A DNA stretch of 47,443 bases. Source: Diacronema lutheri. Its lineage: Eukaryota; Haptophyta; Pavlovophyceae; Pavlovales; Pavlovaceae. Both the position numbers and the translations under genes were made by a program. Location of the stretch: contig JAGTXO010000095.1 of NCBI GenBank assembly GCA_019448385.1, forward strand, positions 1 to 47,443, given 5' to 3'. The notes under the pieces were generated by a model. That model did no database searches. It worked only from the letters and a program-made list of their open reading frames with translations, and was not told the origin of the DNA. Shown here one piece after another: positions 1-47,443 of this stretch; the stretch's first letter is position 1; each line of letters begins with the position of its first letter.

Positions 1-708
1 GGGGGGGGGGGGGGCGTTTGGCCGATGCCGCGCGCCCGTCGGCGCGACGAGGGGGCAGCGCGCGCTGGTGCGAATGCGTGGAAGGGCATAGCGAGCGCGC
101 ACCGCAGCTCGCGCCACTTGCTGATCTCGAGCTGCAGCTTCTCCACGGGCGGCAGGCTCGACGCCGATGCCGAGACGCCGTCGCCGGCCCCGCCGCCGCC
201 CGCGGCGGAGGCGCCGCCTGCACCGCCCGCGCCGGCGCCGCCGCCTCCAACGGCGTCCGTGCCGCCGGCGGAGGCGTCGAGGTCAAAGACGCGCACGGTC
301 ACGTCGGTGGCGGGCAGCTCGCCGCGCGGCAGGCATCGCGCGCTGTACAGCCGCGAGGGCAGCACGCCATACACATCGCAGCCTGCGCGCGGTGACGGCG
401 CGTGCGCGAAGCGGCGCGAAGCGGCGCGGCGGGTAGCGTGGGAAGGCGAGAGACAGTCGATGTACGGCGGAGGCAGACCAGGCACACCAGGGCCGAGCGT
501 CGCGGGCGCGCCAAGCCTGGCCGCTCGCGCCCCTGCCGACGGCCGCTTCCGCGCGTGCGCGGCGCGAGATGCGAGGAGCTCGCGCGGCACGGCGCGGCGC
601 GCTCGGCTCGCATCGGCAGGCGCGAGCGCAGCGGCAGAAGGCGCGCGCACCGATCTCGTCGAGCAGCTCGTACGCGTCCTCCGACGAAGGCCACGCCTCC
701 TCCTCCAT
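1..708 (-). CDS. 3'-truncated spliced gene, unknown function
   Basis: A minus-strand gene running off the left edge. The first visible exon (about 708-651) reads MEEEAWPSSEDAYELLDEIG and is preceded in frame by similar coding-like sequence up to about 780, so the true start may lie upstream. A GT donor at 650-649 and an AG acceptor at 384-383 join in matching phase, giving DEIG-CDVYGVLPSRLY. The next exon (382 to about 104) continues with a hydrophobic, non-repetitive stretch (ATDVTVRVFDLDA), a Gly/Ala linker, then PPVEKLQLEISKWREL before another GTGCGC donor. The poly-G at 1-14 is poly-C on the coding strand, the expected 3' splice tract of the following intron. No domain was recognised. Splice phase and complexity support a real gene; the function is not known. 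Confidence 0.5.
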
Positions 709-1368
709 TGCGCGCGCCGCCAAGGCCGCGTCGGCGTTCTTGAACGCGCCTTCCCTTTCGCCTCCGTGCGGTTCGCTCAAGCAACGCAGCAGGACGGGAA
801 GAGAAAGATTATAGGAGAAAGTGAGTGTGGACTGACAAGCTGTTACGCGCCGCGTGGCGCGTCCGGCGTCCAACGGGGGGAGGGGGGGGGGAGGAGGCGC
901 CAGGAACGGCAGCTGGCGTGGGCAGCGTAGCGTCAGGGATGCGCGCAGTGGCCAATGTGAGAGCTGGCGTGGCGATGGGCGCGCGTGCGCGCCGCGCACC
1001 GCCCGGCGCGCCGTCCGGGCCGATGGCGACGAGTCGACAGTCGACGCGGAACGACGTGTGAGTATGAACCGCGATTAAAAAGCTGGCTTCAAAAGTGGAG
1101 ACGGGCGCCGCCTTGCGAGGCGGCAGGCTCGCAAGCGCGGAGGCGCGCTCATGGCGGCGGGCGTCGAGCAGACGGTCCGCGCTCATTTCGCGCGCGCCCG
1201 GCCGCAAGCGTCTGCCACTGCCGCGCGCGTGGCGGTCGGACTGCGCTCCGACCTGGCGTGGCGAATGGCGCGCGCGCGCGTCTTCGGAGCACGGCACGCG
1301 CCAGCGCGGCGCGAGCGCGCGCGATGAGGCAGCGCAGCCCGTCCCGCCATCTGCCTCTGCGTGCATCG

Positions 1369-1403
<35 letters not shown>

Positions 1404-1636
1404 CTCGCGCTGTGCGCGCTCCGCCCGTGAGGACCCCTAAGGCGGCGCACGTCGGCTGCGCCCGCTCGGCGACCGCAACGCTACGGCGTGGCCGGCTCGC
1501 GCGCGGGCGCGGACGTGGGCACGTGGCGCGGCCGACGCGGCTGCTCAACCCGCGGGCGTGTGCTCGCGCTCCCGACCGCCTGCGCCGAGCCCACCCGCCG
1601 TCGCTCACGTATCCCGGTTTGCGTCACGGCGCGCAG
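709..1636. other. Intergenic / 5' region, poly-C tract
   Basis: Region between the left minus-strand gene and the first confident exon of the GPCR-PIPK gene. It holds an AT-richer patch at 1,060-1,080, a 33-nt poly-C run at 1,369-1,401, and only Arg/Ala/Pro-rich reading frames of the kind every frame gives here. A 5' exon of the GPCR-PIPK gene is probably hidden in it, since the poly-C run looks like the intron tracts seen downstream. I could not identify that exon. Confidence 0.4.
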
Positions 1637-1854
1637 TTCATCGAGAACGACGCGTTCAGTTCGTTTTATATCTCGGGCTCGTCGGTGTCGGTCGCGTCGG
1701 CTCTCTTCGTCGTGCTCACCTTCTTCGCCTTCCCCGGGCTGCGCAAGCACCCGGGGCCGCTCCTCTTCTGGATGGCAGGTGCGGCCCCCGGCCTCCCCAT
1801 GACCCAACCCCTTTCCTCCCCCATCACCCTGACCACCCTCCCCTTCCCCTCCCC

Positions 1855-1886
<32 letters not shown>

Positions 1887-4800
1887 ACCCGCCCCAAACG
1901 ACCTCTCAGTGTGCGACTTGGCCTTTGCGCTCGCGTTTTTAATCGAGTACTCCGTCCCTGCCGCCGCGTGTGAGCTGCTCGCGCCCCTCACGCAAATCGC
2001 CGCGCTCGCATCGGAGGTGCGAGCGCGCGCACCGCTCGCCGCAGGCGGGGCGCTGCGATTTAAAAGGAGAGAGGCGGGGCGCTGCGTCACCGCCAGCGCC
2101 ACGCCCAGCGCCACGTGCGCCGCGCGACCTCGGCGGGTCCGAGCGCACGCCGCGCCCCTGCCCGTCCGCCCGCTGTGCCCCCTCCACACCCACACCCTCC
2201 ACACAAACTTCCCCCCCCCCCCCCCTCCTGCCCCCCTTTCCGCCCCTCCCCACTGCGTAGCTCTTTTTTGCGATGCACGCGGTCGACCTGGTCAACTCGA
2301 TGCTCCACCCTTTCTCCCTCGATTCGCTCAACATGCGCAAGTACCACGTGCGCCCGCTTCTCACTATCCTCCCTCCCCATTTTAAATTTTATTTTTCCCG
2401 CGCCAGGCGGCCGTGTGGCTCATCTCAACCCCCCCCCCCCCCCCCCCCCCCCCCGCCGCACCAGGCGGCCGTGTGGCTCATTTCGCTCACGTCCGGCGCC
2501 CTGCTCGGCGCGAGCGGCGTGTCGAGCGACGTGGGCGTCGGCTTCTGCTGGATCTCGGGCGGGCAGATCGAATGGTGCGTCGCCCCGTGCCCTCTCTGCT
2601 CTACGCGGCAGACCGCGCGCGCGCCGCGGTGCGGCATCGCACGGCGGGGCGATGTCTGCGGCCGCCACCATCGCGTGTGGTGCGGCATCGCACGGCGGGG
2701 CGATGTCTGCGGCCGCCGCCATCGCGTGTGGTGCGGCGGCTGCGTGGCCGTGGCCCGCGCGCGCCGCGCCGCGCCGCGCCGCGCCGCGCAGACCGGCACC
2801 GCGCGCGCCGCGCGCCGAGCGCGTGTTTTCCCGCCATTTTTCCCGCCGGCAGGTACTTTGGCGTATTAATCATACCCGTTGGCCTTATCCACGCCTTCTC
2901 GCTCGTCGTCCTCGCGTGGGCCGCGCGCCGGCTGCGCCGCGGAATGCCCGCCACTTTTGCGACGCGGCTGCGCGTGCTGTACAAGCTGCGAACGACGGTG
3001 GCAATCTGCTCGGCGTACACGATCGTGACGATCGTCTTCGTGCTCGTCGGGCTGCTGCAGCGGGGCGCAGCCGGCGGCGCAGCCGGCGGCGCAGGCGGGG
3101 GCGCAGGCGGCGGCGGTGACGTGCGTGTAGCGGCACGCGGCGGCGGCGGCGGCGGTGTGGGTGTTGGCGGGGGCGATGGCGGCAGCGGCAGGTTTGCAGC
3201 CAACGCAATTGGTGCTCTCGTCATCTCAGCGCGCGGCCTGCGCCCGGCCCTCGTCTGGCTCTTCACGCGCGACGTGCTCAAGTCCGTGCGCGGCCGCTGG
3301 GCGGGCGCGGCCGGCGGCCAGTCGGGTGGCGGCGGCCAGTCGGTTGGCGGCAGCCAGTCGGTTGGTGACGGTTCCGTCACGTCGGTTACACACAAGCCCT
3401 CGTCGGCGGGTGCCGGCAGCGGTGGCGATGGCGAGACAGACGGTTCAATCAACTACGCGTTGCGTGCGGAGCTGCTGCAGGCAACGTCAGAGGGCATCTG
3501 CGAAGTGCGCACAAAGCCCGCGCGCACAGCCCCCGCGCACAGCCCCCGCGCACAGCCCCCGCGCACAGCCCGCGCGCACAGCCCCCGCGCACAGCCCCCG
3601 CGCACAGCCCCCGCGCACAGCCCCCGCGCACAGCCCCCGCGCACAGCCCGCGCGCACAGCCCGCGCGCACAGCCCCCGCGCACAGCCCCCGCGCACAGCC
3701 CCCGCGCACAGCCCCCGCGCACAGCCCCCGCGCACAGCCCCCGCGCACAGCCCGCGCGCACAGCCCGCGCGCACAGCCCCCGCGCACAGCCCCCGCGCAC
3801 AGCCCCCGCGCACAGCCCCCGCGCACAGCCCCCGCGCACAGCCCCCGCGCACAGCCCCCGCGCACAGCCCCCGCGCACAGCCCCCGCGCACAGCCCGCGC
3901 GCACAGCCCGCGCGCACAGCCCCCGCGCACAGCCCCCGCGCACAGCCCCCGCGCACAGCCCCCGCGCACAGCCCCCGCGCACAGCCCGCGCGCACAGCCC
4001 CCGCGCATAGCCCCCGCGCACAGCCCGCGCGCACAGCCCGCGCGCACAGCCCCCGCGCACAGCCCGCGCGCACAGCCCCCGCGCACAGCCCGCGCGCACA
4101 GCCCCCGCGCACAGCCCCCGCGCACAGCCCCCGCGCACAGCCCCCGCGCACAGCCCCCGCGCATCGCCGCGCCGTGTCGACGCGGCGCATCGCCGCGCAC
4201 AGCTCCCGCCCATCGCCACCGCGCGCGCGCCGCGCTGCGCCGCCGCCGTACGCTCCCCGCCAATCTCTCCTCCGCCTGCTCGACCCCCCCCGCCAATCTC
4301 TCCTCCGCCTGCTCGACCCCCCCCCGCCAATCTCTCCTCCGCCTGCTCGACCCCCCCCGCCAATCTCTCCTCCGCCTGCTCGACCCCCCCCCGCCAATCT
4401 CTCCTCCGCCTGCTCGACCCCCCCCGCCAATCTCTCCTCCGCCTGCTCGACCCCCCCCCCCCGCCAATCTCTCCTCTGCCTGCTCGACCCCCCCCGCCAA
4501 TCTCTCCTCCGCCTGCTCGACCCCCCCCGCCAATCTCTCCTCCGCCTGCTCGACCCGGCGCGGGCGCAGGCGGTGAAGCGCGCGGCCGAGCTGTACGACG
4601 CGACGGACACGGAGACGGACAGGGTCCCGGCCGAGACGCTCTCGACCATCTACACGCGCACGCGGCAGTGGCTGTGGGAGGTGTCGCCGCAGGCCTTTGG
4701 CGCGGGTGTGACGCCGCACCACCAACACCACGCGACGGCGGGCGGCGCGGCGGGCGGGTTTGGCCCGCCGCGCGCGAGCGGCGGCTGGCACGGCGGCGGC

Positions 4801-7216
4801 GGCGGCGGCTGGCACGGCGGCGGCGGCGGCGGCTGGCACGGTGGCGGCGGCGGCGGCTGGCACGACCGCGGTGGCGGCGGCGGCGGCGACGGGGGCGGCG
4901 GCTCGGCGTCGGGCGGCGACGGCGCGTCGAGCGCCGGGCGCGCGTGGATGGCCCCGCCGCCCGACGCAGCGGAGTACGACCTCATCGAGCAATCAACGTA
5001 CGGCGTAACGGACTTTCGTAACGACGTCACGTTCCACGACTACGCGCCTCGCATTTTTCACTCGCTGCGCCGTCATTTTGGGATCGACGACAACAGGTAC
5101 ATCGCCGAGCTGTCCGGTGCGCGGCGCGAGCGCTTCTCCGAGGGGAAGTCCGGCGCGTTCCTCTATTTCTCGCAGTCCGGGCGGTACATCGTCAAAACCA
5201 CGTCCGCATCGGAGGCGCGCGACCTCGTCCGGCTGCTCCCGGACTACCACCGGCACATGCTCGACCAGTACAATTCGCTCCTCCTGCGCTACGTGGGGCT
5301 GCATGCCATCACGCTCTACGGGCGCAAGGTGCGCCGTGCCGCGCGCCGCCCCCTGCGCCCGTCCCCTGCGCCCGCTCCCCGCGCCGCTTCCCGTCCGCGG
5401 CCGGTCGCCCGCCCGCCCGCCCACCCGCCCGCCCACCCACCCGCCCACCCGCCCGCCCGCCCACCCGCCCGCCCACCCACCCGCCCGCCCGCCCGCCCAC
5501 CCGCCCGCCCACCCACCCGCCCGCCCGCCCGCCCGCCCGCCCACCCGCCCGCCCACCCACCCGCCCGCCCGCCCGCCCGCTGCGCGCGCCCACGCAAAGG
5601 TGCATTTCGTCGTCATGGAGTCCGTCTTCGCCACCGACCTTGCCGTGCACGAGCGGTATGACTTGAAAGGGTCGTGGGTCGGGCGACGCTCGGCCAAGCT
5701 CGTCGACAAGCGGAGGGGCGTGCGGCGCGTGCACAGCTCGGAGTGGCCGCAGTTCACCGCGTCGCCGCTGCTGCCCGCCTTCCGCGAGGTGCGGAAGGAC
5801 CTCGACATCACGCGCCCCCTCGTCCTGCACCCGGCGGACGCCGAGGGCATCGGCTCGCAGCTGCGCGCGGACGCGGCCTTTTTGGCGAGGCACCGCATAA
5901 TGGATTACTCACTTCTCCTTGGAATCCATAATCAGCATTTTCGCGTGCGCGCGAGGCCGGCGCCGCCGCCGCCGCGCGCCACCGCCGCCGCCTCCGTCGC
6001 CGCCGCCGCGCTACCATCACCACCCGGCGGCGGCGGCGGCGCGCGCGGCGGCGGCGGCGCGCGCGGCGCGCGCGGCGCGCTCGGCGCGAGCGCGCGCGGC
6101 GACGTCGAGGCGCGTCGCGGCTCGACGGTGCGCAGGCGGAAGCAGGCGGCGCTGCAGCGCGGCGCGACGCCCGCCCACCGCGCGCACCAGGGCGGCCTGC
6201 CTGCCGTTGTTGTCGAGGGTCCGGGTGTCTACTTCCTGGGCATCATCGACATCTTGCAGACCTTCACCTGGCGCAAGCGGTGCGGGCGCACGCGCGCGTG
6301 CACGGCGCGCGCCCCTCGCACGATGGCGCCCGCACGATGGCGCCCTCACGATGGCGCCCTCACGATGGCGCCCTCACGCCCTTTGCGCGCTGCCGCGGCC
6401 GCCGCGCCGCGCGCACGCCGCGCCGCGCCGCGCCGCGCCGCGCGCCGCGGCGCGGGGGCGGGCAGGCTCGAATATTGGACGAAACGGTTTCTGCTCCTCT
6501 CGGGGCTGGGCATCTCGTGCGTGCCGCCCGACCTGTACAAACGGCGCTTCATTTCAAATGTCATCGAGACCTTCATCCAACCGCCCCTTGACGAGCGCAG
6601 CGGCCATGGCGGCGGCATGGCGGCGTTGGGCGGCGGCGCCGGGCCGAGGCCGCCCGCGCGCGCGCGGGGCTTGGCGGGCCCCTTCGCCTTCACGTCGCCC
6701 GCCTTTGCCGCCGGCAGCGCGGCGTCCGCTTTCGACGGCGCGAGCGGCGCGGACGGCGACTGCAACGGGCGGCTGCGCTCGCCGCCGCGCGCGCTCGTCG
6801 GCCTGCCGAGCCGCGGCTTTGGCTTTCCGGGCGCGAGCGGCGGCGGTCGCACCGGCGGCGGCGGCGCGGCCGCGCGCGCCGGGTCGGCAGGCGGCGGCGC
6901 GCAGTTCCTCGCACACTGCCGGTTGGGCGACCTTGCGGTGTTGCCCGAGGTGGAGCCCGCCACGCCCGGCCGCAGCCGCAGCGGCGGCGGCAGCGCCCTG
7001 CGCGGCGCGGGCGCGAGCGCGCCGTACGCACCCAACTACGCCATGGCGATGCCGCCATCGCCGTCCGAGCCGATCCGGACGGAGGCCGTGCCGTGGTACG
7101 CCGAGATCGCCTCGTGGTTCGTGCCGATCGCGGCGGCGGCGGCGGGCGCGGCGCACGGCGGCGGCGGCGCGGTCGGCGGCGCGGCGGACGGTGGACGGCG
7201 ACGGGTCGAGGTGTAG
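1637..7216 (+). CDS. GPCR fused to phosphatidylinositol phosphate kinase (GPCR-PIPK)
   Basis: A plasma-membrane 7TM receptor fused to a PIP kinase, the architecture of Dictyostelium RpkA and oomycete GKs, expected to phosphorylate phosphoinositides in response to a signal. Exons joined by matching phase: 1,637-1,778; 1,910-2,016; 2,261 to about 2,340; about 2,464-2,573; 2,853-3,504; 4,570-5,328; 5,600-6,279 (possibly with an extra intron at 5,945-6,200); 6,466-7,216. The 5' exon or exons are not identified. Helices: VSVASALFVVLTFFAF, VCDLAFALAFLIEY, LFFAMHAVDLVNSML, AAVWLISLTSGALLG, YFGVLIIPVGLIHAF, AICSAYTIVTIVFVLVG and IGALVISARGLRPALVWLF. The kinase half has the DLKGS loop, MDYSLLLGIH and FLGIIDILQTF, ending with YKRRFISNVIETF. 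Three introns are stop-free multiples of three, so one frame reads through repeats that are not protein. A Gly/Ala-rich tail follows the kinase. It converges on the next gene, 89 bp away. High confidence in the fusion, moderate in exact exon edges. Confidence 0.85.
1856..1886 (+). other. Poly-C tract before 3' splice site
   Basis: An uninterrupted 31-nt C run that ends 21 nt before the cag acceptor at 1,907-1,909 of the GPCR-PIPK gene. Similar sense-strand C runs lie at 2,211-2,224, 2,429-2,454, about 23,350-23,365 and 24,592-24,630, each shortly upstream of an acceptor. They seem to act as the polypyrimidine tract. Confidence 0.6.
2640..2743. repeat. Two-copy 51-bp tandem repeat in an intron
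   Basis: Two near-identical 51-bp units (GGTGCGGCATCGCACGGCGG...) differing at one base, inside the GPCR-PIPK intron 2,574-2,852. No coding role is seen. Confidence 0.8.
3517..4163. repeat. 13-bp minisatellite in an intron (about 50 copies)
   Basis: Tandem array of ACAGCCCCCGCGC and its variant ACAGCCCGCGCGC, filling much of the 1,065-bp GPCR-PIPK intron 3,505-4,569. The 13-nt period makes every frame read a 13-residue Pro/Ala/Arg/His repeat, a false protein signal. Copy number is likely to vary between individuals. Confidence 0.9.
4259..4553. repeat. About 32-34-bp minisatellite in the same intron (9 copies)
   Basis: Tandem units containing CCAATCTCTCCTCCGCCTGC followed by TCGAC and a C run of variable length (6-11). 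The array ends 16 nt before the 3' splice site at 4,569, so the pyrimidine-rich units are placed where a polypyrimidine tract would be. Confidence 0.85.
5405..5580. repeat. CCCG/CCCA simple repeat in an intron
   Basis: Mixed tetranucleotide array of CCCG and CCCA in the 271-bp intron 5,329-5,599, which separates the two halves of the PIPK catalytic domain (GRK and VHFVVMES). It is pyrimidine-rich on the sense strand. Confidence 0.85.
6316..6378. repeat. 14-bp tandem repeat in an intron (4 copies)
   Basis: Four units of ACGATGGCGCCCTC (the first with GC in place of TC) in the 186-bp intron 6,280-6,465. Excising that intron joins TWRKR to LEYWTKRFLLLSG in the correct phase. Confidence 0.75.
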
Positions 7217-7305
7217 GCCACGGCGGGCTCGGGGGGTGTCTGCAGCTCGCGTGTGATGACTGGCCCATGAGCGCCCTTTTTTTTTGAAAGTCGGTTGGCG
7301 CTGCT

Positions 7306-8580
7306 CTAGAGTCGGTACACGAGGCGGTTCCGCCCCTCAAAGGGGAGCAGCACGCTGCGCGTCCGCCCCTCCGCGTCGAGCTGCTCGAGAAAAGCGCAGA
7401 GCGACCCGCATGAGACGACGCCCTGCCCGCCCGCCAGCCGGCGGTGTCCATTCTCGCGCGCGAACACGCAGCACGGCACGACGGCGTAGGGCAGCGAGAG
7501 GGCGAGCGCCGCCCGGACTAGCGGCTCGGTGCCCTGGTCCGGATGCATGCCCACGATCACGCTCGCGTCGCGCAGCGCGCGCAGCACGTCCGCGTCCGCC
7601 GCGCTCGCGCGCGCGGCGGGCGCGCAGCTCCGCGCCGCTCGTCGCGGCCGTCGCCGCCAGCCGGCGGGCTGCGCGCCCGCCGCGCGGCGCGCGCCACCGG
7701 GCCGCGCGCCGTCGCCGCCCTGCGCGCACGGCTCGCAGATGCGCGCGTCGCCCGCGACGAGCGGCGCGCCGTCCTCGCCGTCGCCATCGCGCTCGCCCTC
7801 GCCACCGGCGCCGACCGCTGCTGCCGCGCGGTCGCGATCGGCGACGGCGGCGAGCTCGGCGCACGCGTCGCGCGTGAGCGCGGCGCGCACGTGCGCGAGC
7901 GGCGCGCCGGACGCGCGCAGCGCGCGCGCGTCGTCGCCGAGCGCGACCGGGTCGACGATCGTGCACGGCACGCCGTACTGCGAGACGAGCGCGAGCGAGA
8001 CGCCGCCCTTGCCGCCGCCGACGTCGACGACGCCGCCGCGCGCCGCGAGCGCCGCGGCGCCAAACTGGCGGACGAGCCAATCGGCGAAGATGGCGTGGCG
8101 CGCGGCCTTGGGCTCCTTGGCGTGCGCGAGCTCCTCGTCCGGGTCGGCCAGCGGCTCCGCCTCCGCGCTGCGCAGCTCGCGCGCGCGCAGCACGCGTACG
8201 CCGCGCGCGTTTGGCTCGAGCTCGACGGACGCGACGACCTCGATGTGGAAGGTGAACCAGCCGCCGCGCGTCGGCACGTGCTGCGAGCGGACGAAGCGCA
8301 GCACGTCGAACGGTGCGCCACGGTACGTGCTCATCGACGCCTCGAGCATCACGTCGACGCTCTGCCCGGCCGCCACGCCCGCCGCGCCGCGCGGCGCCGC
8401 GTTGGCCGCGGCGGGCGCGTCGGCGGCGGGCGCGTCGGGCGCGGGCGCGCCGGCCAACGCGCGCGCGTCGGCAAACGCGCACGCGTCTGACACGACCACA
8501 TCGCAGAACACGAGCCGCTTGCCCATCTGTCGCGTCTTGGACACGACCCCGCGCACGAGGAGCTCGACGTCGGCCGCCAT
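7306..8580 (-). CDS. SAM-dependent methyltransferase-like protein with N-terminal OB-like region
   Basis: A 424-residue reading frame starting at the first Met after a short promoter. Residues about 1-120 resemble a nucleic-acid-binding OB fold (VRGVVSKTRQMGKRLVFCDV, later GWFTFHIEVVASVEL). The second half has a glycine-rich SAM-binding loop and acidic strand end (GGVVDVGGGKGGVSLALVS, then CTIVDP), and near the C-terminus DASVIVGMHPDQGTEPLV and YAVVPCCVFARENG. These features recur in an algal and fungal methyltransferase-like family. A basic low-complexity stretch (about residues 280-325, 7,740-7,610) between the halves may be an unrecognised in-frame intron. The substrate is unknown; an RNA substrate is an inference from the OB-like part only. 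Confidence 0.75.
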   Translation of the reverse strand: MAADVELLVRGVVSKTRQMGKRLVFCDVVVSDACAFADARALAGAPAPDAPAADAPAAANAAPRGAAGVAAGQSVDVMLEASMSTYRGAPFDVLRFVRSQHVPTRGGWFTFHIEVVASVELEPNARGVRVLRARELRSAEAEPLADPDEELAHAKEPKAARHAIFADWLVRQFGAAALAARGGVVDVGGGKGGVSLALVSQYGVPCTIVDPVALGDDARALRASGAPLAHVRAALTRDACAELAAVADRDRAAAAVGAGGEGERDGDGEDGAPLVAGDARICEPCAQGGDGARPGGARRAAGAQPAGWRRRPRRAARSCAPAARASAADADVLRALRDASVIVGMHPDQGTEPLVRAALALSLPYAVVPCCVFARENGHRRLAGGQGVVSCGSLCAFLEQLDAEGRTRSVLLPFEGRNRLVYRL

Positions 8581-8695
8581 CGCGAATCGAAGGTTTGAAA
8601 AGGGCCCAGTCCGCGCTCGGTTGGCGCCAAGACGTGGCTGGCTGGGCCCACCGACCTCGCGCGAGCGGCCGGGGAGCGTGGCGGGTGGCGCGGCG
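8581..8695. promoter_or_regulatory. Candidate bidirectional promoter
   Basis: A 115-bp gap between the divergent starts of the methyltransferase-like gene and the Sfi1-like gene. It is slightly less GC-rich near 8,585-8,640. No TATA box or other core element was recognised; the divergent layout is the only evidence. Confidence 0.4.
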
Positions 8696-11600
8696 ATGCA
8701 GGGCGCCGCGGGCGGCGCCGTCGTGCGCGTGCCGTGCCCTGCGCCGCACGCGCACCCGCCGAGCATGCCCGCGGGCAGCTCGGCCGGCAGGCCGGTCGCG
8801 CGGCCGGCCGCGGCCGGCGCTGCGCTGGCCGCGGCCGACGCCGCGGCGCGCGCCGATTCGGCGGAGCACCGGCTTGCGGCGGGCGCGCACGAGCTCAGCG
8901 GTGTGCTGCGCCGCGCCAAAGAGGGGCCGCGTGGCGCGTCCACGCGCGGCGTGGCGGCTGCGGTCGGCGGCGCGGCCGACGTCTTCGGTGCGGCGCCGGC
9001 CGACCGCGAGCCGCCCACGCCGCGCGGCGCGCACGACGGGGCTGAGGCGCGCTCGCTGCGCGACATCCTAGCCACCGCGCGCCTCGTCGACGACGCGGCT
9101 CGGCGCAACCACGTGGCATGCGCCGAGCCGACGCGCGCCGCGGCCGCCGCACTCGGCGACGGCGCCGTGCCGCACGTGCGCGCCGCGCCGCGCGGCCTTG
9201 CGGCGTGCCGCGAGGTCGGGCGCTGCTCGGCGGCGGCGCACCGCGGGCACGACGGCCAACGCGGCGCGCGCGGCATACGCGCCGGCGCCGCCGTGGCACG
9301 CGCCGCCGGCGACGCGCCGACCGGCGCCGCGTCGCTGGGCGACGGCACAGCCGACGACGACACGGCCGCCGTCGCTGCCGCGCGCACCCACTGCCGCCGC
9401 GCCTCGGCGCGGCGCGCGCTGCGCGAGCTGCGCGCGCGCGCGCGCCGCGCGGCCGCCGCGCGCCGCGCCGACGCGCGCGCGCGGCGCGCGGCGCGCGCGG
9501 CGGCGTTGGCGGCCGCGCGCGTCGCGCTGCGTGCGCTGCGCGCGGCCGCGCGCGCGCGCCGCGCCACCGCGCGCGACGAGCTCGTCGGCGCGCTCGCGCT
9601 GCTCGCGCGCGCGGGCGCCGGCGGCGCGGCGCGCGCCGCGCGCGTGGCGCGCGCGCTGCGTGGCTGGATGCACGTCGCGCGCGGCGCGGCGAGAGAGCGT
9701 GCGCGGTGCGCGGCGCGCGCGGCGCTCGGCAGGTGGCGCGGCGGCGCGGCGCGCCTCGGCGCGGCCGCCGAGCTCGCGCGTCGCCGCGCTGCCGCAGCCG
9801 CCAGCGGCGCGCGCGCTCTCGCGCGCTGGCGGCGCGCGGCAGCCGCGGCCACACGCGCCAACGGCATCGCCGGGGCGGGCGGCGGCGGCTCGGCGCTGCG
9901 CCGCCACCGTGCGCTCGACCGGTGGCGCGCGGCCGCACGCGCGCCAGCGGCCGCCGCGCGGCCGCGCGCGCGCGTGCGCGCGGCCGCGGCGGCGGCCGCG
10001 CTCGGCGCATGGCGCGCGCGCGGCGCGGCCGCTGGCGCGCGCGCGGCCGCGCGCGTGGCCGCGACCGTCGCGCGGGGCGCGCGCGCGCGCGCGCGCGCGC
10101 TCGGCGCGCTCGGCGCGGCGGCCGCGCTGGCGCTCGGCGCGCGGCTCGGCGCGCAATTGCGCGCGGCGCGCGGCGCGCGGCGGTCGCTTCGCCGCTGGCG
10201 GTGGGCGGCGGCCGCCGCGCGCGCAGCGCGGCGCGAGCGCGCGCGCGCGCGGCGCGCTGCCGACGCGCGCGGCCTCCGCCGCGCGCTCGACGCGTGGCGG
10301 CGCGGCGGCGCGGCTGCGGCGGCGTGCGCGGCGGCCGCGCGCTCGCGCCGCGCGGCCGCGGCGCACGCCGCGCGCGCCGCGCGCCGCGCGCTCGGCGCGT
10401 GGCGCGGCGCGGCGCGCAGCGGCCATCGCCGCGCAGCGCGCGCGCGCGTGCGCGCGGCCGCGCTGCGCGGCGCGCTGCGCGCGTGGGCGGTACGCGGCGG
10501 CGCGCGGCTCGGCGCGGCGCGCGCGCGCGCCGCGGCGACCGTCGCGGCCGCGTCGGGCGCGCGCGCGCGCGCGCTGCGCGCGTGGGCGGCGCGCGGCGCC
10601 GCGCGCGCTGCGCGCCGGCGGCAGCGGCTTGCGGCCGGGCTGGCGCGCTGGTGGCGCGGCCGCGCGGCGTGTAAGGTGTCTGCAGCTCGCGCCGCCTTGC
10701 TCGGCGCGGCCAGCGCGAGCGGCGCCGCGCGCCGCGGCCGCGCCGCGGCGGCGGCCGCGCTTCGTCTGCTCTACGCGCGCGCGGCGGGCGTCGCGCTCGG
10801 CGCGGCCGCGGCGCTGCTCGCGCGGCGCGCGGCCGCACGGCGCGCGGCCGCGCGCTGGCGCGCGCGTGCCGCCCGCCGTCGGCGCCGCCGCCTCGCCGCC
10901 GCCGCGCGCGCCGTGCGCGACGCGTGCGCGGCCGCGCGCGCGGTGTCGGCCGCGGCCACCGCCGACGCGCTGCGCGCGCGCGCGAGCGCGCGCGCGCGCG
11001 CGGCGATGCGCGCGCTGCGATGCTGGGCGCGGCGCGGCGCGCGCGCGCGCGCGCGCCGTGCGCTCGGTGCGCACGGCGCGGCCGCGGCGCGCGCGGCGGC
11101 GCTCGGCCGCGCGTGCGTGCGCCTGGGCGCCGCCGCGCTCGCGCGGCGCGCCGGTGGCGGCGGCGGCGGCGGCAACCTCGACGCCGATGTGCGGCCGCTC
11201 GCCCGGCCGCGGCGCGCGCTCGACGCGTGGCGAGCCGCGGCGGCTGCGTGGCGCGCCACCGCGGCGATGGTCGCGGCGGCGATCGCCGTGGCGACCGCCG
11301 CCGCCGCCGCGCGCGCCGCGCGCCGCTGGCGGTCGGCGGCCGCGCGTGGCGCGCGCGCGCGGTCGGCGGCGCGGCGCGCGGCGCGCGGCGCGCGGCGGCG
11401 CGCCCTCGCGCGCTGGCGCGAGGCCACGCTACCGCCGAGCGTCGCCGCGGACTCGCGCACCCCGTCGACCGCCGCCGCGCTCCGCGTCGGCGCGGCCGCG
11501 CGCCAATGGCGCGCCGCCGCGCGCGCGGCCGCCGCCACGGCGGCCACGGCGCGCGCGGCGCGATGCGCGCGCCGCCGGCGTGCGCTGGCGGCTTGGGCGG

Positions 11601-13825
11601 GCGCGAGCGCGGCCGTGGCCGTCGCGCGCGCGGCCGACGCCGTCGGCGCGGCGGCGCTGCGGCTCGGCCGGCGCGCGCTCGCGCGCGCGGCGCGCGCGCT
11701 GCGCGCGCGCGCGCACGCCGCCGGCGCGCGGCGCGCGCGGCGCGCCGTCGCGGCCGCGCGGTCCGGCCGTGCCGCGCTCGGCGCGTGGCGGCGGTCGGCC
11801 GCGCGGCGCAGCGCGGCGCGCCGCGCGCTGCTCGCCGCGCTGCTCGCCGCGCGCGGCCGCGGCGCGCTCGCCGCGTGGCGGCGCAGCCGCCGGCGCGCGC
11901 GCGCGGCGGGCGCGCGCGCGCGCGCCGTCGCGCTGGCGCGCGGCGGCGCGCGCGCCGCGCGCGCCACGCGCGCGCTGCGCGGCTGGAGCGAGGCCGCGCG
12001 ACGCGGGCGGTCGGCGGCGTTCGCGCGCACCGTCGTCGCCGCCGCGCGCACCGCGCGCGCGCTCGCGCGGTGGGCGCTCGGCGCGCGGCGCGCGCGCGCC
12101 GCGCGCACGCCCGCGCACGCCGCGCGCGCCGCGCGCGCCGCGCGCGCCGCGCGCCGAGCGGCCGCGCGCGCGCTCGGCCGATGGGCGGCCGGCGCGGATG
12201 TTTGCGCGTGCGAGCGCGCCGGCCGCGCGCTCGGTTGCGCGCGCGCGCTCGGCGCGCTGCGCGCCGCCACGGCCGCCGTCAGCGCCGCGCGCAGCGCGCG
12301 CGCCGCGCTCGCTCGCCGCGCCGAGCTTGCGCGCGCCGGGCGTGCCGCGCGCGCGCTCGTCGCGCACGCCGCAGCGGCCGCGCTCGGCGCGCGCGCCGCG
12401 CGCGCTGCGCGCGGCCGCGCGCTGCGCCGCGCGGCGCGTCGGCTCGCCGCCCATGCTTCGCGCGCGGCGCGCGCCGCCGCCGGCGCGCGCGCCGTCGCGG
12501 CCGGCGCGCTCGCGCGCTGGCGGTGCGCGCCGCGCGGCGTTGCGCGCGCCGCCGCCGCGGCGGCGCGGCGGCGCGCGCGCGCGCTCCGGGCGCTCGGCGC
12601 GGCGTGCCGCGTTACGGCGCGCGAGGCGCGGTCGCACGCGCTGCTCGGCGCGCGTGCGGCGCTCGTGTCGCGCGCGCGCGCGCTGCTTTGCGCGGCGGCC
12701 GCGCTGCGCGGCGCGGCGCGATTCGGGCGTGCGCGCGCCGCCGTCGGCGTGCGCACCGCCGCCGCGCGCGTCCGCCGCGCGTTCGACGCGTCGGCGCGGC
12801 TGCGCGCGGCGCGCGACGCGCTCGCCCGAGCCGCGCGCTCGGCGCGCGCGGCGGCGGTGCGGCGCGGCTGGCGGCGCGCGCTGCGCGCGGCGGTGTTGGA
12901 CGGCGCACGGCGCGCGCGCGTCGCGCGGCTCGGCGCGGCCGCACGCGCGCACGCGCTGCGCGGCGCGCTGCACGCGCTGCGCGGCGGCGCCGAGCGCGCG
13001 GCGGCTGCAGACGCCGCCACCGCGCGCGCGTGCCGCGCCGTGGCGGCCTGGCGTGGCGCGTGCGCGCGGCGCGCGGCGCGCACGCTCGCGCGCGCGGCTT
13101 CTCTCGTCGCGCGCGCGCGCGCGGAGGCGCGACGTGGGGCGCGCGCATGGCGCGGCGCCACGCACGTTGCGCGCGGCCGCGCGTGCGCCGTAGCGCGCGC
13201 AGTCGCGCGCGAGCGCTCGCGCGCGCTCGGCCGCGCGTTCAACGCGTGCGCGACGGTGGCGGCGCAACGCGCGGCGGCGGTGCGCGCGGGCGCGCACTTC
13301 GCGCTGCGCTGCCGCCGCGCCGCGGCGCTCGCCGCCTGGGCGGCCGGCGCGTGGCGCGAGCGCGCGCGGCGTGCCGCTGCCGTGCGCACGCCGCCCGCTG
13401 CGCGCGCGCGCCGCCTCGCCGCCGCGCTGCGCGGCTGGGAGGCGCTTGCGTGGCGGCGCGGCGCGCTCGCCGACGCCGTCCGCCTCGCGCGGCGCGCGCA
13501 GCCCGCGCGGCGCGGCGCGCTGGGCGCCGCTGCGCACGCGCCGCGCGCGGCGCCAACGGTTGCGCTGTGCGCCGACGGGGACGACGCGGTATCGCCGGCG
13601 GCGGGGCGCGCGCCGCTCGGCGCATGGCCTGCGTCGCAGAGCTGTGGGCAGCTGCCGCCGCCACCGCGCGTGCGCGCGCGCGTGCCCGTCGCCGCAACCG
13701 CCGCCGCTGCGCCTGGCAAGCCGTCGGCGCCGCCAAGCGCGGCGGCGACTGTGCTCCTCGGCCACGTGCGCTGGTGCTGCTCGCCGCCGCGGGCGCGCAC
13801 GTCACGCGCCGGTGGTGCCGCGTGA
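8696..13825 (+). CDS. Giant Ala/Arg-rich protein with Sfi1-like centrin-binding repeats
   Basis: A single 1,709-residue open frame. The start at 8,696 is the first in-frame Met after the divergent promoter. After about 200 residues of mixed sequence, most of the protein repeats the pattern A-L-x-x-W-R (RALRGWM, ALGRWRG, ALARWRR, ALDRWRA, ALGAWRA) with Trp every 23-35 residues and Ala/Arg helices between. About 30 such Trp sites occur. This matches the Sfi1 repeat, whose L-x-x-W-[KR] core binds centrin along a continuous helix in spindle-pole and basal-body fibres. A role in a centrin fibre or basal body is therefore inferred. The composition is extreme: nearly all codons are GCN or CGN. The opposite strand shows equally long Ala/Arg frames as mirror artefacts, but only this strand keeps the periodic L-x-x-W-R core. 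Introns cannot be excluded. Confidence 0.75.
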   Translation: MQGAAGGAVVRVPCPAPHAHPPSMPAGSSAGRPVARPAAAGAALAAADAAARADSAEHRLAAGAHELSGVLRRAKEGPRGASTRGVAAAVGGAADVFGAAPADREPPTPRGAHDGAEARSLRDILATARLVDDAARRNHVACAEPTRAAAAALGDGAVPHVRAAPRGLAACREVGRCSAAAHRGHDGQRGARGIRAGAAVARAAGDAPTGAASLGDGTADDDTAAVAAARTHCRRASARRALRELRARARRAAAARRADARARRAARAAALAAARVALRALRAAARARRATARDELVGALALLARAGAGGAARAARVARALRGWMHVARGAARERARCAARAALGRWRGGAARLGAAAELARRRAAAAASGARALARWRRAAAAATRANGIAGAGGGGSALRRHRALDRWRAAARAPAAAARPRARVRAAAAAAALGAWRARGAAAGARAAARVAATVARGARARARALGALGAAAALALGARLGAQLRAARGARRSLRRWRWAAAAARAARRERARARRAADARGLRRALDAWRRGGAAAAACAAAARSRRAAAAHAARAARRALGAWRGAARSGHRRAARARVRAAALRGALRAWAVRGGARLGAARARAAATVAAASGARARALRAWAARGAARAARRRQRLAAGLARWWRGRAACKVSAARAALLGAASASGAARRGRAAAAAALRLLYARAAGVALGAAAALLARRAAARRAAARWRARAARRRRRRLAAAARAVRDACAAARAVSAAATADALRARASARARAAMRALRCWARRGARARARRALGAHGAAAARAAALGRACVRLGAAALARRAGGGGGGGNLDADVRPLARPRRALDAWRAAAAAWRATAAMVAAAIAVATAAAAARAARRWRSAAARGARARSAARRAARGARRRALARWREATLPPSVAADSRTPSTAAALRVGAAARQWRAAARAAAATAATARAARCARRRRALAAWAGASAAVAVARAADAVGAAALRLGRRALARAARALRARAHAAGARRARRAVAAARSGRAALGAWRRSAARRSAARRALLAALLAARGRGALAAWRRSRRRARAAGARARAVALARGGARAARATRALRGWSEAARRGRSAAFARTVVAAARTARALARWALGARRARAARTPAHAARAARAARAARRAAARALGRWAAGADVCACERAGRALGCARALGALRAATAAVSAARSARAALARRAELARAGRAARALVAHAAAAALGARAARAARGRALRRAARRLAAHASRAARAAAGARAVAAGALARWRCAPRGVARAAAAAARRRARALRALGAACRVTAREARSHALLGARAALVSRARALLCAAAALRGAARFGRARAAVGVRTAAARVRRAFDASARLRAARDALARAARSARAAAVRRGWRRALRAAVLDGARRARVARLGAAARAHALRGALHALRGGAERAAAADAATARACRAVAAWRGACARRAARTLARAASLVARARAEARRGARAWRGATHVARGRACAVARAVARERSRALGRAFNACATVAAQRAAAVRAGAHFALRCRRAAALAAWAAGAWRERARRAAAVRTPPAARARRLAAALRGWEALAWRRGALADAVRLARRAQPARRGALGAAAHAPRAAPTVALCADGDDAVSPAAGRAPLGAWPASQSCGQLPPPPRVRARVPVAATAAAAPGKPSAPPSAAATVLLGHVRWCCSPPRARTSRAGGAA

Positions 13826-14490
13826 GTCGTGTAGTCCTTGCCAAGCCTGTGTGCATGCATCGCGCTCAGAGCGGCACTGCATGGACCCTTCAACGGAGAG
13901 CGCGTTCACCCGGCAAGACGTTGGTGGTGGTGTCACGCCATCCGACTCAAGCCTATTCACGTGGGTCCGCCCGTGCTGCATGCGCTGCTGCACCGTTCAT
14001 GCGGACACAGCCGCGCCTAGATTCTACGCGTGGCAATGCGGACCAGCCCGCAACGAAGGACGCTGATTGCTACAGCTACCTCCCGGCTCCCGCGTGGTGC
14101 ACTCTGGTGCACATGGGGCAAATTGCGCGCCAGTGTGGACAGTGCCACGCACGACGACCCCTCGCAGCAGCGCCAAGTCGCGCGCTTCTTTGCGTGCACC
14201 ACCCAGTAGCGCGAGGAGATGTCTGCATTTTCCGTCATTCCACAGCCGATGCAGCTGCGACCCAGTAGCTACGACGCCAGGAGATGTACGCATTTCCTCG
14301 CGCACCGCAGATTGGTGCGGAACGCGCGCTCGAGCGAATCGGCTTGCCGACGGCTTGGCGCCTTTTCGCATCACTTTTTGAGCACATTTTTCCCTCGGTC
14401 TCGGCGAGTACCAACGGTGGATCTTTAAACACACCCCGCATATCTGGACGGGCGTCTAATCACCGCCGATTACAAATTTCGCACATCCAC
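13826..14490. other. Intergenic region, lower GC
   Basis: Between the Sfi1-like gene and the first TIR-like gene. GC falls sharply relative to both neighbours. It holds an imperfect direct repeat (ACCCAGTAGC followed by AGGAGATGT, at about 14,202-14,223 and 14,260-14,287) and a segment at 14,297-14,340 that resembles 16,588-16,650 upstream of the second TIR-like copy, so it is probably promoter sequence carried along in the duplication. No gene seen. Confidence 0.5.
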
Positions 14491-16458
14491 ATGACGCGAG
14501 TGCTGCCCGACGGCCTCCCGCCGAGCGCGCGCATGCGCCGCGCGGAGCGGCGCGCCGACGCCGCCGCCGAGCGCGTGGCGCGTGGCAGTGGCCTGCGACC
14601 GAGCACCGTCGCGGACATGCGCGACTTCCTGCTCGGCGCGCGCGCACAGGGCCGCGCGCTCCAGCTCCGGACGCAGCTGCCGCCGCTCGCGCTCGCGCTC
14701 GCGTGCTTCTCGGCGAGCATTGGCGTTGCCTCCACGCTCGCGCGGTCGCCGGCGTCCGAGACGGCTGCCATCGTACTGTACGTTGCGAGCGTGTGGGTGC
14801 TGCTCTTCTCGCCGCAGCCGTCGCGGCGCGCGGAGGTGGTCGCGTGCACGGCGTGGATCGTGTTCGCAGCGGCGTGCGGCTGCGCGATGACCGCGCGCCG
14901 GCTGCCCCTCAGCATCGGCCTGGTCGTCAAGCCGTGCGCAGAGCTCGACACGTGCTGCGGCCTCGTTGAGGTTGTGCGCAACGCCGAGCTGCTGGCCGGC
15001 GACGCGCCATGCTGGTTTCTCGCGTGGCACCTCACATGGCGCCTTGCGTTTCGCGCCGTTTGCGTGGTCCCGCTCGCCGCGTATGTGAGCGCCTCGCTCT
15101 TGCACTTCCTGCTCGCAGCTCGCGCTTCGAAGGCTCGCGTGCCGCGCGCGCTGCTCGACACGGTCTGGTCGACGCTGGGCGTGACCACGTGCTGCCTCGC
15201 GGTGGGCGAGCTCGGCTCCGCGCTGGCGATGGTTGCGGCCGGGGTCCTGCGCGCCAATGTGCTCGAGTTTGTTCTTGTGTGCGTCCGCGCCGTTGCTTTC
15301 GCTGGAATGGCGGCGTTCACGTGGGTGCGGGACGTGCGTGAGGTCGTGCACGGCTGGCTCGCCAGCCGAGGCGAGGGCGTGAGCACGGCGGTCGGCATCG
15401 CCACGCTCATCGGCTCGAGCCCGATTGACCACATGCAGTCCAAGGCGCTGTCGACGCTGCGCTCGGTGCGCATGGACCTGCTGCGCGAGAGCGACGTGGC
15501 GTCCAACGCGGCCGACCCCACTTTGCGCGCCCTCTCCCAGCCGGCAAAGTTTGGCGAGATTGACGGTGAGGCGCGCACACGGCGCGGCCCGCACGTCGCG
15601 AGCGCGCGCGCGTCGTGCGCGCGTGTTCCGTCTAGCGTCGCCGCGCGCGCGGGTTGGGGCCGTTGCCTCATAAGCTCGCCTCTTGCGCCACGCCGCGGCC
15701 CCGCGGCGCACGCAGCCTTCATCTCGCACAGCTGGCGGTCCGACGGGGCGGCCAAGTGGGTGCTGCTGCAGGCGTACCGCGAGGAGTTCAAGCGCGGCTC
15801 GGGCGGGCGCGAGCCGACCATCTGGCTCGACAAGGCGTGCCTCTCGCCGGACGATCTCGACACGCAGCTCGCGCTGCTGCCCGTGTTCGTTGCGAGCTGC
15901 AAGTCGTTCGTCGTCGTCCTGATGCCGAGCTACCTCGAGCGGCTGTGGTGCGTCGTCGAGCTCTTCGTGTGGATGCACGTGGGCGACCCGCAGGCGACGG
16001 TGCTGCTGTGCGCGGGATGGCCGCGCGCGGCCGCGGAGGCCGACGCGTCGCCACCCTCAAACGGCGCTGCCAAGCATGCGCGGGCGACCGAGCGGCGGCT
16101 CGACGCGGAGCAGCGCGCCTTCACGCGCGCGGCTGCCGGGGTCACTTCGTTTCGCGTGGAGCAGGCGGAGTGCAACGGCTGGCGCACGGCCGAGCGGCTC
16201 CTCTCGGTGATCGACATTGGCTTTGGCGGCCTCGCGGCGTTCGACGCGGTCGTGCGCGCCATGCTGCGCGAGCGGCTGGACGCATCGGCGCAGCGGCTCA
16301 AGCAGCAGCTGCGCCGCGCCCGCCCGTCGACCGAGAAGCTGACGAGGAGCTTCAGCTGGAGCGGGCGCCTGCCCGCACTCCCGTCGCGATCGCCGCCCGC
16401 GATGCGGCACTGCACGGGAAGCTCCTCTAGCGGAGAGCTGCCGACGCTTTGCGATTAA
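14491..16458 (+). CDS. Multi-TM protein with C-terminal TIR-like domain, copy 1
   Basis: The start is set at MTRVLPDGLPPSARM because the second copy begins at the equivalent Met and the sequences diverge upstream. An intron at 15,566-15,715 (150 bp, stop-free) joins EID to AFISHSW in phase, giving about 605 residues. The N-terminal half has about six hydrophobic helices (LALALACFSASIGVAST, AIVLYVASVWVLLF, AWIVFAAACGCAM, VCVVPLAAYVSASLLHF and two more). The C-terminal half is TIR-like: AFISHSWRSD, IWLDKACLSPDDL, LLPVFVASCKSFVVVL, and RLWCVVELFVW near its end. This family is expanded in several algae. Signalling, or NAD-processing as in some TIR enzymes, is possible, but no catalytic Glu was confidently assigned. 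It lies 326 bp before its duplicate. Confidence 0.8.
   Translation: MTRVLPDGLPPSARMRRAERRADAAAERVARGSGLRPSTVADMRDFLLGARAQGRALQLRTQLPPLALALACFSASIGVASTLARSPASETAAIVLYVASVWVLLFSPQPSRRAEVVACTAWIVFAAACGCAMTARRLPLSIGLVVKPCAELDTCCGLVEVVRNAELLAGDAPCWFLAWHLTWRLAFRAVCVVPLAAYVSASLLHFLLAARASKARVPRALLDTVWSTLGVTTCCLAVGELGSALAMVAAGVLRANVLEFVLVCVRAVAFAGMAAFTWVRDVREVVHGWLASRGEGVSTAVGIATLIGSSPIDHMQSKALSTLRSVRMDLLRESDVASNAADPTLRALSQPAKFGEIDGEARTRRGPHVASARASCARVPSSVAARAGWGRCLISSPLAPRRGPAAHAAFISHSWRSDGAAKWVLLQAYREEFKRGSGGREPTIWLDKACLSPDDLDTQLALLPVFVASCKSFVVVLMPSYLERLWCVVELFVWMHVGDPQATVLLCAGWPRAAAEADASPPSNGAAKHARATERRLDAEQRAFTRAAAGVTSFRVEQAECNGWRTAERLLSVIDIGFGGLAAFDAVVRAMLRERLDASAQRLKQQLRRARPSTEKLTRSFSWSGRLPALPSRSPPAMRHCTGSSSSGELPTLCD
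15390..16136. repeat. 747-bp block identical between the TIR-like copies (copy 1)
   Basis: By direct comparison this segment is identical, base for base, to 17,684-18,430 (offset 2,294), including the 150-bp intron. Sequence on both sides differs at several percent of positions. That pattern indicates recent gene conversion, or less likely assembly collapse. Confidence 0.85.
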
Positions 16459-16784
16459 TGGGGCGAAGGCAAAATGTGCGCGCCTCGCCGGCTGTTCAGG
16501 AGACCGCGACACGAGCTGCACGCGCGCGCAAAAATCCGCTGCATTTTGACAGTGCCAGCAGCGAGTACGGAGGCGGCGCGCACGTCTTCGCGCACCGCCA
16601 GTTGACCGGCGGAACGTGCGCTCCTGCTGGCTGTGGCTCGAGCGAAATTATTGCGCATTTTCTTTCTCCTCGGATGCCGTTTCGTATTTTGCTGAAAAAC
16701 CGATCAAGAAAGGAAATCATATGTTTTAAGTTTAAACCCGCCGGCCGTGGGACAAAGAGTAGAAGATCAGGACGTCGTCCCAAT
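16459..16784. other. Spacer between tandem TIR-like genes
   Basis: 326 bp of lower-GC sequence with A/T patches (16,650-16,740). The stretch around 16,588-16,650 resembles 14,297-14,340 in front of copy 1 (GCGCACCGC, GCGGAACG, GCTCGAGCGAA), so it probably holds the duplicated promoter. No gene seen. Confidence 0.5.
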
Positions 16785-18776
16785 ATGGCGCGAGTGCTGC
16801 CCGACGGCCTCCCGCCGAGCGCGCGCATGCGCCGCGCGGAGCGGCGCGCCGACGCCGCCGCCGGGCGCGTGGCGCGCGGCAGTGGCCTACGTCCGAGCAC
16901 TGTTGCAGACATGCGCGACTTCCTGCTCGGCGCACGCGCGCAGGGCCGCGCGCTGCAGCTCCGGACGCAGCTGCCGCCTCTCGCGCTCGCGCTCGCGTGC
17001 TTCGCGGCAAGCATTGGCATCGCTTCCACGCTCGCACGGTCGCCAGCCGCCGAGACGGTGTCCATCGTACTGTACGTTGCGAGCGTGTGGGTGCTGCTCT
17101 TCTCGCCGCAGCCGTCGCGGCGCGTGGAGGTGGTCGCGTGCTCGGCGTGGATCGTGTTCGCAGCGGCGTGCGGCTGCGCAATGACCGCGCGCCAGCTGCC
17201 CCTCAGCATCGGCCTGGTCGTCAAGCCGTGCGCAGAGGTCGACACGTGCTGCGGCCTCGTCGAGATTGCGCGCCACGCCGAGCTGCTCGCCGGCGACGCG
17301 CCATGCTGGTTCCTCGGATGGCACCTCGCGTGGCGCTTTGAGTTTCGCGCCGCGTGCGTGGTCCCGCTCGCCGCCTGTGTGAGCGCCTCGCTCGTGCGCT
17401 TTCTGCTCGCAGCTCGCGCTTTAAAGGCTCGCGTGCCGCGCGCGCTGCTCGACACGGTCTGGTCGACGCTGGGCGTGACCACGTGCTGCCTTGCGGTGGG
17501 CGAGCTCGGCTCCGCGCTGGCGATGCTTGCGGCCGGGGTCCTGCGCGCCAACGTGCTCGAGTTCGCGCTGGATTGCGTCCGCGCCGTTGCTTTCGCTGGA
17601 ATGGCGGCGTTCACGTGGGTGCGGGACGTGCGTGAGGTCGTGCACGGCTGGCTCGCCAGCCGAGGCGAGGGCGTGAGCACGGTGGTCGGCATCGCCACGC
17701 TCATCGGCTCGAGCCCGATTGACCACATGCAGTCCAAGGCGCTGTCGACGCTGCGCTCGGTGCGCATGGACCTGCTGCGCGAGAGCGACGTGGCGTCCAA
17801 CGCGGCCGACCCCACTTTGCGCGCCCTCTCCCAGCCGGCAAAGTTTGGCGAGATTGACGGTGAGGCGCGCACACGGCGCGGCCCGCACGTCGCGAGCGCG
17901 CGCGCGTCGTGCGCGCGTGTTCCGTCTAGCGTCGCCGCGCGCGCGGGTTGGGGCCGTTGCCTCATAAGCTCGCCTCTTGCGCCACGCCGCGGCCCCGCGG
18001 CGCACGCAGCCTTCATCTCGCACAGCTGGCGGTCCGACGGGGCGGCCAAGTGGGTGCTGCTGCAGGCGTACCGCGAGGAGTTCAAGCGCGGCTCGGGCGG
18101 GCGCGAGCCGACCATCTGGCTCGACAAGGCGTGCCTCTCGCCGGACGATCTCGACACGCAGCTCGCGCTGCTGCCCGTGTTCGTTGCGAGCTGCAAGTCG
18201 TTCGTCGTCGTCCTGATGCCGAGCTACCTCGAGCGGCTGTGGTGCGTCGTCGAGCTCTTCGTGTGGATGCACGTGGGCGACCCGCAGGCGACGGTGCTGC
18301 TGTGCGCGGGATGGCCGCGCGCGGCCGCGGAGGCCGACGCGTCGCCACCCTCAAACGGCGCTGCCAAGCATGCGCGGGCGACCGAGCGGCGGCTCGACGC
18401 GGAGCAGCGCGCCTTCACGCGCGCGGCTGCGCGGGTCACTTCGTTTCGCGTGGAGCAGGCGGAGTGCAACGGCTGGCGCACGGCCGAGCGGCTCCTGTCG
18501 ATGATCGGCATTGGCTTCGGCGGCCTCGCGGCGTTCGATGCGGTCGTGCGCGCCATGCTGCGCGAGCGGCTGGACGCATCGGCGGAGCAGCTCGAGCACG
18601 GGATGCGCCGCGCGCGCCGCGCGTCCGAACGACTGTCGAGGACATTCAGTGGGCGCCTGCCCGCACTCCCGTCGCGTTCGCCGCCCGAGCCGGAGCTCCG
18701 CGCGCCTTGGTTTGGTCCCAGAAAATGGTGGATTACTGGATTAGCTGGATTTCCATTTCGGATTTTTCAGGTTTAA
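16785..18776 (+). CDS. Multi-TM protein with C-terminal TIR-like domain, copy 2
   Basis: Paralogue of the upstream gene in the same orientation, about 613 residues after removal of the equivalent intron at 17,860-18,009. It starts MARVLPDGLPPSARM. It has the same helices with a few substitutions (for example ASIGIAST for ASIGVAST and FRAACVVPLAACVSASL) and an identical TIR-like core through RLWCVVELFVW. Differences reappear after 18,431, and the last about 30 residues are unrelated in sequence (ending PFRIFQV rather than SSGELPTLCD), so the 3' end was remodelled after the duplication. The next gene starts only 33 bp after the stop. Function as for copy 1, unproven. Confidence 0.8.
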   Translation: MARVLPDGLPPSARMRRAERRADAAAGRVARGSGLRPSTVADMRDFLLGARAQGRALQLRTQLPPLALALACFAASIGIASTLARSPAAETVSIVLYVASVWVLLFSPQPSRRVEVVACSAWIVFAAACGCAMTARQLPLSIGLVVKPCAEVDTCCGLVEIARHAELLAGDAPCWFLGWHLAWRFEFRAACVVPLAACVSASLVRFLLAARALKARVPRALLDTVWSTLGVTTCCLAVGELGSALAMLAAGVLRANVLEFALDCVRAVAFAGMAAFTWVRDVREVVHGWLASRGEGVSTVVGIATLIGSSPIDHMQSKALSTLRSVRMDLLRESDVASNAADPTLRALSQPAKFGEIDGEARTRRGPHVASARASCARVPSSVAARAGWGRCLISSPLAPRRGPAAHAAFISHSWRSDGAAKWVLLQAYREEFKRGSGGREPTIWLDKACLSPDDLDTQLALLPVFVASCKSFVVVLMPSYLERLWCVVELFVWMHVGDPQATVLLCAGWPRAAAEADASPPSNGAAKHARATERRLDAEQRAFTRAAARVTSFRVEQAECNGWRTAERLLSMIGIGFGGLAAFDAVVRAMLRERLDASAEQLEHGMRRARRASERLSRTFSGRLPALPSRSPPEPELRAPWFGPRKWWITGLAGFPFRIFQV

Positions 18777-18809
18777 ACCGTCGCATCGCCCCAGGCAGAG
18801 TTCGGACCG

Positions 18810-19608
18810 ATGCCCGCCAAGAAGCAGAAGGTCGGCTCGGCGGCCGACGCGGTGAACGGGTCGGACGCGCCGACGGACGTCTTCGCGCAGGTCCTCGAGC
18901 TGGCCAATGCGCTGCGCCAGGACATGCGCGGTTACACCGAGGGTCTTACCCAATGCGGTGGCCCGATTGACCGCATCGACCAGCGCCTCCGCCGGATGGA
19001 GCGCGCGATGAATGCCGAGCCGACGGTCGCGTGCGTAACAGGCGGGCTCGTTGGTGGCTCGACCGACGCCGCCCACTCAGCCGTCGGCACAGCAGCCGTG
19101 TGGCGCATTCGCTTCGTACCCGACCGCGAGCGGCTGCTGCACGACGTTGAGGCGAGCGCCCAGCCGCTGCCACGCGCGCGCCCGGTGCCGCGCGCAATTG
19201 TGTGCGCGTTCGTGCCCGAGGCATCAGCTCGCGCCGCGCGCCGCGTACCCGCGCGCGCGCCATGTCCCGCGCACCTGACCTCCGCGCCGCTCTCGCGCGC
19301 GCACGCACGCCCGGCGCGCTCACGGGCGCGCACAGGCCCAGCTGCTCGCTCACGTGATCGCTGCGCTGCCGACCGAGCGCGACGAGAACGCCGCCGCGCG
19401 CTGCTGCCGTCGGCTGCGCGCCGCCGTCTCGCACAAGCGCGACGTCCTGGCCAAGACGAGCGCGGCCGGCGCGGCCGGTGCGGCGGCGCCGCCACCGGGC
19501 GCGGCCGCGGCGAGCGGCGGCGGGGGCAAGGGTGCGGCGAAATGTGGGGAAGGGCAGAAGCACGCGCACGGCAAGCGGCCTGCGGCAAAGCAGCGGCTCA
19601 AGCGATGA
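18810..19608 (+). CDS. Small hypothetical protein, probably two exons
   Basis: Starts MPAKKQKVGSAADAVNG, a Lys-rich start suggestive of nuclear entry, then FAQVLELANALRQDMRGYTE and RIDQRLRRMERAMNAEP, likely helical. After about 130 residues (to VWRIRFVPDRERLLHDVEA) the frame turns into Arg-rich low complexity, so an intron probably begins between about 19,150 and 19,200. A cag acceptor at 19,333-19,335 opens another frame (AQLLAHVIAALPTERDENAA, then RRLRAAVSHKRDVLAK) that ends KRPAAKQRLKR at the TGA at 19,606-19,608. No domain recognised. The exact intron donor is uncertain. Confidence 0.5.
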
Positions 19609-19778
19609 AATCTGGCGGCACAGACAGGCTGACAGACTCGAGGGGCAATTGTCTGTGGCTTCTTGACTGCCGCGTCTTCGCTCCGCAACATTGCACAACT
19701 CACCCGCCGGACCCTCCTCCGTCCCAATTTTCCAAAGACCCCAACACCGCCCAACACCCCCCCCGCCCCAAACCCCCC

Positions 19779-21152
19779 CTACAGCACGACCCAATCGTCG
19801 GCTGGCTCCTCCGCACGCTGCGCGGCCTCCGCCTGCTCGGCCGCCGCCGCCGTCGCCGCCGCCGCCGCCGCCACCGCTGCGGCCGCCGTCGCGTCGCGCG
19901 CCGCGCGCTGCGCGTTGGCGAGTTCTGCCGCCGCCATCGCCGCCGACGCCTCGGCGGCGGCGCTCGCGGCGCGCGCGGCGGCGAGCGCGGCCTGCGCGGC
20001 GGCGTCCGCTGCGGCCGCCGCGCGCACCGGCTCGTCCAGCGGCTCGGCGGCGTGCGGCGCGCGCCGCGCGTTGGCATCGCCGAGCGCCCCGCCGTCGGCT
20101 CGCGTCGCGTCGCCGGTCGGTGGCTCGTCGCGCGGCTGCGGGCGCGGCTCGGTCTGCGCGAGCTGCTCGAGCGCGTGCGCTGTCGCGAGCGCCGCGCTCA
20201 GCTGGCGCGCGTGGAAGCCCGGCGTGACGGGCGTAGAGGGCGGCGCGGCGGCCGACTGAGGCGGCGGCGGCGGCGCGGCGGCCGTCTTGGTGGCCGCCGG
20301 CGCGGCGGAGCGCGCGGCGGTCGCGGCGTCGAGCGGCGTGGGCAGCGCCTTGCCTACGTTCTGCTCGCCGTGCTCGCCCGTGTAGTGCTCCGCCGCAACG
20401 TCCATCCAAGTGCGTGCGTGCGAGAGGAGCGCAGCAGCGACCGGGGGCAGCTCGCCCGCCGCGCCGGCCATGCCGGCGCCGCGCGCGGTCGGCAGCGCGC
20501 GCGACGGATCGACGGGCGCGCTCAAGCCGAGGGCGCGCGGCGCGGACCCTGCTTTTGCGCCCGCGCTCGCGCCCGCGCCCGCGCACGTGCCGAGCGCGCG
20601 CGGGTGGCCGAGCGCGGGCGATGGCGCGGCGCGCAGCTGCAGCGATGCGAGCGCCTCCACGGCGGCGGCGCGCTCGCGCTCGGCGCGGCGGTGCGCGGCG
20701 GCGTCGGACGCGTCGCGTGCGAGGCGTGCGCTCTGCGCCTCGGCGCGCATCGCGTCCACCTCCGCGGCTGTGCGCCGGTTGATGAGCTCGACGACGAGCG
20801 CCGATGTTGCGCGGACCGCGCCCGGCGGAGGCCTGGCCGCGACGGAGCCGTCGTCGGCGCGGTGGCGCTGCGTCGGCACGTCGATGGCGTCGGCGGCGGA
20901 GATGGCCATCGCAATGTCCAGCTCCTCCGCCTCGCGCGCCGTGCGCTGCTCGCTCATCGACTCGACGAGCGCGAGGGCGAGCTGCTCGTCCTCGGAGAGC
21001 CGCCACGGGCTCGGCGAGCTCGCGGGCGGCGCAGTGCGAATGGCGGCGGCGGCGGCGGCAGAGGAGGAGGAGGAGGACGACGAGGCGGCGAAGCAATCGG
21101 CCGTTAGCAGCGGGCCCTTCTTGCCCGCGCACGACGTCATCCTCGGCGCCAT
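19779..21152 (-). CDS. Protein with two UIM motifs and C-terminal LIR/AIM-like motif
   Basis: A 457-residue frame from the first Met (MAPRMTSCAGKKGPLL). Residues about 53-68 (SEDEQLALALVESMSE) and about 74-88 (EAEELDIAMAISAAD) fit the ubiquitin-interacting motif, an acidic patch followed by L-x-x-A-x-x-x-S. The middle is Ala-rich with a possible coiled-coil (INRRTAAEVDAMRAEAQSAR). The last residues, EEPADDWVVL, form a textbook acidic W-x-x-L motif of the type that binds ATG8/LC3. Together these suggest a ubiquitin-binding autophagy adaptor or trafficking protein. That function is inference; both motifs are short. The C-terminal 90 residues are poly-Ala-like helix. It is convergent with the small gene to its left. 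Confidence 0.65.
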   Translation of the reverse strand: MAPRMTSCAGKKGPLLTADCFAASSSSSSSSAAAAAAIRTAPPASSPSPWRLSEDEQLALALVESMSEQRTAREAEELDIAMAISAADAIDVPTQRHRADDGSVAARPPPGAVRATSALVVELINRRTAAEVDAMRAEAQSARLARDASDAAAHRRAERERAAAVEALASLQLRAAPSPALGHPRALGTCAGAGASAGAKAGSAPRALGLSAPVDPSRALPTARGAGMAGAAGELPPVAAALLSHARTWMDVAAEHYTGEHGEQNVGKALPTPLDAATAARSAAPAATKTAAAPPPPPQSAAAPPSTPVTPGFHARQLSAALATAHALEQLAQTEPRPQPRDEPPTGDATRADGGALGDANARRAPHAAEPLDEPVRAAAAADAAAQAALAAARAASAAAEASAAMAAAELANAQRAARDATAAAAVAAAAAATAAAAEQAEAAQRAEEPADDWVVL

Positions 21153-21598
21153 CCCTGTGCCCGTTCGCCCCTGTGGCTTGGACGGGTCGCGTCCTGGCCA
21201 ACGTTGGGTGATTGTGCGAAAAAAAAACTTAAAACACGGTGCTCAGTCAACACGTTCGTAGCTGTTGTGGTAGACAGTCGAAGGCTCGGAGCGCTCGCGG
21301 GTCCGAGCGCTTCGACGAGCGGGCGGCTGCGGGTGGCGTGAAGATGCGCGCCGCACGTCACTCTCGCACGCGCCACCACGTCCTCCATCGGGCGGGCGAC
21401 GGGGGCGGCGAGCTGGGTAGGCATGCCGGTCGGACCACGAGAGCACGACGCGCATCTGCCCGTGCCGCACCGGTGCGGCGATACGGTGGCGGCCCACGCG
21501 CGCGGCGCGCCCGGCCACGCGCCGCCAGGGCCCGCGCTCGCACAGCTCGCGCGTGCGGCTCGCGTGCGCGGCCGCCGCGTCTTCGCGCGTCGTGCGGC
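21153..21598. other. Intergenic region between two minus-strand genes
   Basis: 446 bp between the UIM protein start and the lipoyl protein stop. It has an A-rich patch with AAAAAAAAACTTAAAAC (about 21,219-21,236), close enough upstream of the UIM gene to be promoter sequence, then ordinary GC-rich sequence. No gene or further exon was recognised. Confidence 0.4.
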
Positions 21599-21919
21599 TC
21601 AAGGGCCATCGACCTCCATGACGGGCTTCCGCTCCTGAATCTCATCGCCCACGTTCACCAGGATGCGCACCACCTTGCCCGCCGCCGGCGAGCGCACCTC
21701 GAGCGCCGCCTTGTGCGTGTCGACGACCGCGACGACGGTGCCCTCCTTAACCAGGTCGCCGGGCGCGACGCGCAGCTCCTCGATCACACCGAGGACGCCG
21801 TCCGCGAGCGGCACCGATTCGGAGATGTACGGCGTGTCGACCGTGAAGCTCGCGAAGGCGCGCGCAGCGTGCCCGGGCCTCGAGGGGCCGAGCCAGCGCC
21901 GGGCGAGCACGCGGCGCAT
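21599..21919 (-). CDS. Single lipoyl-domain protein with mitochondrial-type leader
   Basis: 106 residues. The first about 25 (MRRVLARRWLGPSRPGHAAR) are Arg-rich with no acidic residue, typical of a mitochondrial presequence. The rest is one biotinyl/lipoyl domain of the 2-oxo-acid dehydrogenase E2 type: GVLGVIEELRVAPGDLVKEG, VAVVDTHKAALEVRSPAAGK, VNVGDEIQERKPVMEVD. The Lys in DTHKA sits at the hairpin turn where lipoate is attached. There is no E3-binding or acyltransferase domain before the stop, so it is either a free-standing carrier or the first exon of a longer E2. No continuation was seen in the next 350 bp. It shares a 30-bp divergent promoter with the FAD oxidoreductase. Confidence 0.8.
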   Translation of the reverse strand: MRRVLARRWLGPSRPGHAARAFASFTVDTPYISESVPLADGVLGVIEELRVAPGDLVKEGTVVAVVDTHKAALEVRSPAAGKVVRILVNVGDEIQERKPVMEVDGP

Positions 21920-21949
21920 GCCCGGGGCCGGCGGACTTTTGTGCGAACG
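21920..21949. promoter_or_regulatory. 30-bp gap between divergent starts
   Basis: Only 30 bp separate the start codons of the lipoyl protein (-) and the FAD oxidoreductase (+), so both must share promoter elements that overlap the 5' ends of one or both genes. No core motif was recognised. Confidence 0.45.
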
Positions 21950-24591
21950 ATGCTGCTCTGCACGATGGCCGCCGCGCACGCGCCGTCCGCGACGACTCCG
22001 CAACCGCGCGTGGTCATCGCGGGCGCGGGGCTGCAGGGTGCGGCGCTCGCCTACTACTTGACGCAGCGCGGCGTGCGGCCGCTCATCGTTGAGGCCGACC
22101 GCGTCGCCGGTGCCGCGTCCGGCAAGGGCGGCGGCTTTCTCGCGCGCGATTGGGTGCGCGTGGCGTGCGCGCGCGCCCTCGCGCGCCCTCGCGCGCCCTT
22201 CGCGCGCCGCCGACGCCGCCACGCGCCCTCCGTGCCTGCCTCTTTCAGGGCTCGGGCCCGACCGTGCAGCTGCACAAGCTTGGCTTCCGGTTGCATGCCG
22301 AGCTGGCCGAGTCGCTTGGCATCGCGTCGTACCGGCGGCTGCCCGTCCTGCGCGTCACGCCCGGGCCGCGCACGGCGCGCACGGTCGACATCTGCCCGTG
22401 GCTGGACGGTGAGTACGTGAGCAACTCAGACTTCATGGACAAGCTCGGCGGCGCGCAGGTGCGTCGCGCCGCGTCGTGCGCGCGCCGGGCGCCGGGCGCG
22501 CGTTGGCCTCGCGTGTGCGCCGCGCGCGCGCGCTCTGCGCACCCGCGCGCGGCACGGCAGGAGCGGCGCCATCGATTCGTCTGCGCACCCGCGCGCGGCA
22601 CGGCAGGAGCGGCGCCATCGTTTCGTCTGCGCACCCGCGCGCGGCACGGCAGGAGCGGCGCCATCGTTTCGTCCGCGCACCGCGCGCGGCACGGCAGGAG
22701 CGGCGCCATCGTTTCGTCCGCGCACCCGCGCGCGGCACGGCAGGAGCGGCGCCATCGTTTCGTCCGCGCACCCGCGCGCGGCACGGCAGGAGCGGCGCCA
22801 TCGTTTCGTCCGCGCACCCGCGCGCGGCACGGCAGGAGCGGCGCCATCGTTTCGTCCGCGCACCCGCGCGCGGCACGGCAGGAGCGGCGCCATCGTTTCG
22901 TCCGCGGACCGACCCCGTCGCCTCGGTCGCTGACCCGACCCGCCGCGCAGGTCTCGCCGCGCGAGCTGTGCGAGGCGCTTGTCGACAGGGCCGTCAGTGC
23001 GGGCGCCATCCTGCGCAGGGGCTCAGTCACGGGCATCGTCACAGACAAGGCCGCGTTTGCCGCTGCCCCAGGCGCTGCTGACGGCGTGGCGCGCGCCGAC
23101 GCCCGTCATGGCGACGGCGGCGAGGCCGGAGCGCGCGCGCGTGTAACGGCGGTGCTCGTCGACGGCGAGGCGGTGCCATGCTCGCACTTCGCAGTGTGCA
23201 TGGGCCCGTGGGCAGCGTGTGCCGCCGAGTGGTTTGGGTGCGCTGCCCGTGTCTCGCCAATTGATGTCCCCCGTTCCCCTCCCCTCTCCTTCTTCTTGCT
23301 GCCCCGCCCCCTGCCGTGCCGCCTCCTCTCCCTGCCCCCTCAGTCACACAGCCCCCCCCCCCCCCCTCCCCCTCCCCCTCCTTGCGCCATCCGCCACCTT
23401 GTCCCCGCCCCCTGCCGCGCCCCCCTTCCCTCCCTGTGCAACAGCTGCCCCCTGCCGATGACCGGAATCAAATCTACGTCCGTCATCTTCCACCCGGACC
23501 CACACCACCTCCCACGCCCGGACCCGCCCGGCGCAGCCGGCGCCAGCGTCCAAGCCGCCGCCGCCACCGCCGCCTCCGCCGCCGCCGCCGATGCCGGCGC
23601 GACCGCTGGCGAGCCGCGCGTCGTGCAGCCGTTCGCTCTCTTCTGCGGCGAGGACGAGAGGCACGGCACGCACCTCGAGGTCTACCCGCGCGCAAACGGT
23701 GCGTGGCGCCGAGCGCGCGCACGGCCGCCGTTTTTGAAAGGCGGCGCGCAGCCATGCGCCGCCTCGGGGTCGGCACACGCAGCCGCAGGGCACTTGGTTG
23801 AGGGCAGGGGGAAGAAAGGGAGGGGGGAAGGGGAGGGAAGGGGGGAACGCTACGCCACAGCCCCTATACCGCTGCACCGTTGGCGGCTCAGCGCGGCGGC
23901 TCGCCACCCAGCACGCCCCATCCATCCGCCCGACCCGCCCGCCATGCCCCGCCAGGCGACGTGTACGTGTGCGGTATCGGCGGCTCGGAGTACGTGCAGG
24001 GCGACGAGCTGGTCGCAGGCCGATATCCGCCAGGGCAGGTGCGGCGCGCGCGGCGCGGCGCGTAGCACCGCGGCTAGCCCGGGCAACGCGCTGGCCCCGC
24101 CCCCTTGCCGCCTTCACGTGCTCCCTACGCGCGACGCGCGCCGCACGCCCCGCACGCGCACCGGACGCGCCTCCGCGCCGGACTCGCCTCCCCTTGCCCC
24201 CCCTTTTTTTAAAAAACGGGAAAACCCGAAATCACGCGCAGGTGGAGGCCGACCCGTCGCGCGTCGACGCTGCCGTTCTCGCCCTCTCGTCGCTCTCTCG
24301 CACCATCGCGCAGAAGCCGCCGATCGCGTCTCAGGCGTGCATGCGCCCGTGCCCTCCCGACGCGTTGCCGCTGATGGGACGGGTGCCCACCGTCGATGGC
24401 GCCTTCGTTTCCGCTGGGCACAATTGTGCGCAGCGCAGCGCAGCGCCACGCGCGCTCGCTCGCTGCACGCGCCTCCGCAGCTCGCGCGTCGCGCCGTGCA
24501 CGCCGCCAGTCCTTCCCTCGCAGTCGCTCGGAGGGCGTAACGGACGTCGTACTCGCTCGCCCGCGCCTCGCCGTGCGCCCCGCCCCCCCCG

Positions 24592-24630
<39 letters not shown>

Positions 24631-24856
24631 TTGCCCCTCCCGTTCGGACGGGCGCCTTGCCGCAGGCTGGGGCATCCTGTGGGCACCTGCGAGCGGCCTC
24701 GCCATGTCCGAGCTCATCATCGATGGCGAGGCGTCCTCGCTCGACCTGCGGCCCTTCGACCCCGCGCGCTTTGCGCCAGCGCGCACGGCCAATGCTGGAC
24801 GAGCGGCCAAGCGCGGGCGCAAGCAGGGGCAGGCCGCGGTTGGCGAGCAGTGGTAG
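21950..24856 (+). CDS. TDA3-like FAD-dependent oxidoreductase (DAO family), seven exons
   Basis: D-amino-acid-oxidase-superfamily flavoprotein closest in motif content to the yeast TDA3 family. Exons by phase: 21,950-22,153; 22,249-22,458; 22,951 to about 23,270; about 23,445-23,698; 23,956-24,038; 24,242-24,425; 24,666-24,856. The N-terminus has the dinucleotide-binding motif VVIAGAGLQGAALAYYLTQR. Later come CPWLDGEYVSNSDFMDKLGG, MTGIKSTSVIF and DVYVCGIGGSEYVQGDELV. The spliced C-terminus, RPCPPDALPLMGRVP then GHNCWGILWAPASGLAMSEL, is the FAD-contacting end of the family; the T of AATT joins GC across an intron to make the Cys of GHNC. The substrate is unknown. An alternative start at 21,965 is possible. 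The donor of exon 3 is the only unresolved splice site. Confidence 0.85.
22537..22905. repeat. 46-bp minisatellite in an intron (8 copies)
   Basis: Eight tandem 46-bp units (core GGCACGGCAGGAGCGGCGCC followed by ATCGTTTCGTC) in the 492-bp intron 22,459-22,950 of the oxidoreductase gene. Units are contiguous with no unique spacers, so it is not a CRISPR-like array. Confidence 0.9.
24592..24630 (+). other. 39-nt poly-C tract before last exon
   Basis: Uninterrupted C run 35 nt upstream of the cag acceptor (24,663-24,665) of the oxidoreductase's last exon. Same placement as the tracts in the GPCR-PIPK gene. Confidence 0.7.
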
Positions 24857-24885
24857 CACGCGCTGTGTGAATTGGAAAGAATATG

Positions 24886-25003
24886 TCGTTTCAGGAGACT
24901 TGTCACTCTCTGACTAGGCCTTAGAGGAAGCTCAGCTCAACTCTGCTCGTTTCAGGAGACTTGTCACTCTCTGACTAGGCCTTAGAGGAAGCTCAGCTCA
25001 ACT
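24886..25003. repeat. 61-bp direct repeat of low GC at the edge of the Fanzor region
   Basis: Two copies at offset 61 (24,886-24,942 and 24,947-25,003), matching exactly over 57 bp: TCGTTTCAGGAGACTTGTCA, then CTCTCTGACTAGGCCTTAGA, then GGAAGCTCAGCTCAACT. The unit contains the palindromic core CTAGGCCTTAG. GC is far below the surroundings. It sits between the end of the oxidoreductase gene and the end of the Fanzor gene, where an element's right terminus or guide-RNA region would be expected. Confidence 0.8.
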
Positions 25004-25441
25004 TAACTCTCAAAAACGACATTGCCAAGTATCAAGGTATAGATGGTCAAGCCAAATCCGATCAGGGGCACGATCGCGCCCCGAGTGCAGCGCGGGCCGT
25101 TCGGAAGGACGTCCTTGTGAGGGAGCTCTTCGCGTTTGGCGAGCGGGGGAGCACGACGCGCAGCGTTGCTGCGGCGGCGTGCGGGCGGCGAGCAGCGGTC
25201 GGGCTGCTCGCGACGAGGCCGGAGCAGACGGCGCCGTGGCCGCCGGCGCAGGTGACGCGCGCCGACGAGCCGTAGCGAGCGTCCGTGATCCGCACGGCGG
25301 TTGGAGCGGGCCGGCTGGTGCGGCGCGCTCGGCCACGGGTGGCGGCGTGCACGGTCGTGCCGCGCGCGGCACGCGTCGCCAGCCGCGCGCGACCTGGGCA
25401 GAGCCCGCAAAGCGTCGACCGCTGCGCGGCTCGGCCGTGCG
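25004..25441 (-). other. 3' region of the Fanzor gene, possible guide-RNA/right-end region
   Basis: 438 bp downstream of the Fanzor stop. GC declines toward 25,003, and the last 80 bp contain CTCAAAAACGAC, CCAAGTATCA and AAGCCAAATCCGATCAGGG. TnpB and Fanzor guide RNAs are usually encoded at this position, overlapping the 3' end of the gene and the element terminus, so this is where to look for one. No specific RNA structure is claimed. A minus-strand frame here ends GFGLTIYTLILGNVVFES but shows no domain. Confidence 0.35.
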
Positions 25442-28180
25442 TCAACGCCGGCCGCGCTTCGGCCCGCGCGCGCTGCCGCCGCCGGCACTGGCGCTGGCAG
25501 CTCCGCGGGCGGGGGTGCGGGCGCGAGAGCCGCCGCCGCCACCGCCGCCGCGCCCGCCGCCGTCGTCGCCACCGCCGTCGCCGCCGCCGCCTCCCCCGCC
25601 GTCATCGTCGTCGTCGCCGCCGCCGCCTCCGTCGCCGTCGCCGTCGCCGTCGCCCTCGCCGCCGCCGCCGTCGCCGCTGCCATCGTCGTCGTCGTCGTCG
25701 TCGCCCTCGTCGTCGCCCTCGTCGTCGCCGTCGCACTCGTCGTCGCAGTCGTCGCCCTCGCCGTGCACCATGCGCTCCTCACGCTCCCACACCTCGCCGC
25801 GCGCCCACCAGGCGAGCACGAGGGCAAAGCGCTCAGGCGTCGACGTGGTGTCGCGCCCGGCCGCGTGCGCCGCCATGTCGTGCACGTCGTAGAAGATGTT
25901 GCGCGCGGCGTTGTAGTCGCGGTGCACGGGCTTCTTGCCGCCGTTGCACGCCGGGCAGATGACGAGCGCGTGCACCGTGCGCGTGCCGCCCTTTGCCACG
26001 GGCAGGCGCGGGTTCTGCGCGAGCTCCGCGCCGCAGCGCTGCAGCCTGCCGCCCTTGGCGAGCCGCGGCATCGAGCAGTGCATCGACGTGTACGGCTCGG
26101 GCACGAAGACGGCCGCGACGCCGCGCCGCCGCAGCTCGCGCAGCAGCCCCACCTGGAAGGCGGGCGGCGCGCCCTTGGGCTGCGCGCCCTTGTGGTCGCG
26201 CAGCCACTTGCCCACGCACACGAGCAGCCGGTCGCGCGTCACGCCGTCGACACAGTGCGCCGCGATGAGCGCCTCGGCGACGCGCGCCGCGTTGGACCGC
26301 CCGCCGCTGTCGCGCCGCCAGCGCTCCTTCCGGCGCGCCGGCGCGTCGTACACGTGCTCGGCGGCGCGCTCGCGCACCCGCGCGCTCTCGCGGTGGAAGG
26401 CGTGGAACTCGCCCTCGCCGAGCACCTTGGCGCTGTGCGCCTCGCCAAGCCGCGCCTCGTCCGCCTCCACGCTGAACTCCTCGCCGCGCCCGTCCTTGCG
26501 CACGCGCCGCCGCGCCGCGTTGGTCTTGGCCGTCTCGCGCGCAAAGCCCGCGGCGCGCGCGCGCGCGCGCTGCGTGAACTGCCGCCAGACGGCCGCCCGC
26601 CCGACGTGCGCAGAGTAGGTGGTGATGTTGCCCATGTTCGGGTCGGCCGCGACGACGACCGCCGCCTCGACGTCGATCGCCCGCCGCAGCTCGGAGCCGA
26701 GCGCGACGGCGATGCGCCCGTCCGGCCGGCGCCAGCGGTGCAGGACGCCCGAGCCGCCGGCCGGCGCCTGCGCCTTCGGCACGAGGACGGTCCCGACGGC
26801 GTGCACGGCGACGCCATCTGTCACCACCGACTTGACGGGCTGCCGGCCCGGGAGCGGCACGCGCGGCAGCGGCGCGAGGCCAACCCACGAGCGCCGCGCG
26901 TGCCACGGCAGATCGGCCGGCGGCCGCTCGCGCCCGGCGTAGTCGAAGACGCGGTTGGAGATGTCGAAGCGCGTCGCAAAGACCGCGTACCTGACGCGCA
27001 CGTCCGACATCGGCGGGGTGTTGCCGTTTGTGCCTGTCCACTTGATCGGCTCGCCATCGTGGTCGCGCAGGTCCAGCGCCTTGAGCCGCGCGCGCAGCTC
27101 CTTGCGCTCGTCATCCGAAAGCGTCACCCAGATGGCGCTCGCGGCGAGGCGCACGTTGCGCGGCACCTGCGCGCAGCGCGCGGCGCGCGAGCGCGCGGGC
27201 GCGTGACCAACCTGGCCGCGGGGCGGCGCGCACGGCGGCGGCGCGCGCGCTTGGGCGCTCGGCGGCGGCAGCGGCAGCCACGCCTCGCGCGCACATTGTG
27301 CGTGCGCAGCGGCGCCACATTGTACCGCGGCGGCCGTCCGGTCAGCTGCGTGTGGATGTGCGCGAGCCGGCAGAGCAGCGCCTGCCCCTCGGCCACGTGC
27401 TGCAGGGTGCGGATCTGCACGAGGAAGTAGCGCGTCGTGTGCCGGTCGTAGTTCCACCTTTTCGTGGGCGTGCACTTGTAGTCGATCTTGTGGAGGACCA
27501 TGTCGGGCAGGTGGCGGTCGAGCGCGGCGGGGCAGCCGACGCGCGCGCCCTCCACGTCGCCGCGCAGCAGCCGCTCGCACAGCTCGCGCACGCGCGCGTT
27601 TCGCTGCATCTCGGGCAGCGCGACGAGCGCCTCGTCGCGCTCGACTGCCGCGCGGACGACGTCGCGGAGCAGCCCGTTCACGACGCGCGATGGATGCATC
27701 AGGCACGCGGTGGACACCTGCGTCGCGTCCGCCTCGAGGATCTCCGTGAGGCCCACCGCGCAGACGGGCTGGACGCCCTCGGCCATCTCGCCGACGGCGC
27801 GCGCCGTCGCCGCCTTGGTCTGCGCGGCGGCTTGCTCGGCGGGCTTGCCTCGGGGCGCTGCACCGTACGTGCTCTCGTCCTTGTGCCAGCCGATGGCCGA
27901 GAAGATCGCACGGACGGTTCCCTTGTCCATCGTGGTCGACGTGTGCACGCTGGTCGACGGGCCGCCCGACGCCGCGCCGACGGCCTGCGCGCTCGCCACC
28001 GCAGCCTCGTCGCGCACCACCTTGTTGATGACGCGGTACGCCTGTGTCGTGAGCCTGTGCACGGCCGCCGCGATGCGCCGCAGCTCCTTCCGCGCACCGG
28101 GCTGCGCCGTCACCGCCTGCGGCCCCGCGTTGAGCGTCGAGCGCTTGACCACGAAGCCCGGGAGCACGCTGACGCGCGTG
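25442..28180 (-). other. Fanzor (eukaryotic TnpB-like RNA-guided nuclease) domain
   Basis: About 865 residues after splicing. The N-terminal part (VSVLPGFVVKRSTLN, HRLTTQAYRVINKVV, KRWNYDRHTTRYFLVQI) fits the wedge/REC region of Fanzors. RuvC-I is VVVAADPNMGNITTY (Asp codon 26,642-26,644). The second acidic residue is the Glu of VFVPEPYTSMHC (26,096-26,098), next to the zinc ribbon, the alternative position described for Fanzors. The ribbon keeps RLQRCG and CPAC, but the first CxxC is reduced to one Cys (HCSM). RuvC-III is HRDYNAARNI (Asp codon 25,916-25,918). An Asp/Gly-rich tail of about 80 residues ends GPKRGRR, NLS-like. All three acidic residues are present, so cleavage activity is plausible. 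Family known; target and guide unknown. Confidence 0.85.
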
Positions 28181-31100
28181 CGCGCCGTCGCGCCGCCGGC
28201 GGCGCGCGCGCTCGGCGCAGCGGGCTCGTCCACGCGCGCGCGCTCGACGCCGCGCGCGCGGGGAACGCTCGGCGCGCGCGCGCCCGCGGCGTCGCGCGCG
28301 CTCGCGGCGGCACCCGCCGCGGCGCGCTTGCCCGCGGCGCCCGACTCGCCGTGCGCGCGAAGCGGCGCCGACGCCAATGCCGACGCCGCGCCCGCGCCGC
28401 CGCTGCCGCTGCCCGATACGCCCGCGCGCCGCTTCTGCTCGTCGCGCGTCTTGCGGAACTGGGCGACGAGGTCGCTGCTCACGTTGGCCTCAGGCTCCCA
28501 CGTGTCGGCGCTCTCGTCGTAGCCCCACCACCTGATCCGGAACTGGAACGTCACCTTCTTGCCCGCCTTGCGGCGCTCGTCGACGACCGCCTCGACCTCG
28601 TACGTGCGCGCCTCCTCGTCGACGCTCGCGCCCGCCGCGCTCGCGCCCGTGTCCGGCCACCCAGCGACCGTGCCGCCCAGCCTCTCGGCGGCCGCGCGCA
28701 GCTGCCGCTCGCGCTGGGCGGCCGCGGCGCCTCGCGCGACCAGCGCGGGCAGCATGCCCGCGCCGCCCGCGAGGCCGTGCGCGCCGACGCTGGCGGTCAT
28801 CAGCGCGTCGAGGCACGCGAACGTTGCGAGCGCACGCGCGCCATCGTCGCCGCCGCGCGGCTGCGAGCGCACGACGGGCGATGGCCGCGGCTCCCCCTCG
28901 GCCGCGAGCAGCGGCCAGATCGCACTGGCCAGCGCGACGGCATGCGCGCCGACCGCGACGGCCACGTCCGCGTCGAGCGGCGCAAAGTCGTAGCGCACGA
29001 GCGCGGCCGGGCGCGAGTCGTCCGTCGGCCGGTCGGCGACGAGCAGCCCGACCGGGCGCGGCGGCTCGCCGGACGGCGCGGCGACGGGCACGCAGAGGAG
29101 CACGACGAGCAGGCGCGGCGTGCCGCCGAGCAGCGCGCGCGCGGCATCCGCCCCGTCGGCTCCGCCGCGCGCGGCCGCGGCGAGCAGCTCGGCCGCGCGC
29201 GTCGGGCCCAGCGCCGTGCGCGCGTCCTTGCGCGCGCGTGCGCGGGCCGTGTACGCGGCGCAGGCGTCGTCGAGCACCGCCGCGCTGGGCGCGGTGCCAG
29301 TCGTCGCCCACGCGCGCAGCGCGTCGCGCACCCGCGTGACGATCGCCTGGTCGACCGCCGCCTCGCCGGCAGCGTGCGCCGGCGCGCACGCCGGCGGTGC
29401 GGCGGCAGGCGCGAGCGCGGGCGCGCCGTCGGCGCCGTCAACGCCGACGGCGCCGTCGGCGCGCCGCCACGCGAGCTTCGCCTCGATCTGCTGCCGGACG
29501 GCGTGGCAGTGCCGGTCGATGCCGCGCGCGTCGTCGAGCGCGGCCAGCGCGTCCTCAGCGGCGGGACGGCCGCTCGCGTCCGCGACGGCCTGCAGGCAGA
29601 GCAGCGCGGCCGCACGCGCGTTGCACGCGCTCTGCGGCTCGGGCGCGAGCGCGAGCTCGAGCTCGAGCGGCGACGCGCCTCGCGCCGCGGCGATCGCGTC
29701 CATCAGCACGTCCAACCGCTGCACCAGCGCCCTGTGCGCGTCGCGCGGCGCGCCCGTCGACGGCGCGCGCGAGCGCGTCGCCAGGAGCCCGAGCGCGCGC
29801 GCCGGCGCGCCCGCCGGCGTGTGCAGCACGAGCAGCGCCGCGCCCGCCAAGCTCGCGTTGCGCGTGACGAGCGCGAAGATGCGCGTCGCCTCGTGCGCGC
29901 CCACCGACGCCCAGATCGCAGCGCGATCGGCGTCCGTCTGCGCGTCGCACAGGTCGCGCACGTCGTCCGGCGCGAGCAGCGCGCCGCCGCCGGCGGAGCG
30001 CGCGACGATCGCCCGCGCCTCCGCCACGAAGACGGCCTGCGGCAGGTCGGCGTGGCGCGCGTCGACGATGGCGCGCGTCGCGTGCACGCCGAGCTCCACG
30101 CCGCGGTAGAAGGCGCGCGCGTTGGCCGCGCGCGCGTGCGCCGGCCGTCCGTCCGCGTTGCGCCTCGCGCGCGCCTGCTTGCTCGTGCGCGCGAGGCCGT
30201 CGCGTGGCGGTGGCGGCAGCGTGGCGAGGAAGCGCGCGGCGGGCGGCGGCGCGCGCACGCCGCGCTGCCGCCGTGCGATGGCCGCGAGCCGCCGGCCCGC
30301 CGCGCTGCCGCCCGCGCCGACGTGCTGCCGGCGGCCGAGCGCCGCCGGTGGCGGCGGCGGCGGCGGCGCGGCGGCGGGCGGCGGCGCGACGGCGGGCGGC
30401 GGCGCGGCGGCGGGCGGCGGCGCGGCGGTGGGCGGCGGCGCGGCGGCGGGCGGCGGCGCGGCGGCGGGCGGCAGCGGCGGCGGCGCGGCGGCGACGGCAG
30501 CACCAGTCGGCTTGTCCGCCCACGCACCCGAGACTCTGTCCCAGACCTTGCCCCATGGCGCGCGCCCACGCGGCCGCGCGAACTGCCCCGGCTCGAGCGC
30601 CTGGCCGCGCTTGGCGGCGGCGGCGGCGGCAGGGGGCGGGCGGCCGGCGCGCCAGTCGAAGACAGGTGCAACCGTGGCGGCAGGCGCCGAGTGCCGCGCG
30701 TCGGTCACAGAGCGCGTGGTGCGCGCGGCGACCGTGGCACGCCTGGCGGGCGGGCGGTGAGCAGCGCCCGCCGGCGCGCCGGCGGGCGCGGCCGCCTCGA
30801 GCCCGGCGGAGGCGCCGCGCTTGCGCTTGCGCGTGCCGCCGCGCGTGCGCCTGCGCGCGCGCCCGCCGCGCGCCCGTTCGGCCTGCGCGTCGCCAGCCGC
30901 GTCGCCGGCCGCGTCGCCGCGCCGCACGTAGACGACCGCGAACGCCTCCTCGCCGGTCCCGTCGACGCCGCCGCGCGCGCGGCGCAGGACCGACCGCCAC
31001 TGCAGCCGCCGCGCGCGGCCGGGCTCGCACGCAAACCAGCGCCCACCGCGCCTGACGACGGCCACAAAGTCGTCGTCGCGCCGCCCGCGCCGGCGCGTGC

Positions 31101-34100
31101 GCAGCAGCACGCACTGCACGTCGAGCCAGCCCTCGTGCCAGTCGGCCGTGCTGGGGGCGACGCGAATCGACTGCGGGAGCTCGACGCCAAAGCCGGCGAG
31201 GCGCACGATGTGCGCGACGATGACGCTCGAAATGGCGGGGGCGCTCGACGGGTCGCCCGCTGCAGCGAGCACCGCCCCGCCCCAGTGCTCACGCGTGACG
31301 CAATCCGCGTCCTCGACGTGCACGTGCGCCACGCTCGCGCCGAGCTGGTGCAGCAACGCGCAGATGTCGGCGTCGACCGTCCTCTCCTCCTCGGCCGCCT
31401 CGGCCGTGCCGCGGGCGGCGGCGTCGCCTGTCGGCTGCCCGAGGTACGCGATCGCCCGCTCGACGGCCGCGCGCTCCGCACGCGCTGCGCTGTCGATCGC
31501 CGCATTGCCGACGGGCGCGCGCAGCGCCGCGATCGCGTCTTGCAACGCCGTCGCGTCGCCCGTCGCCGCCGCCGCCGTCACCGCCGCCGCGCTCGCGGTG
31601 CCGTGCGCGACGGCGTGCAGCGCGGCGGCGCGCGCGGCGGGGATGCGCCCGTCCAGCGCGAGCACGAGCGGCGGCCCGGCCGGCGTCTGCTGCCGCCGGT
31701 GCCGCCGGCTCGCAGCCGGGTGGTCGGCGCGCGCGCGCTCGAGCCGCGCGCGCCGCTCGACGACGCGCGCCCAGAAGGCCTGCACCCTCGGCTGCGCGAA
31801 TGCAAGCCAGCCGGCGCCGCGCGTCACGACGTGCACGACGATCCGGTCCTCGTGCCTGAGGTACTGCACGTAGAGCGCTTTGCTCACGCCGAGGACGTGC
31901 ATGCCGAGCTGCAGCTGATCGCGGTGCGGCTGCGGCGGCCCGTCCTCGTGCGCCGTGGCGCCCGCCTTGGTGAGCGTCTTCACCTCGACGAGGACCTGCT
32001 CGTTGTTTTCGGGGAGGATGGCGAGCCCGTCCGGCGAGAAGGCGAACGGCGCGCTCTTGTCGTGCGGGTCCGCACGCACCATCGGCAGGTTGCACACGAC
32101 GGTGATGCCGTACGCGGCCGCCAGCTTGCGCAGCGCGACGGCCTCGCCGAGGATGCCCGCGGTCGTCGCCTTGGTCCGCACCTCGCGCCGCCGCCGGTGC
32201 ACGTACTCGTCGGTGAGCGTCTCGTGCGCGACGCCGGCGTTGTCGTTCACGACGTCGCCAACCTTGCTGCCCGTGACCTCCTCCCATCGCTCGTCGTGCC
32301 AGCGCGGGCTGCGCTGCGCGGGCGCGCCCGCGCCGACGGCGTCGAGCACGCGGCGCAGCGCTGTGCCGTCGGGCGCAGCAGGCACGCGCGCGCGGTCCTG
32401 GGCCTCGCGAGCGTCGAGGACGCGGCCCGTAGTGGAATCTTGGGGTAGGTCGAGCTTGCTCGCCTCGCCGTAGCGGCTCTCCAGCTGGCGCGGTGCGTCG
32501 GCAGGGCCGCCGTCCGTGCGCGCACCCGACGCGCCCGCCAGTGCACGCGGCGCAGCGTCCGAGGCGCCCGCCGCGCCCGCGCCGCCGCCAATCGCGCCAG
32601 CGCACGCGCGCGCCGCGACCTGCGGACGGCCAGCCGCAGGGACCTCGTCCGCTCGGCCGGCCGCTGCGTCGGCCGTCCGCTTGGCCACCTCGCGCACGTC
32701 TCCGAGCGCGAGCGTGGCTGGCGCCGTCCAGCTCCCGTTGCGTTTGTCCCAACATTTGAGCAGCCCGCCAAGGAAGGGCGTGCCCGTCGGGCGGTCCTCG
32801 GGCACCTCCGCCAGGATCGCGTCGACGCGCAGCGCGGCCGCCACATCGCAGAACGCGCGCGCGGCGCGCGCCATCCGCTCGGCGCGCGCGCCGCCGTCGT
32901 CCGCCGCGCGGCGGATGGCGTGGCTCACGTGCGCGACGCGGAGCGAGACGACGGCGTGCGCCGGCGCGTCGGCGCCCGTGCCGAGCGTGTGCCGCCGGAT
33001 GGCCAGCTGCCCATCGCCCATGCGCGGCGGCAGCGACGCGCACGCCGCGACGGTCGTCGTGCCGGCCGCGCTGTCGCACAGCCAGCTCGCCTCGCCGCCG
33101 CCCGCAAACTCAAAGGTCGCGAAGCCCTCGCGGCCGAAAAGCGCGACGAAGTGGTCGAGCACCGCCTTGTTGATCGCGCGCGCCGCCGGCCGCGTCGATG
33201 CGCCGCGGGCAGCGCCACCCGCCGCGCCGCGCGCATCGCTGCACGTCGCAGGGCAGGTGCAGCCGGACGCGCGCACGCCGTCCGACCGCGTCCGCGGCAG
33301 CTCGAGCTCGCGCACCTTGGGGCAGAACCAGAGCGGGTTGGACGCCTCGAGGCACAGCACGACGAGCCGCCCGTCCGTGCCGGCCAGCGCGCGCGCGTCG
33401 CGCAGCAGCTCGACGGCGAGCTCGGACGTCGCCGCGTGCACCGCCGGCTCGCCCGTCGCGCGGTCGGGCGGGAAGAGGCCGCCGCCGACGAGCGGGCTGG
33501 GGCAGCGGCCGAGCATCACGAGCAGCGGCGGCGGCGGCGTCTGCGGCGCCTGCTGCCCGACCGCAGCCGCCGTCAGCCCGGCCAGGTCGGAGCTCGTGCG
33601 GAGGGCCTTGAGCGCGACGCGCGAGCCGGTGCCCGCCTGCTCGGAAAACGTGGCGAGCATGGCGCACGTGCTCGCCCTCGCGCCGCACTGCCAGCTGACG
33701 CGCGCGAGGAGGCCTTCCAGCGTGTCGTTTTCGCGCGGCCGCGTGACCGCGTCGAGCGCCGCCGGGCCGAGCTGGAGGCTGCCGGGCGTGACGCACAGCA
33801 CCGCCTCGTGGTAGGCGCGCAGCAGCTCCCTCGGCAGCTGCTCGGCGGGCGTCGCCGCCTGCCCGCCCACCCACCGTGCACCGTGGCCGCCGTCGCCCGC
33901 GCCCGCGAGCCGGACCGCCGGCCCGCCCGTGATCGCCGAGGTCGGTGGCGTGCCGAGCGCGTCGACGAGCGCGCGCACGGGCGCGACACGCCTGCGCGCA
34001 GCGTCCGCGCCGACGGCGAGCGCGGCGATCTGAGCGCCGTCCCATGCGCGCTCCCTCGCGTCGTCCCGCGCGGCCGCCGGCGCGGCGCCCGGCCGCGCGC

Positions 34101-36015
34101 CGGGCGGCACCGCGCACGCCGCCGCGACGACCTCCGCGCGCGCGCCGGCGGCGTCGGGCGCGTGCAGCTGCGCGAGCGCGCCAAAGAGCGCGGCGGCCGA
34201 GCGGTAGCGGCCGTGCGCCGCGACGAGCGCGTAGAGCACGCGCAGCGCGGCCACGCCCGCCTGGTCGGGCGCGTCGCCAGCGATTTGCTCGACCTCCCAC
34301 GTGCGCGTGGGCGGCGGGCTGCCGTCGGCCGGGTCCGGACGCAGCGCCCACGCGCGCTCGACGATCGCGTTGAACACGCCGTGCGCGGCGCCCTCGTCAA
34401 ACTCGGCGGCGCCCGCCGCGTGCGCGCACCACCCGTGCACGCGCGACGTGGGCGCGTCCACGGCGCGCTGCACGACGAGCACCGCCGGCCGGTCGACGCA
34501 GCCGAGGCTCACCGCCGCGTGCTTGCCCTCGAGCAGCGCCGCCGCCGCAGCCTCGACCAAGGCGTCATCAGGCGCGTCGCCGACGACGACGGCACAGCCG
34601 TCGCCGTACTCGGCCTGCATCGCGGCGACGCACGACGCGACAAAGTCGCCGCCCGCGGCCGCCGCGTGTCGCGCCGCCAGCATCCGGCGCGCGATGGCAA
34701 GCCAGACGTACTCGGCCGGCGCGCGCGCGGCGCGCGCGCGAGGCGCGCCGGCCGCGCCGCGTGCGCCCGCGCGTGCGCCTCCAGCGGCCGCAACGGCCGA
34801 GGCGGCTGGAGCGGCGGTGAGCGTGCGCCGCGCGCGCTTCGCCGGCCGCGTGATGGGCGATGCACCCGCCATCGCACCGCCCGCAGCAGCCGGTGCGGCC
34901 GCCACAGCGCCCGCCGCAACGCCACTCGTCACGACGCCCGTGGCGGGCGGCGCGGCGGCGGACGTGGCCGCCTCGACGGGCGTCGCGCAACTACCGCCAG
35001 CGGTCGCGGACGCGCCCGGCGACGCGTCGGCGAGGAGGTGGCGCAGCACGCCGCGCGCGAGCGCGACTCGCACGGCGAGCGTCAGCGCGCGCAGGCGGTC
35101 GGAAGGCGAGGCGTCGCGCTCGGCGTCGGCGGACGTGGCGGCAGCAGGCGGGGCGGCGGGCGGCACGGCGGCGGGCTGGGCGGCCGCCGGCGCAACCTCG
35201 TCGGCCTTGGCCAGCCAGACGAGCCCGGCGACTGCGAGCACGACGCTGTACGCGCCGACATCGTCACCCGCAACGCGCGCCAGCCGGGCGTGGGCGTCGG
35301 CCTCGGACACGGCGACGTGGAAGAGCACGTCGTCGCGGGCAGCTTGCTCGGCAAACTGACGCAGCTGCTTGGCCATCGTCACGCCGGCGACGCACGCCTC
35401 GCCCGCCTCTGCCTCGACCTGCTCGTCCTGGCCGATGGCGGACGCGCCGGCCTCGGCGCCAGCGTCGAGTGTCCGGCGGCGCTCGAGGGCGAAGCCACGC
35501 ACACAGACGCGCTGGAGGCCGCCGAGCGCGCCCGCCTTCTCGTGCAGCGCGCACGACAGCTCGACCACCGAGTCCACGCGCCTCGCGGCGGCGCCCCCCC
35601 GCTCGCCGCGCGTGGCCGCGCGCACGACGAACACCGTGAATTGCGCGCGCTTCGCCGCGCGCGCCGACGCGCACGCGTGCTTCAGGAGCCGGCAAAGCGC
35701 GGGCCTTTGCGCCGCTGCGCCCCGCGTGCACAGCAGCAGTTGGCCGCGCTCGTCGCCCAGCTCCTGCTCGACGGCGGCCTCGAGCGCGTCGTCCGTCAAA
35801 TCGCCGTGCTCCGTCGAGGCGAGCGCGCGCGCAGCCGCGAGCGCCAGCTCGCCTGCGCCCGCGCGCCGCCGGCGGCGCGCACCGGCGGGCGCGTGCGGCG
35901 CCGACGCGTGTGACGACGCCGCCGCGTCCGCGCGCGCACACGCGGCGCGCAACGCCTCACGCGCCGAGGCGGCCGCGCGCGCCCTGGGCGCGAGCTTCAA
36001 GAACGTGCGCGCGGC

Positions 36016-36097
<82 letters not shown>

Positions 36098-39000
36098 TCG
36101 CCCGCGTCGCCGGCCGGCGGCGGCGGTGGCGGCGGTGGCGGCGCGGCCACGGCGGCGGCAGCAGCGGCGGCGGCGGCGGTGGCGGCGGCGGCGGCGCCCA
36201 GCGCGGGCGGCGGCGGCGTGGCGGCGGCGGTGGCGGCGGCGGTGACGCCAGCGGCGGCCTTGGCGCCGCGCGTCTGCGGCGGCGTTTCGGCGCCATCGGG
36301 GCTGCCCCCGCCGCGCACCGCGCTCGTGACCGCGCAGACGCCGCCCGGCGCACGATCGCTGGCCGCGCCGGTCAGCGCGACGCGGAGGCGCTCGCCGACA
36401 GCGTACATGTCCGCCACGCTGAACGTGCGCGGCGCGGACGAGCAGCCCGCCGCGGCGAGCGCGTCGTTGAGCGCGCCCACTATCGCGAGGCCGCACGTCG
36501 CGCCACGCTGCGCCGCCTCGTTGAGCAGCAGCGCGCGGCGCACGCGCGAAATGTCGAGACCCGCCGCGTGCAGCGTGGCAGTTATCGCCTTGGCGAGCAT
36601 GAGCGCCTGCCTGCAGGGCGACGCGAGCGTGTCGACGAGCACCGCGTCGTAGCGATGCTCGCCCGCGCGCGCGACGCGCACAAGGCGCAACGCGGTGAAA
36701 TGGCCGGAGGCGAGCTGCGCGCCGTCGTCACCGCCCGCGCCGCCGCGCTCGTCCGACGGGCTCCACACGCCGATGACAGCCTGCGTTGTCGCCTCGCTGC
36801 GCAGGCGGTGCAGCAGCGCGGCGCGCTCGGCGTCGTCCTGAAACACCGCGGGTTGCGCGGCGAGCGGCACGTGGCAGACATGCCCGCCGCCGGCCTGCCC
36901 GTGCACGCGCAGCACGACCTCGCAGCACGCGTCGACGGTTGAGGCGAGCATGTCGCCGCTGGCGATGCGCTCCACCTCTGCCTGCGGGAGGCCGGCGCTC
37001 GCGGCGGCGGCGGCCAGCCGGCGCGCAGCCGCGTCGCCCGCCCACGCAAGCAGCGCCGAGTTGGCGGGTTGGAGGGGAAGCTCAAGGGCGGCTGGTTCGG
37101 TGGCGGTAGCCTCGTTGGCAACGGGCACGTTGGCGGTGCGCGCGTTGGCGGCGGGCGCGGCGGCGATGGCTGGTGGGGCGGAAGACGCGCCCGCGGCGGC
37201 GGGCGCGGACGCGGCAGCGGCAGCGGCTAGTGGGGCGGGGAAAACGCCGTCGGTGGCAGGCGCGGAGGCGAATGCAGGAGCAACTAGTGGGGCGGGAAAA
37301 TCGGCGGCAGGCGCGAAGGCGGATGCAGCAGCGGCTAGTGCGGCGGGGAAAACACCGTCGGCGGCAGGCGCGAAGGCGGATGCAGGAGCGCCCAGCGGGG
37401 CGCAGAAAACACCGTCGGCGGCAGGCGCGAAGGCGACAGCAGCAGCGGCCAGTGGAGCGGAGGCGCAGGGCCACGCGCGCGCCAGCCGTGCAAGCCCAAG
37501 CCGCGCGCGAGCGACGCACGCGCCGATGGCCGAGGCGGCGGCGCAGGCCACGACGTGGCCTGGCACCGGTGTGGCCAGCCGCTCGCGGGTGTGCACGTCG
37601 AGCCGCGCCCCACGACAAGAGCGGCGGCGCGCTGAACGGAGGCGCGCGACCCCGATCGATCCGCCCGCGCACGCGCGCGCCGGCTCAGTGTGGCCAACGC
37701 GCGCCGCTATGCAAGGCGCGCGCGCGATAACGGCGGCTGTCGGCCGTGGCGTGCGCGTGGCGGCGCCGCGGCGACGGGCGCGGCACACGAGCCGCTCGGG
37801 CGCGCCGCCGCCGCGCGGCACGATGTCGAGCAGCACGGTCACGCCGCGCGCGCGCGCGACCGCCGTGCACGCGAGCCGCACGGGCAGCGGCGGCCCGTCC
37901 GGGCGCGCGAGCGCCGCCACCTCGGCGTCGGTGAGGCTGTGCAGCTCGCGGCGCGCGCGCGCGAACGCGGCGATGTCCGCGCGCAGCTCCGCGTCCGTGC
38001 CGAGCGCGGCACGCGCGTGCACGGGGAGCGACGCGCGCAGCGCGTGGAGCACGCCGCCGCGCGCGCCGCGCGGCGCCGGCGCGCGCTCGCGCTCAGCGCG
38101 CGCGGCGCGCGTGAGCTCGCGCACCGCGCGCGCGAGATTGCGCCGCGCGGCCGCGACGGGAGGGCTAGGTGCGCGCGCGCGCCGGTTGTAGCGCGGCCGC
38201 GCCGAGTCGAGGGGCGGCGGACGCGGTGCGTACGCCGCGGCGCGGCCCGCGCGCCAAAAGGCCGGCGGCGGGCGCAGCTCCGTCGCGTCGACCGCGGCCG
38301 CGAGCGCGCCGAGCGCGGCGTCGCTGTCGCCCGCCGCGTCGGCCGCGTCGACGAGCACGAAGAGCGCGCCGAGCGCGCGCGACGCGGCCGCCTGCGCGGC
38401 GGTGGGGCGGGCGCAGGCAGCGACGCATGCGGCCGCCATGCCGCGCGCCGCGGCGAACGCCGGTGACGTGACGGCCGCGCCGATGGCAACGGCGGCGGCG
38501 GCGACGGTGGAGGCGGCAGCGCCGGCGATGGAGGTGGCAGCGGCGGCGGCGCTTGCCATCGCGCGGCGCGCGAGACGCGAGGCGCCACCGACCGCCGCCG
38601 CCGCAGCGCGCGCTGCGCGCGCGCCGGTGGCGCGCATCGTCGCCGCGCCAGGCGCCGCCGCGCCGACGCCGCCGGCGCCCGCGCCGTCGCCGCTCTCGGC
38701 CGTGCAGGGCTCCGATGGCGAACCCGGCGTGCGCTGGCGCGTGATGCGCGCGCCGAGGCGCGCGCTCCGCGCCGCGCGGCCGGCGACGTCGAGGAAGCGC
38801 CGTGCGCGCGCCGCGCGCAGGCCACGCGCGCGCGGCGGCGCACCGACAGGCGCCGAGCGCCGCGGCGCGCACGCCGGCGCGTCGCTGTCGGGTTGCGCAG
38901 CGCGCGCGCGGGAACTCGGCGCGGCGTGTGCGGGCGGCGGGCGCGCGCCCGCGCGGCGCAGAGGCGCGAGGCGCCGGCCGCAGACGAGGCGTGTGCGCAA

Positions 39001-40617
39001 CCAGGACGGCGAGGGCCGCAGGGCGCCGTCGACGTCGCGCATCGGCGGGCCGCGAGCCCGCCGCGCAGCCGTGCGGCGCGCGCGAGGCGCTCGGCGGCGC
39101 GCGCGCCGCACGGCGCGCGCGGCGGCGCGCACGCCAGCGACGGCTGCGGCCACGCCGCGCGCCAACACGGCCGCGGCGTGCGCCATCGCACCGAGCACGG
39201 CGCGTGGCGCGCCGAGCAAGCGCAGCAAGCGCGACGCCGTCGCGCGCGCCGGCGCACCGTGTGCAGGGGCCTCGCCAGCGCCAGCACCGACGCCGCCATC
39301 GCCGCAGCCGCAGGTGGCGTCGCCGCCGCCGCAGGCGTCGCGACGGACGCCGCCGCCGCCGAAACAACCGCCGCACACGTCGCCGCCGACGTTGCCACCC
39401 CAGCCGCCGTTGCGTGCGCAGGTGGCTGCGGCGCGTGCGTGCGGGAGGCGTGCCGTGCGGCGCGCATCACACGGGCTGCGCGACGCGAGCGACGCCGCCG
39501 GGGTCCCCGCTGCGCCAGGCGCGCCGTGCGCGCCAGCCTCGCCGGCCTCGCCGGCGCGCGGTCGCGCGCTCGCCTCGACGTGGCCGCCTCCGCCGCCATC
39601 GCCGCCGTCGAACCGGGCGGCGGAGGGCTGCCGCTCGAACCGCTCGTCGGCGTCGGCCGCCACCGCCGCCTCGCGCTCCGCCGCCGCGGCGGCCGCACGG
39701 CGCGCGTGGCGGAGCGCGCGGCCGCCGTCCGCTGCGCGGCGTGGCGGCGCGGGCGCGGGCTTCGGCGCGCGCGGCCCCTCGGCGCGCTCGCGGAGCACGG
39801 CGAGCGGCGTGCCCGTGGCGACGCTCGTGCAGACGCGCCGCAAGGCGGCGCTTACGCACGCGTGGACGACGCGCGCCGTCCGCTTGTCGGCGGCGCGCGC
39901 GGCGCGGCGCGCGGCCTTGGCGGCGGCCTTTTTGGCGCGCCTCTGCTCCGCCTGCTCCGACAGCGCGCGCGCCTGGCGCTCGGCTGCGAGCGCGTCCTCG
40001 GGCGAAACGGTCGGCCTCGGCGGCCGCGCGCGCGCGCTGCGACGCTGCGCGCTGCGGCGGTCGGACGGCGGCTGCCGCGGCGGCGAGGACGGCGAGCGCG
40101 AGCTCGGCGTGGGCGACCAATCGCCGCTGACGGTTGCGAGCGGCGCAAACGGGTTGTCGTCCCCGCGACCCGCGGCGTGCGACAGTGCACGCGGCGTCGG
40201 GCGCCGGCCGACCGCTGGCGGGCCCCACTCGGACGGCGGCTCCGAGGGCGAGCGCGCCGTCGGCGCCGCGCGTTGCGCGGCCGGCGGCGCCTCCCGGTCC
40301 AGCGCCGCCTGCTCTCTCGCCGCGGCCTGCTCGTCACCCTCCGGCACGCCACGCGGCGCGAGCACCGCGGTGGCGCAGCGCGTCGCGTTGAGCAACGCCG
40401 CCTCCATCTGCCGCACGCTGGCCTTGGCGCACGCCACACCCTGTCTCGCCCGGCGCAGCGCCTCGTGCGCGCGGCGCACTTCCGCGTCGGCATCTTCGCG
40501 CATGCCAAAGTGCGCCTGTTGCAGCCGCAGGTCCGCAGGGCGCCCCTGCGCGCGAGGGGCACGGGCGCGGCGGCGCGCAGGTGACGGAGCTGGCGCGCCG
40601 TTCTGCGCTGCGCGCAC
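25442..40617 (-). CDS. Giant multidomain protein: Ulp1-like protease, YqaJ nuclease, chromodomain, Fanzor
   Basis: A minus-strand frame open from 40,617 to the splice donor at 27,294 (about 4,440 codons), continuing after a 128-bp GT-AG intron (27,294-27,167) to the stop at 25,442 (about 575 more). The intron joins APLRTHN to VPRNVRLAASAIWVTL in phase 0. Domain order: Ala/Arg-rich N-terminal 1,000 residues with possible membrane-like Ala helices; Ala/Pro repeats (37,180-37,460); Ulp1-like protease (36,960-36,460); poly-Ala; a degenerate protease-like region (34,720-34,200); YqaJ-type nuclease (32,325-31,725); a weak protease-like region (31,390-30,915); Gly/Pro/Ala linker; chromodomain (28,611-28,430); Fanzor (28,180-25,442). 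Because stops are rare at this GC, one polyprotein is not proven: several genes or internal starts are possible. A possible splice (40,678-40,516) could link it to the upstream gene as well. Confidence 0.65.
27167..27294 (-). other. Intron inside the Fanzor coding region
   Basis: GTGCGC donor after AAT (Asn) and GCGCAG acceptor before GTG (Val). Removing these 128 nt restores Fanzor sequence across a change of frame, which is the main evidence for splicing here. There is no poly-C tract, unlike introns of the neighbouring host genes. Confidence 0.65.
28430..28611 (-). other. Chromodomain fused N-terminal to Fanzor
   Basis: About 60 residues: TYEVEAVVDERRKAGKKVTF, then FRIRWWGYDESADTWEPEAN and LVAQFRKTRDEQKRR. 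This is the full chromodomain pattern: a Y-E-V-E start, the aromatic W-W-G-Y strand, D-x-T-W-E-P, and the C-terminal helix. Aromatic-cage residues (the first Tyr, and the Trp and Tyr of WWGY) are present, so methyl-lysine histone binding is plausible. It is separated from the Fanzor start by about 85 low-complexity residues in the same uninterrupted frame. Chromodomains on chromovirus integrases steer insertion into heterochromatin; a similar targeting role is an inference. Confidence 0.85.
30915..31390 (-). other. Possible papain-fold protease-like segment
   Basis: Non-repetitive sequence between the YqaJ domain and the chromodomain: DADICALLHQLGASVAHVHV, TADWHEGWLDVQCVLL, DFVAVVRRGGRWFACEPGR and EEAFAVVYVRRGD. 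The last two blocks have the shape of the His-strand and final strand of Josephin/USP-like proteases, but Asp stands where the catalytic His would be. It may be inactive or unrelated. Assignment is weak. Confidence 0.25.
31725..32325 (-). other. YqaJ-type PD-(D/E)XK exonuclease domain
   Basis: Begins with the family hallmark QRSPRWHDERWEEVTGSKVG, then GILGEAVALRKLAAAYGI (first Glu), FAFSPDGLAIL (Asp of the motif), VLVEVKTL (E-x-K) and HRDQLQLGMHVLG (Gln helix). All expected catalytic positions are present in the right order and spacing, so an active 5'-3' exonuclease of the lambda-exonuclease/YqaJ recombinase class is likely. Such enzymes are common in phages, large DNA viruses and some transposons, where they prepare DNA ends for recombination. 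Confidence 0.8.
34200..34720 (-). other. Degenerate Ulp1-like segment (tentative)
   Basis: Contains AVVVGDAPDDALVEAAAAAL, PAVLVVQRAVDAPTSRVHGW, and TWEVEQIAGDAPDQAGVAAL. The last part resembles the P-x-Q...D-C-G block of C48 proteases but lacks the Cys. It could be a decayed duplicate of the 36.5-kb protease. Low confidence. Confidence 0.2.
36018..36099. repeat. GCG trinucleotide repeat (poly-Ala/poly-Arg)
   Basis: A GGC/GCG triplet run of about 80 bp in the giant frame, encoding about 27 consecutive Ala. It is a likely site of length variation. Confidence 0.85.
36460..36960 (-). other. Ulp1/adenain-like (C48-type) cysteine protease domain
   Basis: Candidate catalytic set in the canonical order: His in SGHFTALRLVR (codon 36,700-36,702), Asp in AVLVDTLAS (36,631-36,633) 23 residues later, then Gln in NEAAQRGATCG and Cys in GATCGLAIVGAL (36,493-36,495) 46 residues after the Asp. 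His-Asp-Gln-Cys order and spacing match Ulp1/adenain peptidases. GGGHVCHVPLAAQPAVFQDD precedes it. Proteases of this fold occur in Polintons and other large eukaryotic elements and could cut the polyprotein. Motif-level evidence only. Confidence 0.5.
37180..37460 (-). repeat. Degenerate Ala/Pro tandem repeat in the giant frame
   Basis: About five imperfect 57-63-bp units encoding FAPAADGVFPAPLAAAA-like sequence. They keep the reading frame and vary at many positions, so this is an old coding repeat, probably a flexible linker ahead of the protease. Confidence 0.7.
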
Positions 40618-43600
40618 GCCAATCGACGGGCGCGCGCGCGGCGGGGCGCGCGCGCGCGCGCGCGCGCGCGCTGCCTACCCAGCCGCCGGCCGGCTCGCGC
40701 GAGCGCGCCAGCTGCTCCGCCGCCTCGGCGTCGAGCACGCGCTGCTGCGCCTCCTCCTCGCCCAGTGCAGCGAGGTGCAGCCGGCGGGCTGCCTTGCGGC
40801 AGTTGCCCTCCGCCTTGCCCACGGCCTTGCGCGCCGCGTCGACGGGGTCGTCGTTGGCTCTGGCGCGCCTGCGCTTGCCCTTGTCGGCGGGCGGCGGCTT
40901 GGCGCGCTGCAGCGTGCCGAGCGCGTCGTCGGCTCCGCGCGCGGCCGCCCGCGGGCGGCGGGCCCCAAAAAGCGCACCGGTCGCCGTGCGCGCCGCGCAA
41001 GCAACGACCAGCGCTGACATGCCGGCGAAGACCGCACCGCCCAGCGCCACGGTTGCCACGATGCGCAGCGTCCCGTGCGCAAGCTGCGCTGCCTCCGCCG
41101 CTTTGGCGGCCTCGCGCGCGCGCGCATCGGCGGCTCTCATCTCGTGCAGCAGCCCGGCCGCGCCGCTCGCGCCGTCGCGGCCGCGCGCGAGCTCGCACAG
41201 CACCGCCGCCGCGCGCCGCGTGGGCTCGCGCGCGAGCAGCTGCGCGCCGCCGTCGGGGCGCAGCTTCTCAACGAACTCGACAAACGTCGCGTCGCGCCAG
41301 AGGGACATGCGGAAGGCCCTGTGCACCGCCCCCTCCTGCTCGCGCATCCGCCGTGCCGCCCGCCTGCCGTCGCGCGCGTGCGCGTGCGCGGCCGCGTCGA
41401 ATCCCGCGACGCCGCGCTGCGCGTCGCGCGCGGCCGACGACGGCGCCGCCGCGCTGCCCGCCAAGGGCGCCGCAGCGGCGACGCGCGCGTGCGGAGCGAC
41501 GGGATCGCCGGCGGCCGGCGGCTCGGCGCGCTGCGGCGTGCCGTTTGCTCCGCGCGCGGCCGTCCCGGGGGAGATGGCCGCGATGGCGCCGCCAGCCGCG
41601 CCGCGCGCCAGCCACGCGCATAGGCTGCCGACGAGCTCGCCGAGACCCCCGACGGTCGCCGCGGCGGCGAGTGCGCCGGGCTTGCCGGCCGACAGCGGCT
41701 CGCGAGCGTCGTCGTCGCAGCCGCCGGCACCCGTCTTGGCGAGTGCGTCGCGCTCGCCCTCGACGCCCGCCACGACCGCCGCCCCTCCGTCGTCCGCCGC
41801 GCCGGCCGCGCGCGCGGCCGGGCGCAGAGGAGGCGTGCCGGTGCAGCCGTCGCCGCTCGTCTTCGCCGTTTCCTCCACTTTGGTCACTTCGTCGCCACCT
41901 GCGCCATCTCCGACGCCGGGGCCCTTGGTCACGCTTGCCGCCATGCGCGCCGTGCCCGCCGGCCAGCCCGCCGACTGCTCGAGCGCGGCGGCGAGCGGCG
42001 CGACGCGCGTCGACTCGGGCGCGCTCTCGTCATCGGGCTCGAGCGCGTTGTGCAGGCGCGCGAGCGCGCGCTCGACGGCCGCGGCGCCACTGCCGGGGGC
42101 GCGGCTCGCCGCGCGCACCGCGCGCCGCCAGGCCGGCGCGAACATGAGCGCCGGCTCGAGCGCCGCGAGCGCGCGCGCCTCGCGCGCGTCGCTCGCGCCG
42201 AGGCGCGGCGGCACGCGCGCGGCTCCGCGCGGCGCGGTGCCTCGGAAGCGTGGGCTCAGCGTGTAGGCGAGGTGCTGCGGCACGCCGCGCGCCTCCGCGC
42301 GCGCGCGTCCGTCCTCGACCTCGCGCCGCGCCTTCGCGATCGCCGGCGTGGCGCGCGCGAGCCAGTCGGGGTCGGCGGGCAGGTGGATCACGACGAGAAT
42401 CGGCGCCCAGTCCAGCCGCGGGTTCTTGTGACGGTCGGGCACGACCCACACGAGCAGCACCGTGCCCTCCGCGCCGCACGCCGCCTCGTAGATCCTGGGC
42501 TGCGAGCGCCAATCGGGCCTGACGCGCAGCGCCCGCGCGTGGTCGATGGCGGCGGCGCGGTCGCCATTGAAGTGAACCGTCGTCACCTCGCCGATGACGG
42601 ACCGGCCGGACCGCCAGCAGAACACCGCGTCCGCCGACCCGCCGGCGATGGCCGCGAGCGATTCGGGCGCGGCGAGCCGCGGCAAGCCCTCGAAGGCGGC
42701 AAAGTCCTCGTGCGCATTGTACACGCCGCCCCAGCCGTCGTGCGCGTACGCGCGCGCGGCCGCTCGTACCGCGCGCGGCTGGTTCTCCACGCCCGACGTC
42801 ATGTGCCATGTCGTCCCCGCGAAGCCGGGCTCGCCCAGCTCGGCCCGCACGACGGCACCGTACCCCGCGCCCTGCGTCGGGGCGGCGAGGTGGTGCATGC
42901 CCGCGCCGGTCACGCCCTCCGTGCGCTGCCGCGTGACGATCGTGCCCGTCGCGTGCGCGAAAAGCGTGTCGACCACGGCGGGCGCGCGCCCGCTGTTCGC
43001 CCGTAGCCGCGCCCTGCCCGCTTTTAGCTGCTCGGGGTCCTTGGCGTCGTACACGCGCGCGTCCGCGTCGCCCTCATCAGGCGCAGTGTAGACGCAGCGG
43101 CGTTCGAGCGGCGCCGAGCCACCGCCGTCCGCCGCCGCCGGCGAGGTTGGCGCCGCGCCCGCCGCCACCGCGCTCGTCGCCGCCGTGCCCGTCGCCACCG
43201 CCGCAGCCGCCGCGCCCGCGGGGTCGTCGTCCCCGTCCTCCGCGCCCTCCCCGTCGTCAGCGGTGGTGGCGTCGCCATCGTCCCCGTCGCCCTCGCCCCC
43301 GCCGAGGCTGCTGAATGGTCGGGGCCCCCACGCCGAGGCGGCGCGCCGCTGCGGCGCACGCGGCGGTGGCGCTCGCGACGGCGGCCTTGGCGCCGCCGCG
43401 CCGCGCGGCCTGGCCGCCGTCGACAGCGCGCGGCCTGCAGCGCCCGTGAGCGCGTCGAGCGCGGCCGTGCGTGCGATGCGGTCGTCGGGCGCGCGCAGCG
43501 CCGCCTCGACGGCCTGCAGCAGCCCGTCGGGCGCGGATCCGCCGACACTGGCATCGCACGCCTCGGCGAGCCGCGCGGCCTCGGCGAGCCGCGCGGCCTC

Positions 43601-44355
43601 GCGGGTGAACGGGCCGAAGCGCCTGGCGCGGTCGCCGAGCAGAGCGCCGATGGCGGCGCGGAGCGTGCGCGCGCGGGTCTCCTCGTACGCGGGCCGTCGT
43701 GAGGCGCGCGAGGCGCGCGTCCAAAGCCTTCTTGATGTCGACAAGGACACTCGCGCGGCGGCCGTAGAGCGTCGATGCGCTCGCCACGACCTCGGCCGCG
43801 ACTGTTGCCGCGGCGAAGCAACACGCGGCCCCACTCTGCGGGGGCGCCTTGAAGGCATCGATGGGCGGCGCTGTTCTGCCGATGCGCTGCGCAAGCTTCT
43901 TGATGAGCACGCCGGCCGCCGTGGCGTACGCCGATTCGCCGTTGCCCAAGGTGCGCGAATCGGCGAGCAGGGCGAGCGCGGCGCCGGGCGGCGCGCCGCG
44001 CTGCGCGGGGCGGCGCGAGGAGCAGGTACGCCGCCGTCCAGTGCACGAGGCCGCTGGACGCGCGGAGGCAGAGCGGTAGCACGACCACGAGCACCTGCCC
44101 AAACCGGTCCGCATCCGCGCATGCTTTGCGCAGGTTGCGCAGCGCCACCTTGAGCGCATGCTGCGAGCACCCCGTGTCGCCCACCCTAACCCTGCTCGTG
44201 CCGAAATCCGCGTAACGCAGCAGGGCGATGAGGCAAGTGGATGGGACCACGTGGGGGTGGGTATCTCCCGGCGACAGAATGGTGCTGAGGGCCAGCGAGA
44301 AACTGTCCGAGCCGCCCCGCCCGCCGGGCAAAGCGTCCTTCACGGAGTCCTCCAT
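40334..44355 (-). CDS. First protein of the element, nuclease-like segment and TM helix; two apparent frameshifts
   Basis: Starts MEDSVKDALPGGRGGSDSFS at 44,355, just inside the left edge. Coding-like sequence then changes frame twice. Frame A runs to about 44,000 (VHWTAAYLLLAPPRAA); frame B to about 43,690 (ALLADSRTLGNGESAYATAA, VLVDIKKALDARLARLTTAR); frame C to the end. Each is a +1 shift: indel, sequencing error or unseen intron. Frame C has an acidic linker, then IAGGSADAVFCWRSGRSVIG followed by EVTT and YEAACGAEGTVLLVWVVP (42,660-42,350), vaguely like a restriction-type D...E-x-T nuclease core. A TM helix (IVATVALGGAVFAGMSALVV, about 41,060) follows, then charged helices. The frame ends at 40,334, but a GT at 40,678 and AG at 40,516 could splice it in phase to the giant frame. 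Function unknown. Confidence 0.5.
40630..40670. repeat. CG dinucleotide repeat
   Basis: An alternating CG run (40,631-40,670, with one GGCGGGG break) within the candidate intron 40,678-40,516. It could form Z-DNA in principle. Confidence 0.7.
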
Positions 44356-44410
44356 CTGCAGACTGTGGGCACGTCAGTGTCCGGATGGCGGCCCGGATGA
44401 TACTTGGGAG
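44356..44410. promoter_or_regulatory. Candidate left end and promoter of the element
   Basis: 55 bp upstream of the first minus-strand start codon. It contains TGATACTTGG (44,398-44,407), the inverted partner of CCAAGTATCA at 25,025-25,034. Composition changes here from coding GC to AT-richer sequence (GAATTTACATGATGCC just beyond). No target-site duplication was identified. Confidence 0.35.
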
Positions 44411-46260
44411 AATTTACATGATGCCCTGGAGAATGCCCCGCTCTCCCACAACCAGGACCCGCCAGCGCGCCGAGCCTACTCGTTTGCCCGCGCCGCCTCT
44501 CTTTGCGCGCCCGAGCGCGGCCTCCGAGCGCGGCCAACGTCCTCCGGGGGCGTGCATCGTGGCTGCTCGGAGGGGCTGCGACGCGGCGAAAGCTCGCTGC
44601 GCGGCCGCAACGTGAGCGCGCGCGCGCGGCCGCGCGCCGGCCTGCGCTGCTCTGCACGGCCGCGCGCCGGCCTGCGCAGCCTCGTCGCGCAGCGTGAGCG
44701 CGAGCGCGCGCGAGGCGAGCTCGGCGGATGGGTGCGCGGCGGCGTTGGCGGCGGGTGCGGCGGCAGGCTGGGCGGCGGGTTTGGACGGAGAGTGTCGGGG
44801 AAGAACGGGGCGCATCCTGGCTGGGAGTTGGACGGCGCCCACCACGCGCTGGCGGATCCTGGTTGCCACCACCACCCCCCCCCCCCCCCCCCGGAGACGA
44901 GGACCAGGGGCATGGCCGACTCGCTGCGCCGCACAGCGCGCGGCGCGCGGCATGCTGCGCGACCTCAAGCACATCCAGCCGCGCTCCGCCCACGCAACGC
45001 GCGCAATGCCGCGTTGCACTGCAGGTGTGCACGTGCGGCTCTCACGCGCACTGTGTTGCACGAACGGCATCACGCCACCGAGCTGCGTCCGGACCACGCG
45101 CCGCGCGCAGGCGACCACACAGGGGCGCGCCGCGCCGCGCGTGCGCGCCCTCGCAACCGTTGCAGCACGCTCTGCCTTGCACTGCGCCGAGCCGCCGCGC
45201 GCTGTGCGCGTGCATGCAGGGCGCACGCGTGCGACGAAGCGCGCGCGCGGCGAGGCGCGCGGGCGGCTCGCTGCGCGGGCGGCAACGCGCCCAGCTGCGC
45301 CCAGGCCAGGCGCGCGCCCGCGAGTGCCACCGGGACGCACTGCCCCCGCCGGGGTCGCCGCGCGCTCTGTGTGTGCGCTCGCGCGCTGCGAGCGCGGCGG
45401 AACGTTCGTGCATGGCGCGAAGAGCGCGGCACCCGAAGACGGCTGCCCCGAGCCCGCGCCGGGTGGCAGCGAGCGGCGGCACCTCCTCGGCGAGCCCGCC
45501 CCGCGCCTTCCCCTCCACGTGGCGTTTTGAGGCAGACGGACACGCGCCCACACTGCGACTGGGCACGCTGCTCGAGGCAGACACGCACCCAACGCGCGCG
45601 CACCACGCGCCCGCGTCGGCGGGCCGGTGTGAACGAGCGAGAGCTCGGTGTCGCCAACGGGGGCACGGGCGCGACTTCGGTCCGCCTCTCGACGGACGCA
45701 GGCGACGCTGCCGGGAACTTCCCCGACGCCTGCACATCCAGGGCTTCGAGGTACAGAGCTGGGCAACAGTGCCGCTCGTCACCGATGAGGCGGCCAAGCT
45801 CGCTATCCTTGCTGCCCTCGGCTCCACCAAACAGCCGGGCGACCCAACGGTTCGTGATCGCCTGGCCGCCAGGTGCGAACCGCGCCCGTGCAAGCGCTTC
45901 ACCCGCATTCTCCGCCCCGCTGCGGACGTCCGCCTGCCGGCCGCGAACACGGCCGGTGCGCGTTGCCGCCTGGCCCAACACGAAAACCCGCCCGCCCCCG
46001 AGGCCGCAGGTCCTACCTGCCCAAGCGCAGCCCAACGGCACGCAGACAGCCCGCCTTGGCAACCGACTCGTGCGCGAGCGCTCCGCCCTCCACAAGAGCC
46101 TGCCCCACGCCACCGCCGACGCGGAGCCAGCGCAGCCGACGCCCCTCCGCGACGCTCGCGCCGCAAGGCGCAAGGGCCCCGGCGAGACGGCGTCAACCAA
46201 GCCCGCCGCTGGCACAGCGCCGGCACCCGGAGCCCACCCCAAGCCCCCGCGCACGCCTCG

Positions 46261-46301
<41 letters not shown>

Positions 46302-47078
46302 ATCGGCGGACCGATTGCGTTTTGGTGCGCCAGGCTCAATGCGCCATCGCAGTGGCGGGCCCGCAGACGCAGACGCTGACATGCCCAACGCTGGGCACTG
46401 AGGCCGCAGGCCGGCCCTCCTGGACCTGGCGGGCGAGCTGCCCGCGCAGCGGCCACGCGAGCCTCGCACTGACCGTGGCGGTCGCTGCCACCGTGATAGC
46501 TGCGGGTGCGGCGGCCTTGGCCCCAACCCCATCATCCGTCTTCATCCCCGCCCTGCTCGCGCTCGCGGCCTACGTCGGCAATCCCTGCACCGGGATCCGC
46601 CCCGCGAAGTCCACACAAGACTTATCCGTGCTGCACGCCAGCCGCGCGCGCCGACGCGCGCCGCTCCCACACGCTCACCTCCGTTTCCGCGGGCGGCCCA
46701 ACGCCCCCCCCCCCCCCCCCTCCCCCCCCCCCCCCCCCCGGCAGGCGGCCATCGAGCCGCATTAGCACACCCGCCCGGGGCCTCCCGCCGCACCCGCAGC
46801 GGCTCGGCGCCTTGAATCCTCCCGTCCCCCGGGGTGAGGCCTTCAACCCGGGCCCAGCGCGCTCCGACTGCCTCACGCGCGCCAGCGCCAACCTCGGCGG
46901 CATGGTAGACCCCGAGCGAAAAAGCCGCACTTCTCGCCGTCCTCGTCAGGCGCAAGTACGTTATCCTGCTCCTACTGCCGACGCGGCTCCCGCGCGCGCG
47001 GACTACTACGCCGGGCAGATCGCCGCAGACGCACGTGAGTGCACACGTGCGGACAAGGCGCACACGCTCGACGTCCAG
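44411..47078. other. Unassigned region with poly-C tracts
   Basis: No product could be named. Plus-strand poly-C runs at 44,875-44,892, 46,261-46,300 and 46,704-46,739, with a cag acceptor directly after the last (GGCAG then GCGGCC), suggest introns of a plus-strand gene, because tracts elsewhere mark the sense strand. One plus frame around 45,760-45,870 (ATVPLVTDEAAKLAILAALG) and one hydrophobic stretch near 46,450-46,580 (LALTVAVAATVIAAGAAAL) look protein-like. The minus strand over 45,700-45,900 also looks coding-like (RLFGGAEGSKDSELGRLIGD), so the strand is not decided. Confidence 0.35.
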
Positions 47079-47295
47079 TTAGCGCACGTGCACGTGCGCG
47101 CCACTGGTCACATTTGAGCGTCCGTGCTCGCCCACAGCGTCGCCATCCACAAGATGCGCGCTGGAGCCATCCAAGCAGGGCTCTGCCTGCTCGGCTTTCC
47201 GCAAGGCAATTTGGGCCGCGGACAGCGGACAGCGGACGGCGTGCGCGTGCGAGGTGCGAAAGGAGGAAGAAGGTAGGGAGAGTTGTGTGTGTGTG

Positions 47296-47330
<35 letters not shown>

Positions 47331-47443
47331 CGGCCGCCGGAGACGAGGACGCACTCACCGCTGTTGGCAATGCGCGCGTCACGGAGACAACTTGGCGGGC
47401 CTCGCACGCAGCTGGGCCGATCGCCGCCGTAGAGATGTCTGCA
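47079..47443 (-). CDS. 3' end of a spliced minus-strand gene, unknown function
   Basis: An exon from the window edge to about 47,360 reads ISTAAIGPAACEARQVVSVT and ends ALPTA at a strong GTGAGT donor. The following intron contains the 29-nt G run at 47,297-47,325, which is poly-C on the coding strand, as in introns elsewhere here. A cag acceptor near 47,190 reopens the frame in phase (AEPCLDGSSAHLVDGDAVGE, then HGRSNVTSGAHVHVR) to a stop at 47,079. No domain recognised; most of the gene lies beyond the window. The splice signals make it moderately credible. Confidence 0.45.

Follow-up and report, generated by a model that had tools for sequence, protein, structure and literature searches.

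Chromoviruses are LTR retrotransposons that carry a chromodomain near the end of their polyprotein, where it is proposed to steer them to silent chromatin. Fanzor1 proteins are encoded in transposable elements, with Helitrons among the known carriers (PMC3627910; PMC10711439; PMC10432273) and Helitron2 of Chlamydomonas as an example (PMC3627910). In the accessible text of these papers, they are described by the signature of Bao and Jurka 2013, D-X(125,275)-[TS][TS]XX-C4 zinc finger-X(5,50)-RD (PMC3627910), and by a DPG at RuvC-I, a RuvC-II Glu in an alternative position and the motif TDG in the WED domain (PMC10711439). For TnpB of IS200/IS605, the available part of PMC10432273 proposes that an RNA-guided cut lets the element copy itself back, and it also discusses a cut-and-copy role of TnpB and Fanzor with single-stranded-DNA transposons. 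The excerpts at hand of PMC6338049 name chromoviruses and cover both Fanzor and the chromodomain, but separately. Within the open-licence literature found, some of it available as partial text, there is no description of a Fanzor paired with a chromodomain, and no paper on a Helitron with YqaJ. The pairing seems, as the original prediction had it, to be an architecture that this literature does not describe.

The window analysed here, a stretch of 47,443 nt from Diacronema lutheri (contig C52 of the 103 contigs and 43,492,796 bases searched), contains such a pairing within a repeated element. The features are:

25037..47443, minus: in-window part of the repeated element, its 3′ end at 25037 and its 5′ part beyond the window
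25037..25441, minus: non-coding 3′ right end (405 nt) that follows the stop at 25442, the place in which a guide RNA would be expected
28164-25442, minus: Fanzor overall, both exons, stop at 25442
25442..27166, minus: exon 2, with the Fanzor C-terminal part, RuvC residues, zinc finger and acidic/Gly-rich tail (TNB match, coding pattern)
25916..25918, minus: RuvC-III Asp (HRDYN), invariant in the alignment
25946..26077, minus: four zinc-finger cysteines, by motif
26096..26098, minus: RuvC-II Glu in PEPYTS, at the alternative (Ealt) position, assigned from its motif rather than from a structure
26642..26644, minus: RuvC-I Asp (ADPN), invariant in four aligned sequences
26813..26821, minus: TDG motif, a putative WED feature
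27167..27294, minus: predicted GT-AG intron of 128 nt, which links the two frames with no stop between them
27295..28164, minus: Fanzor N-terminal half, end of exon 1, its boundary at LPGFVVKRS placed by eye
27295..40674, minus: stop-free frame of exon 1, with coding pattern, start codon not fixed
28165..28449, minus: low-complexity linker of 95 residues between chromodomain and Fanzor
28450..28602, minus: chromodomain (Pfam Chromo E 1.3e-11; PDB chromodomains to 1.4e-10)
31750..32325, minus: RecE-type (YqaJ-like) exonuclease domain in the chromodomain frame (phrog_434, 5.7e-16)
40787..43486, minus: probable continuation of the gene upstream, coding in another frame (coding pattern in 6/6 subwindows)

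The chromodomain had been predicted to be complete, and it is: it scores 44.6 bits against Pfam Chromo (cut-off 25.1 bits; E 1.8e-10 when the long ORF is the query) and aligns in the PDB with CDYL (2dnt, 1.4e-10) and HP1 (1kna, 1.4e-8). The aromatic residues that had also been claimed are present as Y at 28600-28602, W at 28528-28530 and Y at 28519-28521 (minus), positions which, by analogy with HP1, we take to be the aromatic cage. The domain is a predicted reader of histone marks. The gap to the Fanzor, previously put at about 85 residues, is close to that value and measures 95. The three acidic RuvC residues attributed to the Fanzor were located as D, E and D, together with four Cys and a Pfam TNB match in exon 2 (E 2.4e-6). 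They are invariant in 4/4 aligned sequences, including P0006, which shares 99% identity with the window, and two divergent Fanzor relatives, with 44-50% identity and on contigs too short to reveal a chromodomain, keep the catalytic residues. The protein fits the Bao and Jurka motif (spacing 184, T-S-M-H-C, four Cys, 8 residues to RD) and shares with Fanzor1 the Glu at the E-x-Y-T-S position and the TDG. It differs from Fanzor1 in its setting, at the C-terminal end of a predicted ~5,000-aa polyprotein whose earlier domains include an exonuclease and a chromodomain, and at RuvC-I, where DPG was sought and the window reads DPN (the two relatives read DTG and DPG). Searching the PDB with exon 2 returned no Fanzor structure and a weak match to Cas12f1 alone (0.26; 0.081 with an alignment). 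The AlphaFold2 model of exon 2, with a mean pLDDT of 41.7, was set aside, and the placement of TDG in a WED domain stays putative. The Fanzor is a predicted RNA-guided DNA cutter.

The original prediction had both domains in the same uninterrupted frame, and this part of it fails. The Fanzor N-terminal half (28164-27295) continues the chromodomain frame, which stops at 27124, and the RuvC half sits in a different frame (ORF 25442-27706, stop at 25442). A single uninterrupted frame is ruled out, the two frames being joined by the predicted intron only. Splicing would join them as PLRTHN/VPRNVRL and give a stop-free frame that extends for 5,034 aa after the nearest stop upstream, with the start not proven. 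The public D. lutheri gene model KFE25_006464 uses the identical junction; its annotation was made with BRAKER2 and RNA-seq (PMC8379373), with reads that may or may not cover this junction. The 128-nt length and both ends of the intron are kept in two subfamily copies, and the called ORFs of the two 44-50% relatives start with MPRF at the same residue as the predicted junction. Codon-position GC is coding-like for the exon-1 frame in 28 of 29 subwindows across 27287-40336, the exception being 37187-37636, and for the exon-2 frame in all four across 25487-27286, so that the pattern switches frame at the predicted intron. The gene is probably longer, because the coding pattern continues upstream in another frame, in all six subwindows of 40787-43486; this stretch has no Pfam match, and we infer a second intron near 40.3-40.8 kb. 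Pfam YqaJ scores the exonuclease domain at 19.7 bits, below its cut-off of 22. Ulp1-like motifs spotted by eye in the polyprotein had no Pfam support and were dropped.

Because the window is GC-rich (68-90%) and holds 138 ORFs of at least 150 aa, a long ORF is no evidence of a gene here. That the arrangement is more than chance is shown by the domain E-values, by the codon-position GC and by a spacing that stays fixed in many copies. The splice junction, the codon pattern and recurrence across the genome all support one predicted protein in which a Fanzor follows a chromodomain. The earlier reading of the architecture stands as to this order within one predicted protein; it missed the frame break and its intron, the larger polyprotein with the exonuclease and the multicopy element. 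The public model itself (G000:C69:1672449-1675608) has two element exons fused to a SAM-domain gene ~2 kb downstream and is probably an annotation chimera; its protein pieces map at 98-99% to C69. Outside the element, the window holds ordinary genes, with a PIP5K domain (1.5e-18) at 2413-5661 (+) and the start of a FAD-dependent oxidoreductase (5.6e-9) at 21239-22420 (+), and the 4 kb of 9001-13000 have a GC content of 87-90%, higher than elsewhere in the window.

Stretches of copies on C9, C71, C30, C1, C3 and C82, and in the opening 10 kb of both C5 and C6, are 97.4-99.9% identical to the window. In all eight fetched copies that reach that point, the match to the window breaks at 25034-25038, and beyond it the window and the five copies that continue each have different DNA (6 in all). 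On C9 the copy spans about 2907800-2938842, with its 5′ end ~9 kb past the reach of the window. Exact element ends occur in the 43.5 Mb 203 times for the 3′ end and 186 times for the 5′ end. Among the ends listed (100 each), 65/100 3′ ends have a 5′ partner that is also listed, at lengths of 12.7-32.5 kb that cluster near 31.0, 29.2, 26.2 and 21.5 kb. The element is up to 31 kb long and is present in about 200 copies in the D. lutheri genome; if the mean of 28.1 kb is applied to all 203, it occupies an estimated ~5.7 Mb, or 13% of the genome. Contigs C1, C5, C6, C10 and C12 start, and C3 and C32 end, within a few bases of the element 3′ end, and C32 and C49 start at the element 5′ end. These contig edges are probably an assembly effect of long repeats, and may reflect a terminal location of the element.

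The 5′ part of the element, outside the window, encodes a Pif1 helicase (Pfam PIF1 7.2e-25) that is nearest in the PDB to Helraiser (7lcc, 6.7e-26; cellular Pif1 1.1e-6), followed by a UCH domain (4.3e-8). This helicase and the scarcity of target-site duplications recall Helitrons, Helitron2 and Helraiser. The element differs from them in its length of up to 31 kb, in its ends, [C/G]TATATA[C/G]...CTATAC as against the TC...CTRR with subterminal hairpin of Helitrons or the hairpins of Helitron2, and in having no Rep (HUH) domain in Pfam scans of the scanned part of its frames. Genome-wide, Helitron Rep (PF14214) has one match, at C63:35738-36019, and none in the mapped copies. As in chromoviruses, a chromodomain lies near the end of a mobile-element polyprotein; here, however, it adjoins a Fanzor, and Pfam matched no reverse transcriptase or integrase in the scanned part of all frames. 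Of 16 Phage_integrase places, which would mark a tyrosine recombinase, none falls within the end-paired copies of C1, C4, C5, C6, C9 and C30, and one, C69:95472, lies within possible reach of a full-length copy. No known transposase was recognised in the scanned element frames; an unrecognised one is possible, because many but not all frames were scanned. An origin in a known virus was rejected, with no relative found in viral_contigs, and a scan of genome_contigs likewise found none. A near-palindrome of ~875 bases, 89-90% identical to its own reverse complement (L026:3500-4371; L017:8181-9052), lies ~2.0-2.9 kb from the element 5′ end.

At the left junctions, 29 of 30 read [C/G]TATATA[C/G] before GGCGCGG and one reads CTATAGAG. 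The C/G flanks of the TATATA tip are present in every case, with 24 C and 6 G outside and 12 C and 18 G inside (30 junctions; L052-L071 and L028-L046, even numbers), and this tip might be a recombinase crossover site. All 29 right junctions end in CTATAC, the CTAT part of which was fixed by the copy-finding method. Of the 20 readable copies, 19 show no target-site duplication; a direct repeat of 13 nt flanks the copy on C9. The bases flanking the element have no consensus at the junctions examined. A GGGGC...GCCCC hairpin near the element 3′ end folds as RNA; for three stretches in or near the right end, RNA folding is not unusual (z -0.20 to -0.33), and in DNA folding neither element end clearly surpasses shuffled sequence (z -1.42 and -0.08). 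A dispersed repeat, first noticed at element junctions, has 269 places in the genome with at most 2 mismatches. Of 64 listed places on 16 contigs of known length, 9 are outside an element end but no more than 2 kb from it, ~tenfold more than the 0.86 expected from random placement (2000 draws, maximum 6), which ignores gene density, and gene density may explain part of the excess. The test was post hoc, two of the places (C4:40370 and C4:196633) having drawn attention to the repeat; without them the count is 7/62.

Chromodomain and Fanzor also recur together. The best 150 of 260 candidate chromodomain places were scored, and four top ones, unlike the element, were dropped to leave 146; among these listed element-type places, the frame is open for at least 4000 aa in 102. 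For Fanzor, the best 150 of 306 candidates were scored and 114 were taken as element-type, and for at least 90 of these a chromodomain is listed in the same orientation, 2,468-2,563 bases upstream. The window itself belongs to the remaining 24, its own chromodomain not being among the matches listed. The domains recur in the same order, within an element whose ends are sharp. The remaining 36 listed Fanzor matches include some other Fanzor families. One is represented by L048 (G000:C9:377900-383900), in which a 1681-aa frame at 738-5780 (minus) has a TNB match (1.6e-9) and the motifs ESYTSQDC and RDFNAARNI, and no chromodomain by Pfam; about a dozen of the listed Fanzor matches are similar to it. 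Protein searches with exon 1, made among the ~8,000 candidates sharing most words, a sampling that distant relatives could escape, returned KFE25_006464 only (69 residues of the Fanzor end).

Because the chromodomain precedes the Fanzor in one predicted protein, the element would likely aim cutting at silenced chromatin. The reading that we prefer, with a probability of roughly 0.4, is that this ~200-copy element encodes a spliced exonuclease-chromodomain-Fanzor polyprotein in which the chromodomain serves as a tether, keeping the Fanzor at methylated, silent, repeat-rich chromatin, and that cutting promotes copying of the element. The Fanzor would load an RNA produced from the right end of 405 nt, with a guide that reads into the flank, and would cut empty or homologous sites; the linked RecE-type exonuclease would resect the break and the Pif1-type helicase would aid copying. 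A rolling-circle-like route is a guess, made because the helicase is Helitron-like and target-site duplications are mostly absent. That a reader module directs an RNA-guided nuclease to chromatin is plausible from the sequence and agrees with the ends lying near the dispersed repeat. The proposed role is like that of TnpB in IS200/IS605 (PMC10432273, in its available text), with the difference that the element here is eukaryotic and has a chromatin module, and that its guide RNA is putative. Several observations count against the tethered Fanzor: the right end has no conspicuous guide-RNA structure, constraint is weak, RuvC-I reads DPN, KFE25_006464 is chimeric, the repeat was chosen post hoc and a Fanzor family has no chromodomain. 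In its strongest form, the proposal is of a chromatin-aimed, RNA-guided machine that cuts, chews and copies, in which each of the ~200 copies takes its guide from its own flank and which spread over ~1/8 of the genome by break-driven copying without a classical transposase; this full version is decidedly unlikely.

The same domains could serve the element in other ways. The 95-residue low-complexity linker, the UCH-type protease domain and the ends near the dispersed repeat would all fit a polyprotein that is cut into separate proteins. In that case the part with the chromodomain would do no more than guide insertion into silent chromatin, as chromoviruses do, and the Fanzor would act independently. 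UCH enzymes cleave ubiquitin conjugates, however, and the polyprotein has no known processing site and the element no recognised integrase for a chromodomain to steer; we consider such separation somewhat unlikely. Alternatively, both domains might be functionless passengers of an element moved by an unrecognised transposase. Variants among copies have no codon-phase bias (p > 0.05 in 37 of 38 subwindows), as passengers would predict, and in the C46 copy, compared with the window, pN/pS for the Fanzor is near 1 (1.03 in exon 1 and 0.79 in exon 2). The C86 copy gives 0.36 and 0.45, and the chromodomain has no synonymous changes against the window and 1 and 4 non-synonymous changes in the two copies. 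No purifying selection is seen among copies, and it is weak and mixed between subfamilies; constraint within the family is on this account weak or recent. Set against passengers are the chromodomain frames that stay open in most of the places listed and the catalytic residues that are invariant in relatives at 44-50% identity, and we judge this explanation unlikely, a little more so than cleavage into separate proteins.

The near-identity of copies over the fetched stretches would also suit a module that regulates the host or counters silencing, with a chromodomain that holds the protein at silent copies and a nuclease used not for insertion but for repair or for gene conversion between copies. 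The spread of variants is uneven, with 247 of them in 25037-37636 and 38 in the other 10 kb of the element in the window, as local conversion could give, but mixed subfamilies also fit and either may be responsible; we hold this role to be very improbable. The long ORFs in all frames, and the several contigs that start exactly at an element end, could raise the suspicion that the pairing arose through misassembly or from long ORFs that occur by chance where GC is high. That explanation is contradicted by the recurrence of the pairing across the genome, with the same arrangement in copies that have different flanks, and by the domain E-values and codon pattern, and it is hardly credible.

The role that Fanzors play for their transposons is still open, according to the available text of PMC10432273. 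With a Fanzor, a chromodomain and a resecting exonuclease in one predicted protein, it becomes testable whether chromatin state chooses the site of a nuclease and whether an RNA-guided cut serves the copying of an element. For genome editing that takes chromatin into account, the D. lutheri protein would be a model from nature, and the element that encodes it may fill ~1/8 of a compact algal genome.
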